64,000 nt of DNA, from NCBI RefSeq assembly GCF_002002885.1, contig NZ_CP019510.1, forward strand, positions 3,410,001 to 3,474,000, written 5' to 3'. A program made the position numbers and the translations under genes. The notes under the pieces were generated by a model. It saw only the letters and a program-made list of their open reading frames with translations, did no database searches and was not told the DNA's origin. This DNA is from Janthinobacterium sp. LM6. Its GTDB lineage: Bacteria; Pseudomonadota; Gammaproteobacteria; Burkholderiales; Burkholderiaceae_D. Positions 1-64,000 of this stretch are shown here, piece by piece. The first letter of the stretch is position 1. Each line of letters begins with the position of its first letter.

Positions 1-1788
1 CGCGCTCATGGCCTTGCGCACCACTTCTTGCCGGAAGGATTGTTTGCCCGAGTCGCTGATGTGGATTTTTTCTTCCACGGCGCGCAGGAAGCGCTCGTCG
101 GGACGGCGCTCTTCGCTGGTGATGGGATCGCGGATCTGGCGGTTGTCGAGCATGGCTTCGACTTCATCGAGATATTTGTTCAGCAAGTCTTGCGCTTCTT
201 GCTCGAATGACACAAACAAGGCCTTGTGCACGTCGGCCTTGACCCAGCGGTTATAGAAATCCTTGCGCGTGAGCACCAGGTAATCGACCCATTTGCGCTT
301 GCGCCGCGGTTCGATGCGCGCATCGTTTTCGATGCCGTCTTTCAGGGCCAGCAGCACGTCCATGGTGGACAGGCTGTTGCGCTGGGCGGAAATGATGGCG
401 TGCGACAGGGCATTGATGACGAAGCGGGGCGACACGCCCGACAGGCCCTCGTCGGGCGACTTGTCGCGCTCGCGCATGCGGCGCAGGTCGGCAGGTTGCA
501 AGTCGTCCACATCTTCGTTCGCGTAGATGCGCAGTTTCTTGACCAGTTCGGCCTCCTTGTCCTCGCCCTCGGGCATGCGGCTGAGGATGGCAAACACGGC
601 CGCCGCATGCAGCACGTGCGGGTCGAGGTGCACGTCGCGGAAGGCGGGCGCGGCCGCGAGGATCAGCTTGCGGTAGATGCGCGCTTCCTCGCGGTAATTG
701 AGCGTATAGGGCACTTGCACGATGACCATGCGGTCGAGCAGCGCCTCGTTTTCGCTCTCTTGCAGGAATTTGCGGAATTCGGCCAGATTCGTGTGCGCGA
801 GGATGGTCTCGTCGAGGTAGATCAGGGGGAAGCGCGACACCTTGACATTCTTTTCCTGCGTCAGGGTCAATAGTAAATAGAGGAATTCCCGCTTGACCTT
901 GAGGATTTCGATCATTTCCAGCATGCCGCGGCTGGCCGCATACACGGCGCCGGACCACGACCAGGCGCGCGGATCGCCTTCGTCGCCGTATTGCGCCACT
1001 TTCGACAGGTCGACGGAACCGACCAGGTCGGCCAGGTCGGCCGTCGTGGGATCGTGCGGCGCATACGTGCCGATGCCGCAGCGGCCCGCCTCGGACAAAT
1101 GGATGCGCTCGACGGGCATGCGCAGGAAGTCGCCCGCATACTGCTCTTCCAGGCGGGCGCGGCAATGTGGACACAGTTCGCCCTGCAGCTCTGCATCATA
1201 GCTGGCGCGAAAGTCGGCCCTCATGCTGTGCGGCACCAGATGCAGCGGCGATTCGTGCACGGGACAGCCGGCGATGCCGTACAGCGCGCCTTCGCTGCTG
1301 TGGCTGTACTCTTCCAGGCCCCGCTTGAGCAGGATCACCATGGTCGACTTGCCGCCCGATGGCGGGCCCAGCAACAGCAACATGCGCCGGCCTACTTCGG
1401 AGCCGGCAGCGGCCGCCTTGAAGTAGGCGGCGACCCGGTCGATCGCCTCGTCGATGCCGAACAGCTCGTCGTCGAACAGGCGGCAGCGGAAGCGCCCGTT
1501 GCCGTCGGTCTGGCCATTCCAGCGCATCATGTCCCACAGGTACTGGTGCGCGCTGCGCGTCAGCAGGGCGGCGCGGCCGGGCAGGATTTGCTCGAGGAAG
1601 TCGGCAAAACTGCCGCGCCAGGGCGTGATGCGGTGTTTTTCCGCCCAGGCCGCCATGCCGTGCACGAAACCCGCATGCTGGGCCGCGCCACCGGCGTCTG
1701 TCGTATTGTCGCCGGCTGGAGTGTCGCCGGCTGACGCCGCTGCCGCAGGGGCGTCGTCGGATTGGCGTGTGATACCAGGGCTCGTCAT
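1..1788 (-). CDS. prkA: PrkA-type serine protein kinase, partial (C-terminus beyond window)
   Basis: The reading frame is open from an ATG at 1788 to the window edge, giving the first 596 residues; family members are about 640-690 residues, so roughly 50-90 are missing. A P-loop reading GPPSGGKST lies near residue 139, and the frame contains the PrkA-like segments YLLLTLTQEKNVKVSRFPL and IYLDETILAHTNLAEF typical of the AAA half of the family. PrkA (YeaG in enterobacteria) is a cytoplasmic AAA+/kinase-like protein linked to stationary-phase and nitrogen-starvation responses. In proteobacteria it is usually followed by a YeaH/DUF444 gene and a SpoVR gene, which would lie left of base 1. A GGGGAA ribosome site sits just before the ATG. 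The N-terminal 30 residues are low-complexity Ala/Asp/Gly and may be lineage-specific. Confidence 0.9.
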   Translation of the reverse strand, partial: MTSPGITRQSDDAPAAAASAGDTPAGDNTTDAGGAAQHAGFVHGMAAWAEKHRITPWRGSFADFLEQILPGRAALLTRSAHQYLWDMMRWNGQTDGNGRFRCRLFDDELFGIDEAIDRVAAYFKAAAAGSEVGRRMLLLLGPPSGGKSTMVILLKRGLEEYSHSSEGALYGIAGCPVHESPLHLVPHSMRADFRASYDAELQGELCPHCRARLEEQYAGDFLRMPVERIHLSEAGRCGIGTYAPHDPTTADLADLVGSVDLSKVAQYGDEGDPRAWSWSGAVYAASRGMLEMIEILKVKREFLYLLLTLTQEKNVKVSRFPLIYLDETILAHTNLAEFRKFLQESENEALLDRMVIVQVPYTLNYREEARIYRKLILAAAPAFRDVHLDPHVLHAAAVFAILSRMPEGEDKEAELVKKLRIYANEDVDDLQPADLRRMRERDKSPDEGLSGVSPRFVINALSHAIISAQRNSLSTMDVLLALKDGIENDARIEPRRKRKWVDYLVLTRKDFYNRWVKADVHKALFVSFEQEAQDLLNKYLDEVEAMLDNRQIRDPITSEERRPDERFLRAVEEKIHISDSGKQSFRQEVVRKAMSA

Positions 1789-2050
1789 TGTTTCCCCATC
1801 CTTGCTGTTGCTGGCGTTGCTGGCGTTGCTGCCGTGGAGCAGGCCCGGTTCCAGCCTGTCGGCCAAGTATACGGCGGCGCCTCTGCCCGCACGCCTGATC
1901 CCGCTCAACCTTGACGAGGGAACTATTTTTGCACTCGCTGCACCCATTGGGGCAGGGCAGCCAGGCATCCGCACGGTTCAATCCAGATCAATACCGGCCC
2001 GCGCAGCCCGTCCACACTGGAAGCTTGCGGCGACCCACGAGGAGAACACG

Positions 2051-3229
2051 ATGATAGGCAACGAGAATGGTTTCAGCGCCCCGCCGGGCGGCAGCGGCAG
2101 GGGCCAGAGCGTGGACGATGAAGAGGCCGTCGGCCAATTTTCCGTCCCCGGCGAAGACGACAATACGATCGAGAGCGCGTCCGTCGCGGACGTGCCCGAC
2201 GCCCTGAGCGGCGTCAGCATGGAATTGCTGGAAATCAAGCGCAGCATCGAGGACGGCATGCGGCAAAGCATCGCGCAAGCGGGCGGCGCGCGCGCGGCCG
2301 ACGCCTTCAGCGACAGCGGCAATATCCAGGGCGTGTCCATCGGCCTGGGCGAGGGCGCCAGCGACAGCTCGTCCGGTGAACCGGGCTTGCCGGCCCTGAC
2401 CCTGTACGTGGCCGAACCCACTTCCGTCGACCGCGCCAAGGCCGCCATCGTGGGCGCCATGGGCGTGCGCGCCATGGCCAGCGACAAGGTGCCCGTCAAC
2501 ATCGTCGTCACGGGCGTGATCGATGCGCAGCCGCACCGTTTCCGCTTGCGCCCGGCGCCGGGCGGCGTGTCGGTCGGGCATTTCCGCATCACGGCCGGCA
2601 CCATCGGCTGCCTGGCCGTGGGGCGCAGCGCGCCGCGCAACAGCCGCCTGATGATTCTTAGCAATAATCACGTGCTGGCAAATTCCAACGGCGGCGTGTT
2701 CAACGATTGCATCGTGCAGCCTGGCCCCATCGACGGCGGCCGCTGCCCGCAAGACCAGGTGGCCGTGCTCGAGCGTTTCGTGCCCATCAATTTCAGCGGC
2801 GGCGTCAATTTTGTCGATTGCGCCACCGGCTGGGCCTGGCCAGACAGGGTACGTCCGGAACTGGTCTACCTGAGCGGCGGCGTGCCCGCGTACTTCCGCA
2901 TCAGCAATGCGCTCGTGGCGCCCGCACTGGGCATGATGGTCGGCAAGTCCGGGCGCACGACGCAATTGACGCAGGGCCGCATCACGGGCCTGGGCGCGAC
3001 CATCAACGTCAATTACGGCGGCGGCAGGATCGCGCTGTTCCAGGACCAGATCGCCATCACGGGCGTCAGCGGGGCGTTCAGCGCGGGCGGCGATTCCGGC
3101 TCGTCCATCTGGACCTGGAACCAGCAGCGCAATCCCGTCGGCCTGCTGTTTGCCGGCGGCGGCAACATCACGTTTGCCAACCAGATGCGGCGCGTGGTGG
3201 CGGCGCTCGACATCAATTTATACACTTGA
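2051..3229 (+). CDS. Trypsin-like (S1-fold) serine protease, no signal peptide
   Basis: The product is 392 residues. The C-terminal half shows a chymotrypsin-fold triad: His207 in SNNHVLA, a likely Asp256 in FVDCATG and Ser349 in GGDSGSS. Residues about 110-180 (LPALTLYVAEP to VTGVID) form a small alpha/beta domain like the N-terminal domains of other bacterial S1-like proteases. The ATG at 2051 is chosen because it follows GAGGAGAA; the frame stays open upstream but has no better start. There is no export signal, so a cytoplasmic protease is implied, or one released by another route. It is divergent from prkA, with 262 bp between them. The next gene encodes a standalone copy of the small N-terminal domain. 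Substrate is unknown. Confidence 0.75.
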   Translation: MIGNENGFSAPPGGSGRGQSVDDEEAVGQFSVPGEDDNTIESASVADVPDALSGVSMELLEIKRSIEDGMRQSIAQAGGARAADAFSDSGNIQGVSIGLGEGASDSSSGEPGLPALTLYVAEPTSVDRAKAAIVGAMGVRAMASDKVPVNIVVTGVIDAQPHRFRLRPAPGGVSVGHFRITAGTIGCLAVGRSAPRNSRLMILSNNHVLANSNGGVFNDCIVQPGPIDGGRCPQDQVAVLERFVPINFSGGVNFVDCATGWAWPDRVRPELVYLSGGVPAYFRISNALVAPALGMMVGKSGRTTQLTQGRITGLGATINVNYGGGRIALFQDQIAITGVSGAFSAGGDSGSSIWTWNQQRNPVGLLFAGGGNITFANQMRRVVAALDINLYT

Positions 3230-3427
3230 GCACGCTTTAGGAGCCGGCCGGGCGGCCCCGCGCCGCCTTGCCTGACGCTGTTTTTTGCACGATGATGATC
3301 TTGCTCAAGTCTTGCTCAAGGGCGGCCGCCGCGCAGGGTCTTGGCCGGCGAAGCGTGCTGCAGCGCCGGATGGGCGGGTGTATCATGCAAGGGATCGGGA
3401 GGGTTTGTCATATCAGGAGGATGTGTC

Positions 3428-3760
3428 ATGTCAAACAGTAAGTTCGCACAATCGCCATATGCCGTCTTCGAGGACGCCGCCATGCCGTATTTGCCGGATG
3501 CCCCTCCTGGACAGGGCCCGGGGCAGCATGCCCAGGCCGCGCCGCCAGGCCGCCTGGAAGCGGCCCGGCGACGCAACGAGCGGGCGCTGATGGCCATCGA
3601 CGGCGTGGAAGGCGTCAGCCTGGGGCAGACGGCCGTGGGCAAGGAAGCGCTCGTCGTGTACCTGCGCGACTCGTCCGTCAAGCGGCGCGTGCCGTTGCAG
3701 GTCGACGGTTATCCCGTAGAAACGAGCATCACGGGCCAGATCGATATCCAGCGCTGGTAG
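3428..3760 (+). CDS. Small protein resembling the N-terminal domain of the upstream protease
   Basis: The product is 110 residues. An AGGAGG ribosome site lies a few bases before the ATG at 3428. After a Pro/Gln-rich N-terminus, residues about 45-110 (from LMAIDGVEGVSLGQ to TGQIDIQRW) match the pattern of the small domain in the protease at 2051-3229: a hydrophobic strand with VYL/LYV, a short helix, then PV followed by TG-ID. In the family this domain precedes the catalytic domain. A separate copy could act in trans as a chaperone, inhibitor or targeting subunit; this is inference. The 198-bp gap from the protease gene leaves co-transcription possible. Confidence 0.65.
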   Translation: MSNSKFAQSPYAVFEDAAMPYLPDAPPGQGPGQHAQAAPPGRLEAARRRNERALMAIDGVEGVSLGQTAVGKEALVVYLRDSSVKRRVPLQVDGYPVETSITGQIDIQRW

Positions 3761-3767
3761 GCAAGCG

Positions 3768-3792
3768 AGCCCGACGGCCAGGCCGCCGGGCT
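3768..3792. terminator. GC-rich hairpin between convergent genes
   Basis: An 11-bp stem with one mismatch (AGCCCGACGGC pairing with GCCGCCGGGCT) and a 3-nt loop lies 8 bp after the stop of the small protein gene, before the convergent catalase gene. No U-run follows on either strand, so it may only aid termination or protect mRNA ends. Confidence 0.35.
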
Positions 3793-3849
3793 GCGCATAG
3801 CCGCAGGAAGACCTGTTGCCAGGCCTTTGGCTTCGCTTATCCGCCCGCC

Positions 3850-5286
3850 TTATTTGCTCAGGCGGCCGATCGCTTCAGCCACGCCCGCGCCATAGGCGGG
3901 GTCGCACAGGGTGCAGTTGCCGATGTGGCGTTGCTTGACTTGCTCCGAGGCGCCCGAGATGGCGCGCGCCGTGTTGTCGAACAAGGCTTGCTGCTGCGCC
4001 GCGGTCATCAAGCGGAACAGGGCGCGCGGCTGCGAATAGTAATCTTCGTCGACACGGTGGTTCCAGTGGTCGGCCGCGCCTTCGATGCTGAGCGGCGGTT
4101 CACGGAAATCGGGCTGTTCGGCCCACTCCTGTTCGCTGTTCGGTTCATAGCCCAAGGTCCCGCCCTGATTGCCGTCGACCCGCATCTGGCCGTCGCGGTG
4201 ATAGCTGTGGAACGGGCATTTCGGCGCGTTGACGGGGATATGGCTGTGGTTCACGCCGAGGCGGTAGCGCTGCGCGTCGCCATACGAGAACAGCCGGCCC
4301 TGCAGCATCTTGTCCGGCGAAAAGCTGATGCCGGGCACCACGTTGGCCGGATTGAAGGCCGATTGTTCCACTTCCGCGAAATGGTTGTCGGCATTGCGGT
4401 TCAGCTCCAGCACGCCCACCTCGATCAGCGGATAGTCGCCGTGCGGCCACACTTTCGACAGGTCGAACGGGTTGAGGTGATACGTGCCTGCCTCTTTTTC
4501 CGGCATGATCTGCACGTACAGGGTCCAGCGGGGGAAATCCTTGTTTTCGATGCTTTCGTACAGGTCGCGGTGCGAGCTTTCGCGGTCCTTGCCCACCAGT
4601 TCCTCCGCTTCGGCATCCGTCAGGTTTTGAATCCCTTGCTGGGTTTTAAACGTGAACTTGACCCAGAAACGCTCGTTTTGCGCATTCAGGAAGCTGAAGG
4701 TATGGCTGCCGAAGCCGTGCATGTGGCGGAAGCTGCGCGGCAAGCCCCGGTCGCTCATCACCACGGTCACCTGGTGCAGGGCTTCCGGCAGCGAGGTCCA
4801 GAAGTCCCAGTTGCTGTTGGCGCTGCGCAAGCCCGTGCGCGGATCGCGCTTGATGGCGTGATTCAAATCGGGGAATTTCAAGGGGTCGCGCATGAAAAAC
4901 ACGGGCGTGTTGTTGCCGACCAGGTCCCAGTTGCCTTCTTCCGTGTAAAACTTCAGGGCGAAGCCGCGGATATCGCGTTCCGCGTCCGCCGCGCCCCGTT
5001 CGCCCGCCACCGTGGAAAAGCGCGCGAACATCGGCGTTTTCTTGCCCACTGCGCCAAAGATTTTCGCCCGCGTGTAGCGCGTGATGTCGTGCGTGACGGT
5101 AAACGTGCCGTGCGCGCCGGAACCCTTGGCATGCATGCGGCGCTCGGGAATGACTTCGCGGTCGAAGTGGGCCAGCTTTTCCAGGAACCACACATCTTGC
5201 AGCAGGGCGGGGCCGCGCGGGCCGGCCGTCTGGATGTTCTGGTTGTCGACTACGGGCGCGCCAAAGGCGGTGGTCAGCTTTTTCAT
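3850..5286 (-). CDS. katA: Catalase, monofunctional haem type, small subunit
   Basis: The 478-residue protein has the full clade-3 catalase core: catalytic His52 in [12 protein letters not shown], the distal Asn region in [17 protein letters not shown], and haem-ligating Tyr335 in [12 protein letters not shown]. It dismutates hydrogen peroxide to water and oxygen in the cytoplasm. The length is that of small-subunit enzymes without the C-terminal flavodoxin-like extension of large catalases. The ATG at 5286 follows an AGGGGAGG-like stretch further upstream (TATAGGGGAGGTC on the + strand reads as a pyrimidine tract on the coding strand), so the ribosome site is not obvious; the conserved N-terminus [11 protein letters not shown] supports the start. 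It is monocistronic. An OxyR-type site could lie in the 270 bp upstream, but none was recognised with confidence. Confidence 0.95.
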
Positions 5287-5559
5287 TGGACTCTTTCTTT
5301 ATAGGGGAGGTCAACGGACGAGCCAGGGCCTACCCAAACACTGGCTGGGCTGAGCGTGTACGACGTGCTCACCGAGGCTGGTCCAGAGTAACAAATTTCT
5401 AAAAAGCAAATTCAGTGTAATCCATTTCGGAGCCGGCAACAGCCCCGCCGCGTCCGGGGAAGCGGCTTGCCCATCATAGCCTCTCGGCCTTGTCCAGCCC
5501 AACACGATTGACCGAGCGCAAAGCGCAGCGTGATTTTCCGACGTATTGGCGATATGTTT

Positions 5560-6620
5560 GGTTATGTCACCGTCAAGTGTGGGAATGCTCCCAGCGTTGC
5601 TTTCAATAACGTTTCTGCTGAGCGGATGCGCCTGGCGTCGAGTATCCAGCGCCAGCCCAGGTAATTCGGCAGGTAGCGCGTCGCCACGCCGCGAAAGGGG
5701 CGCAGCCAGTCCCGCAGACGGCTGTGATACGCATTGACGTTCTGCACATGCGCGGCACCCTGCACACAGATGCCGGCGCGCAAGTTGACGGCCTGGTGGC
5801 TGATGCCCGCTTCCCTGGCAAACGCCCGGTAGGCGGCATGGCCATCCGTTACCAGCAGGACATCCTTATCGATGACGGGCAACAAGCAGCGGTGCAGCTG
5901 TGCCTTCGTCAACGCCCCTTTGCCCGTGACGAAATCGAGGGTCTGGCCTGTACGGTCGCGCGCCACCAGGATACAGACTTGCTCATCGGAAATGCCACGC
6001 TGACGGGCATGGCCGCCCCGGCGGCGGGCCGGACGCGTCATCTGCCTGGATCCTTTTTCCGATTCCAGCACATATAACTCGTCCGCCTCGGCAATACCAT
6101 GCAGGCCATGCGGCCGGTCCGTTTTTGCCAACGATAAAAACCGGTGGCGCCAGCGAAACGTGGTGTTGCGGTGCAGTCCCAGCTGCTGAGCGGCCTGGCG
6201 TACCGACCTGGAATCGAGCAGGCAATCGGCATAGGCGATCCACAACGATTTATGGCGCAAACGGGACAGCGGCGTGCCCGTCAAGGCATTGAAAGTGCGC
6301 CCGCACGGCACGCAGCGGTAGCGCTGCAAGCCATGCGCATGGCCATGCCGGTGCAACTGATGCGAGTGGCAGGCGGGACAGGCCAAGCGCGGCTGCGCCA
6401 CGCTTTCCAGCAGCGCGACGGTCGCGTCGTGTGGCGCGTTGCCACGCAGCAAGGCCATGCCTGCCTGCCGCTGGCGCCGGTTCAGGTAAGCAAACTGTGC
6501 GATAAAGCTGATCCAGTCGGCTGGCTGCATGATCTGCTCCCTGTATGGTGAATATGCAGAGTCAGATAGCGCAGCCGACGGAAGATTCCGGCATTTCCCC
6601 TATTTGCCGATGACAGAGCC
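5560..6620 (-). mobile_element. Complete IS1595-family insertion sequence
   Basis: The element is about 1061 bp. Imperfect terminal inverted repeats of about 28 bp are visible: the left end begins GGTTATGTCACCGTCAAGTG and the inverse of the right end begins GGCTCTGTCATCGGCAAATA. Both ends are flanked by the same 8 bp, ATATGTTT (5552-5559 and 6621-6628), the target duplication length expected for this family. One transposase gene fills it. The stop codon of the transposase lies inside the left repeat. The intact frame and exact duplication indicate a fairly recent insertion. It landed 9-16 bp downstream of the stop codon of the gene at 6637-6924 and interrupts no recognisable gene. Confidence 0.93.
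5562..6530 (-). CDS. IS1595-family (ISXO2-like) DDE transposase
   Basis: The product is 322 residues. It has an N-terminal zinc ribbon (CPAC ... CVPC, residues about 54-79), a helix-turn-helix-like stretch (VRQAAQQLGLHRNTTFRWRH), and an ISXO2-like catalytic domain with EADELYVLESEKG, a second acidic site in LVTDGHAAY and a C-terminal motif NAYHSRLRDWLRPFRGVATR characteristic of the family. It catalyses transposition of the surrounding element. The ATG at 6530 lies about 90 bp inside the right end, and the gene is intact, so the element is probably active. Confidence 0.95.
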   Translation of the reverse strand: MQPADWISFIAQFAYLNRRQRQAGMALLRGNAPHDATVALLESVAQPRLACPACHSHQLHRHGHAHGLQRYRCVPCGRTFNALTGTPLSRLRHKSLWIAYADCLLDSRSVRQAAQQLGLHRNTTFRWRHRFLSLAKTDRPHGLHGIAEADELYVLESEKGSRQMTRPARRRGGHARQRGISDEQVCILVARDRTGQTLDFVTGKGALTKAQLHRCLLPVIDKDVLLVTDGHAAYRAFAREAGISHQAVNLRAGICVQGAAHVQNVNAYHSRLRDWLRPFRGVATRYLPNYLGWRWILDARRIRSAETLLKATLGAFPHLTVT

Positions 6621-6636
6621 ATATGTTTTGGCGGTA

Positions 6637-6924
6637 TCAGCGATATTTGGCCCAGTTCGCCCGCAACCACGTCAGCACGGCGGCATGGCCGCGTATGTCG
6701 GCGGGCAAGTGGCGCTGGATCAGCCGTTCGCATTTGAGCGCCGTCGCCAGGCTGCCGCCGGACCAGCTGTTGCAGCTGTACAGCACTTCATACCATTCGT
6801 GGCGGTTCAGCAAGGTGCTGTCGGGGATGCCGCGCTGCGCCGGGTCGTCGCCCGCCGCCGGGCCATCCGGATAGCTGAACTGCAAGTCGCTCTTTGTCAT
6901 GGGCCCCAACCGGTGATCTGCCAT
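6637..6924 (-). CDS. Hypothetical 95-residue protein
   Basis: I do not recognise this family. The product is soluble, with no signal or membrane segment, and carries many Trp, His and Arg residues in its C-terminal half (NRHEWYEVLYSCNSWSGGS, LTWLRANWAKYR). The ATG at 6924 is preferred over an internal ATG at 6900 because GGGAGG precedes it. The gene ends 17 bp before the IS1595 element, so its coding sequence is intact but its natural downstream region has been displaced by about 1 kb. Codon usage resembles the neighbours. Confidence 0.6.
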   Translation of the reverse strand: MADHRLGPMTKSDLQFSYPDGPAAGDDPAQRGIPDSTLLNRHEWYEVLYSCNSWSGGSLATALKCERLIQRHLPADIRGHAAVLTWLRANWAKYR

Positions 6925-7028
6925 GCCTGCCTCCCGGTAAAATTGTGCGCGAACACCTGTCCGCGCCAGGCAAGCTTATGCCACCGGCAAGCATTCCATT
7001 CAGCAATATGGGCTGGCCTTGACCTGGC

Positions 7029-7721
7029 TTAAAACTTGTTCCAGTTATTGTGCCGGTGCTCCGTCGCTTCCTTCATCAGGTGGCCGGCGCGCAGGGCGTC
7101 GTCCGCTTGCACCGTCATGGCCAATTCCTGGATGGCGGGCGGGTATTCGTGATGGGCCGCTTCTTCCAGCAATTCGCGGCCTTTCGCCAGGTCGCGCGGC
7201 ACGCCGCGGCCTTCGCGGTAGGCGTTGTACAGCAGGAACATGGCGTGTGGATTGCCCAGCTCGCTGGACTTGTCCAGCCAGTGCGCGGCGGTCACGGGGT
7301 CTTTCGGCACGCCTTCGCCATTCGCCGCAAGCAAACCCAGCATCAGGGCCGCCTTCGCGTGGCCTTGCTGCGCCGCCTGGCGGTACCATAGCCAGGCCTG
7401 GGCCGGCGTGGCCGCGCGCAGCATCTGGCCCAGCTCGAAGGCCGCTTCCGTGTCGCCCGCGCGGGCCGCCTGTTCGAACAGGCTCAAGGCCTCGGCACGG
7501 CGTTCGGCACGGGGCTGGTAAATCAGCGCCAGTTCGCGCTCGGCGACGGGCATGTCCTTGCCGGCCCAGCTGCGCACCTTGCGCTCGGCCTGGTGGTCGC
7601 CCGCCTGGCGCGCATGCATGGCGACGGCTTCGATTTCCGCCGCCGTGGGCGGTGGCGACGCCTGGCAAGCGGCCAGGACGGCGGCCAGCACGACGGCGGG
7701 CAGGGAGAGTGCGTGTTTCAT
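7029..7721 (-). CDS. Sel1-repeat (SLR) lipoprotein
   Basis: The product is 230 residues. A lipoprotein signal ends at the lipobox LAAC (about residue 18-19), so the mature protein should be membrane anchored. At least four Sel1-like helical repeats follow, for example AEALSLFEQAARAGDTEAAFELGQML, AWLWYRQAAQQGHAKAALMLG, AAHWLDKSSELGNPHAMFLLY and GRELLEEAAHHEYPPAIQEL. Such repeats form solenoids for protein-protein contacts. The ATG at 7721 is chosen; an in-frame TTG nine bases upstream has no better support. Its specific partner is unknown. It lies 56 bp downstream of the nucleotidase gene in the same direction and could be co-transcribed. Confidence 0.85.
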   Translation of the reverse strand: MKHALSLPAVVLAAVLAACQASPPPTAAEIEAVAMHARQAGDHQAERKVRSWAGKDMPVAERELALIYQPRAERRAEALSLFEQAARAGDTEAAFELGQMLRAATPAQAWLWYRQAAQQGHAKAALMLGLLAANGEGVPKDPVTAAHWLDKSSELGNPHAMFLLYNAYREGRGVPRDLAKGRELLEEAAHHEYPPAIQELAMTVQADDALRAGHLMKEATEHRHNNWNKF

Positions 7722-7777
7722 TGGGATCAACTTTCATCAAAACGGGCCGGCACTGCGCTTGTTCCGGCCCTCGGACC

Positions 7778-9874
7778 TTATTTGCTCAGGTCGATGCGGT
7801 ACTTGGCAAAGCCGCTGGCGTCGAGTCCGCCTTCGGCCGCCACGTTGGTGATGCCGCTGCCTTGCGCCAGCGCCAGATGGCCGGGCGCCGAGCGCAGGAT
7901 CACGGGACCGGCCGTGGCCGTCTTGACGAAGCTCCAGCTGCGCGCGCTGCCATTGTTGGCCAGGGTCACCTTGCCGCCCTTGGTGCTCAGCGACGCCAGG
8001 TAGTTGCTGACCACGGCCTGATTCGCATCGGGCGATTTGATGATGGTCTTGCTGCCGTCGATGCCCGGCACGGCGCCGCCGCCGCCGGCGCGGTAGTCGT
8101 TGGTGGCGACGATGAAATCATCGCCATCGGCGACCGCCGCCCCCTTGTACGTGAGGTTGACGATGCGGCTGCCCGGCTTTTTCGTCACGTCGATCTGGTA
8201 CGTCAGCGCATTGTTTTCCGCGTAGAACACGTCATAGTTATAGATCGTGCCATACGACGGCACCAGGTCTTGCTCGGCGCTGCTGGCCGGGTCGATCTGG
8301 TTGAATTGTTTGGCCGACGTTTCCAGCCACGCTTTCAAGTCCGCGCCCTTGATTTTCACGGCTTGCAGGTTGTTATTGCTATACAAATACAAGTCGCCCG
8401 GGTTGCGCACTTGCAAGCCGACCGGCGCGGCCGGGGAGGCGCCAGCGGCCACGTCCGTGAAGTCCGATGGCCCGTTGCGGCCCGCCTTGAACGGCGCGCT
8501 GCAGGAAATGACGGGGATGTTCTTGTAGCTGGACAAGGTGGCATCCGTGCTGGTGGCGATGAAATTTTTCACGTAATCGAGCTGCGCCTGGTTCACCAGC
8601 TGGATGGCGCTGACGTCGCCCACCAGCGCGAAGTAGGCGGACATCTCGAAATCCGTGCTGATGCCCAGCGGCTGCTTGGCGTAGGCGATGGTGGCCGCGT
8701 GCTCGGTGGCGACCAGCGGGGCGATGGCCGGGTCGGCTTTGACGAGGGTCTTGCCATCCGTGTATTTGAAGCCGCGCGATTCCACCGTCGTCTTGGCCGG
8801 CTGCACCACCCACTTGCCGCCCTGGTAGGCCATGGTCAGCTTGATGATGCCCAGGCGGCGGCCCCAGCTTTGCGCCATGACGGTGGGCACGCCGTTGACG
8901 AAGCCGTTCTCGGCATCGATCTTGGCGCTGGCGGGGAAGGCGGCGAACGAGGCGTCCAGGGCGGCCGCGCCCGTTTCCTTGCCTTTCGGGAAGATCAAGT
9001 GCGAGTGGCCGATCATCAGCGCGTCGATGCCCGTGCTGGTCAAATGATAACTGCCGTTTTCCATCTTCGGGCTGTAGGGACTGGTGTCCAGGCCGCCGTG
9101 CGACAGGGCCACGACGAGGTCGGCGCCCTTGCTGCGCAATTCCGGCACGTATTGTTTCGCCGCTTCCTGCACGCCCGTCACGCTGACTTTGCCAGCGAGC
9201 ACTTTTTGATCCCATTCGAGGATTTGCGGCGGCACAAAGCTCAGCACGCCCACATTGATTTTCACGGTCAGCTTGCTGCCATCGGGCGCCGTGGCGGCGA
9301 AATCGCGGGGCAGCAAAGTGTAGGGCTGGAAAATCGGCTTGCCGCTGGACACGCCGACGACATTGCTCAGCACGGAAGGGAAGGCGGGCGCGCCGCACGT
9401 GCCCGTCGGCTTGGCCACGCCGGGAATACCGAAATCCGTGTTGGTGATCTGGCTCAGGTAAGGCAAGCCGTAGTTGAATTCGTGGTTGCCCATGCCGCCC
9501 GCATCGTATTTCAGCGCGTTCATGGCCTTGTGCACGGCCAAGGTGCCGCTGCAAGGCACGGGTGCGGCCACGGCCTGCAGGTCGGCCAGCAAGGTGCCCT
9601 GGATGACGTCGCCATCATCGAGCAAGACGTTGTTCGGATTTTCCGCGCGCGCCGCCTGGATCAGGGTCGACGTGCGTTCCAGGCCCAGGCTCGTGTCTTC
9701 GGCCAGCGCGTAATAGTTATAGCTGAGGACATTCGAGTGGATATCCGTGGTTTCCAGCAAGGCGACGGTGACCGTCGTGCCTTCGGGAATGGCCGGCGCC
9801 GTATTCGAACTGCCGTTGCAACCGACGAGACCTGCACTTGCCAGCGCTGCCAGCATGACCCAATTTGTTTTCAT
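7778..9874 (-). CDS. 5'-nucleotidase / 2',3'-cyclic-nucleotide phosphodiesterase-type lipoprotein
   Basis: The product is 698 residues. A lipobox (LVGC, about residue 19) follows a short hydrophobic signal. The N-terminal calcineurin-like metallophosphatase domain shows LLETTDIHSN, DDGDVIQG, GNHEFNYG and GHSHLIFP, the metal-binding motifs of the CpdB/UshA family. The C-terminal 5'-nucleotidase domain (residues about 380-640) contains NDYRAGGGG. The enzyme should act in the periplasm, hydrolysing nucleotides or 2',3'-cyclic nucleotides for phosphate and nucleoside salvage. The motif spacing and the overall length resemble CpdB more than UshA, but the exact substrate cannot be fixed from sequence. 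An antisense open frame over 3 kb is a compositional shadow. Confidence 0.9.
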   Translation of the reverse strand: MKTNWVMLAALASAGLVGCNGSSNTAPAIPEGTTVTVALLETTDIHSNVLSYNYYALAEDTSLGLERTSTLIQAARAENPNNVLLDDGDVIQGTLLADLQAVAAPVPCSGTLAVHKAMNALKYDAGGMGNHEFNYGLPYLSQITNTDFGIPGVAKPTGTCGAPAFPSVLSNVVGVSSGKPIFQPYTLLPRDFAATAPDGSKLTVKINVGVLSFVPPQILEWDQKVLAGKVSVTGVQEAAKQYVPELRSKGADLVVALSHGGLDTSPYSPKMENGSYHLTSTGIDALMIGHSHLIFPKGKETGAAALDASFAAFPASAKIDAENGFVNGVPTVMAQSWGRRLGIIKLTMAYQGGKWVVQPAKTTVESRGFKYTDGKTLVKADPAIAPLVATEHAATIAYAKQPLGISTDFEMSAYFALVGDVSAIQLVNQAQLDYVKNFIATSTDATLSSYKNIPVISCSAPFKAGRNGPSDFTDVAAGASPAAPVGLQVRNPGDLYLYSNNNLQAVKIKGADLKAWLETSAKQFNQIDPASSAEQDLVPSYGTIYNYDVFYAENNALTYQIDVTKKPGSRIVNLTYKGAAVADGDDFIVATNDYRAGGGGAVPGIDGSKTIIKSPDANQAVVSNYLASLSTKGGKVTLANNGSARSWSFVKTATAGPVILRSAPGHLALAQGSGITNVAAEGGLDASGFAKYRIDLSK

Positions 9875-9957
9875 TACCGCCCTCGGAGAGATTCAAAGGA
9901 CGCGACTGTAACGCCGCCATATGACGCGGCGATGACAGCCGTGCAAGGCGCATGGAT

Positions 9958-10413
9958 TCAGGGGCGCGCGCAGGCGGCCGCGGCCTTGGCTAGCCAGGCC
10001 GCATCGACGGGCCCCAGGCGCCGGATGCAGATCCGATGTTCAGAAGTTAGTATCACTGTGTACGGCAAGCCCTTGATTTGATTGCCAAAGGTGGGCAACA
10101 AGGCGGGCGCAGCCAGGGCTTGGGAATAGCTGGCGGGGTGGCTGCGCAGGAACGCCTGTGCGGCCGCCCGCGTGTCGATGGCGATGCCGATGACGGGGAG
10201 TGTCGGCTGGCTGGCGGCGTGGGCATTGAATATCGGCAACTCCTGGATGCAAGGCAGGCAGTTGCTGGCCCAGAAGTTCAGCACCACGGCCCGGCCGTGG
10301 AACTGATCAAGGCGCAGCTTGCCGCCGGCATCCAGGCGGGGCAAGTTGAAGGACAGCGGCGCGGCGTGCGCCTGGCAGGCGAGCACGAACAATAACGCCG
10401 CCCAGCGCGTCAT
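9958..10413 (-). CDS. TlpA-like thioredoxin-fold protein, exported
   Basis: The product is 151 residues with a signal peptide (TRWAALLFVLACQAHA). The thioredoxin fold has the redox motif WASNCLPC, a C-x-x-C active site, followed by PIFNAHAA and the cis-Pro loop GLPYTVIL. It is likely a periplasmic thiol-disulfide protein. Its ATG overlaps the TGA of the DUF3299 gene (ATGA at 10410-10413), indicating translational coupling and membership of the ABC-transporter operon. A role in keeping cysteines of the partner proteins or metal ligands reduced is inference. Confidence 0.85.
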   Translation of the reverse strand: MTRWAALLFVLACQAHAAPLSFNLPRLDAGGKLRLDQFHGRAVVLNFWASNCLPCIQELPIFNAHAASQPTLPVIGIAIDTRAAAQAFLRSHPASYSQALAAPALLPTFGNQIKGLPYTVILTSEHRICIRRLGPVDAAWLAKAAAACARP

Positions 10414-10877
10414 TGCGGCACCACGGCCGCGTCCGTCATGCGGTAATACAGGCCCATGGGGTCGCTGGCCAGCACTTTCAGCTTGCCCTGCACGATGAAG
10501 GGGGCATAGCTGAACTTCACGGGCGTCTTGCTTTTGATTTCCACCACGCCTTCCGGACCGGCCGGCAGGCAAAAGGGACAACTGGCCGAGGTGATGGTCA
10601 GCAGGAAGTGTTTCTGCTTTTGTCCTGGCTCCAAAGGCATCATGAAGCCTTGCACTTTCACCTCAGTATTGTCGAGCGCGCTGATTGCCGGCGTGTACTT
10701 CGGCACCATGCGGCCCTTTTTCGCTTTCACGGTCGTGGCCTGGCCCAGCAGCTTCCACGACACGACGCCGGGCAAGTCCGTCAGCGGGGCGAAGAACGAG
10801 GGCGGTTCGTCGGCGGGAGTGGCGCCGGCAGTGCCTGCCAGCAGCGCGCACGCGCTTAATGCCATGATTTTCAACAT
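10410..10877 (-). CDS. DUF3299 exported protein of the Zur-type ABC operon
   Basis: The product is 155 residues with a signal peptide ending near GTAGA. The DUF3299 core includes VSWKLLGQATTV, VQGFMMPLEPGQKQKHFLL and ITSASCPFCLPAGPEG. The CPFC motif could bind metal or be redox active. As I recall, Pseudomonas aeruginosa PA4066 is a DUF3299 protein in the zinc-starvation-induced PA4063-PA4066 operon, and the order here (ATPase, permease, DUF3299) matches. It is 10 bp downstream of the permease gene and overlaps the thioredoxin-like gene by four bases. Its molecular function is not established. Confidence 0.8.
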   Translation of the reverse strand: MLKIMALSACALLAGTAGATPADEPPSFFAPLTDLPGVVSWKLLGQATTVKAKKGRMVPKYTPAISALDNTEVKVQGFMMPLEPGQKQKHFLLTITSASCPFCLPAGPEGVVEIKSKTPVKFSYAPFIVQGKLKVLASDPMGLYYRMTDAAVVPQ

Positions 10878-10887
10878 GTTTTTCCTT

Positions 10888-12075
10888 TCAGGGGCGCGCC
10901 AGCGTGGCGGCGATATCGGTGCGGTAGGCGCGCAGGGCGGGCAGGGCCGCGGCCAGCAAGCCCACCGCCACGGCGATCACGGGCAGCCACGCTTCGCCGG
11001 GGATGATGCGCCAGGCTTGCAGGTTCAGGTCCTGCATCGATGCCAGCCAGCCCAGCAAGCCGATGGCCGCATGGCCCAGCAGCCAGCCCAGCGCCGCGCC
11101 CGTCGATGACAGCAGCAAGCCTTGCGCCAGCAGCAAGCGCAGCAGTTTGGCGGGCGAGGCGCCCAGGGTGCGCAGGATGGCCAGGTCGGTCTTGCGTTCT
11201 TCCAGCGCGCCATACAGGGCCACGAACAGCGACAGGGCCGCCACCAGCAGCACGCCGGCGGCGATCGCCCGCAGCACGGCGATGCCCACGCCCAGCAGAT
11301 TGAACAGCCGTGCCGCCTCGAAAGCGGGCTGCGCCGCCTGCAGCCGGGCCTGGCTGTTCACCCAGCGGGGCAGGCTGAGGGCGGCCAGGGGAGATGCGTA
11401 TTGCACCAGCACGGCCGTCAGTTCGCGCCCGGGCGCGCTGGCGGGGTGTTCATCGGGATCCGTTTCATGCACTTGCCACACGGAAGCGACGGGCGTGAGG
11501 ATCAGCCGGTCCAGCACCGTGCCCGTGGGCGCCAGGATGCCCGTCACCGTGTAGGGCGCGTGGTCGTGCACTTCGCCGCCCGCCGCCAGCCCGTGCGAAC
11601 CGGCAAAGCTGGCGCCAAGGACCGCGCCCGTCTCGCGCGCGGCGCGGGCGCCGAACACGGCTTGCATCGGCTGCGCGAACGGCGTTCCCTGCGCCAGGTG
11701 CGCGCCGTAATGGCCGAGCAGCGCCGCGGTGCTGCCGACGATGCGGAAACCGTGGAAATTGTCGCCCAGCGCGAGCGGGATCGCCGCTTTCACCAGCGGC
11801 TGCGCGGCCAGCGCCGCCAGCGCCGTGCCGGGGATGTTGCCGGTCGGAATATCAGCGTGATACACGGACGACAGGATCAGTTGCAGTGGAGACCCTTTCG
11901 CGCCCACCACCAGGTCGATTCCTTGCGCATCGCGCTCCGCGTGCTCTTCCAGCTGGGCGGAGACGCCGAGTATGAAGGTCATCATGGCGATGCCGATGGC
12001 GACCAGCAGCAGGTTCAGGCTGGACGCCAGCGGTTTGTGGCGCAGGGCGCGCCAGGCGAGGGTGGCCGCGTTCAT
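10888..12075 (-). CDS. ABC transporter permease, MacB/FtsX type
   Basis: The product is 395 residues. It has one N-terminal membrane segment (LASSLNLLLVAIGIAMM), a large periplasmic domain (about residues 45-260), and three C-terminal membrane segments with the FtsX-family signature GALEERKTDLAILRTLGASP. Proteins of this class drive mechanotransmission or lipoprotein handling rather than classical transport. The ATG at 12075 overlaps the ATPase stop codon (ATGA), so the two are translationally coupled. Longer upstream starts would run into the ATPase gene. In P. aeruginosa the equivalent (PA4065) responds to zinc limitation; this comparison is from memory. Confidence 0.88.
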   Translation of the reverse strand: MNAATLAWRALRHKPLASSLNLLLVAIGIAMMTFILGVSAQLEEHAERDAQGIDLVVGAKGSPLQLILSSVYHADIPTGNIPGTALAALAAQPLVKAAIPLALGDNFHGFRIVGSTAALLGHYGAHLAQGTPFAQPMQAVFGARAARETGAVLGASFAGSHGLAAGGEVHDHAPYTVTGILAPTGTVLDRLILTPVASVWQVHETDPDEHPASAPGRELTAVLVQYASPLAALSLPRWVNSQARLQAAQPAFEAARLFNLLGVGIAVLRAIAAGVLLVAALSLFVALYGALEERKTDLAILRTLGASPAKLLRLLLAQGLLLSSTGAALGWLLGHAAIGLLGWLASMQDLNLQAWRIIPGEAWLPVIAVAVGLLAAALPALRAYRTDIAATLARP

Positions 12076-12728
12076 GCCGCCTGCCTGGCGCGCGGCAGGC
12101 GCAGCACGACAGCGTGCGGCAAGGCGGCCAGCACCCTGGCGTCGTGGCTGGCAATCACCAGCGAGGCGCCCACTTGCGCGGCCTGGCTGGCCATCAGCGC
12201 GACGACGGCGGCGCAAGCCTCGTCGTCGAGGTTATCCGTCGGCTCGTCGGCCAGGATCAGTTGCGGGCGCAGGACGACGGCGCGCGCGATGGCGGCCCGC
12301 TGCCGTTCGCCGCCGCTCAGGGCATGCGGGTAGGCGTCGAGCTTGTCGGCCAGGCCCAACTGGCCCAGCAGGCTGGCTGCGCGGACCGGATCGGGCCGCT
12401 GGCCGCTGGCGTAGGCGGGCAACAAGACATTGTCGAGCACGTTCAAGCTGGGCACCAGCGCCAGTTGCTGGGGCAGCAAGCCGACGGCACGGCCGCGCCA
12501 GCTGTCGCGCTGGCGCGGCGTCAGGCCGGGCAGGGACGTGCCCGCCACGTCGAGGCGGCCCGCCTGGGGCGTCAGGATGCCGGCCAGCAAATGCAGCAAG
12601 GTCGATTTGCCGGAGCCGGATGGTCCCAGCAGCAGGGCGTGGCGCCCGGCGGGCAAATGAAAGGCGGCGATGTCCAGCACGGGGCGGTCGGGGTCATAGC
12701 CGTAGGTCAAAGAGGCGAGGTGGAGCAT
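12072..12728 (-). CDS. ABC transporter ATPase, LolD/MacB type
   Basis: The product is 218 residues with all nucleotide-binding motifs: Walker A GPSGSGKST, Q-loop LLPQQLALV, signature LSGGERQRAAIARA, and Walker B ILADEPTDNLD. It powers the permease encoded next. The start at 12728 (MLHLASLTYGYD) is chosen because the fold begins there; an upstream extension of 21 residues has no family support and would overlap the regulatory region. It is the first gene of a four-gene operon (ATPase, permease, DUF3299, TlpA-like) and is divergent from the COG0523 GTPase genes, sharing the palindrome-rich intergenic region. Confidence 0.9.
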   Translation of the reverse strand: MLHLASLTYGYDPDRPVLDIAAFHLPAGRHALLLGPSGSGKSTLLHLLAGILTPQAGRLDVAGTSLPGLTPRQRDSWRGRAVGLLPQQLALVPSLNVLDNVLLPAYASGQRPDPVRAASLLGQLGLADKLDAYPHALSGGERQRAAIARAVVLRPQLILADEPTDNLDDEACAAVVALMASQAAQVGASLVIASHDARVLAALPHAVVLRLPRARQAA

Positions 12729-12773
12729 GAAGTTCTTTCGGGTAACTGGCCGGCAGGCAAAGATTGGCGCACA

Positions 12774-12827
12774 AATGCAACTTGGCTGCATTATAATTCA
12801 AACGCAATCGACTTGCATTTAAAATGC
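12774..12827. promoter_or_regulatory. Candidate Zur-controlled divergent promoter
   Basis: Between the divergent ABC operon and GTPase genes lie three overlapping symmetric elements: AATGCA...TGCATT (12774-12792), a perfect TATAAT hexamer (12792-12797) inside GCATTATAATTC, and a perfect palindrome GCATTTAAAATGC (12815-12827). The AT-rich core and repeated TGCA/ATGC half-sites fit a Fur-family operator, and a Zur gene lies 4 kb away in the same cluster. The match to the classical enterobacterial Zur box is only partial, so the assignment is inference from context. Confidence 0.5.
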
Positions 12828-12882
12828 GGCCGTCCATTTCTCCCTTGCTTGACAACCCGATCACCCCATCCGAAAGATACCC

Positions 12883-14109
12883 ATGACCCAGCGCAAACTC
12901 CCCGTCACCGTCCTGTCCGGCTTTCTCGGCGCCGGCAAGACCACCTTGCTCAACCATATACTGCGCAACCGCGAAGGCAAGCGGGTGGCCGTCATCGTCA
13001 ATGACATGAGCGAAGTCAATATCGACGCCTCGCTCGTCAAGGACAGCGCCGAGGCGGCCGGCGCGGCCCTGTCGCGCACGGAAGAAAAGCTGGTGGAAAT
13101 GTCCAACGGCTGCATCTGCTGCACCTTGCGCGACGATCTGCTGCTGGAAGTGCGGCGCCTCGCCGCGGAAGACCGCTTCGATTACTTGCTGATCGAATCG
13201 ACGGGCGTGGGCGAACCGATGCCCGTGGCCGCCACCTTCGACTTCGAGGACGAGCACGGCGACAGCTTGAACGACGTGGCGCGCATCGACTGCATGGTCA
13301 CCGTCGTCGACTGCGCCAACCTGCTCAACGATTTCCACAGCGAAGACAGCCTGGAGCAGCGGGGCGAGATCGCGGGCGAGGGCGACGACCGCCAGCTGGC
13401 CAATTTGCTCACGGAACAGATCGAATTTGCCAATGTCATCGTCCTCAACAAGGTCGACATGGTGGCGGCGGACGAGCGCCTGCGCGTGCTGGCCATTTTA
13501 AAAGCCTTGAATCCCGGCGCGCGCATCATCGAAACGAACCAGTCCATCGTGCCGCTGGACGCCATCCTGGGCACGAATTTGTTCGACCTGGAACAGGCGG
13601 CCGGCATGCCGGGCTGGGCCCAGGAGCTGGCCGGCGTGCATGCGCCGGAGACGGAAACGTACGGCATTCGCAGTTTTGTGTACCGCGCGAAAGAGCCGTT
13701 CCACGCGCAGCGCCTGCACGATTACATTGCCCAGCCGATCAAGGGCGTGGTGCGTAGCAAGGGATATTTCTGGCTGGCCAGCCGGCCCGAATGGGTGGCC
13801 AGCCTGTCCGGCGCGGGCAAGCTGATGAATATCGAACCCGTGGGCCTGTGGTGGGCGTCCGTGCCGAAGGAACGCTGGCCCACGGATGCGGCCTCGCTGG
13901 CGGAAGTCAAGGCAGGCTGGAGCGAAACGTATGGCGACCGCTACCAGGAGCTCGTCTTCATCGGCCAGGACATGGACCAGGCCGCCATCGAGGCGGATTT
14001 GAAGAAATGTCAATTGAACTATACGGAAACGCGCCAGGGCATGGCCGCCTGGCGCAAGCTGCCCGATCCGTTCCCGCAGTGGCAGCGCATGGAAGAACTG
14101 GAAGATTAA
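12883..14109 (+). CDS. zigA: COG0523 GTPase, ZigA-type zinc metallochaperone
   Basis: The product is 408 residues. It has the P-loop GFLGAGKT at residues 13-20, the metal-binding CXCC motif (Cys77-Ile-Cys79-Cys80) in [14 protein letters not shown], a switch-region acidic stretch and the NKVD guanine-specificity motif, then the CobW C-terminal domain. GTPases of this long subgroup deliver zinc to client enzymes when zinc is scarce. The acidic/His-rich insertion (DFEDEHGDS) is typical of the subgroup. The ATG at 12883 follows CGAAAGA. It is first in a run of three genes transcribed away from the ABC operon and probably repressed by Zur. Symbol assigned by family resemblance. Confidence 0.88.
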
Positions 14110-14128
14110 CCATCGATAGGAAAGACAT

Positions 14129-15133
14129 ATGACAGAATTGATCCCCGTCACCATCATCACGGGTTTTCTCGGCAGCGGGAAAACCACCTTGCTCAAGCGC
14201 ATATTGCAGGGCGATCACGGCGTGCGCATCGCCGTGATCGAGAACGAATTCGCCGCCGAAAGCATCGACCATGGCTTGCTGGTGCAGGACAGCGACGAGC
14301 AGATCGTGGAAATGAACAATGGCTGCATCTGCTGCAGCGTGCGCGGCGACTTGATCCGCATCCTGGGCGAGCTGCACGCCAAACGCGCATCCGGCACCAT
14401 CGCCTTCGACCACGTGATCATCGAAACGACGGGCCTGGCCGCGCCTGGCCCGGTGGCGCAAACCTTCTTTGCGGAGCCGTCCGTCAGCGAGTGCTACATG
14501 CTCGACGCCATCCTGACGGTGGTCGATGCGCGCCATGCGCAGCAGCAATTGACGGCGCACAAGGAAGCGCAGGAGCAAGTGGGCTTTGCCGACCGCATCC
14601 TGCTGTCGAAGACGGACCTGGTCGGCAAGGACGAGCTGGCCGCGCTGCGCCAGCGATTGATTGCCATCAATGGCCGCGCCAGCATCCAGAAAGTGCGCTT
14701 CGGCAATGTGCCCTTGCGCGACATCCTGAACATCCGCGGTTTCAACCTGAACGCCATCGTCGAGCTGGAGCCGGATTTCCTCGGAGAACTGGGGCACCGC
14801 CATGGCGACGGCGTGCAATCGTTCGTCTATCACCAGTCCCAGCCCCTCGATCTGCTGCAGGTGGAAAATTTTCTCGATGCCGTGGTGCAACTGTTCGGCA
14901 GCCAGCTGATGCGTTACAAGGGCATCCTGTACGTGGCCGACGTGCCGCGCCGCGCCGTCTTCCAGGGCGTGCACATGCTGATGGGCTCGGAACTGGGCGC
15001 GCCATGGCGCGACGGCGAGACGCGCGCCAGCAAGATGATCTTCATCGGCCGCGACTTGCCGCTGGATATGCTGACCCGTGGCCTGGACCGTTGCGTGGCC
15101 AAGGCGGACAGCCCGGTCGAGGTGGCGGCGTGA
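14129..15133 (+). CDS. COG0523 GTPase, YjiA/CobW type
   Basis: The product is 334 residues. The P-loop is GFLGSGKTT (residues 12-20), the CXCC motif is Cys66-Ile-Cys68-Cys69 in NNGCICCSVRGDL, and SKTDLVG provides base specificity. It is the shorter YjiA-like paralogue, sharing architecture but clearly diverged from the neighbouring gene 19 bp upstream (AGGAAAG ribosome site). Two different COG0523 members in one operon suggest separate client proteins. The stop codon overlaps the GTG start of the permease gene, so expression is coupled to metal transport. Confidence 0.88.
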   Translation: MTELIPVTIITGFLGSGKTTLLKRILQGDHGVRIAVIENEFAAESIDHGLLVQDSDEQIVEMNNGCICCSVRGDLIRILGELHAKRASGTIAFDHVIIETTGLAAPGPVAQTFFAEPSVSECYMLDAILTVVDARHAQQQLTAHKEAQEQVGFADRILLSKTDLVGKDELAALRQRLIAINGRASIQKVRFGNVPLRDILNIRGFNLNAIVELEPDFLGELGHRHGDGVQSFVYHQSQPLDLLQVENFLDAVVQLFGSQLMRYKGILYVADVPRRAVFQGVHMLMGSELGAPWRDGETRASKMIFIGRDLPLDMLTRGLDRCVAKADSPVEVAA

Positions 15134-15918
15134 GCGTGGAAGCGGGCTTGCCCGCCCTGGCGCTGATCTTTTTGCTGGGCATGCGGCATGGGCTGGAACC
15201 GGACCACCTGGCCGCCGTCGACGGCCTGACCCTGCGCAGCCAGGCTGCATCGCCGCGCTGGACGCCGTGGATGGGCGCGCTGTTTGCGCTGGGCCATGGC
15301 GTCACCGTGCTGGCCATCGTGGCCGTGGCCGCCGTGGCGTCGCAGCAATTTTCACCGTCGGAAACCGTATTCGGCTGGCTGGAATGGCTGCCCATCGCCT
15401 TGCTGCTGCTGATCGCGGCCCTGAATGCGCGCAGCCTGCTGGCCGGCGCGCAACTGGCCGAGGTGCGCGGCCGCCTGCTGCCACGCTGGCTGCGGGGTGC
15501 GTCCGGGCCATTCGGCGCCATTCTCGTCGGCATGCTGTTCGCGCTTGTGTTCGACACGGCCGTGCAGGCGGCCGCCTGGGGCTACGCGGCCGTGGCGCTG
15601 GGCGGCATGCAGCCGGCCTTGCTGACGGGCCTGGTATTTGCCGTCGGCATGGGCGTGACGGATACCTTCGATGGCTGGGTCACGGCAAAAGTCATGCGCA
15701 CCGGCCAGAGTGACCTCGTGCGCGCCTTCCGGCGCCGCCTGGGCTGGCCCATCGTCGCCATTTGCGTGGCCATGGCCGCCTGCATGGCGGCCGGCAAGCT
15801 CGATGCCGCCTGGTCGCTGCCGGAAAGCTGGACGGCGGCCCTCGGCGCGGCCATGGTGCTGCTGATGGCGGCCCTGTACGGCTGGACCTTGCTGGGTTTG
15901 CGCCGCGTGCGTGCCTGA
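15130..15918 (+). CDS. NiCoT/HoxN-like metal permease
   Basis: The product is 262 residues with about six to seven membrane segments. Near the N-terminus GMRHGLEPDHLAAVD carries the HX4DH metal motif (His20, Asp25, His26) of nickel/cobalt permeases, and GMGVTDTFDGW matches a second conserved site. The start is a GTG at 15130 overlapping the preceding TGA (GTGA). The family usually imports Ni or Co; location beside Zur and two COG0523 proteins makes zinc or cobalt uptake during zinc shortage possible, which is inference. Confidence 0.8.
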   Translation: MSVEAGLPALALIFLLGMRHGLEPDHLAAVDGLTLRSQAASPRWTPWMGALFALGHGVTVLAIVAVAAVASQQFSPSETVFGWLEWLPIALLLLIAALNARSLLAGAQLAEVRGRLLPRWLRGASGPFGAILVGMLFALVFDTAVQAAAWGYAAVALGGMQPALLTGLVFAVGMGVTDTFDGWVTAKVMRTGQSDLVRAFRRRLGWPIVAICVAMAACMAAGKLDAAWSLPESWTAALGAAMVLLMAALYGWTLLGLRRVRA

Positions 15919-15962
15919 GGCGGGGGCGTGGGTATAATGGAAAAAAACTGCCGGATTCCACC

Positions 15963-16481
15963 ATGCCCGCACCTGAAATCGTCATCCGCCTGCTGACGCC
16001 GGCCGACACCGCCGCCTTTTGCGCGCTGCGCCTGCGCGCCATCCTCGATTCGCCCAGCTCGTTTTCCTCGTCGCGCGAGGACGAGCTGGCGCGCACGCCC
16101 GAAGAACATGTGCAGCGCATCGCCGGCGGCCCGCTGCACCGGGCGTTCGGCGCCTTCGATGGCGAGCGCCTGGTCGGCTTTGCCGGCTTGCGGCGCGAAT
16201 CCATGCGGCAACTGTCGCACAAGGCCTTGCTGTGGGGCGTGTTCGTCGATGTGGCGCAGCGGGGCCGTGGCGTGGCGCGGCGTCTCGTGAACGCCTGCAT
16301 CGAACAGGCCGAGCGCGACCCCGCCGTCATGCAAGTGCATTTGAGCGTGAATGCGGAAAACAATGCCGCCCTGGGCCTGTATGAATCGCTGGGATTTATC
16401 GCATATGGCACGGAACCGCGCTCGATGCGCGTGGGCGAGCTATTTTATGACGAGCATCACCTGGCTTTATTGATCAGGTAA
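15963..16481 (+). CDS. GNAT-family N-acetyltransferase
   Basis: The product is 172 residues. It shows a complete GNAT fold: LTPADTAAFCALRLRAI at the N-terminus, the acetyl-CoA loop DVAQRGRGVARRLV (Q/R-x-x-G-x-A), and the C-terminal NAENNAALGLYESLGF. A TATAAT-like sequence (GGGTATAATGG) lies 23 bp before the ATG, so the gene probably has its own promoter and may not belong to the metal operon. The acceptor substrate (small amine or protein N-terminus) cannot be determined. It converges with the zur gene, ending 12 bp away. Confidence 0.85.
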   Translation: MPAPEIVIRLLTPADTAAFCALRLRAILDSPSSFSSSREDELARTPEEHVQRIAGGPLHRAFGAFDGERLVGFAGLRRESMRQLSHKALLWGVFVDVAQRGRGVARRLVNACIEQAERDPAVMQVHLSVNAENNAALGLYESLGFIAYGTEPRSMRVGELFYDEHHLALLIR

Positions 16482-16493
16482 TGCCGCTGCCGA

Positions 16494-16919
16494 TTACTTG
16501 CAGCGCGGGCACAGGCCCTTGATCAGGTAATCGACTTCGCCGCCGCTGAAACCTTCCGGCAAGAGCACGGGCGGCGGCAGCTTGACTTCATTGAAGCAGG
16601 TGACGTTCGCGCACTTGGTGCACTGGAAATGCGCGTGTTCGTGCGCCTGGTGGCCGGCGCCCGCGCTGAAGCGCCACACCTGGTCGGTGCCGGCGATGCG
16701 GTGCACGAGTTCATTTTCCGTCAGCCATTCCAGCACCCGGTACAGGGTGACGGAATCGATGTCGCTGTCCTGCGACAGCGCTTGCTGGATTTCATGGTGG
16801 GTCAGCGAACGGCTTTGCGCCATTAAAAAGTCGAGCACCTTCACGCGCGTCTTGGTGACGCGGGCGTTGGTGTTGCGGATCAGCGATTCGGCTTGCGGTG
16901 TAGAAGATGATGTCAACAT
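16494..16919 (-). CDS. zur: Fur-family repressor, Zur type
   Basis: The product is 141 residues, the usual length. A winged helix occupies residues about 18-85 (TKTRVKVLDFLMAQSRSLTH, DSVTLYRVLEWL). The dimerisation and metal domain contains HEHAHFQCTKC (Cys100, Cys103) and a C-terminal CPRC (Cys137, Cys140), the structural zinc cysteines of Zur proteins. With zinc bound it should repress zinc-acquisition genes such as the two divergent operons at 10-16 kb. The ATG at 16919 gives the family N-terminus; the open frame extends upstream without family similarity. Confidence 0.85.
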   Translation of the reverse strand: MLTSSSTPQAESLIRNTNARVTKTRVKVLDFLMAQSRSLTHHEIQQALSQDSDIDSVTLYRVLEWLTENELVHRIAGTDQVWRFSAGAGHQAHEHAHFQCTKCANVTCFNEVKLPPPVLLPEGFSGGEVDYLIKGLCPRCK

Positions 16920-17022
16920 GATAGGCCTGCTTGCGGGGGATCGGCTGGCGGCGTCATCGCCGTGCCCGTTGCCACCCTCTGGGCCGTATCTTAGCATGCG
17001 TGCCGTACTCGATGGAACGGCG

Positions 17023-18381
17023 TCACGGTTTGAACGTCCAATAGCGGCCGGCGACCGTATCGACGGGGTCGAGAAAGCGCTGGTCGGCGCGCGCATGGTT
17101 GCGTATCAGATAAAACATGTCGGACAGGGCCGAGCGCTTTTCCGCAAAGTACGAGTGCTTCATGAAACTCGTGTCGACCCCGGTGGCGTCGATGGTTTCC
17201 ACGCCTGCCACGATCAGCATGCCGGCGCCGCTGTCGCCCGCGCGCGGGTAGCCGTGCACGGCTTTCGAGGCGGCCAGGGCCAGATCTTGCGACGAGGCAT
17301 ATAAAGTGACGGGGTTGCGCGCGCCGGCCAGCTTCGGCGCGATATCGTGCTTGAAGACGGCCGCGTCGATATCGGGCGCGGAGAGGATGATTTCCGTGAT
17401 CTTTTGCGCCAGCTGCGGCTGCGCGGCCAGCAAATCGGCCACGGCCCGCGCCAGGCCCCGGTTGCCCATGCTGTGGCCCACCAGATACACTTGCGCCGCC
17501 TCCGTGCTGGCGAGAAAGTCGGCCAGGAAGTTGGCGAGATGGGGCGTGCTCCACTCGATATTGTTTTCATCGATGGTGTAGCCGGCCACGTCGCCGCGCG
17601 ACGGCCAGCTGTAGAACACGGGCGCGCCATCGAAGCCCAGGTCGTAGGCCATCTGTCCCGTGCGCCGCGCCGCATCCTCGAAACTCACGTTGTAGCCGTG
17701 CACGAAGACAAAGGCGCTCTTGCCGGCCGAGGCGCGGATCTGCGTTCTTAATGCGGCAAAGAAATTGTCGCGGTCTTGCACGTCGGCCGACAGCAGCACC
17801 ACGTGCTTGGCCGGGTCGTCGCGAAATTCCAGGCGCCACAGCGAAGGCGATTCCAGCTGGCCCATGCGGTGGTCGCGGGGAATGCTGACGTCGCAGCTGC
17901 CATAGCTGAGCGGGCCATCGCCGCCGCCATTGCCATTGCTCACTCCTTTGCTGCGTTCGCCGCTGAAGCGCTGTGCCGGCGGCTTGCCCACGTCGCGCTG
18001 GCGGTCTGTGGCGAAATACACTTTCACCACGGCATAGTTTGACACGACGGCGCTTTTATCGGCAGGGGCGGGCGCGGTTTCCACCTCCGGCAGCGGTGAC
18101 GGCGGGCGCTGCACCGCATCGAGCAAGCCTTGCGCGGCAAACAGGGTTTCCATGTCGTCCGGCACTTTCGCGGCCGACAGGGCGGCCGACAGGGCCAGTT
18201 GCAGCTGGGTATTGGCCGGTTCGGCTTCCAGCGCGGCGATGGCGGCCAGGATGGCGGCGGCGCCGTCGAACTTGGCGATGGCTTGCTTGAGGCGTTCATA
18301 GTGGCTGGCGACGGCTTCGAGAGCATGGCCGGGCGCGCCATGCCCGATGGCTGCCACGACGGCGGAAGTGATCAAGTCCAT
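17023..18381 (-). CDS. DUF900-type alpha/beta hydrolase
   Basis: The product is 452 residues. The first 130 are helical and Ala-rich with no signal peptide. Residues about 140-420 are an alpha/beta hydrolase of the DUF900 type: VYFATDRQRD, FVFVHGYNVSFEDAARRTGQ, YSWPSRGDVAGY and the nucleophile elbow LVGHSMGNRGL, followed by LSAPDIDAAVF (acid) and FMKHSYF (His). Substrate is unknown. It lies 108 bp downstream of the Anbu gene in the same direction, so it may be the last member of that cluster. The helical N-terminal region is not part of the usual domain and could mediate protein contacts. Confidence 0.85.
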   Translation of the reverse strand: MDLITSAVVAAIGHGAPGHALEAVASHYERLKQAIAKFDGAAAILAAIAALEAEPANTQLQLALSAALSAAKVPDDMETLFAAQGLLDAVQRPPSPLPEVETAPAPADKSAVVSNYAVVKVYFATDRQRDVGKPPAQRFSGERSKGVSNGNGGGDGPLSYGSCDVSIPRDHRMGQLESPSLWRLEFRDDPAKHVVLLSADVQDRDNFFAALRTQIRASAGKSAFVFVHGYNVSFEDAARRTGQMAYDLGFDGAPVFYSWPSRGDVAGYTIDENNIEWSTPHLANFLADFLASTEAAQVYLVGHSMGNRGLARAVADLLAAQPQLAQKITEIILSAPDIDAAVFKHDIAPKLAGARNPVTLYASSQDLALAASKAVHGYPRAGDSGAGMLIVAGVETIDATGVDTSFMKHSYFAEKRSALSDMFYLIRNHARADQRFLDPVDTVAGRYWTFKP

Positions 18382-18489
18382 GCGCCACCTGCCTTTCAGG
18401 TCAATCTGGATTGAATGTCAACCCATATTGCCATAAAAGCACGCGGAAAGCGACTTGTCCAGCGTCCCGCGCAGCGGGCCTGTCAACGG

Positions 18490-19368
18490 TCAATGCTGCT
18501 TGTCGTCGCTGAACTGCTGCGCCAGGGATTGCAGGGGCGCCACCGTCAGGCCGCCGCGGCTCACGTGCTCGGGGATGGCCACGCGCACGGGCTTGCTTTG
18601 CATGTTGGACGACGATAAGACGTTCGTCGTCGTTTCCGGCGCCGCATTCCACACGGGATCGACGATGCCTTCGAACACATGTTTCAACTGTTCGCCCCAC
18701 GTATCGCGGATCATGCGGAAATACTGGTTCTTTTCATCGATGGTGACGAAGCGCGTGACGGCCAGGCTGCCCGTCTCGTAGACGAGCAAGTCCAGCGGCA
18801 AGCCGACGGAAATGTTCGAGCGCAAAGTGGAATCCATGGAAATGAGCGCGCACTTGGCAGCCTCGTCCAGGCGCGTGAATGGATTGATGACCCGATCGAT
18901 GATGGGCTTGCCGTATTTCGCTTCGCCGATCTGGAAATACGTGTTTTCATCGTGCGATTCGATGAAATTGCCGGCCGAATACACCTGGAACAAGCGGCAG
19001 CGCTCGGCGCCTATCTGGCCCCCGAGAATGATGCTGACATTGAAATCGATGCCGCAGTCGGCCAACGCCTTCGCTTCGCGCAGGTGCACGGTGCGCACGG
19101 CTTCGCCCACGATGCGGGCCGCGTCGTACATGCTGGCCACGTTCCAGATGCTGCGCCCGTCCGCATCCACGTGTTCGGACACGATCTGGCGGATCGCCTG
19201 CGAGATCGACAAATTGCCGGCCGTCATCAAGACCAGCATGCGGTCGCCCGGGTTTTCGAACACGCTCATCTTGCGGAAGGTGCCCACCTGGTCCACGCCG
19301 GCGTTGGTGCGGGAGTCGGACAGGAAGACCAGGCCTTCGTTCAGGCGCATGCCTATGCAATAAGTCAT
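18490..19368 (-). CDS. Anbu, ancestral beta-subunit proteasome-like peptidase
   Basis: The product is 292 residues, beginning MTYCIGMRL. After removal of Met, Thr1, Asp17 (LSDSRTNAG) and Lys32 (FRKM) match the Ntn-hydrolase triad used by proteasome and HslV subunits. The C-terminal extension beyond HslV length is typical of Anbu. Published Anbu structures show open helical rings, and proteolytic activity is weak or undemonstrated. The gene follows transglutaminase, alpha-E and ATP-grasp genes, the canonical Anbu neighbourhood, which has been proposed to make and remove peptide tags. Regulation is unknown; the upstream histidine kinase is suggestive. Confidence 0.93.
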   Translation of the reverse strand: MTYCIGMRLNEGLVFLSDSRTNAGVDQVGTFRKMSVFENPGDRMLVLMTAGNLSISQAIRQIVSEHVDADGRSIWNVASMYDAARIVGEAVRTVHLREAKALADCGIDFNVSIILGGQIGAERCRLFQVYSAGNFIESHDENTYFQIGEAKYGKPIIDRVINPFTRLDEAAKCALISMDSTLRSNISVGLPLDLLVYETGSLAVTRFVTIDEKNQYFRMIRDTWGEQLKHVFEGIVDPVWNAAPETTTNVLSSSNMQSKPVRVAIPEHVSRGGLTVAPLQSLAQQFSDDKQH

Positions 19369-19459
19369 TGTCGTAAATCAAATCAAAAGGGGAAGCATTT
19401 TACACCAGCCGGGCCCGGTCTACCGCCTGCAAGCCCCGGCCAGCCTCATTCCTGTCCGT

Positions 19460-20269
19460 TTACACGGGCACGATCTGCACATCGACTCTTAACGTTTCCG
19501 TGCCGCCACCCTGGCGCACGCCCCGCACGGGCGCGGCCGAATCGTAGTCGCGTCCGATGGCCAGGCGGCAATACGCATCCGTCATCAGCCGCGCATGCGT
19601 GACGTCGATGCTGACCCAGCCCGCGAAATCCGTGTCTTCCGCCCAGGCGTCGACCCAGGCATGGCTGGCCGCGTGGCCCGTCGTGCCCGGATCGATATAG
19701 CCGGACACATAGCGGGCGGGGATGCCCCAGGCGTGGCAGCACGCGAGGAACAAATGGGCGTGGTCCTGGCACACGCCGCGCCCCAGGGCCAGGGCGTCGC
19801 CGGCCGTGGTGGTGACCATGGTGGCGCCGCTTTCATACGCGACCTTGCCGACGATGTGCTCGGCCAGGCGCAGCAAATGGCCCGTGCCGGCCGTCACGCG
19901 GCGGTCCGGCAGGCTGGCGGCCGTCAGCTCGAGGATGGCCGGGTTGGCCTGGGTCAGCGGCGTCGGCATGGTAAACAATAGCGGCGACAGGGTATCGACC
20001 AGGTTCAGCCGTCCCTTGTGCGGGTAGATGGTTTCCACCACGCCGTGCGCCACCAGGCTCAGCGACTGATGGCTGCCGTTAATCGTCAGCATGTGCGACA
20101 GATTGCCGTAGGCATCCGTGTAGGCGTGGCACTGGCCCGGCGTGGAAATATGCCAGGACAGGGCGCGCTGCTGCGGCTCGATACGCGGCGTCAGGTGCAG
20201 CTGCTGGATGGTGTAGGCCAGCGGCGCACTATAGGCGTAATGGGTTTCGTGGCGGATGGTGAGCTGCAT
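19460..20269 (-). CDS. Transglutaminase-like peptidase of the Anbu locus
   Basis: The product is 269 residues. The N-terminal transglutaminase_N-like domain (LTIRHETHYAYSAP, LTPRIEPQQRAL) precedes the papain-like core with Cys167 in GVCQDHAHLFLACC, His in ASHAWVDAW and Asp in WVSIDVTH. Such proteins accompany alpha-E and ATP-grasp proteins and are predicted to cleave or transfer peptide bonds. The ATG at 20269 shares one base with the TGA of the alpha-E gene (TGATG), so the two are translationally coupled. Confidence 0.92.
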   Translation of the reverse strand: MQLTIRHETHYAYSAPLAYTIQQLHLTPRIEPQQRALSWHISTPGQCHAYTDAYGNLSHMLTINGSHQSLSLVAHGVVETIYPHKGRLNLVDTLSPLLFTMPTPLTQANPAILELTAASLPDRRVTAGTGHLLRLAEHIVGKVAYESGATMVTTTAGDALALGRGVCQDHAHLFLACCHAWGIPARYVSGYIDPGTTGHAASHAWVDAWAEDTDFAGWVSIDVTHARLMTDAYCRLAIGRDYDSAAPVRGVRQGGGTETLRVDVQIVPV

Positions 20270-21213
20270 CAGGCCGCCAAGGGAACGAGGAAGTCGCGGC
20301 TGACCCGGTTGCCCAGGTCATAGATGTTTTCCAGAAATTCCGTCAATGTATGGTGCAAGCCCGCCTTCATGATGTCGTCGATATGGCCGAATTTCAGCTC
20401 CGCATGCAATTTGCCGGCGAAACGCTCCGTATCGGCCGACACGTCGTTGCGGATATGTTTCAGGTTTTCCACCACGTCATCCATGCAGGCCAAGAGCGAC
20501 CTGGGCATGTCGCCGCGCAGCATCAGCAATTCCGCCACCCGGGCCGGCGTGATCACGTCGCGGTACACTTTGCGGTAGATCTCGAAGCCGGAAACGGAGC
20601 GCAGCAGGGCCGCCCAGTAGTAGAAATCGCGCTGGGTGATGTCTTTCGACGTGTCGCGCGCGCCGTGGAACTTCACGTCGAGGATGCGCGCCGTGTTGTC
20701 GGCCCGCTCCAGGAAGGTGCCCAGGCGGATGAAGTGGATGGCTTCGTCCTTGAGCATGGTGCCCAGGGTCACGCCGCGCGACAGGTGCGAGCGGTATTTC
20801 ACCCATTCGAAGAACTGGCTGGGGTCCGTTTCCAGCAGATTGCTCTTCAGGCGCTTTTGCATGTCGAGCCAGGTGGCGTTCTGGATTTCCCACACTTCCG
20901 TCGTCAAGGTGCCCCGTACGGCGCGGGCGTTTTCGCGCGCGCCCGTCAGGCAGGCGAGGATGGAAGACGGGTTGTTCGGGTCGCGCACCATGAAGTCGAG
21001 CACGTCGCGCGTGTGGAAGCGGCCATATTTGTGGTCGTAGGCGCTTTGCAGCTCGGAAATGCCCAGGGTGGCGCGCCAGCCTTGCTCCGCGTCCTGCTCG
21101 GACTGGGGCAGCATCGACGTTTGCATGTTGACGTCCAGCATGCGCGCCGTGTTTTCCGCCCGCTCCGTGTAGCGGGCCATCCAGAATAAATGATCGGCGG
21201 TGCGGCTCAGCAT
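20269..21213 (-). CDS. Alpha-E domain protein (DUF403)
   Basis: The product is 314 residues, almost wholly alpha-helical, starting MLSRTADHLFWMARYTERAENTARM, the conserved opening of the alpha-E family. Further motifs are RGTLTTEVWEIQNATW and LGTFLERADNTARILDVK, an internal repetition of the ERA(E/D)NTARxLDV segment. The family is confined to ATP-grasp/transglutaminase clusters and is thought to be a scaffold or acceptor; no activity is proven. It overlaps the ATP-grasp gene by 7 bp and abuts the transglutaminase gene, so the three are one translationally coupled unit. Confidence 0.92.
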   Translation of the reverse strand: MLSRTADHLFWMARYTERAENTARMLDVNMQTSMLPQSEQDAEQGWRATLGISELQSAYDHKYGRFHTRDVLDFMVRDPNNPSSILACLTGARENARAVRGTLTTEVWEIQNATWLDMQKRLKSNLLETDPSQFFEWVKYRSHLSRGVTLGTMLKDEAIHFIRLGTFLERADNTARILDVKFHGARDTSKDITQRDFYYWAALLRSVSGFEIYRKVYRDVITPARVAELLMLRGDMPRSLLACMDDVVENLKHIRNDVSADTERFAGKLHAELKFGHIDDIMKAGLHHTLTEFLENIYDLGNRVSRDFLVPLAA

Positions 21214-22661
21214 GTTTTCTCTCCTGCAAAAGCGGATGTGGCTTCCAATACCCAGGTATCCTTGGTGCCGCCCCCTTGCGAGGAATTGACCACCAGCGAG
21301 CCTTCGCCGAGCGCCACGCGGGTCAGGCCGCCCGGCACCATGGAAATCGTCTTGCCGGACAGCACGAACGGACGCAGATCGATGTGGCGCGGCGCGATGC
21401 CGGCCTCGACATACGTGGGGCAGGCGGACAGGGCGAGTGTCGGCTGGGCGATGTAGCCGCCCGGATTGGCCAGCAGGCGCTGGCGGAAATCCTCGATCTG
21501 CGCCAGGCTGGACGCCGGCCCCACCAGCATGCCGTAGCCGCCCGCGCCATGCACTTCCTTGACGACCAGTTTCGGCAAATTCGCCAGCACGTAGGACAAG
21601 TCGGCCGGTTTGCGGCACTGGTACGTCGGTACGTTGTTGAGGATCGGTTCCTGCGACAGGTAGAATTTGATCATGTCGGGCACAAAAGGATAGATCGACT
21701 TGTCGTCGGCCACGCCCGTGCCGATGGCGTTCGCCAGGGTCACGCGTCCCGCGCGGTACACGGACAGCAGCCCCGGCACGCCCAGCGAGGAGTCGGAACG
21801 GAAGGCCAGCGGATCGAGGAAATCGTCGTCGACCCTGCGGTAGATGACGTCCACGCGCTTGGGGCCGCGCGTCGTGCGCATGTACACGGAATTGTCGTTG
21901 ACAAACAAATCCTTGCCTTCCACCAATTCCACGCCCATTTGCTGGGCCAAAAACGCATGTTCGAAGTAGGCGGAGTTGTACATGCCGGGCGTCATGACGA
22001 CGACCGTGGGGTCATCCACGCCCATCGGGGCGACGGAACGCAAGTTGTCGAGCAGCATGTCCGGGTAATGGTCGACTGGGGCGATGCGGTTGCGCGCGAA
22101 CAGTTCCGGGAACAGCCGCATCATCATCTTGCGGTCTTCCAGCATGTAGGACACGCCGGACGGCACCCTTAAATTGTCTTCCAGTACATAGAATTCGCCC
22201 TGGCCGGCGCGCACGATGTCGACGCCGGCGATATGCGCGTAAATGTCGGAAGCGACGGCGATGCCCTGCATTTCCGGGCGGTACTGGGCATTCTTGTAGA
22301 TTTGCTCGGCGGGAATGATGCCCGCCTTGATGATGTTTTGCTCATGATAAATATCATGGATGAACATGTTCAAGGCTTGCACGCGCTGCACCAGGCCCGT
22401 CTGCATCTGCGCCCATTCGGCGGCGGGGATGATGCGGGGGATGGTGTCGAACGGAATCAGGCGTTCCGTGCCGGCATCGTCGCCGTACACGGCGAACGTG
22501 ATGCCGACCCGGCGGAACGTCAGGTCGGCTTCGGCCCGCTTGCGGGCGATGGTCTCGGGCGATTGCTGTTCCAGCCAATTGCTGAATTCACGATAGTGTT
22601 CACGTACCTTGCTGTCCGTCCCCACGTCATTTGCAGTCATTTCATTGAAAAAATTTGCCAT
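21207..22661 (-). CDS. Circularly permuted ATP-grasp protein (CP_ATPgrasp)
   Basis: The product is 484 residues. Conserved blocks include DLTFRRVGITFAVYGDD, IPFDTIPRIIPAAEW, ALNMFIHDIYHEQ, EDNLRVPSGVSYMLEDR and KEVHGAGGYGM, which define the circularly permuted ATP-grasp proteins. They are predicted to ligate amino acids or peptides using ATP. The start at 22661 is preceded by AAGGGAAA; the frame is open much further upstream through the histidine kinase gene but only as antiphase sequence. First gene of the coupled three-gene unit ending 91 bp before Anbu. Confidence 0.93.
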   Translation of the reverse strand: MANFFNEMTANDVGTDSKVREHYREFSNWLEQQSPETIARKRAEADLTFRRVGITFAVYGDDAGTERLIPFDTIPRIIPAAEWAQMQTGLVQRVQALNMFIHDIYHEQNIIKAGIIPAEQIYKNAQYRPEMQGIAVASDIYAHIAGVDIVRAGQGEFYVLEDNLRVPSGVSYMLEDRKMMMRLFPELFARNRIAPVDHYPDMLLDNLRSVAPMGVDDPTVVVMTPGMYNSAYFEHAFLAQQMGVELVEGKDLFVNDNSVYMRTTRGPKRVDVIYRRVDDDFLDPLAFRSDSSLGVPGLLSVYRAGRVTLANAIGTGVADDKSIYPFVPDMIKFYLSQEPILNNVPTYQCRKPADLSYVLANLPKLVVKEVHGAGGYGMLVGPASSLAQIEDFRQRLLANPGGYIAQPTLALSACPTYVEAGIAPRHIDLRPFVLSGKTISMVPGGLTRVALGEGSLVVNSSQGGGTKDTWVLEATSAFAGEKTC

Positions 22662-22789
22662 GTTGTGATTTCCCTTGAGCCGTGTCTGGGTATAGCTCAG
22701 CAGGAAGCGTGCCAACAGGGCGGGCGTGAACAGGTGTAAAGATGACCACTTTTGTGGCGTCGCGCCATTCCACGCACCAATTCGGTGCG

Positions 22790-23947
22790 TTAGGCGCCAC
22801 TCTTGGGGACGTCGGCGGACGGGACGAAGGGGCGGCAATCGACGGGCACGTCGAAGATGAAGCTGGTGCCCGTTTCGGACGCGCTGTCGACGGCGATGCT
22901 GCCGCCGTGGCTTTCGGCCACGCTTTGCACGAAGGGCAGACCGATGCCCCAGCCTGGCGCGGGGCTGTCGTTTTCGCGGCGCAAGTAGTCGAAGATGCGT
23001 GCGGCCTGCTCCGGCGCGATGGCCTGGCCGCCATTGTGGACGGTGATGATCAGGCGTTCGTGGACCGCTTCCACGTGCACGCTGATGGGCGTGTCGTCGC
23101 CATACTTGAGGGCATTGCCGAGCAGGTTTTCCAGCGCGCGCCGCAGCGAGTTCTCGCACCACCAGCCGACGACGGCTTGCCCGCTGACCCGGCATTTGTC
23201 CGGCCGCTGCAAGTTGACCTGGCCGGCCACGGCGTGTACCAGCGGCAGCACATCGAATTGGCTCAGCACCAGCGGCAGTTGCTGGCCCTGGTGATAGCTG
23301 AGGCCATCGAGCAATTCCTCGATCATGCTGTCGAGCCGCTTGCTGTGCTCGACAATCTTGTGCGCCAGCAATACCACCCGCTCCGGGTCGGCTGGCCGCA
23401 GCAGCAGCTGGGCGCTGGTGCTGATGACGGCCAGGGGATTGCGCATGTCGTGCGACAGGCCGGCCGCGACGCGGCGCCGTAAGCTTTCGTGCATGCTGGT
23501 AAATTCGCGTATCGATTCGCGGATGCCCACGTCGATCGACTTGTTGATCACTTGCCAATCCTTGCTGCGCAAGGTGATGCCGGACTCATGCGCAGTGGCG
23601 GCGAAGCAGTCGCGGAAGATCTGGTATTCCTGGATCACCTGTTCCGGGCCGTAATTGGTCATGCGCGCCCGTTCGTTGCCATGCACGGCGGGCACGTTGC
23701 TGTTGCTGGCGGCGTTGTCGCGCGGGTGACCGGGGGTGAGGGCTTCGGCCAGGTTGTCGAAAAAGGCCGGCAAGGTATTGATGAGTATGGGCGTGAGCAA
23801 CTGGTCCGCGCCGCGCACGCTGGCGCGCACGCGCTGTTCCCAGGCCTCGAGGACGGCGTCGCGCATGGCGAAGATGCGCTGCGCGCGCTGCAATGGCTGG
23901 TGCGCGCCGGCCTGGCGACCCGCGTGCTGATCCGTGCTGATGCTCAC
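22790..23947 (-). CDS. Orphan sensor histidine kinase, cytosolic, RsbRD-like N-terminus
   Basis: The product is 385 residues with no membrane segment. Residues about 15-150 form a helical RsbRD/sensor-like domain (WEQRVRASVRGADQLLTPILINTLPAFFDNLAEAL). Then comes a HisKA phosphoacceptor with His166 in GLSHDMRNPLAV, and a HATPase domain with N-box ALENLLGNALKYGDD and G-boxes WGIGLPFV and ETGTSFIF. No response regulator lies nearby. It is 128 bp upstream of the ATP-grasp gene in the same direction, so it could report to, or be co-transcribed with, the Anbu cluster. The stimulus is unknown. Confidence 0.85.
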   Translation of the reverse strand: MSISTDQHAGRQAGAHQPLQRAQRIFAMRDAVLEAWEQRVRASVRGADQLLTPILINTLPAFFDNLAEALTPGHPRDNAASNSNVPAVHGNERARMTNYGPEQVIQEYQIFRDCFAATAHESGITLRSKDWQVINKSIDVGIRESIREFTSMHESLRRRVAAGLSHDMRNPLAVISTSAQLLLRPADPERVVLLAHKIVEHSKRLDSMIEELLDGLSYHQGQQLPLVLSQFDVLPLVHAVAGQVNLQRPDKCRVSGQAVVGWWCENSLRRALENLLGNALKYGDDTPISVHVEAVHERLIITVHNGGQAIAPEQAARIFDYLRRENDSPAPGWGIGLPFVQSVAESHGGSIAVDSASETGTSFIFDVPVDCRPFVPSADVPKSGA

Positions 23948-24015
23948 CTGGCCTCCCTGACCGCAGTGACTATGCTTGCAATAGTATGCGCCTAATCAGC
24001 CGCCGGGGAAACGCT

Positions 24016-24891
24016 TTATTGTCCAGTATCGGCCTGGCGCACGGCCGCATACAGGCGGGAAAGCGAGGCTGACCACTCGGTCAGCGAAAAGTTCTGTGGG
24101 TCATCATGACCATTCGCAAACCCTGTATCGAGCACGGCGTGGAAGGCGGGAATCAGCCACGTGCCCTTGCGCACGCTGGCGGCGATATACAGCAGGGCCA
24201 GGCGGTCGTATTGGGCCGGCGTAAAGCCGGGATCGGGCGCCAGGCCATCGTTGCCCTTGCCGCCGCCGGGCACGGAGTTGCGCGGCTGCACCAGTTCCAC
24301 GTGCAGGAACAGGCCCGTCAGCGACGGCTTGTCCTTTTCCAGCTTGCTGGCATAGCCGGCCGTGCCGAAGTCGCGCACGGCCAGGGAACCGCCCAGGCGG
24401 TTCACGTAGACATGGCCTTTCGGACCGCCGCCCAGCGCGGGGTTACGTATCGTGAAATCGTTGAAATCCCAGCTGGCGTCGTTGATGTGCTCGGGAATGG
24501 TTTCTAAGAAGAAATTCGGGTAGCTGGTGTCGTGGATGACGAAATAGCGGGCCATCGGCGCCGCCAGCCGGCCCACGGCGCGCGACAGCGGTGCATCGAC
24601 GGCGCCGCCCACGTCCGCCTCGGCGATGCCTTGTTCCGCCAGCCAGGCGCGCAGGCGGGCCGGAGCGATGCCCGCGCGCTGGCCGATGCGGGCGGCCAGA
24701 AAGTCCGGCAGCGGCGCGCTGTCGCCCAGGCGCGCATACAGTTTGACGGGACGCAATAAACACGTGGCTTGCGCCCGCGCATCGCCCTTGAAGCCGCTTT
24801 TCCAGGCCGCATACGGGCAGGCGGCTTGTTTTTGGGCAGCGGCGGGCAGGGACAGGCAAAGCAAAAGCAGCAGGGCAGGGAGTCGTTTCAT
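24016..24891 (-). CDS. Secreted protein, possible amidase_2-like cell-wall hydrolase
   Basis: The product is 291 residues with a clear signal peptide (MKRLPALLLLLCLSLPAAA). Four segments resemble the zinc N-acetylmuramoyl-L-alanine amidase fold: FVIHDTSYPN (first His), GHVYVNRLGG, FLHVELVQPR (second His/Glu) and IPAFHAVLDTG ... GHDDPQNF (third site, GHxDP). This suggests a periplasmic peptidoglycan amidase or a relative, but the similarity is motif-level and the spacing could not be verified. It lies downstream of a terminator and is probably transcribed alone. Confidence 0.55.
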   Translation of the reverse strand: MKRLPALLLLLCLSLPAAAQKQAACPYAAWKSGFKGDARAQATCLLRPVKLYARLGDSAPLPDFLAARIGQRAGIAPARLRAWLAEQGIAEADVGGAVDAPLSRAVGRLAAPMARYFVIHDTSYPNFFLETIPEHINDASWDFNDFTIRNPALGGGPKGHVYVNRLGGSLAVRDFGTAGYASKLEKDKPSLTGLFLHVELVQPRNSVPGGGKGNDGLAPDPGFTPAQYDRLALLYIAASVRKGTWLIPAFHAVLDTGFANGHDDPQNFSLTEWSASLSRLYAAVRQADTGQ

Positions 24892-24941
24892 GTCGGCATT
24901 GTCGCCGAAGCGCGGCTTGCGGCACAGGCGCGCACACATAA

Positions 24942-24967
24942 AAAAAGCTGCCCGAAGGCAGCTTTTC
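24942..24967 (-). terminator. Rho-independent terminator of the siderophore receptor gene
   Basis: On the minus strand an AAGCTGCC stem closes on a TTCG tetraloop with GGCAGCTT and is followed by an uninterrupted run of T. It lies 24 bp after the stop codon of the receptor gene. The + strand also has a short T-run, so it may act in both directions. Confidence 0.85.
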
Positions 24968-24990
24968 GTCGGGCGACAGGCGCGCGGTCT

Positions 24991-27189
24991 TTAAAACGCC
25001 ACGCTGGCCGACACCACCACGGTGCGCGGCGCGGCCAGCACCAGCGAGCCGATATTGAAGGACGACACGGCCGACGACCAGTAATTGCGGTCCGTCACGT
25101 TGTCCACGCGGGCGCGCAAGGTCACGTCACGGCCCGCCACTTGCGTCAGGTAGCGCGCGCCGATGTCGAGGCGGGTCCACGATGGCAGTTGCCTGGTGTT
25201 GGCCAGGTCCGCGTATTGCGTCGAGGTGTAGATGGTGCGGGCGTTCAGGGTCAGGCCCGGCGCACCGGGCACGTCCCATTCGCCGCCAACGCTCATCTGC
25301 GTTTCCGGCGCGCCGATGGGTTTCTTGCCATTGTTGGCGGCCACGCCGGTATTGCTGAGCTTTGCATCGAGCCAGGTCAAGCCGCCCAGCAGGCGCACGC
25401 CCTGCATCGGCGTGCCGAAAACCGACAATTCCAGGCCGCGGTTGCGCTGTTCGCCATCAAGTTCGGCCCGCTTGCCGACCACGGCCAGCAAAGGCTTGCT
25501 TGTCGTGAACAGGGCGGCGCTCATGCCCAGCTTGCCGCCGTCATACTTGACGCCGATTTCCTTCTGCTTCGATTTATACGGCGCAAACACCTCGCCCATG
25601 TTGTCGACATTGAGCTGCTGGCCGTTTTCCACGTACGTTCCCGTGGCCGCCGGTCCCTTGACCAGCGCCTCGATGTAGTTGGCGTACAGCGACACGTCCT
25701 TGCTGGCCTTGAAGACGATGCCAGCCACGGGCGTCGTGGCGCTCTCGTCATAGGCCTTGCCTTGCGGCGCCGAGGTGTTGTAGTCGTAACCGGCATCCTT
25801 GATCTGCTGGCGGCGCAAGCCCACGGTCAGCAGCAGCTTGTCGTCGAGGAAGGCCATGGTGTCGGCCAGGGCGTAGCTGTTGAGGATGGTTTTCTGGGTG
25901 ATGCGCGGGTCGCTCATGATGCCGCCCGTGTATGGCGTCGGCGGCGCGGTCACATCCGCCGGTGCGTAAATGTTGGTGGCAAACTTGTCGCCGATCGCAT
26001 ACGCGTTCTTCGCTTCATTCCAGTGCCCTGACCAGCTGGCCACCAGGGTGTGCTTGACGGCGCCCGTAACGAGCTTGCCGCGAATGCCCAGTTCGCCCGT
26101 GCGGATTTCCTGCTTGCGCGCATTGTCGAAGCGTGACACCTCGGCGTCGCCATTGATCGAAGTCAACGTCGGCTCGGCCAGGCTGTTGGCTTCCCTGGTC
26201 GAGCGGGAGCCAAATGCGGCCCAGGCCACGACATCCTTGGCCAGATCCACTTCGGCGCGCGCCGTGCCGAACACATCGTGTTCCTTCGAATAGCTCCACG
26301 GCTGGGCAAAGTTCTTCGACGCATCGGGTGCGGATGGCAGCACGGCCACGCTGCCAATGCCGACGGACGGGCGCGGCGATGTCAGGTCGAAATTCTGGTA
26401 GCCGGCGTCGGCCGACAGGCGGTAGCCGCGGCCGCGATAGTCGAGGCCGACCGAAAACATGCCCACGTCGTGGTCTTCGCGCTGGATGCCGGTCTCGCCC
26501 TGGCGCTTGGCGGCGTTCACGCGCACGCCGAATTCCTGCTGCTCGCCAAAGCGGCGCGCCACGTCGATGGCCGCATAGGCGTGGCCGCCCGATTCCACGC
26601 CCACGGTCAGTTCCGTCAGCGGCGCGTTGCCGGCGCGCTTGGGCATCAGGTTGATGGCGCCGCCGATGCCGCTGCCGCCCGGCGCCGCGCCATTCAGGAA
26701 GGCGCTGGCGCCACGGAACACTTCCACGCGCTCCAGCAATTCCGGCGAGACATATTGGCGGGGCAGCACGCCGTACAGGCCGTTGTACGCGACGTCATCG
26801 GAATCGAGGGCGAAGCCGCGGATCACATACACTTCCTGGAAATTGCCATAGCCGCGCGACATGCGCACGGCCGGATCGCTCTGCAGCAAGTCGCCCACGC
26901 TGCGCGCTTGCTGGTCGGCAATGAATTGCTGCGTGTAACTGGTGCTGCCGAATGGCGAGTCCATCATGTCCACGGCACCGAGGATGCCCATGCGCCCGCC
27001 GCGCGCCACCTGGCCACCCGCATACGCCTTCGACAGTCCTTCCGCCGACGCATCGGCCGAGGCATTGACGACGACCGTGGGCATGGTTTGCGCGTCGCCG
27101 GCCGGCGCGGTTTGCGCGTGGGCGGCGGCGCTGGCCAGCAGGAAGGCGGCCAGGGCGAACGGGGTAGGGACGAGGTGGAAGGTGCGCAT
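24991..27189 (-). CDS. TonB-dependent siderophore receptor, FhuA/FpvA-like
   Basis: The product is 732 residues with a signal peptide (LAAFLLASAAAHAQ). The plug domain covers about residues 55-190 (GRMGILGAVDMMDSPFGSTSYTQQFIADQQ, RVEVFRGASAFLNGAAPGGSGIGG), followed by a 22-strand barrel ending in aromatic VVVSASVAF. It imports a ferric siderophore across the outer membrane using TonB energy; the ligand is probably a xenosiderophore since no synthesis genes are visible. A near-consensus Fur box lies just upstream. A terminator follows the gene. No FecI/FecR pair or N-terminal signalling domain is present, so control is likely by Fur alone. Confidence 0.93.
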   Translation of the reverse strand: MRTFHLVPTPFALAAFLLASAAAHAQTAPAGDAQTMPTVVVNASADASAEGLSKAYAGGQVARGGRMGILGAVDMMDSPFGSTSYTQQFIADQQARSVGDLLQSDPAVRMSRGYGNFQEVYVIRGFALDSDDVAYNGLYGVLPRQYVSPELLERVEVFRGASAFLNGAAPGGSGIGGAINLMPKRAGNAPLTELTVGVESGGHAYAAIDVARRFGEQQEFGVRVNAAKRQGETGIQREDHDVGMFSVGLDYRGRGYRLSADAGYQNFDLTSPRPSVGIGSVAVLPSAPDASKNFAQPWSYSKEHDVFGTARAEVDLAKDVVAWAAFGSRSTREANSLAEPTLTSINGDAEVSRFDNARKQEIRTGELGIRGKLVTGAVKHTLVASWSGHWNEAKNAYAIGDKFATNIYAPADVTAPPTPYTGGIMSDPRITQKTILNSYALADTMAFLDDKLLLTVGLRRQQIKDAGYDYNTSAPQGKAYDESATTPVAGIVFKASKDVSLYANYIEALVKGPAATGTYVENGQQLNVDNMGEVFAPYKSKQKEIGVKYDGGKLGMSAALFTTSKPLLAVVGKRAELDGEQRNRGLELSVFGTPMQGVRLLGGLTWLDAKLSNTGVAANNGKKPIGAPETQMSVGGEWDVPGAPGLTLNARTIYTSTQYADLANTRQLPSWTRLDIGARYLTQVAGRDVTLRARVDNVTDRNYWSSAVSSFNIGSLVLAAPRTVVVSASVAF

Positions 27190-27206
27190 GGTATTGTTTG
27201 GATATT

Positions 27207-27226
27207 AATGAGAATGATTATCATTA
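27207..27226. promoter_or_regulatory. Fur box
   Basis: The sequence AATGAGAATGATTATCATTA lies 18-37 bp before the receptor start and matches the 19-bp GATAATGATAATCATTATC consensus at most positions. Iron-loaded Fur should repress the receptor gene from here. Confidence 0.9.
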
Positions 27227-27423
27227 TATTCCAGCGCAGCGCAGCGCGTGGGAAAGTGTGAGAAAGCGAGCAAAAAAGTCGCCATTCGTACAACACCGGG
27301 CAGGCCAGGGTGCTGGAATCCGGCGGAAAAAGGCGCGCCAGGCGATACCTTGTGGATTTATTAATGTACATATTCAAGTTTCGCTAGAATATGCCATCGC
27401 GCCCCGCGCCCACAGGACACCGC

Positions 27424-28113
27424 ATGCCATTGCTTCGCCATTTACCGTCCGCTTCCATGCGCATGCGCATACGGGGCGGCTTGAGCCTGAAGGGCGCGGC
27501 CGTCGCGCTGATCCTGTCCATGCATGTGCTGGGCCTGTATTTCCTGCTCTTGCCGGCGCGGCAACTCAAGCAATACACGGAAGTGGCGTTCATGACCTTG
27601 CTGCCGCCCCGTGCGCTGCCGCAGACGCCGCCGATGGCCTTGCCGATGCCCATGCCGGCTCCTTCGCCGCGCGCGCGGGCTGTCGCGCCGCCCGCCGCGC
27701 CGCCCGTCTTTTTCGCGCCGCCGCCCGTGGCGGCGGAAGCGATCACCGTACCGGCCGAGGAATTTCCCGCCGCGCCGGCCACGGCGCCTTCCACGGCCGA
27801 CTTGCGCACGCGCGCCCGGCTGGCCGCGGGCGCCGCCGACAAGGCCCTGCGCGGCGAACTGAAACAAGACAAACCCTGGCTGGCCGCAGCCGACCTCAAG
27901 GGGGAAAGCAGCTTCCAGAAGCTGGTCGCCTCCGCCTGGCGCGGCGGCCCCGTCCTCCGCGTCGAGGACTACCTGACGGCCGACGGCCGGCCCGCCACGC
28001 GCGTCGTCAGCGCCGGCGGCGCCACGTGCTTCGGCATGGCCGAGAACCCGGGCTCGGGCGCCGACCCGGCCCGGACGGGCGGCAAGGTCAAACGCGTGCC
28101 TTGTCCGGGCTAA
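27424..28113 (+). CDS. Proline-rich, membrane-anchored periplasmic protein (TonB-like layout)
   Basis: The product is 229 residues. A single membrane segment near residues 25-45 (GAAVALILSMHVLGLYFLLL) is followed by a long Pro/Ala-rich stretch (about residues 60-115) and a compact C-terminal domain with GGATCFGMAENPGSG and KVKRVPCPG, containing two Cys. The layout is that of TonB, but the C-terminal domain has no TonB signature. The ATG at 27424 is preferred over one at 27391 because CACAGGAC precedes it. It is divergent from the receptor gene. Function unknown; a role spanning the periplasm is plausible. Confidence 0.65.
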   Translation: MPLLRHLPSASMRMRIRGGLSLKGAAVALILSMHVLGLYFLLLPARQLKQYTEVAFMTLLPPRALPQTPPMALPMPMPAPSPRARAVAPPAAPPVFFAPPPVAAEAITVPAEEFPAAPATAPSTADLRTRARLAAGAADKALRGELKQDKPWLAAADLKGESSFQKLVASAWRGGPVLRVEDYLTADGRPATRVVSAGGATCFGMAENPGSGADPARTGGKVKRVPCPG

Positions 28114-28225
28114 AGTTTCCAAGCGGTACACGGTTTTCACGGCAATTACGGGCGCTCAGCCCCGGCTGGTTCCCAACTATGCTAAGTTGCGTCTGCAAAT
28201 CTTGTCGACACGACCCAGGACGCCC

Positions 28226-29176
28226 ATGCCACCCGAACTCCTCATCCTCGCCCCCAGTCCCTCGGCTGCCGTCAACGCGCAGCTGGAACAGCAATACACG
28301 TGCCACCACGCGTGGCAAGTGCCGGCGGACGAGCGCCACGCCTGGCTGGCCCAGCGGGCACCCGGCATCCGCGCCGTCGTCACGACGGGCGCGCTGGGCT
28401 TGAACGCCTTTGATATGGCCTTGCTGCCGAACCTGGAAATCGTCGCCGTGAATGGCGTGGGCCTCGATGGCGTGGCGCTCGACCTGGCCCGCGCGCGCGG
28501 CATCGCCGTCACCACCACGCCAAACGTCTTGACCGATGACGTGGCCGACCTGGCGCTGGCCTTGCTGCTGGCCAGCGCGCGGCACGTCGTGGCGCTCGAC
28601 CGTTTCGTGCGCGACGGCGGCTGGGAACGGCGCGAGGCCATCGCCCCCGCATCCAGCCTGCGCGGCAAGACGGCCGGCATCTTCGGCTTCGGCCAGATCG
28701 GGCAAGCCATCGCGCTGCGTCTGGCCGCCTTCGGCGTCAACGTCCGCTATTTCCAGCCGCGCGCCATTCCCGGCGCGAGTGCGCCACGCGCCGCATCGCT
28801 GTTGGCCCTGGCGCAGGAAAGCGATTACCTCATTGTTTGCGCGCCGGGCACGCCGGCCACGCGCAAGAGCATCGACCGCACGGTGCTCGACGCGCTCGGT
28901 CCGCAAGGCACGCTGATCAACATCGCCCGGGGCGCCCTGGTCGATGAAGACGCCCTGATCGCCGCCTTGCAGCAGGGCCGCCTGGGCGCGGCCGGCCTCG
29001 ACGTGTTTGCGGACGAGCCGCGCGTGCCAAACGCCCTGCGCGCCTTGCCGAACGTGGTGCTCATGCCCCACGTGGGTAGCCTGACCGTGGAAACGCGCCA
29101 TGCGATGGGGCAACTGGTGGTCGATAACCTGGCCGCCCACTTTGCCGGCTTGCCGCTGCTCACACCCGTGCCTTGA
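28226..29176 (+). CDS. D-isomer-specific 2-hydroxyacid dehydrogenase
   Basis: The product is 316 residues. The NAD(P)-binding motif GIFGFGQIGQA lies near residue 148, the catalytic Arg is in INIARGALVDE, the Glu in ADEPRVPNAL, and the His in LMPHVGSLT. It reduces 2-keto acids or glyoxylate/hydroxypyruvate to D-hydroxyacids; the HxGSxT active-site sequence resembles glyoxylate/hydroxypyruvate reductases. The ATG at 28226 follows CCAGGA and gives the normal N-terminus. It ends 13 bp from the convergent 3508-residue protein gene and shares a hairpin with it. Confidence 0.92.
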   Translation: MPPELLILAPSPSAAVNAQLEQQYTCHHAWQVPADERHAWLAQRAPGIRAVVTTGALGLNAFDMALLPNLEIVAVNGVGLDGVALDLARARGIAVTTTPNVLTDDVADLALALLLASARHVVALDRFVRDGGWERREAIAPASSLRGKTAGIFGFGQIGQAIALRLAAFGVNVRYFQPRAIPGASAPRAASLLALAQESDYLIVCAPGTPATRKSIDRTVLDALGPQGTLINIARGALVDEDALIAALQQGRLGAAGLDVFADEPRVPNALRALPNVVLMPHVGSLTVETRHAMGQLVVDNLAAHFAGLPLLTPVP

Positions 29177-29196
29177 CGCTGCCGCCGCGTCAAGGC
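29170..29196. terminator. Perfect hairpin spanning two convergent stop codons
   Basis: A perfect 10-bp stem (GCCTTGACGC with GCGTCAAGGC) around a 7-nt loop covers the stop codon of the dehydrogenase gene and the last codons of the giant gene. There is no U-run, so termination in either direction may be factor-assisted. Confidence 0.5.
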
Positions 29197-32100
29197 CGCA
29201 CCACCCAGCGCACGTCTTCGAGCGACAGCAGCAGTTGCTCGGGCGCGCCGTCCGTAAAGAAGTTCAGGCGGAAATCCATGGCGGCGCCGCCATCCGTGGT
29301 CGGCTGCTGCGTGTCATACCATTGCTGCACCTGGGCCACCAGCGCCATGGGCGCGGCGGGCGGCTGGGCCGCATCGATGGGCGCCAGCACGGCCGGCAGC
29401 AGGCTGACCGGCAGCGAGGTGCGGGGAAAACCCGCCACGGCCGGCATCACGCTGTAGGAATAGCTGCCATCCATGGCGATGCGCACGCTGCCCGAGGCGC
29501 CCGTGAAGAGGGCGTTGAAGAAGCCCCGCATATAGGCCGCCACGTCGCTGCCGCCCACCGGTGCGACTTGCCGCAAATCATAGCCTTGCCAGCTCAGGCG
29601 TGGCAGGATGGGGTCGCTGAACTTGACGACCGGCGTCTGGTACAGGAAGGCGGGCATGGTCGACACCTGCGTCTGGCTGGGCGGGCACAGGTAGCGGTTG
29701 CGCTGCACGTACAGCGAGGCCTGGGCGTTCTTGTACACCATCACGTTCAGCCCCGGCATGCGCACCTCGCGGCCGGTATTGGCCAGCGCGGCGGCAAACG
29801 ACAGGTCGGGCGCGGCGGCGGCGATGGCCGCGTAGCGGTAGGCCAGCAGCGCATCGGGCGGCGTGGGCGTGGCCGGCGTGGCCCGGTACTGCTGCGCATC
29901 GATGTCGAGCACGGGCACGGGCACGCTGACGATGCCGTTGCTCAGGGTGCCGGCCTGCGGGTCGTAGGTGGCGGGCGCGCCGCCGACGGTGACATTGAGC
30001 AGCGCATACCAGGCGTCGCCGCCATGGTCTTCCAGGCGCGCGTCGAATTCCACGGCCACGCTGGTCTCGCCTTGCGCCGCCGCCAGCCGCGCCGCGCCGA
30101 AATGCTGGCCATAGCTGGCTGCCACCTGGGTCACCAGCTGCTGGAAGGCGGTGGTGGCCAGAGTTGCCTTGGCGATACTATCGGCCGTGTCCTGCTTGCC
30201 GTCGAGGGGCGCGAGGAACGCGTCGAGGTCGGCCGAGATCAGCGGATAGTTGCTGACGAAGGCGGCCAGCGCCGTGAACAGGTCGGGACCGGTCGCCGCG
30301 GACAGCCTGGCAACCTGCGGCGGCACGTTGAGCACGACGCTGACGTGCACGGCATCCTGCGCCGCCTGGCGATAGGTGTAGCTGAAGCCGTAATCCCACT
30401 GTGCCAGCTGGGCCGGCTGCAAGCCAGCGGCGGCCAGGCGCAGGCGGCCGGCCTGCGGCGCGGCGGACGCGGTGGCGGTCTGCCGGTTGACCGTGGGCGG
30501 CACGGGCAGGGCGCGGTTCAGCACGGGGATGTATTGCGTACCATTGCCCAGCGCTACCTCGAACGGACCGGTGATGAACAGCAGCCACTGGCTTTGCATG
30601 TAGTTTTCGATGCCGGGCACGGGTTGCTGGTCGAATTCCATGTGCGTGATCTGATAGCGCAAGTCCAGCGGCACATAGGCCTGGCCTTCGACATTCTTCG
30701 AGATAAAGTTGAATGACAGCCGGCTCTGGTCCGCCACGGCCGTGCCCAGCAAAGGCAGCCGGGTCGGGAACAAGGTGTAGTTCTGGTTGCCGTCGCCGTC
30801 GGCTGTGCCCGCGCCGGCGGGCTGGCCGTACAGCGCCGGCGGCGCGTCCTTGTCTTTGTCGTCCGCGCCCGTGACCTGGTCCACGCCGTACACCACCACG
30901 GCGCCGGCGGCAAAGGCCGGCCCCAGGGTGGTCAGCAGCTGCTGCCGCATGGTGGCGGCCGCGCTGACGCGCGTGGCTTCGTCCGCGGCGCTGCTGCTGA
31001 GCACAGGGCTGACCGTGGCGCTGATGACGTCGGCCAGCGTCTGTTTCGCCTTGAGCACGAGGCCCAGCTGGCCGCTCTGCAGCGGATCGGCGACGCCGTT
31101 GAGGCGATCGAGGATGTAGGCGGGCGGCGCATAGGTGGCCGAGAGGAACTTGTCGATGGCGTCGAGACAGCTTTGCAGCCACAGGTTCAGGTCGACGCTA
31201 TTTAGCGTCAGCGCATGCGGCGTATTGCTTGGATAGGCGTCGATGCTGACCGTGCGGCTTTCCAGCGAATTGGCGACGGGCAACGGCGCGTAGTAGCTGG
31301 CTTGCTGGCCCAGGCGGAAATGGATGCCCTGGCCGGGCGTGTCGCTGAACCGCACGGCGAACAGCTGCTGCGTCTGCTGGCCGGCGCTGCCCACGCGCGT
31401 CAGTCCCGCGCCCGCGCGCATCGACCATTGCGGCGTCTTCAGGCACGCTTCGAGCGCCTTGGCAAACGTGGTGTAGCTGGACGCGCCGCCATCCGTGTCG
31501 GCCTGCGGCAGCACGGCGCTGACCACGCTGGCGCCGTCCGGCAGGGCCGCCAGCGCGGGATCGAGCAGGATGGCCTGGCGCGTCAGCACCAGCGCCACGT
31601 CGAGCGCGATGCGGTTGGCGCCGGCCAGTTGCGCCAGCGGCACCGGCACCGACAGCGTGGCGGCGGGCGCCTTGGCGCTGCCGCCGCCGGCCAGGGTCTG
31701 CAGGTAGATGGCGCAGGCGGCGGCGAAGTCGCGCACCTGCCGCGCTTGGGCCTCGCCCAGCGGCTGCAGCGGCGTGGCCAGCAGGGAGTTGCTGAGCGAG
31801 ATGCTCACCGCATTGCCGCTCAGTCCGGGCACGCCCAGGCCCGTATAGTCCTGGTGCAGCTGGAAGTACAGGCGCTGGTAGGTGGGCAAGTCTTGCATCG
31901 CATCGGCGGGCGTGGCGTAGGCCAGGCCATCCATGCGCAAGGTCAGCAGCAGCGCGGGCGCGCCGCCCGCATCGGTGCCATACAGGTAGCTGGCCTGGAC
32001 TTTCGGCCAGGCGGACAGGCCCAGCAGGCGATCCGTGTAGCGCAGCGGGGCGGGGGCCTGGTCCAGCGCGCCCGTGTAGCCGGCCGGCGGCGCCTCGAAC

Positions 32101-35100
32101 GGCGTCACGGTGGTGTTGCCGAACAGGTCTTGCCAGCGCAGGGCCAGCGACGCATGGCCGCCCACGCCCAGGTAGGGATTGTCGGCGGCGGGCGGCAGGC
32201 CGGCCGGTGGATTGGCCGGTGCCGCATTGAGCGTGGCGAACGGCCGTCCCTGGCTGTCGTTGCCCAGGTAGCCCAGCGCCTGGCGGTAGTCGTAATCGGC
32301 CAGGGCCGCGGCCGCATAGCGCCGGCGCTGCGCTTCGCCGGCGTCGCCGCCGTCGCCGTCGCCGTCGTTCGCATGGTCCTGCGGTCCGAAAGGCAGGCTG
32401 TAAGGACTGGGCAGGAAAAACGGGTTGCGGCCCAGGCCGGCCGACAGCGTGTTGTACAGCGCGGACAGGGTCGCTTGCGCATATTGCTGCTGTTGCTGCG
32501 GCGTGGGATCGGGCGGCAGCACGGGCACGCCGTCGTTGGTGCGCTTGAGCTGGAACGACAGGTTGCCCGGCGCCAAGGTCGCTTGTGCATCGAGGGCCAG
32601 GCTGTCGACGTCGAGCACGGCGCCATCGGCGTACAGGCCTTCGGTGTCGGCCGCGCCCAGGGCCAGGGCGTCCACCGACAAGCCGTAGTAGGCGGCCAGG
32701 GCGGCGAAGGTATTGCCGGGACCGTCAGAGGCGGCGGGCACGCGATAGACGAGCGGCGGAATGCGCATGGTTGCGCCCAGCGCCACCGTCACGCCGGGAT
32801 TGTAGGCGGCGATCTGTGCCGCGCTCAGCGGGGTGGCGCCTGCCGAGTAATACGCGGCCAGCCGCTCCAGCGCTTGCGCGGGCACGGCCATGTCTTGCTG
32901 GTTCAGCTGGTGCAGGATGCCGGCCACGGGCACGCTGGCGCCGGCGCGCAGCGGCCGCACGGCGTTTTGCCGCGCCAGCTGCCCCACGCCCATGCCGTAC
33001 GTGGCGGCCACGGCGTTCAGGGTGCGCGTGGCGGCCAGGGCCAAAGGCTGGCTCTTGGCCGGCTTGCTCAACGATTCGAACACCAGCACGTCCTGCTGCG
33101 GATCGATCGCCTGCGTCGTCAACAGCGCGTTGACGAAGTTCGGCACGGTGTCGGCGGCGCCCGCCGTCTGGCGCGCCAGCGGCACCACCAGGGTCAGCGT
33201 GGCCGTGCCCGTGGCGTCGAAGACGGATGGGGGCAGGCCGGCGCCCGACACCATGTCCTCGAAATACAGATAGTAGCCGCCGCCGCGCACCACCGATTGC
33301 TCCCACAGCAGCTTGATGAATTGCGAGGGGCTGTTGGCTATGCCGCGCGGCATGGCCGTCCCCGCCGCGTCCAGCAGCATGCGGCTGGCCGGCGGATGGC
33401 TTTCCGTGGACAGATTGGTTTGCGTCAGGAAGCACAGGTAGTCGGCATCGGCCTGGCCCGTCAGCGCCACCTGGTCGCTGCCGCCTTCGCTGTACAGCAG
33501 GAACAGGCCGGCCGCCAGGGTTTCGCCCACGGCGGCCATGCCGCTCAGCAGGTATTCCAGGCGCTGGGCATCGGCGGCCGACGGTCCCACCAGCTCGTAG
33601 ACGTGGGCCAGGGTGGCGGCGCTGGCCAGCGCGGTGCCGCTGGCGTCGTTGGTGGCCACAGTGGCGGCCGGCATGCGCGTGATCTGGAAGTCCACGCGCA
33701 TGGCGTAGGCATAGCCGTTCACGTCCTGGAACACCGTGCTGCTGCTGTTGGGCGGTGTGTTGCCGATGCGGGGACGATAGGCGGGCATCAGGGCGAGTAT
33801 GTCCGCGTATGGCGCCTGGGGGTACAGCGTCTGCAGCGTATCCTGGCGCTGGGCGATGCTGGCCAGCATGGCGTCGGGCAATTGCCACAGATACGGCGCG
33901 GGCGCGGCCTGGCTGGCGGCGGCGCGCACCCCCGAAGCGGCGCCTGACGTCACGGCCGTCAGGCGCGCCAGGTCGGCGGTGATCCAGGCGGCGTAGCCAG
34001 CCGCAGGGAACTGCCGCGGCTGCAAGGAAGCCAGCGGCAGGATCTGCAGCGCAGGCGACGGCACGAAGCTGCCCGCCTGCGCATACGCCAGCACGCCCGA
34101 CAGCAAGCCGTAGGCGGCGCCCAGGTCGATGGGCAGGCTGGTGCCGGGCGCGCCGGCGAAGGTGATGAAATCGAGGGCGACGCCATGCGACATGGCATTG
34201 CGTCCCAGGCCGATGCGGTAGCCGCCGGCGGCGCTGGCGGGCGTGGGGAATTGCTGGCCCGTCAGCTGGTACAGCGCGTAGTCGGTCTGCGTCTTGCTAT
34301 ACAGGAAGGATGGCGACAGGCTCAGGCCCGGCGCCACGGGCAGGCGCAAGCCATAGGTGATGAAGCGCGCGACCTGGCCGGCGGCCTGGGCCACGGCGCC
34401 GCTCGCCTGCACGCCTTGCCACAGCTGCTCCAGCGGCAAGGCGTCGAGGCGGGCGATGGCCAGCCGGCCCGGGGCCGCGGCGAACAGATTGGCGACGCCG
34501 GCATTGTCGCGCCCCAGCGCGGCCGTCGTGGCGGCGAAGCGGCTGGCGATGCCGGACAGGGTATCGCCGGCGACGGAAGTATAGGCCAGCGGCGGCACGG
34601 CGAGGATGGCCGTCGGCAGCAGCAGGTCGGCGCGCGCATACAGCGATGCCTGCTGCGCCAGGGCGGCCAGCGGCACGCCCAGCGCGGCGGCGATGGCGCC
34701 GAAGCTGTCGCCGGGCGCGGTGACGTGGCTGACGGCGCCGGCGCCGAAGTCGAAGACCAGCGTCACGCCCGTGCGCAGCGCGCGCGGTTCGGCATTCGCG
34801 CCGATCAGCTGGGCCGCGGTGGTTTGCCAGCGCCCGCCGGCGCCGGCCGGATCCGTGTAGCGGGCGGCGATGGCCGCCAGCGTATCGCCGGCCTGGATCA
34901 CGTCGGACAGGCCGCCGACCTGCAGCGGCAGCGCGCCGTTCAGCGGATACGCGGCATTCGGCAGCGACACGTCATCCGCGTCGATGGCGTTGCCGGCCCG
35001 GTTGAAGGCGGCGACGATGCCGGCGATGCTGTCGCCCGGCTGCAGCGCATAGCTGTAATTGTCGAAGGCATCGATGGCCGATTGCAGCAGCGCGCGGCCG

Positions 35101-38100
35101 ATCAGGCTGAAGACGTCGACGAAGATGAAGGCCGCCATCGATTCGGGCTCAGCGTCGTCCTGCGCCAGCATTGCGGGCTTGGCGGGCGCCTTGCCTACCC
35201 TGGCGGCCACCTGGCGCAGCACGCCGGCCACCGTGCTGCGGTACTGCTCAGTCGCCGTCGCGTAGGTCTCGAGGTCGATCGCTTGCGTGCCGGCGCCGCC
35301 TTGCGGGTCGGGGACGTTCAGCCGCAGCCCGTCGAACAGCGGGAATAGCGTGGCGCCGTCCATATTGGCGCCCGGCGCGCTGATGTTCACGGTGAAGCTG
35401 TCGCCGAGGAAGTGCAGCAGATCACCCATGCCGAACGGCTGCATGGCGGGGTCGGCCAGCACCTGGATGCCCGCCACCAGCTGCGCCAGCGTGACGCTGG
35501 CGGCCGCGGCGGCAACCAGGTCCAGCGCCGGGCCGTCGGCCCGCACCGCCGGCTGCAGGGCGTCGAGCAGCCACGGGAAATATGCTGTGCACAGCAGGTC
35601 GAACGAGGTCGTGCCGGTGCCCGCGCCGCCGGCGGCCGGGTCCGGCGCATCCATGGCGAACAGGCAGACGAACGCGCCTTGCTGCGCGCTGCTGGCCGTG
35701 GCGCCCTGCGGCGCCAGCACCGTGAATTGCGGCGCCGTCACCAGTTGCAGCACCGGTTTGGCACCGGTGCGCAGCACGCGGCGCGGCTGGCGGCGCGGCC
35801 CGGCGCGCAGCATGGCGGCCTGCAATTCCATCGGCAAGGTGCGCGCGCGGCCGCGCGCCAGGCTGTCCAGGCGCAGCGCGCCGCCGCCATCCCACGGCGC
35901 GCGGCTGTCGCTGCCGATGCGGAATTGCGCGCTGACGGTGGCGGAAAAGCCCACGGAAATGGTGAAGCTGAAGATGCCCAGGTCGATCTTGACGCGCAGG
36001 CTGATGCGCACCGAGGCCGTTACGGACAGGGGGATGGCGCGGTAGGATTCGTAGCCGATCTGCACCGACACGGTGATATTGACGAGCAGCGAAGCGCTGA
36101 TGATCTTCAAGTCCACTTCGCCGTACAGCATGCCGATCACGCCGAACGTGCCCGTCAGCTTGAAGTAGCTGCTTTCCTGGACGCTGCCGGACGCGCCGGC
36201 GTTGGCCAGCGCGACCGCGCTGCTGCGGTCGTACGGATGGTAGGTGGCGATCACGCCTTCGATGATGCCGAACACGGTCAGCGCGAAGCCCGCTTTCAGC
36301 GGCCCCTTGACGAAGTTGTAGCCCAGGCCCAGCTGCAGGCCCAGGCCGAAGACGATGACGGGATTGAAATACCCGAGCTCGGTTTTCGGCACCTGCGTCG
36401 CCGTCGCGCTCGACAACTTGCCGAAATACACGCCGCCCGAGCCCAGCACCGGCACGCCGTAGACGATGGCGCTGAAGCTGAACGAGCGCGTAAAGTCCAT
36501 ATTGTAGGGAAAACCGATGTCGATCAGGAAATCGCCATTCGTATAGATCTTGATGCCGATCATCGGCAGCACCACGCTGACGGCGCCGAAGTTCAGGTTG
36601 CGTATGCTGTCGGGGAAGGTGAAGTCGATCTGGAACAGGCCCACGTCGTCGCTGATCTTCTTGTACAGGATATCGACCACCAGGCCGGCCAGGCCGCCCA
36701 TCTTGGGGCTGCCCAGGGTCAGGCGCAGGCCGTACAGGTTGGGATCGTTGAAGACGATCTGCACGTCGACGGCCCACACGCCGGCGGTCTGCAGCACGCC
36801 GAAATGCGCGGCGATCAGCCAGTTGCTGTCCGGCTGGTAGTACGGCTGGCCGTGCACGCCGCTGCCCGGGTTGACGGGATTGTTCTTGCCCGTGGTGGGC
36901 GGCACGCCGGCCAGCGCGTCGATGACGGCCTTGGTCGAGCTGAAGTCGGACGCGCCGTTGATGGCCACGCGCTGGCCCAGCATCAGCAGGAAGACCTTGA
37001 AATAGCTGGAACCGGCGCCCGGCACGCTGGGCATCTCTTCCACGTCCTGGCCCTTGGCCGGGTCCAGCAGGTCGCCCATGCTGCCTTTGAGCAATGGCGG
37101 CACCGTGGCGTCCAGCGCCAGGGTCACCTTGCCGTCCGTATTGCGCTTGAAGACGATGCTGCGGATGACGATGAACCCGAGGTTGAGCGGTGAACTGAGC
37201 GTGTAGGTGGCGCTGAGGCGGTTCTTTTCGCCGGTTTTCAGCGAGACGTTGACGGACAGGCCGTCCAGCGTGACCTGGTTCAGCAAGTCCCACGGCGACG
37301 GCAGCACGAAATACGGATCGCCCAGCGTGCGCACGAGCGCCTGGATCAGGCTGCCCAGCGACCAGCCCGCCAGGGTGAAGCTGAGCATCTCGTTGCCGCT
37401 GGTATAGGTTGCCGTGAAGCCTTCCCAGCTCACGTACAGCGTGTGGTTCGGCCCCTTGTCCGTCGGCTGGAACGCATAGCCGAAGCCCAGCTTCAGATTG
37501 ATGGCGGTATAGATCCATACGGCATCGGCCTTGCCCGAGAATTGCTGCGCGGCCGGCTTGGCGCCGTCATACTGCACCGAGAGCGTGGCTTTCTGCAAGC
37601 CGATCTCTTGCTGGCCAAGCAGGAACAGCCAGGTAAAGGTGGTGTCGACCGTGTAGCTGGTGGCCAGGTCCGTGCTGGGCTTGCCGCTGGGAATGACTGC
37701 GTCGATGGCGAACGCGGAAATCTTCAGGTTGCCCGGCAAGAAGACCGGGAAATCATAGATGCCGCCGGCGGCAAAGAATTGCTTGATCATCTCGCCCACG
37801 TCGAGTTCTTGCGCGAGCGAGGCGGAGAGGGTCCAGCGGGGCGGCGTTTCCTGGCTGCTGTAGGCCACGCTGACGGCCGCCTGCAGGCTGGCGCCCACGC
37901 CCAGCAAGCCGGAAATGGAACCGGCCCAGGCCGTGCCGGCGCCCGCCTTGCCGGCATCGACAAGGATCAACGCGCCTTCCTGCTTGTCCGCGGCCACCGT
38001 GGCGCTGATGCCCGACAGGCTGATCTGGCCATCCGAAATGCTCAGGATGGGCGCGCCGCCCACCGTCAGGAAGGACAGGCTGATGGCGTAGTCGCTGGAA

Positions 38101-39716
38101 AACGCGAAGGACTGGGCCGCGCCGTCTATGCTCAGCGCGATATTCGACACCTCGGCCTGGATGCTGTCGGGCAGGCTGACGAGGCCGTTCGAGACGACGG
38201 ACAGGAAATCCGACAGCGTGGCCTTGCCGGGAAAGTTGGCCTGGAACAGTTGCGCCGAGTTGAACTGCACCTCGAATTCGCCGCCCGGCGTGCCGTCGAG
38301 GTTGCGAAATACCGTGGGCAACAGCGTGAAGGTGGTGCCGAACAGGTATTCATAGCGCGACTTGCCGCTGGCCTTGCTCGCCAGCGGCTGGTACGCCGTC
38401 CAGTCGAGGAAGAACGAGGTGACGGTAAAGCTCAGCTCGGGCGTGGGCGCCGGGATCGGTTGCCAGCTCAGATCGCGCACGCTGCGCAGCTGCAGCGTGA
38501 CCTGGTCCACCGTGGGCGCCGCCTTGGGCGGGATGCTGCCGCTGATGGTCATGCCGCCGAGGCCGAACGACGTCAGGAACTCCTGCAGCACGGCCGGGGT
38601 GGCGCGGAAATAGCTGGCGCCCCCGCCGATCAGGCCGATGGCGGCGGCGGGACTGAGGGGCGGCCCGTCGCTGCCCGCTTCCAGGCTGACCGCGTAGTTG
38701 CCGTCGCCTTCGGCGTTCGATGGCTGCAGCAGCAGCGACAGCGTGTAATCGGCGGCGCCTGCGCCTTCCACGCTGAGCGTGGCCGTCAGGGCCAGCGTGG
38801 CGGCCTGGTCGCCGTCGGCCGCTTCCTCGTCGTCCGGTTCGCCTTCGCCGCGCAGCAGCAGCTGCATGCCGTCGTCGAGCAGCAGGGCGTCGGGCGGCGG
38901 CGCATCGACGGGCGGCGGGATCGTCACGGTCAGGCTGGGCGCGGCCACGCGCAGGTAGCCGGCGAATGTGCAGTCGAGCTCGCTGAGCGTGGCCGACAGC
39001 ACGCCGCTGGGCATCAGGCCGCCCAGTTCGAACGTCTTGCCGTCGTACAGCGCCATGTCCAGGTAGCCGCCGATCTGCAGCTTGCCCGGCGGCGCCGCCA
39101 GGTCGGAAAACAGTTCCAGAAACGGCGTCACGAAGGCGGGCAGGGCCACACTGGCGCTGAGATTCTGCTTGGCGCCCCCTGTGACGGGCAGCGCGCCGTC
39201 GCCGCCCCATGGATAGACGCCGTCGGCGCTGGAAAACACCAGCAGCGCACCCGACAACGGCAACTCGCTGAACGGCCAGCCGCCCATGAAGGGAAAGCTG
39301 CTGTCCCAGTTCCAGTCGGCGGGACTGGCGGCCGCCTGCACCACCAGCACGGCCGCGTCATCCCCGTCGTCATCGTCGTTGTCGCCCGGCGTGCGCGCGG
39401 CGGCAGGCTGGGTGGAAAACACCAGCGTGGCCGGGGTGTGCAGCAGGCCGCCGATGAAGGGCAGGCTCGCCTTGCTGACCGTAAACACGCCGTCGCTGAC
39501 GGCGCCCACGTCGGCTGGCGCGCAGCTGATCAGGAACTGCGCCGCGTCGATCTGGAATGCCTGGCCGATGATGGCGTCGAATTTTTCGGGCGGCGCGACG
39601 TCCGGGTCGGCCAGGCCCGCTTCCAGGAAGGCGGCATCGAGGGCGAACGGGCCGCTGCTGGCGGCGTTGACGATGGCTTGCTGCAGGTTTTCCAGCGCGG
39701 TATCGGTGGTGGCCAT
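29190..39716 (-). CDS. Giant 3508-residue beta-rich protein with internal LysM-like repeats
   Basis: I do not recognise the full protein. It has no signal peptide or convincing membrane helix. Residues 1-1275 are mainly predicted beta-strand; about 1040-1275 is a run of amphipathic strands (LLVNITVSVQIGYESYRAI, GVYFGKLSS, LGLQLGLGYNF) reminiscent of DUF6603-type regions, from memory. A basic linker follows (about 1280-1320). LysM-like repeats cluster at about 1555-1745 (QAGDTLAAIAARYTDP, VAGDTLSGIASRFA, TAPGDSFGAIAAALGV) and again at 2235-2360. The C-terminal 1100 residues have mixed beta-structure with no known motif. Acidic loops (GDNDDDDGDD, PDDEEAADGD) are scattered. An AGGAGC ribosome site precedes the ATG. 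It is last in a coupled operon with the EEP and 1222-residue genes. Scaffold, toxin or lipid-handling roles are all possible. Confidence 0.8.
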   Translation of the reverse strand: MATTDTALENLQQAIVNAASSGPFALDAAFLEAGLADPDVAPPEKFDAIIGQAFQIDAAQFLISCAPADVGAVSDGVFTVSKASLPFIGGLLHTPATLVFSTQPAAARTPGDNDDDDGDDAAVLVVQAAASPADWNWDSSFPFMGGWPFSELPLSGALLVFSSADGVYPWGGDGALPVTGGAKQNLSASVALPAFVTPFLELFSDLAAPPGKLQIGGYLDMALYDGKTFELGGLMPSGVLSATLSELDCTFAGYLRVAAPSLTVTIPPPVDAPPPDALLLDDGMQLLLRGEGEPDDEEAADGDQAATLALTATLSVEGAGAADYTLSLLLQPSNAEGDGNYAVSLEAGSDGPPLSPAAAIGLIGGGASYFRATPAVLQEFLTSFGLGGMTISGSIPPKAAPTVDQVTLQLRSVRDLSWQPIPAPTPELSFTVTSFFLDWTAYQPLASKASGKSRYEYLFGTTFTLLPTVFRNLDGTPGGEFEVQFNSAQLFQANFPGKATLSDFLSVVSNGLVSLPDSIQAEVSNIALSIDGAAQSFAFSSDYAISLSFLTVGGAPILSISDGQISLSGISATVAADKQEGALILVDAGKAGAGTAWAGSISGLLGVGASLQAAVSVAYSSQETPPRWTLSASLAQELDVGEMIKQFFAAGGIYDFPVFLPGNLKISAFAIDAVIPSGKPSTDLATSYTVDTTFTWLFLLGQQEIGLQKATLSVQYDGAKPAAQQFSGKADAVWIYTAINLKLGFGYAFQPTDKGPNHTLYVSWEGFTATYTSGNEMLSFTLAGWSLGSLIQALVRTLGDPYFVLPSPWDLLNQVTLDGLSVNVSLKTGEKNRLSATYTLSSPLNLGFIVIRSIVFKRNTDGKVTLALDATVPPLLKGSMGDLLDPAKGQDVEEMPSVPGAGSSYFKVFLLMLGQRVAINGASDFSSTKAVIDALAGVPPTTGKNNPVNPGSGVHGQPYYQPDSNWLIAAHFGVLQTAGVWAVDVQIVFNDPNLYGLRLTLGSPKMGGLAGLVVDILYKKISDDVGLFQIDFTFPDSIRNLNFGAVSVVLPMIGIKIYTNGDFLIDIGFPYNMDFTRSFSFSAIVYGVPVLGSGGVYFGKLSSATATQVPKTELGYFNPVIVFGLGLQLGLGYNFVKGPLKAGFALTVFGIIEGVIATYHPYDRSSAVALANAGASGSVQESSYFKLTGTFGVIGMLYGEVDLKIISASLLVNITVSVQIGYESYRAIPLSVTASVRISLRVKIDLGIFSFTISVGFSATVSAQFRIGSDSRAPWDGGGALRLDSLARGRARTLPMELQAAMLRAGPRRQPRRVLRTGAKPVLQLVTAPQFTVLAPQGATASSAQQGAFVCLFAMDAPDPAAGGAGTGTTSFDLLCTAYFPWLLDALQPAVRADGPALDLVAAAAASVTLAQLVAGIQVLADPAMQPFGMGDLLHFLGDSFTVNISAPGANMDGATLFPLFDGLRLNVPDPQGGAGTQAIDLETYATATEQYRSTVAGVLRQVAARVGKAPAKPAMLAQDDAEPESMAAFIFVDVFSLIGRALLQSAIDAFDNYSYALQPGDSIAGIVAAFNRAGNAIDADDVSLPNAAYPLNGALPLQVGGLSDVIQAGDTLAAIAARYTDPAGAGGRWQTTAAQLIGANAEPRALRTGVTLVFDFGAGAVSHVTAPGDSFGAIAAALGVPLAALAQQASLYARADLLLPTAILAVPPLAYTSVAGDTLSGIASRFAATTAALGRDNAGVANLFAAAPGRLAIARLDALPLEQLWQGVQASGAVAQAAGQVARFITYGLRLPVAPGLSLSPSFLYSKTQTDYALYQLTGQQFPTPASAAGGYRIGLGRNAMSHGVALDFITFAGAPGTSLPIDLGAAYGLLSGVLAYAQAGSFVPSPALQILPLASLQPRQFPAAGYAAWITADLARLTAVTSGAASGVRAAASQAAPAPYLWQLPDAMLASIAQRQDTLQTLYPQAPYADILALMPAYRPRIGNTPPNSSSTVFQDVNGYAYAMRVDFQITRMPAATVATNDASGTALASAATLAHVYELVGPSAADAQRLEYLLSGMAAVGETLAAGLFLLYSEGGSDQVALTGQADADYLCFLTQTNLSTESHPPASRMLLDAAGTAMPRGIANSPSQFIKLLWEQSVVRGGGYYLYFEDMVSGAGLPPSVFDATGTATLTLVVPLARQTAGAADTVPNFVNALLTTQAIDPQQDVLVFESLSKPAKSQPLALAATRTLNAVAATYGMGVGQLARQNAVRPLRAGASVPVAGILHQLNQQDMAVPAQALERLAAYYSAGATPLSAAQIAAYNPGVTVALGATMRIPPLVYRVPAASDGPGNTFAALAAYYGLSVDALALGAADTEGLYADGAVLDVDSLALDAQATLAPGNLSFQLKRTNDGVPVLPPDPTPQQQQQYAQATLSALYNTLSAGLGRNPFFLPSPYSLPFGPQDHANDGDGDGGDAGEAQRRRYAAAALADYDYRQALGYLGNDSQGRPFATLNAAPANPPAGLPPAADNPYLGVGGHASLALRWQDLFGNTTVTPFEAPPAGYTGALDQAPAPLRYTDRLLGLSAWPKVQASYLYGTDAGGAPALLLTLRMDGLAYATPADAMQDLPTYQRLYFQLHQDYTGLGVPGLSGNAVSISLSNSLLATPLQPLGEAQARQVRDFAAACAIYLQTLAGGGSAKAPAATLSVPVPLAQLAGANRIALDVALVLTRQAILLDPALAALPDGASVVSAVLPQADTDGGASSYTTFAKALEACLKTPQWSMRAGAGLTRVGSAGQQTQQLFAVRFSDTPGQGIHFRLGQQASYYAPLPVANSLESRTVSIDAYPSNTPHALTLNSVDLNLWLQSCLDAIDKFLSATYAPPAYILDRLNGVADPLQSGQLGLVLKAKQTLADVISATVSPVLSSSAADEATRVSAAATMRQQLLTTLGPAFAAGAVVVYGVDQVTGADDKDKDAPPALYGQPAGAGTADGDGNQNYTLFPTRLPLLGTAVADQSRLSFNFISKNVEGQAYVPLDLRYQITHMEFDQQPVPGIENYMQSQWLLFITGPFEVALGNGTQYIPVLNRALPVPPTVNRQTATASAAPQAGRLRLAAAGLQPAQLAQWDYGFSYTYRQAAQDAVHVSVVLNVPPQVARLSAATGPDLFTALAAFVSNYPLISADLDAFLAPLDGKQDTADSIAKATLATTAFQQLVTQVAASYGQHFGAARLAAAQGETSVAVEFDARLEDHGGDAWYALLNVTVGGAPATYDPQAGTLSNGIVSVPVPVLDIDAQQYRATPATPTPPDALLAYRYAAIAAAAPDLSFAAALANTGREVRMPGLNVMVYKNAQASLYVQRNRYLCPPSQTQVSTMPAFLYQTPVVKFSDPILPRLSWQGYDLRQVAPVGGSDVAAYMRGFFNALFTGASGSVRIAMDGSYSYSVMPAVAGFPRTSLPVSLLPAVLAPIDAAQPPAAPMALVAQVQQWYDTQQPTTDGGAAMDFRLNFFTDGAPEQLLLSLEDVRWVVRP

Positions 39717-39783
39717 ACGAACTTGCTCCTTGAATCAGTCATGATGTCCGGGGCGGACGCTCGCACCCGCCCGGACGCTCTGT

Positions 39784-41283
39784 CTACAGCACGGCAAACA
39801 GCGCCAGGTGGTCGCTGGTGCTGCGCAGGTAGCCGTAATTGGCCCAGCCGTTCAGCGTGCGCGCCTGGCCCACGGCATACACGGCCGCCGGCGATTGCGG
39901 CCAGACCATGCCGGCAGGCACGTTCGGAAATTGCGCGGGCAGGGCGCGCGTGCCGGTGGGCACGCCCGGGGGCATGGCGCCCGCCACCGTGAACGGCGTG
40001 CCCGAGACGGGGTTCATCACCGTGAACTGGTAGTTATTCGCCGGCACCAGCGGGTTGACGAGCATATTGTCGATCGAGAAAAAGTTGCTCACCATATCGC
40101 TGCCGATATAGTTATAGCCGGGATACGGCGCCGCCACCAACGCGCCGCCGGCCGTATTGTCGGACCACAGGAAGCGCGATTGCTGCGTCAGCTGCTGCTT
40201 GGTGCGCTTGGGGCGGATATGCGTGGCCAGATAGCCCTGATACGCGTCCAGCGTCAGGTTGGCGGCCGCCGGCATGACGGGCGGCGGGTCCAGCAGCGGT
40301 ATGTAGTTGATCGCGCGCAACTGGTCGTAGGCCGTCGTCCGCCCGCCTGCCGCTGGCGGCTGCGCGTAGATGGCGTTCAGGTTGAAGTCGCCGCAGATCA
40401 GCTTGATTTCATTGTGCGGCGCGCCGGCGGGCGCCGCCGCCACGTCGAGCACGCCGCGCAGCAGGATATTGATGAAATTGGTGGCGCCGCCGTGGTTGGG
40501 CGGCGCATGCACGGCAAACAGGGTCAGGTTGCGCGTGATGGCATTGGCCTGGTTGGTTTCCACGAAACTGACCATGAAGGGCTGGCGCAAGCCGTTGAAA
40601 TTGACCAGGCCGCCAGCAATGGGCGGCGTGGCTGGCGCCGGCGCGGGCGCGAAGGCGATGCGCGCCGCCGCCATGCCCTCGGCCAGGCCGCCGTTGTACT
40701 GCGCGCCGGCCGGGATGGTGCGCGCCGGCTGGCCTTGCGGGTTGAGCAAATCCTGGATGTCGGGCGTGCCGGCGCCCCCGGCCGGGTAGGCGGCGGGCAC
40801 GGCGCCGGCCGCCACGGCCGACACGCCGCCGCCCGTCCACACGTTCGGCCCCGTGAAATAGCGCCGCACTTCCGTGGGCGTGCCAACCGTGCCCGATATG
40901 CCGCGGTACAGCACGGCGACCGATTCCGTGCGCCCGCCCGTGCCGACTTTCAGCGGCGGCACCATGCGCCAGGCAGCGCGGTTGGGGTCGGCTGGGTCGG
41001 TGCGCAGCTGTTGCAGCAGGAAGATCGCGCCCTGCAGGCCGCCCGTGTCGGGCGCCAGGTCGCCGACGCCGGCCGCGCTGGCCGACACCTCGATCAGGAC
41101 GAAAATATCGGGCTGCGTGGCGCGCAGGATGGTCAGGATGTGGTTGCGGCGCTGCAGCGCGGCCACGGCCGGCAGGTTACCGCCGCAGCGGCCGCCTTCG
41201 CCATAGCGGGGCCGCTTGCGGCTGGGATTGTTGACCTTGTTGATGCCGAAGTTCTCGATATTCCAGTACACGACGTTGGTCAT
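39784..41283 (-). CDS. EEP-superfamily (DNase I-like) phosphoesterase
   Basis: The product is 499 residues. All core EEP catalytic motifs are present: Asn8 in VVYWNIENFGIN, Glu65 in FVLIEVSAS, Asp299 and Asn301 in ICGDFNLN, and Asp491-His492 in STSDHLALF. It should be a metal-dependent phosphodiesterase or nuclease. There is no signal peptide. The spacing is stretched by Pro/Ala/Gly-rich insertions relative to the usual 250-300-residue enzymes. Its ATG overlaps the stop of the 1222-residue gene (ATGA), and it ends 67 bp before the giant gene, so it is an integral member of the locus. DNA, RNA or lipid phosphates could be the substrate. Confidence 0.85.
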   Translation of the reverse strand: MTNVVYWNIENFGINKVNNPSRKRPRYGEGGRCGGNLPAVAALQRRNHILTILRATQPDIFVLIEVSASAAGVGDLAPDTGGLQGAIFLLQQLRTDPADPNRAAWRMVPPLKVGTGGRTESVAVLYRGISGTVGTPTEVRRYFTGPNVWTGGGVSAVAAGAVPAAYPAGGAGTPDIQDLLNPQGQPARTIPAGAQYNGGLAEGMAAARIAFAPAPAPATPPIAGGLVNFNGLRQPFMVSFVETNQANAITRNLTLFAVHAPPNHGGATNFINILLRGVLDVAAAPAGAPHNEIKLICGDFNLNAIYAQPPAAGGRTTAYDQLRAINYIPLLDPPPVMPAAANLTLDAYQGYLATHIRPKRTKQQLTQQSRFLWSDNTAGGALVAAPYPGYNYIGSDMVSNFFSIDNMLVNPLVPANNYQFTVMNPVSGTPFTVAGAMPPGVPTGTRALPAQFPNVPAGMVWPQSPAAVYAVGQARTLNGWANYGYLRSTSDHLALFAVL

Positions 41284-44200
41284 GCTGCGCTCCCCAATGA
41301 AATGGCAGGCAATGGCAGCGCGGCCAGTGCCTGCTCCTGGCGGGCGGCCGCATCGGCGATGTATGCGGCATACCAGCCCAGGCTGCCCGTATTCTTCGGG
41401 TCGCCAAACAGGAAGAACTGGATGTTCGCGTCGGGCGGCAGCTTGGCGATGCCGAGGAACTTGATGGCGATGTTGTCGAGCCGCAGGCAATAATAGTAGG
41501 AGTCGCCGTCGGGCACTTTTTGCCGCATCAGCCCGATATTGTCGATGGCCAGCTTGAAGATGCCTTGCAGGCTGATCAGCCTGGCGCCAGGCGCCGCGCC
41601 GGGCAGCGACAGACCGACGAAGACGGCTTGCTCGTCGTCGCCAGCCGTGCTGGCGGGCGACCAGGCCAGCAGCAGGGTCGAGTGGAAGCCGGCGGCCGAG
41701 ACGAGCGCGCCCGGCCCGCCCATGGTGACGTCGTACACGACGCCGTGCCATGGCCCGTCGAGCGTGCCCAGGTTCAGCGCCGTGCTGACGGGCAGGAAGC
41801 CGAAATCGGCCGGCTTTTGCCCGTCGGCGGCCGCGATAAAGCCCGACAGTTCCAGGCCGAAGCCCTTGAACAGGCTGTCCGGCCTGGCCTGGCTGGCGTC
41901 GAGGTCGTAGGCCAGGCTGGCCGTCACCTCGTCGAAGCGCACGGCCGACGGCGTCGTCTGCGGATAGCGCATGTCGATCACCAGGTTGGAAAAGGCCAGG
42001 CCTGCGCCGTCCGGCGGCAGGTCCGGCGCCAGCGCGCCGAACGACAGCAGGTCCAGCGCGGCGCCCGCGCGGTCGTCCAGGCTGGCGAAGTCCAGCGTGC
42101 CCCAGACGGAAAAACGGTTCAGCACGGTCGCGCCCGCGTCGGTGGTGCCCAGGCAGTTGAACTGGATGCGCTGGAAAGCCACGTGGCGCAGCAGATTGCT
42201 GTCGAGGCTGAATATCGACGGCGTGGCTTGCTCGAAGATGTAGATGCCGGTGCCGTTCTGGTCGATATAGCTGCCGTCGAGGACCACGCCGTTGTTCGGC
42301 ATCGCATTGCCGCCGAAGGTGGTGGCCGTCACGCGCGAGCCGAGCAGGCCGTTGACGGCCAGCTGCACGTAGCTCTTGAAGGTCTTGATGACGGCATTGT
42401 CGAACAGCACCTGCAATTGCAGCACGCGGAATGCATAGTTGTCGGTGTCGGGCAGGGCGATCGGCGTATCGGGCGGCAAGCCGTTGCGCTGGCCGGCGGC
42501 GAAGGCAGGGTCCTGATAGTCGACCAGGCCGAAGGTGCTGGAATTGCCGTCGAGGGTGATGCTGCCGTCGCCATGCACCGTCACGCGGCTGGCCGTGAAG
42601 CCGAAATGGTGGGCGACGAAGCGCGTCAGGTCGAGGCCGGCCGCGATGCCCTGCAGGCCGGGCGGCAGACTGGACGGATCCAGGTCCGCCTGCAGCACCA
42701 GCACGCCCGTCCAGGCGGGATCGCTGACCAGTTCCAGGAAATGCCGGTACGGCGATTCGGGCTTGTCCGCCGCCAGCACCTCGGCCGCTTCGATGAGGTC
42801 CTGCAGCCACTGCGACAGCCCCGTGTAGGCGATGCCCTGGACGCCGGGGCCGGCGTCGGCGGCCAGCGAAAAATCGGGCGCGCCCGACCAGGCGTTCGGA
42901 TTGGCGACGCGGTCCCTGACACTGCCGCTGCAATACTTGAGCAGCATCACGTTGCGGTAGGACGTGGGCGTCACGCCGACGCCCACCTGCGCTTGCATGG
43001 TCCAGCCCGCGATGCCCACGGTATTGTCGAAGCGCGCGCCGCCGTCCGACAGGTGGGCCGCGTTGACGGCCACGAGGAACAGCTGGTTGGTCTGCAAGGC
43101 ATCCTGCAAGGTGGCGTCCGGGAAGCGGAAGCCGAACGGCAAGACCTGGCCGCCGCCGCCCAGGGTCTGGCCCAGGGTCACCGACAGGAAGGCGTCCTGG
43201 TCCTGCGCCTGGCTGGACACGGTGGCGACCGCTCCCTGCGGCGTGGTGCGGTAGTGCGGCGCTTCCGCCACCGCCTCGCCGGCGGCCAGTCCGCGCACGC
43301 GGCGGCTGGCGGCCGCGCGCGCCTGCCAGGTGGCGCCGGCGCCGCTGGAAATGACGGCCTTGCGCGTGGCGGCCACGATGCTGCTTTCAAAGCTCGACAG
43401 CAGGGCGGCGTCGATGTCCAGCGGGCCGCCGCTGACGGCGCCGCCATACGGCAGCAGGGGAAAGGCGTGCGCGGCGCCCTGCGGCACGGGCAGCGCGGGC
43501 GGCGTCGAGGCGAGCACGGTATCGGCGGCCACGGCGCGCAGCAAGGCGGCCGCCCGGGCGGCCGGCGGCAGGCCGTACATGGGACTGCCCGCCGGCTCCG
43601 CATGGTATTGCGGCATGGCCGCGCCGCCCTTGAGCACGCTGGCCCAGCAACTGAGGTAAACGGCCGTCAGCGGCGTGGCCACGTTGCCGGAATCGGGCAA
43701 GTCCAGGGTCGCGGCCTGGAACGGGAAGACGGGCGCGTAGGCGGGCGAGGCGGGCACGAACAGCAGGCTGTCATTCTCCGGCGCGCCGCCGTCATAGGTG
43801 GTCATGCTCAGCTGTTCCGAGCCGAAGATGCCGCATAACAAGTTTGTCTGCGTCCCGTCAGCCTGGCCGGTGGCGCTCAGGCCGAAGCGCCCGGCCGGCG
43901 TCAGCAGGGCCTTGCTGGTCGCGGGCGCAGACGGTGACCGCGCGGCGCAGCCAAAGGCCAGGGCGCCCGACTGCAGGCCGATCACGGGCGGCTGCCCGCT
44001 GGCGGCGCCCAGCGGCCGCAAGGTCGTCGCATGGCCCAGCGCCGTGCGGTAGGTGGACGGCAAGGCGGGCCGGTCGGCCGGCAGCAAGCCGCAGCGCAAT
44101 ACCCCTTCCAGCCTCGCCTGGGCGGACAGCTTCTGATTGTAGGGATCGAGCGGGTCGACCGTGCCGACCCAGGCCAGGCTGGCCGACAGCTTGGCGGGCG

Positions 44201-44948
44201 CGCTCAGCGCCGGGTAGAACAGCTGCTGCAGCTGGCCGCTGGCCGTATCGCGCGCGGTCATGGGGAAGCCGACGGCCAGGCCGCTTGGGCCGAAGGTGAC
44301 GGGAGGGTTGACGGTGGCCGTAAACGTCAGGCAGCCCGCATTCGCGCCCGCCAAAGGCACGAACGTGCGGATCGTGCTGCCGCTGCCCGTGACGCGTATG
44401 CCGATGTCGCCGGCGTTGCGCTGGAAGGCCAGCGCCGGCGGCGTCGCCAGCGGCGCGGACAGCCGCAGACAGCCGCTGACGGCGTCGATGGACAGGCCGA
44501 CGCCGGACAGCACGTTGAACAGCAGGTCCTGTCCCAGCCGGAAATTGACGTTGGTGCTGGTGGCAAAGCCCATGGTCAGCTGGTTATAGGTGTAGCTGCA
44601 GCCGTAGTTCTTGAAGGAATCAGACGGCGCCGCATCGGTGTCGCGCAGCCACAGCAGCGCGTTCAGGTTCAGTCCCGGCGCCGACGACTGCCGGTCGATA
44701 TAGGCGACGAGGGCGGCGATGAAGGGGCCGGGCGCCGCGTCCAGCGCCGCCGGACGGGCGCTGGCAAACACGTAGCTGCCCATGCGCTGCGGCGACAGGC
44801 TGTCGGCATAGCTGATGCTGTCCGGGGGCGTGGCCGGCGGCGCGACGGGCGGCAGCAGGTAGCCGGCCCAGGCATGGTCCGCCTGCGGCGGCGATTCATA
44901 CAGGCTGACCTTGCTGGCGGGATCGGTGGCGACGAAACTGAAACCCAT
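41280..44948 (-). CDS. 1222-residue hypothetical beta-rich protein of the giant locus
   Basis: I do not recognise the family. The product is acidic, rich in Ala, Gly, Ser and Leu, with no signal peptide and no membrane helix. Most of it is short alternating hydrophobic strands. The C-terminal 150 residues (LRLDNIAIKFLGIAKLPPD, FFLFGDPKNTGSLGWYAAY) look like a conserved module, and this style resembles the beta-rich half of the 3508-residue partner. GGAGG lies 7 bp before the ATG at 44948. It is translationally coupled to the EEP gene. Cysteines are few and irregular, so a cytosolic or unconventionally secreted structural protein is plausible. Confidence 0.75.
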   Translation of the reverse strand: MGFSFVATDPASKVSLYESPPQADHAWAGYLLPPVAPPATPPDSISYADSLSPQRMGSYVFASARPAALDAAPGPFIAALVAYIDRQSSAPGLNLNALLWLRDTDAAPSDSFKNYGCSYTYNQLTMGFATSTNVNFRLGQDLLFNVLSGVGLSIDAVSGCLRLSAPLATPPALAFQRNAGDIGIRVTGSGSTIRTFVPLAGANAGCLTFTATVNPPVTFGPSGLAVGFPMTARDTASGQLQQLFYPALSAPAKLSASLAWVGTVDPLDPYNQKLSAQARLEGVLRCGLLPADRPALPSTYRTALGHATTLRPLGAASGQPPVIGLQSGALAFGCAARSPSAPATSKALLTPAGRFGLSATGQADGTQTNLLCGIFGSEQLSMTTYDGGAPENDSLLFVPASPAYAPVFPFQAATLDLPDSGNVATPLTAVYLSCWASVLKGGAAMPQYHAEPAGSPMYGLPPAARAAALLRAVAADTVLASTPPALPVPQGAAHAFPLLPYGGAVSGGPLDIDAALLSSFESSIVAATRKAVISSGAGATWQARAAASRRVRGLAAGEAVAEAPHYRTTPQGAVATVSSQAQDQDAFLSVTLGQTLGGGGQVLPFGFRFPDATLQDALQTNQLFLVAVNAAHLSDGGARFDNTVGIAGWTMQAQVGVGVTPTSYRNVMLLKYCSGSVRDRVANPNAWSGAPDFSLAADAGPGVQGIAYTGLSQWLQDLIEAAEVLAADKPESPYRHFLELVSDPAWTGVLVLQADLDPSSLPPGLQGIAAGLDLTRFVAHHFGFTASRVTVHGDGSITLDGNSSTFGLVDYQDPAFAAGQRNGLPPDTPIALPDTDNYAFRVLQLQVLFDNAVIKTFKSYVQLAVNGLLGSRVTATTFGGNAMPNNGVVLDGSYIDQNGTGIYIFEQATPSIFSLDSNLLRHVAFQRIQFNCLGTTDAGATVLNRFSVWGTLDFASLDDRAGAALDLLSFGALAPDLPPDGAGLAFSNLVIDMRYPQTTPSAVRFDEVTASLAYDLDASQARPDSLFKGFGLELSGFIAAADGQKPADFGFLPVSTALNLGTLDGPWHGVVYDVTMGGPGALVSAAGFHSTLLLAWSPASTAGDDEQAVFVGLSLPGAAPGARLISLQGIFKLAIDNIGLMRQKVPDGDSYYYCLRLDNIAIKFLGIAKLPPDANIQFFLFGDPKNTGSLGWYAAYIADAAARQEQALAALPLPAISLGSAA

Positions 44949-45128
44949 GACAACCTCCACTCAAGACGCGACTCGGGCTGCGATGCGGCGGCATGGCTGC
45001 CGCGCGGCAACGCAATCGTTTACAACGGGTGGGCCCGGAAGGGCGTCGGATGGCCAGGCGGCTTGCCTGGATGCGGTGGCGGGCGGCCATCCAGAGCGCC
45101 CGCCCGCAGGCGGGCGCGGAACCGCCGC

Positions 45129-45506
45129 TTACTGCGAGTTGGAGGTAAAGGTGGCCAGCACGAAGCCCGTGTAGCTGTACACGGTGCCGCCGTCGACGAT
45201 GTCGCCGGAGAGCAGCACGTTATACAGGCCCGTGCTTTGCGGCGAGTAGGTGACCGTCAGGCCGGCTTTCCACGTGACGACGCCGTTGCCCGTGTCGCTG
45301 GCCAGCTTGGCCGTGGTGAAACCGGTGGTGACGCTGGGATTCCAGTACGTGGTGCGGCCCTGGAACTGGAAGGCGATGCCGGTCTGGTTGTTGCTGTCGC
45401 CGCTGGCGATGGACAGCGCGATGCTGTTCGGCGTGGTGTTGGTGGTGACGCTTTGGCCGGAAGCCAGCGTATGGTTGGTGACTTCGACGCGAGGTAAGTT
45501 AGACAT
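45129..45506 (-). CDS. 125-residue beta-rich protein, cytosolic paralogue
   Basis: The product is 125 residues, nearly all beta-strand, with no Cys and no signal peptide. It begins MSNLPRVEVTNHTLASGQSV. The start at 45506 is chosen because GGAG lies 7 bp upstream; an ATG at 45518 lacks a ribosome site. The second half (GVVTWKAGLTVTYSPQSTG then YNVLLSGDIVDGGTVYSY) aligns strand for strand with the exported protein at 45968-46426. It lies 180 bp upstream of the 1222-residue gene in the same direction and is probably the first gene of the operon. The fold resembles small beta-sandwich binding domains; function unknown. Confidence 0.75.
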   Translation of the reverse strand: MSNLPRVEVTNHTLASGQSVTTNTTPNSIALSIASGDSNNQTGIAFQFQGRTTYWNPSVTTGFTTAKLASDTGNGVVTWKAGLTVTYSPQSTGLYNVLLSGDIVDGGTVYSYTGFVLATFTSNSQ

Positions 45507-45967
45507 GACATTCTCCATGAGGTGATATCGGCCTGCACTTGCGGTGGGCGCCCCGTGGCCGACAGGTTCGGGGCAGTTGGGTAAGTCGGTGGAAACGGCA
45601 TTGCAACGGCTTTGCGACCATGCCATAAAAATATGGCGGGACAATACGCAATTTCAAATAAAGACAAGACATTTGATATTAATCAATCCGTAATTGATTA
45701 ATATATTTCTTATTTGCTTATTCAAAAAAAATAGTTTCCGGCTATTCGGAATATAACCATGTCGGCTCTTGCGCATGACGAGTAGCGATTCTATGCCTAT
45801 TTTTTTGCGCGATTCTCTCGAATTGTCGCAAAAGCAAGAATAATGGGGCGTCCGGAGGCGGTGCGGGAATGCGCCGCCGGCCATTTTTCGCGGCGGCAGG
45901 CAAGCGGGATAGGAAATGCAATTGAATATAAACGGTTTATTGATTTAAATAGATGGCATGCGCGGCT
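45507..45967. promoter_or_regulatory. AT-rich 461-bp intergenic region, probable promoter of the giant locus
   Basis: No credible gene lies here. About 45640-45760 is far more AT-rich than the rest of the window, with long A- and T-runs, as expected for a silenced or horizontally acquired promoter. On the minus strand TTGAAA and TATTTT lie about 18 bp apart (near 45620-45655) and could be a sigma-70 promoter. The perfect inverted repeat at 45677-45705 lies just upstream of it. Confidence 0.5.
45677..45705. repeat. Perfect 12-bp inverted repeat, candidate operator
   Basis: ATATTAATCAAT and ATTGATTAATAT form exact 12-bp arms around the 5-nt spacer CCGTA. The size and symmetry suit a dimeric TetR-, MarR- or LysR-like regulator. 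It lies 171-199 bp upstream of the 125-residue gene. No regulator gene is adjacent. A role as an RNA hairpin is less likely because of the low stem stability. Confidence 0.6.
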
Positions 45968-46426
45968 TTATTGCGCGGCCGGCGCAGGCAGGGCCGGACA
46001 GCGTTCAAAAACGGCTACCACCTTGCCAGTCAGCGTGTATTGCGTGCCGTCATCGAGGATGGGGCCATCGATGAGGATTTGATATTGCTGCGGACCGAGC
46101 GCCTGGAAACGCAGGGTCAGTCCTTTCTGGAACGTCACGACGGTATCGCCGCGGTCGGCGCCCAGCTGCAGCAGGATATTCGCCGTCGACAATAAAACCG
46201 TCCAGTACGCGGTGCCGTTGGCGCGCAGCGCCACCAGGGTGTTGTCATTGATATCGTTGCTGGCCGTGGCGACGGCGTCGCTGTTGACCGTCAGCGCCAT
46301 GGTTTGCGGCGCCCGGCACGCGGGGGCCGGTTCTGCCAGCTGGCGCGCCAGCGCCGGGGCGTCGCCACCGAGCGATAGCAGCAGCACGGCAGCCAGCCAG
46401 GGGCCGCGCCAATTCAGCTGATACAT
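45968..46426 (-). CDS. Exported paralogue of the 125-residue protein
   Basis: The product is 152 residues with an N-terminal signal (GPWLAAVLLLSLGGDAPALA). The mature part contains GDTVVTFQKGLTLRFQAL, YQILIDGPILDDGTQYTL and GKVVAVFERC, matching the neighbour's GVVTWKAGLTVTYSPQ, YNVLLSGDIVDGGTVYSY and GFVLATF in order and spacing. Two Cys (CRAP near the mature N-terminus and ERCP near the end) could form a disulfide, consistent with a periplasmic or surface location. The ATG at 46426 has a weak ribosome site. It is divergent from the LtrA-like gene. This pairing suggests that the same fold is used inside and outside the cell. Confidence 0.75.
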   Translation of the reverse strand: MYQLNWRGPWLAAVLLLSLGGDAPALARQLAEPAPACRAPQTMALTVNSDAVATASNDINDNTLVALRANGTAYWTVLLSTANILLQLGADRGDTVVTFQKGLTLRFQALGPQQYQILIDGPILDDGTQYTLTGKVVAVFERCPALPAPAAQ

Positions 46427-46594
46427 GGTGGAGGTGGTGTTCCGCGCATGCGACCCATCGTAACGAAATTCGGCCGGAAGAGCAAACGCATGCCGACCGC
46501 AGGGCGTCGCCATGGCCGCCATCCCCATCTGCTATCATCGTGCCGTTTTGGCCAGCGCCGCGGGCGCCGGTCCGGTATTTATGCAAGGAAAAAA

Positions 46595-47785
46595 ATGAAT
46601 AATCGCATTTCCCTGCTGCGCCAGCGCGGCGTGCAGGACAGCGGCAAGGTGGGCATGATCGAGCTGTTCTTCGACCTCGTGTTCGTATTTGCCGTCACGC
46701 AACTGTCGCACGGCTTGCTGGCGCATTTGACCGCCATGGGCTGGCTGCAGACGGGCCTGCTGCTGATGGCCGTCTGGTGGGTGTGGATCTTCACGTCGTG
46801 GATCACCAACTGGCTCGATCCCGAACGCATTCCCGTGCGCATCAGCCTGTTCGCCATGATGCTGGGCGGCTTGCTCATGTCGGCCTCGATTCCCGAAGCG
46901 TTCGGCACGCGGGGCCTCGGTTTTGCGGGCGCCTACGTCGCCATGCAGGTGGGCCGGCCCCTGTTCGCCTGGTGGGCCGTGCGCCATGAGGAATTGTCGC
47001 GCCGCCGCAATTTCCAGCGCATCGCCCTGTGGGCCGTGCTGTCCGGCATCTTCTGGATCGCCGGCGGCATCGCATCGCCCGAGCAGCGCATCTTCTGGTG
47101 GGGCGCGGCCCTGCTGATCGACCTGGCCGGTCCCTGGATGCAGTTCGGCATGCCGGGCCTGGGCCGCTCCTCGACGGCCGACTGGGATGTCGACGGCGGC
47201 CACATGGCCGAGCGCTGCGCGCTGTTCGTCATCATCGCCCTGGGCGAATCGCTGCTGGTGACGGGCGCCACCTTCGCCGGCCTGGAATGGACGGCCGCCA
47301 ACTGGCTGGGCTTTTTGTCGGCCCTGGTCGGCAGCATCGCCATGTGGTGGATTTATTTCGACACGGGCGCCGAGGCGGGCCACCACCGCATCGCCCACTC
47401 GAAGGACCCGGGCCGCATCGCCCGCAAGGCTTACACGTATATCCACGTGCTGATCGTGGGCGGCGTGATCGTTTCCGCCGTGGCCGACGAACTGGCCCTC
47501 GTGCATCCGGACGAAGCCAGTTTTGCCGGCATCAGCGCCTTGCTGGGCGGCCCGATCCTGTATCTGCTGGGTAATGCCTTATTTAAATGGGTCAGCAACG
47601 ACCGCGCCACGCCGCCACTGTCGCATCTGCTGGGCATCCTGATCATCCTGGCGCTGATCCCGATGGCGTACGGCCGGCTGTATTCACCGTTGACCCTGGC
47701 CTGCATCACCAGCTGCGTGCTGGTATTGGTGGCCGTGTGGGAACATATGGCATTGCGCCGTCCGCCGCCGGAGATCGATCTTTGA
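46595..47785 (+). CDS. LtrA-like (low temperature requirement A) membrane protein
   Basis: The product is 396 residues with about ten membrane segments. The family signature ELFFDLVFVFAVTQLSHGL is at the N-terminus, with FTSWITNWLDPE, FVIIALGESLLVTG and WWIYFDTGAE further on. LtrA was named from a Listeria gene needed for growth in the cold, but the family's biochemical function is unknown. AAGGAA precedes the ATG at 46595. It stands alone, divergent from the exported beta protein gene. Confidence 0.9.
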   Translation: MNNRISLLRQRGVQDSGKVGMIELFFDLVFVFAVTQLSHGLLAHLTAMGWLQTGLLLMAVWWVWIFTSWITNWLDPERIPVRISLFAMMLGGLLMSASIPEAFGTRGLGFAGAYVAMQVGRPLFAWWAVRHEELSRRRNFQRIALWAVLSGIFWIAGGIASPEQRIFWWGAALLIDLAGPWMQFGMPGLGRSSTADWDVDGGHMAERCALFVIIALGESLLVTGATFAGLEWTAANWLGFLSALVGSIAMWWIYFDTGAEAGHHRIAHSKDPGRIARKAYTYIHVLIVGGVIVSAVADELALVHPDEASFAGISALLGGPILYLLGNALFKWVSNDRATPPLSHLLGILIILALIPMAYGRLYSPLTLACITSCVLVLVAVWEHMALRRPPPEIDL

Positions 47786-47826
47786 GGCGCGATCTCTGAT
47801 GCGCGATCTCTGACGTCGGTTTGACC

Positions 47827-48357
47827 TCAACCGGGCGGCGCGATGCCGTCCGGATCGCTGCGCGTATCGAGCTGCAGCTGCAGGAACGCCAGGTCCAGCC
47901 AGGCGCCGAACTTGGTGCCCACCTGGCGCATCAAGCCCACTTCCTCGAAGCCCAGCTGCCTGTGCAGGGCGATCGAGCCGGCATTGCCCGCTTCGATGCC
48001 CGCCACCATCACGTGTTTGCCCAGGCCGCGCGCCCGCGCGATCAATTCCCCCATCAAGGCCTTGCCCACGCCGGCGCCGCGCCGATCGGCGCGCACGTAC
48101 ACGGAATGCTCGACCGTATGCCGAAAACCCTCGAACGGGCGCCAGTCGCCGAACGAGGCGTAGCCGGCCACGTTTTGATCCGCATCAATGGCGACGAGCA
48201 CCGGATAGCCGGCCTTTTCGCGGTCGGCCAGCCAGGCGGCGCGGTTGGCCGCATCGACCGTCCGTTCATTCCAGATGGCCAGGGTATTGCTGACGGCATC
48301 GTTGTAGATGGCCGTGATGGCCTCGATGTCGCCCGCGTGGGCATCGCGTATCTGCAT
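47827..48357 (-). CDS. GNAT acetyltransferase, phosphinothricin/methionine-sulfoximine type
   Basis: The product is 176 residues. It has the Pat/Bar-like opening IRDAHAGDIEAITAIYNDAV, the acetyl-CoA loop RADRRGAGVGKALM and the C-terminal GNAGSIALHRQLGFEEVG, followed by VGTKFGAWLDLAFLQLQL. Family enzymes N-acetylate phosphinothricin, methionine sulfoximine or methionine sulfone. It is divergent from an XRE-cupin regulator, a common arrangement in which the regulator controls the acetyltransferase. Confidence 0.9.
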   Translation of the reverse strand: MQIRDAHAGDIEAITAIYNDAVSNTLAIWNERTVDAANRAAWLADREKAGYPVLVAIDADQNVAGYASFGDWRPFEGFRHTVEHSVYVRADRRGAGVGKALMGELIARARGLGKHVMVAGIEAGNAGSIALHRQLGFEEVGLMRQVGTKFGAWLDLAFLQLQLDTRSDPDGIAPPG

Positions 48358-48387
48358 GTTGCTCTCCTTGCTAGTCGTCTACTATAA

Positions 48388-48424
48388 TGGACAAATCATA
48401 GATTGCCACCCACGCTTTTGTCCA
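48388..48424. promoter_or_regulatory. Candidate operator for the XRE-cupin regulator
   Basis: Two exact inverted half-sites, TGGACAAA (48388-48395) and TTTGTCCA (48417-48424), lie 21 bp apart between the divergent acetyltransferase and regulator genes. A TATAAT hexamer overlaps the first. A third TGTCCA lies at the regulator start codon. Autoregulation plus control of the acetyltransferase is likely. Confidence 0.55.
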
Positions 48425-48437
48425 ATAAATCCTGAGT

Positions 48438-49007
48438 ATGTCCACTAAACCAGACGAATTGAACCAGCGCATCGGCGCCAGGGTACGCCTCGAGCGGGAA
48501 AGCCTGGGCTGGTCGCTGACGCAGCTGGCGGCCCGCTCGGGCGTGTCGCGCGCGATGGTGCACAAGGTGGAGCGCGGCGATTGCAGCCCTACGGCCACCT
48601 TGCTGGCGCGCCTGTCGGGCGCCTTCGGCCTGAGCATGTCCGAATTGATCGCCCGCGCCGAAATGCGCGAGGGGCGCTTGCTGCGCAAGCTTGAGCAGCC
48701 CGTGTGGGTCGACCCGCAGAGCGGCTATGTGCGGCGCCACGTGTCGCCGGCGTCCGACATGCCGCTCGACCTCGTGCATATTACCTTGCCGCCCGGCGCC
48801 GTGGTGGCCATGCCGGCCGCCGCCTATGCGTCGCGGCGACAACTCATCTGGTCGCTGACCGGCAGCCTCGTCTTCCTCGAAGGAGAGACCCGCCACGTGC
48901 TGGACGAGGGCGACTGCCTGGAACTGGGCCCGCCAGCCGACTGCGTGTTCAGGAATGAAACGGCCAGCGCTTGCACCTACGCCGTGGCGGTATTGAAAGG
49001 AGCTTGA
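48438..49007 (+). CDS. XRE-family regulator with C-terminal cupin domain
   Basis: The product is 189 residues. An HTH_3 domain occupies about residues 10-65 (SLTQLAARSGVSRAMVHKVERG), and a small cupin domain residues about 105-185 (VHITLPPGAVVAMP, GSLVFLEGETRHVLDEGDCLELGPP). The cupin probably senses a small ligand. It is divergent from the GNAT gene and shares the TGGACAAA operator. It converges with the LysR gene, ending two bases from its stop codon. Confidence 0.9.
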   Translation: MSTKPDELNQRIGARVRLERESLGWSLTQLAARSGVSRAMVHKVERGDCSPTATLLARLSGAFGLSMSELIARAEMREGRLLRKLEQPVWVDPQSGYVRRHVSPASDMPLDLVHITLPPGAVVAMPAAAYASRRQLIWSLTGSLVFLEGETRHVLDEGDCLELGPPADCVFRNETASACTYAVAVLKGA

Positions 49008-49009
49008 CC

Positions 49010-49885
49010 TTAAGTCAGCGCTGCCGCGCGCAACTGGGCGATGAAGGCGCGCGCGGCGGGCGCCTGTTCGTGGCGGCGGAAAGCCGCGGCGATTTCCGAG
49101 CTGATCTGCGGCGCTGCCAGCTCGCGGAATACCACGCCGGGCAATTGCACGCTGGCCATCACCGAGTGGGGCACGATGGCGCAGCCCACGCCCAGCGACA
49201 CTTCCGTCAGCACGGCCACCAGGCTGCCCGGGCGCGACACCACCTGCGCCGCAAAGCCGCCGCGCCGGCTCACCTCCAGGGTGCCCAATTCCTGTTCCGG
49301 CACGATGAAGACCTGCTGCGCCAGCGCGGCCGGCCCCGCCACCTCCAGCCGGGCGAGCGGGCTGTCCGCCTGCACGGCCAGCACGAAGCGGTCGCGCAGC
49401 AAGACCACGCTGTCCAGTCCGTCCGGCAAGTGCAGGGGCGGGCGCACGAACGCCAGGTCGACGCGGCCCTGGTCCAGCAAGCCGGGCAGGGCATCCATCG
49501 CGTATTCGCGCGCGCCGATGTGGATGCCGGGGTGGCTGGCGCGAAAGCTGGCGAACTGGTCCTGCAGCACGCCTGAGTAGGCGGCCGAGGCCACGTAGCC
49601 GATTTCCAGCCGTCCCAGCTCGCCCCGTCCCGCCCGCCGCGCCACTTCCTGCGCCTGCGCCAGCTGCGCCAGCGCGCGCGCCGCTTCCAGCACGAACAAT
49701 TCTCCGGCCGCCGTCAGGGCCACGGCGCGCTTGCTGCGCTGGAACAGGCGCGTGCCCAGCAGGCTTTCCGTTTCCTGCACCTGCTTGGTCAGCGCGGGCG
49801 GAGAGATGCCGAGCTCGGCGGCCGCCCGCGCAAAGTGCAGGCTGTGCGCGACGGCCAGCACGCAGCGGAAATGCCGCAATTCCAT
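49010..49885 (-). CDS. LysR-family transcriptional regulator
   Basis: The product is 291 residues with an N-terminal winged helix (ELRHFRCVLAVAHSLHFARAAAELGISPPALTKQVQ) and a LysR substrate-binding domain (about residues 85-285). The start at 49885 matches the usual LysR N-terminus; an in-frame ATG at 49906 is possible but is preceded by a TATAAT-like element at the distance of a promoter, which would make that start leaderless. It is divergent from an MFS exporter gene 63-84 bp away and most likely controls it. The inducer is unknown. Confidence 0.88.
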   Translation of the reverse strand: MELRHFRCVLAVAHSLHFARAAAELGISPPALTKQVQETESLLGTRLFQRSKRAVALTAAGELFVLEAARALAQLAQAQEVARRAGRGELGRLEIGYVASAAYSGVLQDQFASFRASHPGIHIGAREYAMDALPGLLDQGRVDLAFVRPPLHLPDGLDSVVLLRDRFVLAVQADSPLARLEVAGPAALAQQVFIVPEQELGTLEVSRRGGFAAQVVSRPGSLVAVLTEVSLGVGCAIVPHSVMASVQLPGVVFRELAAPQISSEIAAAFRRHEQAPAARAFIAQLRAAALT

Positions 49886-49969
49886 GTCTTTGTCTGTATT
49901 CACCATCAGTAAATTATAAGGCGATCATCTTATAACAGGAAATAATACAATCCTGCTTAAAATACAGGC

Positions 49970-51466
49970 ATGAAGAATACCAACTGGACCCTCTATACGT
50001 GCTCGGGCGTGTGCGCGCTGATCATGCTCGACACCAACGTCGTCGCCGTCTCGCTGCCGTCGATCGCCCGCTCGCTCAACGCCAGCTTCGTCGACGTGGA
50101 ATGGGTGGTCAGCGCCTACATGCTGGCGTTCGCCTCATTCCTGTTGCCTGCCGGCAGCATCGCCGACCGCCTGGGACGGCGCAGGGTGATGCTGTTTGGC
50201 CTGGCCGTGTTCGCGCTGGCGTCCCTGCTGTGCGGCCTGGCCTGGACGCCGTTCGTGCTCAACGTGGCGCGCGCCGTCAAGGGACTCGGCGCCGCGCTGC
50301 TGCTGACGTCCGCGCTGGCCGTCATCGGCCATACCTTCCACGCGGAAAAGGAGCGGGCGCGCGCCTGGTCCGTGTGGGGCGCGGCCATGGGCGTGGCCAT
50401 GACGGTGGCGCCGCTCTTGGGCGGCCTGGTCACGAGCGCCATCGACTGGCGCTGGATCTTCTACCTGAACCTGCCCGTCGTGGCCATCTTGATGTGGCTG
50501 GTAAGCAGGCACGTGGACGAGTCGAAGGACGCGTCCAACGCCAGCTTCGACCCGGCGGGCGCGCTGCTGTTTTCCGCCGGCCTGTTCTGCATCATCTGGG
50601 GCCTGATCGACGCCAGCGTGGCGGGCTGGTCCAGCCATGCCACCATGCTGCGCTTTGCGGCGGGCGCGGCGCTGCTGCTGGTGTTCGTGCTGGCGGAGCG
50701 GCGCCAGCGCGCGCCCATGGTCGATTTGAGCCTGTTTGGGAGGCGCGTGTTCGTCGGCGCCGTGCTGGGCATGTTCGGCTACGCCATTGCCGCGCAAGTG
50801 ATGATGACGTTCTTACCGCTGTATCTGCAGAACGGCTTCGGCTTTTCCGCCGTGCTGGCCGGCTGCGCCATGCTGCCGTTTGCCGTCGCCATGGTCGTGC
50901 TGTCGCGCCTGGCGCCGCGCGCCATGCGCCATCTGGACGACCGCGGCATTTTAGTGACGGGCTTGCTGATCGTCGCCGTCGGCAACGTGGCCACGGCCCT
51001 CGCCGCCGGCAGCCTGCAGTACGGCTGGGTGGCGGCCGGCATGGTTGTCACGGGCGCGGGGGCCGGATTGCTGAACGGCACGACCCAGAAGGCCATCCTC
51101 GCCTGCATCCCCAGGGAGCGCACGGGCATGGGATCCGGCATCAGCACCACCACGCGCTTCGTCGGCATCGTGCTGGCCGTGGGCGCGCTGGGCGCCGTGC
51201 TGGCCATGCGCACGGCCGCCTCGTTCGAGAAACTGGCGTGGCTGCACGGCTTGAAGGCTTCGCCCGAGATGATAGGACGCATCGTCGCCGGCAACGCGGC
51301 CGACGCCTTCGGCCAGCTGCCGCCCGCCATGCAGGCCGTGGCGCAGGAAGCGGCCCGGCACGCCTTCATCGACGGCTTTGCCAGCGTGCTCTACCTGGCT
51401 GGCGGGCTGGCGGCCGTGGTGGCGGCGCTGGTGTTCGTGCTGGCCAGGCCGCTGGAAAAAGTGTAA
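49970..51466 (+). CDS. MFS drug/proton antiporter, DHA2 (14-TMS) family
   Basis: The product is 498 residues with about 14 membrane segments. It carries motif C-like GAAMGVAMTVAPLLGG, motif A SIADRLGRRRVM and the antiporter motif D1 region LDTNVVAVSLPSIARSL. The family exports drugs, dyes or metabolites using the proton gradient. Divergent transcription from a LysR gene suggests substrate-induced control. The C-terminal part (AWLHGLKASPEMIGRIVAG) forms a loop before the last helix, as in EmrB/QacA relatives. Confidence 0.9.
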   Translation: MKNTNWTLYTCSGVCALIMLDTNVVAVSLPSIARSLNASFVDVEWVVSAYMLAFASFLLPAGSIADRLGRRRVMLFGLAVFALASLLCGLAWTPFVLNVARAVKGLGAALLLTSALAVIGHTFHAEKERARAWSVWGAAMGVAMTVAPLLGGLVTSAIDWRWIFYLNLPVVAILMWLVSRHVDESKDASNASFDPAGALLFSAGLFCIIWGLIDASVAGWSSHATMLRFAAGAALLLVFVLAERRQRAPMVDLSLFGRRVFVGAVLGMFGYAIAAQVMMTFLPLYLQNGFGFSAVLAGCAMLPFAVAMVVLSRLAPRAMRHLDDRGILVTGLLIVAVGNVATALAAGSLQYGWVAAGMVVTGAGAGLLNGTTQKAILACIPRERTGMGSGISTTTRFVGIVLAVGALGAVLAMRTAASFEKLAWLHGLKASPEMIGRIVAGNAADAFGQLPPAMQAVAQEAARHAFIDGFASVLYLAGGLAAVVAALVFVLARPLEKV

Positions 51467-51558
51467 CTCTTCAGTAATATGCGCGTGCGCCGCCTCTGCT
51501 TGTAATATGATGCCATCGAGCAATACATGGCAATCATATAACTACCACAGGTATTCGC

Positions 51559-53127
51559 ATGCGCAGAAAACGCATTATCGTGACCAGCGTGCTGGTCGCC
51601 GTCATCGGCGTAGCCGCTCCCCTGAGCCTGGCCTTCTATCTGTCGTCCGTGCGCGCCGAGCAGGGCGAGCAGGAACGCCTGCGCCTGCTGGCCGGTTACG
51701 CGCTCGAGCGCGCCCACCGCTCGATCGCCTCGGCCAGCATGGCCCTGCGCAGCGCCGATGCCCTGGACCTGGCGCCGTGCTCGGAAGCGCATATCCAGCA
51801 ATTGCGCCGCATCACCATCACCACGCGCAGCATCGACGATATCGGCTACGTGGAAAACGGCTTGCTCAAATGCACGTCCACGGGCATCGAGGAAGAGCGC
51901 ATCGCCGTCACGCCCGCCGACTTTACCCTGGCCAACGGCATGGGCCTCGATTTCAACCTGCGTCCCGTCGTCAGCGGCGGCAAGCGCATGGTGGGGCTGT
52001 CCCACCGCGCCTATAAGGTGCTGATCGATCCCGTGCGCTTTTCCGACGTCATCGTCGACAGCGACATCCAGATGGCCGTGGCCATCGGCAAGGAAGGCGT
52101 ACTCGACACCTTGCACCATCCCGACCCCGCGCTGGTGCAAAGCTTGCTCGCCGGACTGCCGGCGAACGTAGACGCGGCGCACGACGGCAGCATCCATGCG
52201 ACGCTGTATCGCGACGGCTTGACGGCCGTCATGATCGAGCCGCGCAGCAAGCTGAACGACAGGCTGCGGCGCGAACAGCTGCTGCTCTTGCCCATGGGTT
52301 TATTGATGGCCGCCTTCATCGTCGGCATCGTCGTGTGGCTGTCGCGCCGCCGGCTGTCGCTGCGCGGCGAACTGGAAACGGCGGTCGAGCGGCGCGAATT
52401 CTTTGTCCATTATCAACCGATTATTGCCCTTGACACGGGCGTGTGCGTGGGCGCCGAGGCGCTGATACGCTGGCGCCGTCCCGACGGCAGCATGATACGG
52501 CCCGACCTGTTCATCCCCGTGGCCGAGGAAAGCGAGCTGATTCTGCCCATCACGGACCAGGTGATCGATTGCGTCATCGCCGACATGCGCGCCGCGCTGC
52601 TGGCCGACCGCGAATTGCACATCGCCATCAATCTGTGCGCCAGCGATATCGAGACGGGCAGGGTGCTCGACGTGCTCGAACGCGCGCTGGCCGGCACCGG
52701 CATCGAGGCGCAGCAGATCTGGCTGGAAGCGACGGAGCGGGGCTTCATCAACGTGGAAGCGGCGCGCGCCACCATCGACAAGGCCCGGGCGCGCGGCCAT
52801 GCCGTGGCCATCGACGACTTCGGCACCGGCTATTCCAGCCTGTCGAGCCTGCAAAACCTGCCGCTCGACGCCTTGAAGATCGACAAATCGTTTGTCGACA
52901 CCATCGGCACGGACGCGGCCACCAGCAGCGTCACGCCGCACATCATCGCCATGGCCCGCACCCTGAACATGCTGATCGTGGCCGAAGGCATCGAAACGCA
53001 GCAGCAAGCCGATTATTTGCTGGAACGCAAGGTGGAATTCGGCCAGGGCTGGCTGTTTGCCAAAGCGCTGCCGGCCGCGGAGTTCCTCGCCTTTTATCAA
53101 ACGCGCCGCGCGCCGCCGTCCCCATGA
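51559..53127 (+). CDS. Membrane EAL-domain c-di-GMP phosphodiesterase (CSS-like sensor)
   Basis: The product is 522 residues. Two membrane segments (about residues 7-28 and 238-260) bracket a periplasmic CSS-motif-like domain. The canonical CSS reads CTS here (Cys105, LKCTSTG); a second Cys lies in APCSEAH. The cytoplasmic EAL domain is intact: EALIRW with Glu300, NLCASDIE, EATERGF, DDFGTGYSS and KIDKSF, so it should hydrolyse c-di-GMP. In PdeC-type enzymes the periplasmic disulfide controls activity. The downstream 117-residue gene overlaps its stop codon. A TATAAT-like hexamer lies about 50 bp upstream. Confidence 0.92.
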   Translation: MRRKRIIVTSVLVAVIGVAAPLSLAFYLSSVRAEQGEQERLRLLAGYALERAHRSIASASMALRSADALDLAPCSEAHIQQLRRITITTRSIDDIGYVENGLLKCTSTGIEEERIAVTPADFTLANGMGLDFNLRPVVSGGKRMVGLSHRAYKVLIDPVRFSDVIVDSDIQMAVAIGKEGVLDTLHHPDPALVQSLLAGLPANVDAAHDGSIHATLYRDGLTAVMIEPRSKLNDRLRREQLLLLPMGLLMAAFIVGIVVWLSRRRLSLRGELETAVERREFFVHYQPIIALDTGVCVGAEALIRWRRPDGSMIRPDLFIPVAEESELILPITDQVIDCVIADMRAALLADRELHIAINLCASDIETGRVLDVLERALAGTGIEAQQIWLEATERGFINVEAARATIDKARARGHAVAIDDFGTGYSSLSSLQNLPLDALKIDKSFVDTIGTDAATSSVTPHIIAMARTLNMLIVAEGIETQQQADYLLERKVEFGQGWLFAKALPAAEFLAFYQTRRAPPSP

Positions 53128-53477
53128 AACCGCCACGCGTTCCCTATCCCTTGCAGCCGCTGCGCGTACCGGGCGGCTGGCACATCACCGTCAATACCCT
53201 GTTCGAAGTGGAGCCGGGCCCGGACACCATGGAATGGTTCAGCAGCGCATTGCTGCTGTGGGGCAGCTGCCGCGACAGCGGTTTCTGCTTCAATTCGCAC
53301 TTCGAGCCGGAAGACGATCCGCAGGGCGAATTCGTACTGGAGATGGGCAAGGTGGCATACGACCGCGACGGCAAGATCGTGCAGGGCAGCGACGCCTTCC
53401 TGGGCGAGTTTCGCACGCGCAGCAAGGCGGAATTTGTCGCGCGGGTCGAGCAATTCATGCAAGACCCGGCAGCTTGA
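53124..53477 (+). CDS. Hypothetical 117-residue protein coupled to the EAL gene
   Basis: I do not recognise this family. The protein is soluble and acidic, with an aromatic-rich N-terminal half (GGWHITVNTLFEVEPGPDTM, WGSCRDSGFCFNSHFEPED). Its ATG overlaps the stop codon of the EAL gene (ATGA), so it is made with the phosphodiesterase and could regulate or partner it. Two Cys flank a Gly/Phe segment. It converges with the serine hydrolase gene, three bases away. Confidence 0.7.
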   Translation: MKPPRVPYPLQPLRVPGGWHITVNTLFEVEPGPDTMEWFSSALLLWGSCRDSGFCFNSHFEPEDDPQGEFVLEMGKVAYDRDGKIVQGSDAFLGEFRTRSKAEFVARVEQFMQDPAA

Positions 53478-53480
53478 TCG

Positions 53481-54848
53481 CTACGGCTTGCGCGGCAAGA
53501 CCGTGTCCTGTCCGCTTTGCTTGAGCACGGCGCTGGCGATCTTGCCCGCCGCATCGCGCGTAAACGCCAGTTCCGCGTCGATGGCGCGGAAAAAGAATTG
53601 GTCTTTCGCGCTGGCAAACAAAGGGGCGGATCCCATGCCCGTGCCGGCCGCTTCCAGGCCCTGCTTGCCCAGGCTCACCGTCAAGGTGAAATCCTTGTCC
53701 AATGGATACTCGCCCACGTACTCGGCGAGCGCGGCGCGCGGCACGTCGATGGCCGCTTGCGGCTTTTTCAGCGGCGGCAGGGGCGTGCCGGGCAGCAAGG
53801 TGGACAAGCCCAGCGCATCGACGTCGCGCGCCGTATTCGTCAGGACCACCACGCCCCGCTTGCCGTCCGTCGTGAACGCCGCATAGCTGCTGTAGCCGCC
53901 CGTCTGGCCGCTGTGCCAGGCGTAGGCCTGGCCCTGCCGCTGTTCCAGCAGCCAGGACAGGCCGATTTTCGTGTCGTCGCCGGACGCCACCGGACGCTGC
54001 GGCTGGATCGCCAGCGCATACGGGCGCAGCGGCTTGAACATATACGCCTGCAGGTAGGCGACCATGTCGCGCGCGCTGGAATACACGCCGCCGGCCGGCG
54101 CCACCACATTCAAATCCCAGGCAGGCGTGGCTTCGCCCGACAGCAGATGGCCGGGCGCCAGGCGCGCCAGCATGCCGTGCGTGGGCTTGTTCGAGGTGGA
54201 ACGCATGCCGAGCGGCACGGCGATGCGCTTTTGCAGCAGCGCTTCATAGCTGGTGCCGGCCTGGGCCGCCAGGGCCGTGCCCAGCACGGCATAGCCGATG
54301 TTCGAGTAGTCAAAGGCCGTGCCCGGCGCATGCGGCAGGTGGTAGGCGGCGAGAAACTGCCGCTGCTTCGCTTCCGTGTAATCGGCATACGGGTTGGCCG
54401 GGTCCTTGGGCGCGAAGTTGTCTGGCAGGCGCGGCAGCGAGGAATAATGCGTGGCCAGGTCGAGCAGGCTGATCGTTTTTCCATCGAAGGCAGGCACGGT
54501 ATAGTCCGGCAACAAGGCCGCCACGGGCTCGTCGAGCTTGACCTTGCCTTCGACGACGGCGTTGGCCAGCAGCAAGGCCGTCATGGTCTTGGTGACGGAA
54601 CCGATCTGGTAGACGGTGTCGGCGCCAGGCTTGGCGCTCTTGCCCGCCTGGCTGCTGCCAAAACCATACACGGCGCTGTCCTTGCCTTCGATTACGGCGA
54701 TGACGATGCTGGCATGCAGGCCCGTGCGCGTGAGTTCTTCCGCGCGCTGGCGCACGGCATCATCCAGTGCGGGCGCGGCCAGTGCAGGGGCGGCCAGTGC
54801 AACGGTGCCGGCGAGGCAAAGGGGGAGGAGGGCGAAAGTGGGTGTCAT
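53481..54848 (-). CDS. Serine beta-lactamase-like hydrolase (class C fold), exported
   Basis: The product is 455 residues with a signal peptide (FALLPLCLAGTVALAAPALA). The catalytic residues of the serine beta-lactamase/D-peptidase fold are Ser84 and Lys87 in IGSVTKTM, Tyr181 and Asn183 in DYSNIGY, and HSG (312-314) in place of KTG, as in esterase EstB or AmpH-like members. A C-terminal lipocalin-like domain (about 375-455) follows. Likely a periplasmic peptidase or esterase rather than a true beta-lactamase. The ATG at 54848 begins the signal; longer frames upstream are unlikely. Confidence 0.88.
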   Translation of the reverse strand: MTPTFALLPLCLAGTVALAAPALAAPALDDAVRQRAEELTRTGLHASIVIAVIEGKDSAVYGFGSSQAGKSAKPGADTVYQIGSVTKTMTALLLANAVVEGKVKLDEPVAALLPDYTVPAFDGKTISLLDLATHYSSLPRLPDNFAPKDPANPYADYTEAKQRQFLAAYHLPHAPGTAFDYSNIGYAVLGTALAAQAGTSYEALLQKRIAVPLGMRSTSNKPTHGMLARLAPGHLLSGEATPAWDLNVVAPAGGVYSSARDMVAYLQAYMFKPLRPYALAIQPQRPVASGDDTKIGLSWLLEQRQGQAYAWHSGQTGGYSSYAAFTTDGKRGVVVLTNTARDVDALGLSTLLPGTPLPPLKKPQAAIDVPRAALAEYVGEYPLDKDFTLTVSLGKQGLEAAGTGMGSAPLFASAKDQFFFRAIDAELAFTRDAAGKIASAVLKQSGQDTVLPRKP

Positions 54849-54985
54849 GGGTAACCTTGTCCAGGGTGGATCGAAGGCACGCCGGCGCATGGGAAAGGTG
54901 GCTGGCATGCCTGGTGAAGGATACGGGCCCAACATGAAGGTTGCCTGAGTTTTATGTTTGCCGGTATGGCAAGGCTTGCGTTTGC

Positions 54986-55909
54986 TCAATGTTCAGCCAT
55001 CGGCGCTTCCAGCAGGCACGCCAGCTGCGCGCGCATGTCGGCAGACATGCATTGCAGCAATTCACCGCGCCGGCGCGCATCGGCCCGTTTCTTCGACGGT
55101 ACATCGGCCAGGTCGGGCGCCCGGTAGGGGGCGCAGGGCAGGTGATAGTTGCCGTCGCGCATGCGCAAGGCATGCAATTCCTGCCACGCCAGGTCGTAAT
55201 CGGCGGCGATATGGCGCCGGCGCCGCGCATTCAGGGCGATGCGGTTGTCGTTGCTGATCAAAAACAGGTTATTGCAGGCAAAAAAATCGCCGAAATCGCG
55301 CAGGGCCGTCACCATCAGGTTTTTCGGGCGGCAACCGTGCAGCGCCCGCGTGGCTTCCTTGACGGCCAGCTTGCCGGCCTCGCAGCGCAAGCCTTGCAGC
55401 GCGCCCAGCTGCAGGGACACGCCATCGGCGCGCGGCAGGAACAAAAAGCTGGCCAGGTAGAACGGCTGGCCGTCGCGCGTCAGGCGCAGGCACAGTTCTC
55501 CTTCGCGGTAGCTGTCGTGGATGGCCGTCAGCTGCAGGCGGTACAGCGCCCCATCCTTGCCTTCGAACGCGGCCAGCACCAGGGGCTGGCGCGCGGCCCG
55601 CTCGACCAGGGCGCGCGCCCCGGCTTGCCACAGGAAGCGGTAATGCCCTTCCAGCAAGGCCAGTCTATCCGCGCAACCGAGCTGGCGCGAGGCGTAAGGG
55701 CGGTAGATCTTGAAGCGCAGACAGGGATGCAGCTGCGCCAGCGAACTCAGGCCGGGCATGCTGCCCAGGAAAGCTTGCCAGCGCGTGCGCTGGCGGGGAA
55801 AGAAGAGGGCGCCCAGCGCCGCTTTCAAGCGGTGGCCGCTGGCGGGGTGTGGTTGCACGGCGGGTGGCACGGCGGCGCCGTGGCGCAGAGCTAAAGCGAT
55901 GTCATTCAT
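54986..55909 (-). CDS. VirK/YbjX family protein (DUF535)
   Basis: The product is 307 residues, matching the family length. Characteristic segments are RPYASRQLGCADRLALLEGHYRFLW, GELCLRLTRDGQPFYLASFLFL, GALQGLRC and YDLAWQELHALRMRDGNYHLP. VirK and YbjX homologues help bacteria survive host antimicrobial peptides and adjust the envelope; biochemical activity is unknown. The start at 55909 (MNDIALALRHG) is chosen over a longer frame with no family similarity. Confidence 0.85.
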   Translation of the reverse strand: MNDIALALRHGAAVPPAVQPHPASGHRLKAALGALFFPRQRTRWQAFLGSMPGLSSLAQLHPCLRFKIYRPYASRQLGCADRLALLEGHYRFLWQAGARALVERAARQPLVLAAFEGKDGALYRLQLTAIHDSYREGELCLRLTRDGQPFYLASFLFLPRADGVSLQLGALQGLRCEAGKLAVKEATRALHGCRPKNLMVTALRDFGDFFACNNLFLISNDNRIALNARRRRHIAADYDLAWQELHALRMRDGNYHLPCAPYRAPDLADVPSKKRADARRRGELLQCMSADMRAQLACLLEAPMAEH

Positions 55910-56097
55910 GATTCTGCCGGAAAAGGGCAGGCGCTGCACAATGAGAGCCTTGCCAATCTGAATGCTACGCGGGCCAGGTGAATTTCCTATTAAGAAGCCA
56001 TGCACGCGGGCTTTAGAGGATGGCAACTAAACATTTGCCTTCTGGCAATATGGACGGTTATGCTCGCGGCACCTTCACTCCTTGACTGATACCGCTC

Positions 56098-56706
56098 ATG
56101 AATCAACGCCCATTGCTTGCCATTCCCATGCTCGTCGCCGCCCTGGCCGCCCAGGCGCAAGACCGCACGGCCGATCCCCTTGGGCCGTTGGCGCAATGCA
56201 TCAACCGCAGCGAGTTCCAGTTCCGGCAGCAGGACCGCCTGCCCGCGCACGTGACGACGCGCAGCGTCAAGCTGGCGACGGGAGAGGGGCAGGTATCGAC
56301 GGCCGATGGCTATCGGCTGATGCTGTTCCGCAAGGGCAGCCTGCCCTTGGTGAACCTGAAAATCGAACGCAGCGCCGAAGGCAGGTTTGCCGCCGACCGC
56401 GACACCATCGTGGCGCAAATGCAGCAGTTGGCCGCCAACAGCAAGGCGCCGCAATTAGTATCGCTGGAAACGGACACGCACCAGGGCGTGGAAGTGCTAG
56501 GATTGAACAATCCCAATGTCACGCAATCGGCGGGCATCATCAGTTTATACACCTTGCTGCATGCCGCCAGCGGGACGGTCGCCACCGCCTATCTGCTCAA
56601 CCAGCCGGCGGACAAACGGGAATTCGCGACGGATGCGCAGTACCGGGCCTTGCGCGACCAGTTCATCAGCTCGCTGGCCGCTTGCATGGCCGATCCCGCG
56701 CCGTAA
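56098..56706 (+). CDS. Exported hypothetical protein
   Basis: The product is 202 residues with a signal peptide ending at AAQAQ. The mature part has one Cys near each end (AQCINRSEF and SSLAACMADP), possibly a disulfide, and mixed alpha/beta structure (TADGYRLMLFRKGSLPLVNL). I do not recognise the family. It lies 41 bp upstream of the DUF1801-like gene in the same direction and may share its transcript. Confidence 0.65.
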   Translation: MNQRPLLAIPMLVAALAAQAQDRTADPLGPLAQCINRSEFQFRQQDRLPAHVTTRSVKLATGEGQVSTADGYRLMLFRKGSLPLVNLKIERSAEGRFAADRDTIVAQMQQLAANSKAPQLVSLETDTHQGVEVLGLNNPNVTQSAGIISLYTLLHAASGTVATAYLLNQPADKREFATDAQYRALRDQFISSLAACMADPAP

Positions 56707-56747
56707 GACAGGCGCACACGGGCAAGCCAGGAAAGGAGATCACCGCC

Positions 56748-57182
56748 ATGAAAAAAGCAGAGCCAAGCACGCAGTCCCAGGATGGCGCGGTGAGCGCCGA
56801 GTCCGCTACTCGCCTGATCGATGCGAAAATCGCCGCGCTGGCCGACTGGCGCGGCAAGACGCTGGCCACGGTGCGCGCGCTGATACGCCAGGCGGATCCG
56901 GACGTGGTCGAGGAAGTCAAATGGCGCGGCGTGCCCGTCTGGTCGCACGCGGGCATGATTTGCACGGGCGAAACCTATAAACTGGCCGTGAAACTCACCT
57001 TCGCCAAGGGCGCCGCCTTGCCCGATCCGGCCGGCCTGTTCAATGCCAGCCTGGACGGCAACACGCGCCGGGCCATCGACCTGCATGAAGGCGCGCACCT
57101 CGATACGGCGGCGTTCAAGGCGCTGATACGCGCCGCCGTGGCGCTGAATACGACACCGAAACCAAAACGGACTCCGACTTGA
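56748..57182 (+). CDS. DUF1801 protein
   Basis: The product is 144 residues. The conserved core VRALIRQADPDVVEEVKWRGVPVWSHAGMICTGETYKLAVKLTF is the DUF1801 fold, related to frataxin-like/YdhG proteins. Function is unknown. AAAGGAG precedes the ATG at 56748. Its stop codon overlaps a TTG start of the next gene (TTGA), suggesting coupling. Confidence 0.8.
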   Translation: MKKAEPSTQSQDGAVSAESATRLIDAKIAALADWRGKTLATVRALIRQADPDVVEEVKWRGVPVWSHAGMICTGETYKLAVKLTFAKGAALPDPAGLFNASLDGNTRRAIDLHEGAHLDTAAFKALIRAAVALNTTPKPKRTPT

Positions 57183-57739
57183 GACATTATCTGTATCTGT
57201 GGCACGACCCGGCCGAGCGCATGCTGGTCGCTTCCGGCATCGAATTCAAGGATTTCCTCCCCGCCCTCGGCGAGGCTGGCGGCATCGTGCTGCGCAAGGG
57301 CAGCGCCGGGACGGCCAGGAAGCCGGCCGGCTACCAGACCCTGGCGCGGCAGCAGTTGCCGGCCCTGGCCCGGGAAGACCTGCACGCCTGCGGCAGCCAT
57401 GCCTGGGCCGACTGGCGGGGCGCGGCGCCGCCGCCCCAGGATGCGGACGTGGCCGCGGCGCTGGCCTATCGCGCCGCCGCGTCGCGGCGCACGGAGCTGG
57501 CCGCCCTGCAAAACCGCTTCCTCGCCTTTGCCCACGACGACGGCTGGTACCTGAAACTGTTGTATGCGGCCTGGGACGATGCGGCGGCTGTTCTCGCCGG
57601 CGCCATCCCGCCAGCGCTGGGCACGCTCGATCTGGACGCGCTACGCCAGGGGGGCGACGGTTACTGGCTGCAAGACGGCAGGCTCGAAGTGGAACTGAAA
57701 ACCCACGATATCGACAGCGTGCTGAACCGCCGTTTGTGA
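57179..57739 (+). CDS. Hypothetical 186-residue protein, TTG start
   Basis: The product is 186 residues, soluble, and ends near a clear stop. The first codon is TTG at 57179 overlapping the TGA of the DUF1801 gene; no better start is present before LRHYLYLWHDP. It is rich in Ala, Leu and Trp (HAWADWRG, FLAFAHDDGWYLKLLYAAWDD). I do not recognise the family. The overlap suggests translational coupling. Confidence 0.6.
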   Translation: MRHYLYLWHDPAERMLVASGIEFKDFLPALGEAGGIVLRKGSAGTARKPAGYQTLARQQLPALAREDLHACGSHAWADWRGAAPPPQDADVAAALAYRAAASRRTELAALQNRFLAFAHDDGWYLKLLYAAWDDAAAVLAGAIPPALGTLDLDALRQGGDGYWLQDGRLEVELKTHDIDSVLNRRL

Positions 57740-57827
57740 GCATATAATGGCATTCCGATAACTGATACACGCCCGCCATGCTTCGTCCTCATTTCGCCAC
57801 GGCATCGCCTCGCTTGCGCGCCGCCGC

Positions 57828-58277
57828 ATGACGCCAGCCACGCTTCGGCCATTCGCGCTGGCGGACGCGGCTTCCTGCGCCGCCATCCTGGCGCTGGCGG
57901 GGCGCGACACCTTCGGCCCTGTCGCCAGCGTCGCCGCTTTTACGGCAGCGACGCAGGGCGAAGATATCCTCGTTGCCGAGCGTGACGGCATCGTCGCCGG
58001 CTTTGCGGCCGTGCACACGGACGACGCGCCCGAGCATTTCCTGCACCATTTGTACGTGCACCCGGCGCACAGCGGACTGGGCATCGGCACCCGGCTGCTG
58101 GCCGCCGTGGCGGCGCGCTTCGGTCCCCGCCTGAGCCTCAAGACGCAGCTGGCCAACACGGGCGCGCGGCGCTTGTATGCGCGCGCGGGCTGGGTCGAAG
58201 ACGCCGCCGACGGCGGCGTGGACATCCTTGGCGCGTGGATACGGGTGCGCTACCGCGCCGCACCGCCTGAGCGATGA
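57828..58277 (+). CDS. GNAT-family N-acetyltransferase
   Basis: The product is 149 residues. It has the GNAT core with DAASCAAILA, VERDG-type strand EDILVAERDGIVAGFAAVH, the acetyl-CoA loop VHPAHSGLGIGTRLL and C-terminal NTGARRLYARAGWVE. Substrate unknown. Its stop codon overlaps the ATG of the next gene (ATGA at 58274-58277), so the two are coupled. Confidence 0.85.
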   Translation: MTPATLRPFALADAASCAAILALAGRDTFGPVASVAAFTAATQGEDILVAERDGIVAGFAAVHTDDAPEHFLHHLYVHPAHSGLGIGTRLLAAVAARFGPRLSLKTQLANTGARRLYARAGWVEDAADGGVDILGAWIRVRYRAAPPER

Positions 58278-58807
58278 AAGACCCTGGCGCCATCGACCCC
58301 GCCCTGGCGAGAATGATGGGCTGGTTCCTGATCCTGCTCGCCCTTCCCGCCGCGTATTTTTCCTTCTGGCGCGCGTATGACAAGCTCGCCTCGCCGGCCT
58401 GGCCCGTGACCAGCGCCGAGATCGTGCGCAGCAGCATGTATCAGCGCACGGGCAAGTCGCAGGACTGGTGCGTCAAGCTCAGCTACCGCTACAGCGTGGA
58501 TGGCAAGGCCTACCGCAGCTCGCGCATCGGCGTCTCGCGGATCGGCAACGCCGGCTGCCACCGCGACCAGGCCGTCACTGCCTGGCGCCTGGCCGGCATG
58601 GCGCCAGGCGCGCACATCCGCGTGCATTACCGGCCGCGCGACCCGAACGATACCGCCGTGTTCCTCGCCGGCCTCGATTTCCTCGATTATTTCGGCGTCG
58701 TGCTGTGGATGGTCCTGTTCGTGCTGGGCGTGTCGGAAGCGCGCAAGCAGGCGCCGCCAGCCGGGTCCGCTTCCCTGAAGCTGGCATCCATGGCAGCACG
58801 GTCGTAG
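58274..58807 (+). CDS. DUF3592 membrane protein
   Basis: The product is 177 residues with two membrane segments (about residues 15-33 and 137-155) flanking an extracytoplasmic loop containing YSVDGKAYRSSRIGVSRIG and HYRPRDPNDTAV, typical of DUF3592. Function is unknown. It is translationally coupled to the GNAT gene. Confidence 0.8.
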   Translation: MKDPGAIDPALARMMGWFLILLALPAAYFSFWRAYDKLASPAWPVTSAEIVRSSMYQRTGKSQDWCVKLSYRYSVDGKAYRSSRIGVSRIGNAGCHRDQAVTAWRLAGMAPGAHIRVHYRPRDPNDTAVFLAGLDFLDYFGVVLWMVLFVLGVSEARKQAPPAGSASLKLASMAARS

Positions 58808-58967
58808 TTTTGCTCGGGCGGCGCGCCGGTCGGCGTCAACGTGAAATGCGGCACATATTTGTCCCGTCGGCCGTCATCGGACAGGCAAAATAAAGGGGGC
58901 AGCCCCGATAGCGGGCGATGCCCGTCCTGGGACTGTCGCAGATATCCCAGGCCACACGTGGAGGGGG

Positions 58968-60023
58968 TCAAACCCGGCGTTGCTCCTTGCTCTCGGTTAG
59001 CAGCCCCAGCCTGGCCGCCATGCCGGCATTGTCGCGCAACAAACCGTCGCGCTCCTGCGCCAATGCTTCCATTTTCTGCTGCGATAGTTGTCCGTTTTCC
59101 GCCAGCATGTCGAGTTGCCGGTCTTGCGCGGCCAGCGCCACCTTGGTGTCGTTCAGCGCCAGCAGGGCCGTGTCGAGCTTGTCCAGCAGCGCGTCGGCGG
59201 ACGCGGCCGCCTGCAAGTATTGAAATTCGAACTGGTCGCGCTCGGGGCGCACGATGGCCAGCGCCGCGCGATCGGCCGCCGCTTCGTCAGCCAGGCGCGC
59301 CTGTTCCGCCTGCAGCTGCGCCAGGCGCATGTCTTGCTGCACCAGCGTCGCTTGCTGGCCTTGCAGGCGCTGCTGCAGCTGGGCGTTTTCCTGTTCCAGG
59401 CGACTGATCCGTTGCTGCGCCTGGGCCCGTTCTTCGCTGCGTTGGGCTGCCGCCGCTTCCTGGTAATGGTCGAACTGCGAACGCACCTGCGCCAGCTGGC
59501 GGTTCAGGGCGGCGATTTCCTCGCCCCGGTCGGCCAGGCGCTGCGTCAGGCCTGCATTATCGCTGTGCAAGGTGGCCAGGGTGACGGCGCGGAAATGGTG
59601 TTCTTCCTTCAATTGCGCCAGCGCGTGCTGGGTGGCGCGCAATTCCTGGGTGAGGGCGGCGCGCGCCTCCGTCAGTTTCAAGCGCTCCGTTTCCGTCTTC
59701 TTCAGTTTTTCCAGCGCCGCGTCGAGTTCGGCGCGGTTTTCCCGCCTGCCCGTTTCCAGCTGCTGCGCCACGTCGCGCTGCTGCTTGTCGTACACGCCGC
59801 GCATCGCTTCCATCAGTTCGGCCGGCAAGCCTGATTCCGTTTTCACGGCGCCCGCGCCCTGGAACTCTTCCTTCCAGCGTTTCAGCAGGGGAGCAATGGT
59901 GCTCTTGCTGCCCGTGCTGCCCAGCGCTTCGCGCACGCTGTCGACCGTGGGATTGCGCCCATCGGCAGCGACGATTTGGGCTGCTTTCATAACATCAGAG
60001 TACAGAATGCCGGTGCGGGCCAT
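58968..60023 (-). CDS. KfrA-like coiled-coil DNA-binding protein
   Basis: The product is 351 residues. Residues 1-70 form the KfrA N-terminal DNA-binding domain (ILYSDVMKAAQIVAADGRNPTVDSVREALG, SKSTIAPLLKRWKEEF). Residues about 80-340 are an unbroken alpha-helical coiled coil rich in Gln, Glu, Leu and Arg. KfrA proteins bind operator DNA and can form filaments that support plasmid maintenance; chromosomal copies often sit next to an integrase. It is divergent from the tyrosine recombinase gene and probably autoregulates through the inverted repeats between them. Confidence 0.85.
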   Translation of the reverse strand: MARTGILYSDVMKAAQIVAADGRNPTVDSVREALGSTGSKSTIAPLLKRWKEEFQGAGAVKTESGLPAELMEAMRGVYDKQQRDVAQQLETGRRENRAELDAALEKLKKTETERLKLTEARAALTQELRATQHALAQLKEEHHFRAVTLATLHSDNAGLTQRLADRGEEIAALNRQLAQVRSQFDHYQEAAAAQRSEERAQAQQRISRLEQENAQLQQRLQGQQATLVQQDMRLAQLQAEQARLADEAAADRAALAIVRPERDQFEFQYLQAAASADALLDKLDTALLALNDTKVALAAQDRQLDMLAENGQLSQQKMEALAQERDGLLRDNAGMAARLGLLTESKEQRRV

Positions 60024-60050
60024 GAAATCACCTATGAACGAAATTTAGTA

Positions 60051-60143
60051 ACGTATTACATGATACGTAATATCGAATAATATTACGATATAAATTTTGA
60101 TCAATTTTAAAAAATATATATCGCGATAAGATCGCTTATCGCG
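60051..60143. promoter_or_regulatory. Cluster of three inverted repeats between kfrA-like and recombinase genes
   Basis: In the AT-rich 188-bp gap are three exact inverted repeats: ACGTAT/ATACGT (60051-60056 and 60063-60068), CGTAATAT/ATATTACG (60066-60073 and 60080-60087) and CGCGATAAG/CTTATCGCG (60122-60130 and 60135-60143). They may be KfrA operators, recombinase binding sites, or both. Confidence 0.6.
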
Positions 60144-60211
60144 GGTTATGGGGGTGGTTTGCATGGTATTCTGCGTATTTCCCAGTACACCAGCCCGATT
60201 TCAGCGATTCC

Positions 60212-61231
60212 ATGCCCGATTTGCCCCTTTCCAAACGCCGTGTCGCCGCGCCCAAAAGCGCCGCCTTGGCTCCTGTGCCGTTACGCGGCGCCCTGATCGA
60301 TGCCGAGCTGGCCGCGCGCCACCAGTCCTTTTTAGCCGCCGCCACGTCCGACAACACGCGCCGCACCTACCGTTCCGCCATCCGCCACTTCCAGGCCTGG
60401 GGCGGGGCGTTGCCCGCCGACGAATCCACCGTCATCCGCTATCTGCTGGCGTATGCGGACAGCCTGAACGCGCGCACCCTGGCCCTGCGCCTGACGGCCC
60501 TGTCGCAATGGCATGTGTACCAGGGCTTTGCCGATCCCGCATCCACGCCCACCGTGCGCAAGACCCTGGCCGGCATCGCCCGCCTGCACGGCAAGCCGAA
60601 AAAGAAGGCCAAGGCCCTGCCGCTGGAAGACCTGGAGCTGATCGTCGGCAGGCTGGCCGCGCTGGGCAGCGTCAAGGCCTTGCGCGACAGCGCCTTGCTG
60701 CAGCTGGGATTTTTTGGCGGTTTCCGCCGCAGCGAACTGGCGGGATTGACTATCGAAGACGTGAGCTGGGAGCCGCAGGGCATGGTGATCACCTTGCCCC
60801 GCTCGAAAACGGACCAACTGGGGGAGGGCATCGTCAAGGCGATCCCGTTCGGCGACGGCGTCTGCTGCCCGGCCACGGCACTGCGCGCCTGGCTGGCCGC
60901 GGCGCATATCCGCACGGGGCCGCTATTGCGCCCCGTCAATCAGTGGGGCCATGTGAGCGCGAAAGCACTGCACGCGAGCAGCATCAACACGATCCTGGCG
61001 GACTGCGCCAGGCTGGCCGAACTCGATTATGTGCCGGAACTGTCGAGCCACAGCCTGCGCCGCGGCATGGCCACCAGCGCGCATCGGGCCGGCGCCGATT
61101 TCCAGGCCATCAAGCGCCAGGGCGGCTGGCGCCACGACGGCACCGTGCATGGCTATATAGAAGAGGCGGGCCGCTTCGAGGAAAATGCGGCCGGCAGTTT
61201 ATTGAAGGGGAAGAAGAAGCCGGCGGGCTGA
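60212..61231 (+). CDS. Tyrosine recombinase / phage-type integrase
   Basis: The product is 339 residues. A SAM-like core-binding domain (about 35-130) precedes the catalytic domain with Arg172 (FRRSEL), Lys199 (RSKT), His280 and Arg283 (HSLRRG), a Trp/His at 306/308 (GGWRH) and nucleophile Tyr315 (VHGY), all intact. It cuts and rejoins DNA. The divergent KfrA-like gene and inverted repeats suggest a recurring two-gene mobile module. No flanking attachment repeats were found. Confidence 0.9.
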   Translation: MPDLPLSKRRVAAPKSAALAPVPLRGALIDAELAARHQSFLAAATSDNTRRTYRSAIRHFQAWGGALPADESTVIRYLLAYADSLNARTLALRLTALSQWHVYQGFADPASTPTVRKTLAGIARLHGKPKKKAKALPLEDLELIVGRLAALGSVKALRDSALLQLGFFGGFRRSELAGLTIEDVSWEPQGMVITLPRSKTDQLGEGIVKAIPFGDGVCCPATALRAWLAAAHIRTGPLLRPVNQWGHVSAKALHASSINTILADCARLAELDYVPELSSHSLRRGMATSAHRAGADFQAIKRQGGWRHDGTVHGYIEEAGRFEENAAGSLLKGKKKPAG

Positions 61232-61297
61232 GGGTGCCCTGCAAGATCTTGCAGCGGCCAGTCAGCGGATGCCCATGCGGGCGCAGTGCCCTGGGGA

Positions 61298-61669
61298 TTA
61301 CGCAGGGGCTACGTCGACACGCTCAATTTCCAGCTCGGTAGCGGAGCTTAATTGCGCCGCAATGAGAGCGCTCAGATCAACGTCCGCACCGCCATCGGAT
61401 ACGTCCGCGCAGGTATCGATAATTAGCTGAAAACAGTTGTCGCGGATATCCCGCGTATCCAAATCCGGCGGTGGAGGCGCCAATAGCGCGATTTCCAGTC
61501 CAAGCGCGAAGGCGCGATACGCCGGATATTCCTCGTATTTCCCTTCCTCGTCAGGCGAGAATCTGATGCCCAGTGCCTGAGCCAGAATGACAACCGTGGC
61601 TTCGAATGGCAGCGTTGGCCGAATGTTCAGACAAGCCGTAAAGTAGCTTCCACTTTGACAATTGCGCAT
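61298..61669 (-). CDS. Hypothetical 123-residue acidic protein
   Basis: I do not recognise the family. The product is acidic (DVSDGGADVDLS, SATELEIERVDV) with a helical N-terminus and no signal peptide. Size, charge and placement in a patchy region after an integrase resemble small immunity proteins, but no toxin is visible nearby, so this is weak inference. Confidence 0.5.
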   Translation of the reverse strand: MRNCQSGSYFTACLNIRPTLPFEATVVILAQALGIRFSPDEEGKYEEYPAYRAFALGLEIALLAPPPPDLDTRDIRDNCFQLIIDTCADVSDGGADVDLSALIAAQLSSATELEIERVDVAPA

Positions 61670-61802
61670 GCAACCTCTGGTGTAAATTTAAAATAGATGA
61701 TCTCTTGTCACGTCACGTTTGGACGCCCGCTCCTGGCACTTCCTGGCATTCGAATTGAACAATTCGGGACTTTCCCGAATATGCTCGTTCAGAACTTCGA
61801 AG

Positions 61803-62246
61803 TTAGTTCCTTTCAACGGGACGATACGAGAAACTTGGACATTGAATTCGGCCGTTCAGACAATAGGACTGCACTAATTTAAGCTGTCCAAGCAGTTCGT
61901 CAATTGTGTCAATGCGGGCAACATCATACTGATCACAGTCCCGCTCACACCAAACTTCAAGTTGAGGAAATTGGGTCAGCAAACTTACCATTGCAGATGC
62001 ATAGGAATCGGCACTTGGCCAATGATAATTCCTCTGACGATCCAGCTTGGGTAGCAACTTTGCAAACCTCAAATTATCGTTGGGAGTGGTTTGGCCGAAC
62101 AATATTCCATCCCAATAGCAGAGGATTTCATCCGTAGGTCCCCATTCTGATTCAAACGCTTGAATTTTCAATCGTGCACTGTCTTTCGGCAACTCGATGA
62201 CCAAGACATCTGGGGTGCAACTAAACGGAGAAAAAATTTCGAGCAT
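61803..62246 (-). CDS. Hypothetical 147-residue protein, possibly an orphan immunity-like protein
   Basis: The product is 147 residues from an ATG at 62246 (an in-frame TTG at 62291 is the only longer start). It is acidic with many Trp, Tyr and Cys (LCYWDGILFGQTTPND, QLEVWCERDCDQYDVARID). No signal or membrane segment. Base composition is more AT-rich than the core genome around it. The family is not recognised. Confidence 0.5.
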   Translation of the reverse strand: MLEIFSPFSCTPDVLVIELPKDSARLKIQAFESEWGPTDEILCYWDGILFGQTTPNDNLRFAKLLPKLDRQRNYHWPSADSYASAMVSLLTQFPQLEVWCERDCDQYDVARIDTIDELLGQLKLVQSYCLNGRIQCPSFSYRPVERN

Positions 62247-62763
62247 AGAGGTCAAGAAAATATTTTGGTCCCGTATCGGGGCCGCTAACAATGCATGGCC
62301 GCTTGTGACCGGTCACTGTCATCCTAAGGCGTTCCATCGAAAGATTAGCGCGGCAACGGGCACAGTCAACAATATCACCAGAACCGCCGTGAGCCAGAAC
62401 TGCTCTGACTCGCCCTCACGCAATAGCCTGCGACAAATGTCAGCTCATGGCCGAGCGCTGCAGTAGCGCCTAAGGATAACATGTTGCCAATCTGAAAAGT
62501 ACGTGGAATTTCACATGCCTTGCGGGGCGGCGGCAAGAACATCCACATCATGGTCGTCAGCAACGGCGGCTTCCAGTGACTGTCCGGCTAAGAGAAATGG
62601 TGTCCGGCTTCAAATGCCATTGGGTGTCCAGCTTGGTGTAAGAATCGGTGTCCGGCTTGATGAGAATACTCATCGGTACGCCGACGACGGTGGCTATAGC
62701 CTAATTCCGTCAGGGGCAAGGGGCTATTACACTCTCAGTTTATTTGTGCAACAAAGCCATTAT
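62247..62763. other. Non-coding, patchy region with insertion-sequence remnant
   Basis: No credible gene was found. The part near 62500-62579 has a 28-codon open stretch on the + strand ending at 62579 that may be the end of a lost gene. It directly abuts the IS21-like repeats. Confidence 0.5.
62581..62658. mobile_element. Remnant end of an IS21-like element
   Basis: The 10-bp unit TGTCCGGCTT, with single changes, occurs at 62581, 62601, 62625 and 62649, spaced 20-24 bp. Multiple short terminal repeats of this spacing and TGTCC-type sequence are characteristic of IS21-family ends. No transposase genes accompany it, so only one end remains. Confidence 0.6.
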
Positions 62764-63066
62764 TTACGGTCCTTTTTTTTGGTTTTGCATTCTCTTGTGA
62801 TCCAAGAAGGTTATCCACAATGCAAATATTGTTGCGTAAAATAAGATTGCCCGTCCGACATTTCTTTTGTGAAATGGAACTCCGGTAAAAAAGCCGCCAG
62901 CGCGATCAAGAAAATCCATTATCTGGAAGAAAAATGGTTCCTTATTCCCGTTGGGAGCTAGCGCAAGAAATCCTGAGGAAAGGTCCAGCAGGTAATAAAC
63001 GAAGGCAAATGCGATAAAACTGCCAACGAATGTTATTAAAAGGGAAATGCATTGATTCCATTTCAT
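62764..63066 (-). CDS. Hypothetical small membrane protein
   Basis: The product is 100 residues with two predicted membrane segments (LLITFVGSFIAFAFVYYLL and RAILFYATIFALWITFLD) and a short loop rich in Phe. The family is not recognised. The ATG at 63066 starts just before the first membrane segment; a start at 63099 is possible, and neither has a clear ribosome site. AT-rich codon usage differs from the core genes. Confidence 0.5.
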   Translation of the reverse strand: MKWNQCISLLITFVGSFIAFAFVYYLLDLSSGFLALAPNGNKEPFFFQIMDFLDRAGGFFTGVPFHKRNVGRAILFYATIFALWITFLDHKRMQNQKKGP

Positions 63067-63197
63067 CGTCGATTTTTTGCGCAGCACCACGGCCTTCATG
63101 CCGTGGAGGCGAAGCGGAGATCCGCTGCGGTGGCTTGCCTGTCGCTCCGTTGTTGCCACCAGTAAATACTCATATCAGTCTGCACGCTGGGTAAGTT

Positions 63198-63304
63198 TGC
63201 TATGCTGGCCGAACCGGGCCGTTCGGACCAGCATAGCAGGTTGTCGGATGGAAAATCTAGCGCGCCCTACGACAGACCGGATTCGACCGAAACCGGTCTG
63301 TTTT
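63198..63304 (+). ncRNA. Possible structured RNA: long hairpin followed by terminator hairpin
   Basis: An 11-bp perfect stem (TGCTATGCTGG/CCAGCATAGCA) continues into a 6-bp inner stem (CCGAAC/GTTCGG) with one bulged A and a 6-nt loop (63198-63238). It is followed 34 nt later by a second stem, CAGACCGG/CCGGTCTG (63273-63300), with a TTTT run after it, like a rho-independent terminator on the + strand. No gene is encoded here. It could be a small RNA or the relic of a mobile element end. Confidence 0.3.
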
Positions 63305-63386
63305 GCTTTGCCAAAGCGCACGCTCAACGACCAAATTCAGTGACGCAGAATACCAGTGTGCAACGACGAGTTAGAATGAAAAACAT

Positions 63387-63608
63387 CTATTGACGTGCTC
63401 CTGGAATACATAGGATCAGCACAACGAAAAATACACAAAATCCGAAGCTACCAACAGCCATGTGGTTATGCGGTTTGCCAATTGGAGGTGGATAGCGACC
63501 TACCGTAATTATCCGCAGTAGTAGCCATCCCGGCCAATAAAATATGCCGACAATGATTACTTCGGCGACAGCTCGCAATGCAATCTCGATTAATCCATCA
63601 AGTGCCAT
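63387..63608 (-). CDS. Hypothetical 73-residue membrane protein
   Basis: The product is 73 residues with two membrane segments (AVAEVIIVGIFYWPGWLLL and FGFCVFFVVLILCIPG) and a Pro/Gly-rich loop between them. It is not recognised. Small two-helix proteins of this kind may be holin-like, toxin-like or simply orphan. Confidence 0.45.
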   Translation of the reverse strand: MALDGLIEIALRAVAEVIIVGIFYWPGWLLLRIITVGRYPPPIGKPHNHMAVGSFGFCVFFVVLILCIPGARQ

Positions 63609-63778
63609 GGCTTTGTCTCGCTAAAATTTAAGTTGACTGGCACGAATATTGAAGAGGGGAAGTTAGTATCCGATTAGTTTAACTAGTTCATGCTCGCATT
63701 GCAAATAATCAACTTTTCCCGGAAGTGGCGGGAATCAGATTATGGCTGCGGATTCAATCGATCAATGCAACACACTGT

Positions 63779-64000
63779 TCAAATCGTTGAGCCGGTGTTT
63801 GGCAGTGTAGCGTCTTCCAGCAGGCGCTGCGCCAATCCCGTCTTGCGGTGCGCGGGCAGCACGCCGCCGAGCCAGCTATACAAGGAGCCATCCTCGGCGC
63901 CATAGCCCAGCTTGCAGCCGGCGGGCTGGCCGTCCGCTTGCGCGATCAGCACCAGCGCGCCGGCGGGCAGCCGGTCCTGCAGCTGCGCCAGGCTGCGCCG
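63779..64000 (-). pseudogene. Truncated GNAT acetyltransferase (3' part lost; 5' beyond window)
   Basis: The frame enters from the right edge and encodes GNAT strands (LPAGALVLIAQADGQPAGCK, YSWLGGVLPAHRKTGLAQRL), including an acetyl-CoA loop of the RKTGLA type. After RLLEDA it departs from the fold (TLPNTGSTI, stop at 63779-63781). About 60-70 residues, including the last strands, are missing. The GC-rich sequence stops abruptly where the AT-rich region begins, so an insertion or deletion cut the gene. The intact 5' end lies beyond base 64000. Confidence 0.6.

What the first reader, a model, noticed from the sequence alone, without database searches (positions are those of the whole stretch)
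29190..46426. Undescribed giant-protein locus: 3508-residue LysM/beta protein, EEP phosphoesterase, 1222-residue protein and small beta proteins
Three genes are tightly packed in one direction (ATGA overlap and a 67-bp gap) behind a fourth gene. The combination of a giant beta-rich LysM-bearing protein, an intact EEP enzyme and a second huge beta-rich protein matches no system I know. None of the large proteins has a signal peptide. An AT-rich control region suggests silencing or horizontal origin. Possible roles include an intracellular scaffold, a released toxin complex or envelope/lipid handling.
Basis: partly seen in the sequence, partly recalled or inferred. Interest (0 to 1): 0.95.

Follow-up and report, generated by a model that had tools for sequence, protein, structure and literature searches.

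The report
Giant barrel-protein enzyme-delivery operon
A 17-kilobase block of five genes, present in some Janthinobacterium chromosomes and absent from the same spot in others, encodes a 3,508-residue protein and a 1,222-residue protein whose genes keep the same order in bacteria of seven phyla, with a predicted enzyme of exchangeable type usually encoded between them; together they likely form a machine, not found described in our searches, that would carry that enzyme to other cells.

Summary
In detail: a 3508-aa LysM protein, a 499-aa EEP-family protein and a 1222-aa protein lie head to tail (67-bp gap, ATGA overlap) behind two small beta proteins. It is not a local oddity. A genome scan kept 79 giant loci in six phyla; the 77 not cut by a contig end all carry the 1222 homologue on the same strand, ahead of the giant or fused to it. 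Plasmids add Bacillota. The middle slot is exchangeable: EEP in 47 of 79, metallo-beta-lactamase-like protein in 9, another conserved domain in 10. The giant's N-terminal ~300 residues are detected in 47 of 47 EEP loci but 1 of 32 others, suggesting docking. Within the genus the block is a 17.4-kb presence/absence insert: filled in 5, empty in 26 of 31 genomes. AlphaFold models the 1222 protein confidently without a clear PDB match and gives the giant a porin-like region, yet no giant has a signal peptide, even in monoderm bacteria. My searches found no paper or defence model describing it. Best reading (about 0.35): a cytosol-made, released complex delivering the enzyme. Lipid-handling, own-envelope and defence roles remain open.

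The parts
29171..46609 (.). the whole insert: 17.4-kb presence/absence block between two core genes
   Evidence: blastn of empty sites in 7 congeners ends at window 29154-29170 and resumes at 46610; flank searches
29190..39716 (-). giant protein, 3508 aa, LysM-bearing, beta-rich, no signal peptide
38817..39716 (-). N1: giant residues 1-300, detected with the EEP enzyme (47 of 47 EEP loci, 1 of 32 others)
35916..37013 (-). giant residues 902-1267: predicted porin-like beta-barrel region, within the best conserved part
   Evidence: AlphaFold model of residues 340-1339, PDB comparison, strand amphipathy, core profile in 79 of 79 loci
34536..35051 (-). first LysM cluster, four LysM-like repeats (by eye) at giant residues 1556-1727
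   Evidence: Pfam PF01476, two stretches, self profile comparison, positions
32661..33029 (-). second, degenerate LysM-like cluster, giant residues about 2230-2352
   Evidence: self profile comparison matches it to the first cluster, probability 96.8; positions
39784..41283 (-). EEP-superfamily protein, 499 aa, catalytic residues N8, E65, H259, D299, N301, D405, D491, H492 present
41280..44948 (-). 1222-aa protein, constant partner of the giant, confident AlphaFold model without clear PDB match
45129..45506 (-). small beta protein, 125 aa, no signal peptide
45507..45967 (.). AT-rich control region (46.6% GC), with a weak promoter-like match at 45657-45628 on the minus strand
45968..46426 (-). 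small beta protein, 152 aa, signal-peptide-like start, 33% identical to the 125-aa one

Best explanation
The locus encodes a giant protein, its constant 1222-residue partner and a predicted hydrolase, which likely assemble in the cytoplasm into one complex that, once released, would bind a target cell wall and pass the hydrolase across a membrane. Shown: fixed order 1222-(enzyme)-giant across phyla, exchange of the enzyme family in the middle slot, gain or loss as one block, purifying selection, catalytic residues present, no signal peptide on the giant. Predicted: the giant's residues 902-1267 form a porin-like amphipathic barrel and its LysM repeats bind N-acetylglucosamine polymers (peptidoglycan or chitin). 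Inferred: the enzyme docks on the giant's N-terminal ~300 residues (that stretch is detected with the EEP and not when another type fills the slot; in some loci another conserved domain is fused there); the 1222 protein caps or shields the complex; the small beta protein without signal peptide belongs to the complex, and its secreted paralogue occupies the producer's own receptor or neutralises it. Release route and target are unknown.
Confidence: 0.35

Rival explanations
1. An intracellular lipid- or storage-handling assembly: the giant's amphipathic sheets coat or carry lipid as large lipoproteins do, and the EEP acts as a lipid phosphodiesterase or phosphatase.
Against: LysM repeats, a secreted small paralogue, exchange of the EEP for another hydrolase-like fold, and rare strain-level presence are not expected of housekeeping lipid handling.
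Confidence: 0.2
2. An anti-phage defence system in which the giant and the 1222 protein sense infection and the exchangeable enzyme is the effector.
For: Rare, all-or-nothing presence at one site and effector exchange in a fixed slot are typical of defence systems (the comparison is recalled).
Against: No PADLOC model matches the five proteins at E up to 1; LysM, a porin-like barrel and secreted partners do not fit cytosolic defence; neighbours were only read by eye.
Confidence: 0.13
3. A structure of the producer's own envelope or matrix, exported by an unknown route and anchored by LysM and barrel.
For: LysM and porin-like fold; secreted small paralogue.
Against: No signal peptide in any of 81 giant ORFs; the same core in monoderm bacteria with no outer membrane; a nuclease- or phosphatase-type enzyme has no clear role there.
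Confidence: 0.15

Closest known systems
Insecticidal toxin complexes (Tc/ABC toxins)
   Same: Several very large signal-less proteins made from one locus, a channel and a carried enzyme (as proposed here); all recalled.
   Different: No Tc or RHS Pfam family is found in any of the five proteins; the enzyme is a separate gene, or a domain is fused at the N-terminus, not a C-terminal toxin of a cocoon; the predicted channel is a beta-barrel.
Polymorphic toxin systems (Zhang et al. 2012, PMC3482391; two passages seen)
   Same: Exchange of the toxin part (abstract start); LysM among the adhesion-related domains named there.
   Different: Here no C-terminal toxin exchange and no identified immunity gene; the enzyme sits in its own gene in mid-operon.
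Outer-membrane porins and other large beta-barrels (OmpT, OprD, SlpA, LptD)
   Same: Predicted barrel of long amphipathic strands in the giant's core.
   Different: No signal peptide, embedded in a 3500-aa protein, and present in monoderm bacteria.
EEP superfamily (DNase I, sphingomyelinase C)
   Same: Catalytic residues kept; weak profile matches to both.
   Different: About 500 aa, no signal peptide in the window protein, encoded with the giant and the 1222 protein.
PixA/AidA inclusion-body proteins
   Same: A PixA protein (E 1.4e-26) lies near an operon of this kind in Oscillatoria, on the other strand.
   Different: The window's two small proteins have no PixA match.

Membership tests
EEP superfamily | conserved metal and catalytic residues (Asn, Glu, His, Asp-x-Asn, Asp, Asp-His) | tested here: met
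   Pfam PF03372 above cut-off; the eight residues present in the window protein and in 47-49 of 49 ORFs from loci; their roles are recalled
LysM proteins | LysM domains above the family cut-off | tested here: met
   51.1 bits against a cut-off of 20.9
Outer-membrane beta-barrel proteins | closed barrel of amphipathic strands | tested here: inconclusive
Outer-membrane beta-barrel proteins | Sec signal peptide | tested here: not met
   none of 81 giant ORFs by a crude hydrophobicity rule
Tc/ABC toxins | TcA, TcB and RHS-type TcC domains | tested here: not met
   no such Pfam family at E up to 1 in the five proteins
Contractile injection systems (eCIS, phage tails) | sheath, tube and baseplate genes | tested here: not met
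   no PHROG match at E up to 0.01 in the five proteins; one weak Dit-like tail match (E 0.19) in the 125-aa protein; none noticed by eye in the window's ORF list
Polymorphic toxins | adjacent specific immunity gene | tested here: inconclusive
   no named immunity family; the secreted small paralogue could serve as one but nothing shows it
Known anti-phage defence systems | match to a PADLOC model | tested here: not met
   no match at E up to 1 for five proteins (library of 2023)
PixA family | Pfam PF12306 match of the small proteins | tested here: not met
   none for the window's small proteins at E up to 1; met only by a neighbour in L067
DUF6603 (PF20248) | profile match in the giant or the genome | tested here: inconclusive
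   no match in this genome, but the family rang in none of the control genomes either; no match at E up to 1

The most novel reading that the evidence does not exclude
A new class of secretion-independent enzyme-delivery machine: a 2500-4000-residue translocon that combines a cell-wall-binding LysM array with a porin-like barrel, capped by a 1200-residue partner of new fold, loaded at its N-terminus with an exchangeable hydrolase, and spread between phyla as one mobile block.
Probability: 0.33. Interest if true: 0.93.

Novelty: categorically new. Interest (0 to 1): 0.76.

Why it matters
A gene pair encoding two very large proteins keeps its order in seven phyla, exchanges its enzyme partner and comes and goes as one block between closely related strains, yet has no family model for most of its parts in the libraries searched and no paper that my searches could find. 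If the delivery reading holds, it would be a further way for bacteria to move proteins into other cells, with a defined docking stretch; if not, it is still a widespread system whose function can now be tested by deletion in harmless environmental strains.

Tried and rejected

Limits. Signal peptides were judged by my own hydrophobic-window rule, which also flagged 3 of 75 1222 ORFs and 3 of 35 clustered EEP ORFs, and two F39 proteins that I regard as false calls. ORFs in loci were called mechanically, so starts are approximate. EEP numbering is 6 higher than in the real protein. Rows dropped before the distance and tree analyses: 7 of 79 loci (no 1222, fused, partial or over-long 1222 frame). 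The fused F40 domain was aligned in 4 of the 7 loci counted as fused; the other 3 (L061, L065, L070) were assigned by giant length and start. Group labels are mine; Pseudomonas, Pedobacter and Streptomyces were each split in two because they hold two types, and L026 was left out. Of 8 plasmid records with a match I looked at 6.

Full report
Observation. The window's three large genes are as described: giant 29190..39716 (3508 aa), EEP 39784..41283 (499 aa), 1222-aa protein 41280..44948, all on the minus strand, with a 67-bp gap and an ATGA overlap. Upstream lie a 125-aa small protein without signal peptide (45129..45506), an AT-rich stretch (45507-45967, 46.6% GC; window 65.3%) and a 152-aa small protein with a signal-peptide-like start (45968..46426). 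Above their cut-offs Pfam sees only LysM and the EEP fold; NCBIfam, PHROGs and PADLOC give nothing significant. The large genes are under purifying selection against four congeners (L007-L010): omega 0.21-0.26 for the giant, 0.24-0.40 for the EEP, 0.24-0.31 for the 1222 gene; the two small genes are too short for firm values (0-0.50).

A block that comes and goes. The genome is of the genus Janthinobacterium: contigs of its congeners G018, G026, G033 and G063 have the same lengths as contigs titled Janthinobacterium. Of 40 congeneric genomes, the own one included, 31 have both flanking genes as strong matches on one contig; in 5 (G000, G018, G026, G033, G063) they are 17.4 kb apart and in 26 they are 32-466 bp apart (my count). 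blastn of seven empty sites ends at window 29154-29170 and resumes at 46610; a filled site (G063) aligns throughout at 95%. None of the five genes matches an integrase or transposase. The five genes thus come or go together. G024 has an empty site here but a divergent copy (36% in the 1222 protein) on another contig.

A system in seven phyla. A scan of the 84,980-species collection with two conserved peptides of the giant gave 93 relatives; the best 80 were kept as 79 loci. By record title they lie in Pseudomonadota, Bacteroidota, Acidobacteriota, Cyanobacteriota, Actinomycetota and Chloroflexota. The 1222 profile hits in 77 of 79; in the two misses (L026, L063) the contig begins with or just before the giant. 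In all 77 it is on the giant's strand, ahead of it or fused to it. Eight plasmid records match the 1222 protein; the six that I looked at all have 1222, an optional gene and the giant (twice split in two) in this order, with one or two small genes ahead in four of them; they add Bacillota (Paenibacillus, Lysinibacillus). 1222 and giant distances agree (rho 0.90 over 72 loci). In the 1222 tree the phyla interleave (Pseudomonadota 7 changes and Bacteroidota 6, at least 5 forced by well-supported branches for each); several joins rest on long branches, and this alone does not prove transfer. It is rare: 6 of 398 Pseudomonadota genomes, the own one included, match the 1222 profile, and 3 of those 6 have shorter relatives and no giant.

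The exchangeable slot. Between 1222 and giant lie EEP in 47 of 79 loci, MBL-like proteins in 9, F40 in 2, small F9/F102 genes in 8, nothing in 10 (in 7 of these the giant's N-terminus carries an F40-like domain, one is a 1222-giant fusion), other in 1, and 2 lack the 1222 gene (one of them, L063, has F40). Pfam E-values of MBL representatives are 1.7e-4 for F19 (just under the cut-off) and 6.5e-10 for F28. EEP catalytic residues are kept in 47-49 of 49 ORFs. The F28 proteins keep HxHxDH in 5 of 5 and the F19 proteins in 0 of 5. The giant's residues 1-300 are detected in 47 of 47 EEP loci and in 1 of 32 others (L057; L026 is cut by the contig end), while the core profile hits all 79. Collapsed to 50 groups: 29 of 29 against 1 of 21. 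The profile was built mainly from EEP-type giants, so strong divergence rather than absence is possible; either way this stretch changes with the enzyme, which suggests that the enzyme docks there. In Chitinophaga and others the F40-like domain is fused at this very place.

Small proteins. The two in the window are paralogues (33% identity). Signal-less and secreted relatives of one family stand together in at least 21 of 75 loci by a crude rule, many of these loci being close relatives. Different loci use different small families (F3, F4, F5, F6, F39). This pairing is unexplained; a released partner plus a secreted self-protection or receptor-blocking copy is my guess.

Mechanism and rivals. 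I commit to a cytosol-assembled, released enzyme-delivery complex (about 0.35). What counts most for it: exchangeable hydrolase-like protein in a fixed slot, co-varying N-terminus, wall-binding and barrel-like parts, no signal peptide, all-or-nothing presence. What counts most against: no release or recognisable immunity gene, unknown substrate, ordinary purifying selection, modest barrel model. Lipid handling (0.20), own envelope (0.15) and phage defence (0.13) remain.

Novelty. No family library, fold search or paper search named this combination. The parts EEP and LysM are known kinds; the system is not a member of any kind that I tested. Hence categorically new, with the mechanism open.

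Noticed in passing
G024 contig C94:11315-19724 (L006): A second, divergent copy of the system (1222 about 36% identical, a divergent EEP, a 3809-aa giant frame) in a congener whose usual site is empty.
   Followed up: partly
L105 1483-2247, L103 1396-2268, L102 1483-4188: Shorter ORFs (254, 290, 901 aa) related to parts of the 1222 protein, in genomes without a giant; perhaps solitary or decayed forms.
   Followed up: partly
L079 6287-16600; L104 397-4590: The 1222 and giant parts fused in one frame (3437 aa; 1740 aa in G426), a hint that the two proteins touch.
   Followed up: no
L029 5632-9915: More than one EEP ORF in the slot of a Bacteroidetes MAG (SZAS-92; three ORFs hit, two of them overlapping).
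   Followed up: no
L067 798-1313 (and 1-363): A PixA-family inclusion-body protein, with a clustered relative beside it, on the opposite strand about 1.7 kb before the 1222 gene in Oscillatoria; only the first was scanned.
   Followed up: partly
L069-L078, between 1222 and giant: Small F9/F102 proteins whose start resembles, by eye, the start of the shortened giants, as if the giant's N-terminal unit had been duplicated as separate genes.
   Followed up: no
empty sites L095, L096, L099 and G006:C78: Empty sites come in two lengths, 32-158 bp in 22 and 432-466 bp in 4 genomes; the longer form may hold another small element.
   Followed up: no
window 60212-64000: An integrase-like ORF (by eye) next to a low-GC stretch (48-56%) at the right end of the window, possibly a separate mobile island.
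   Followed up: no
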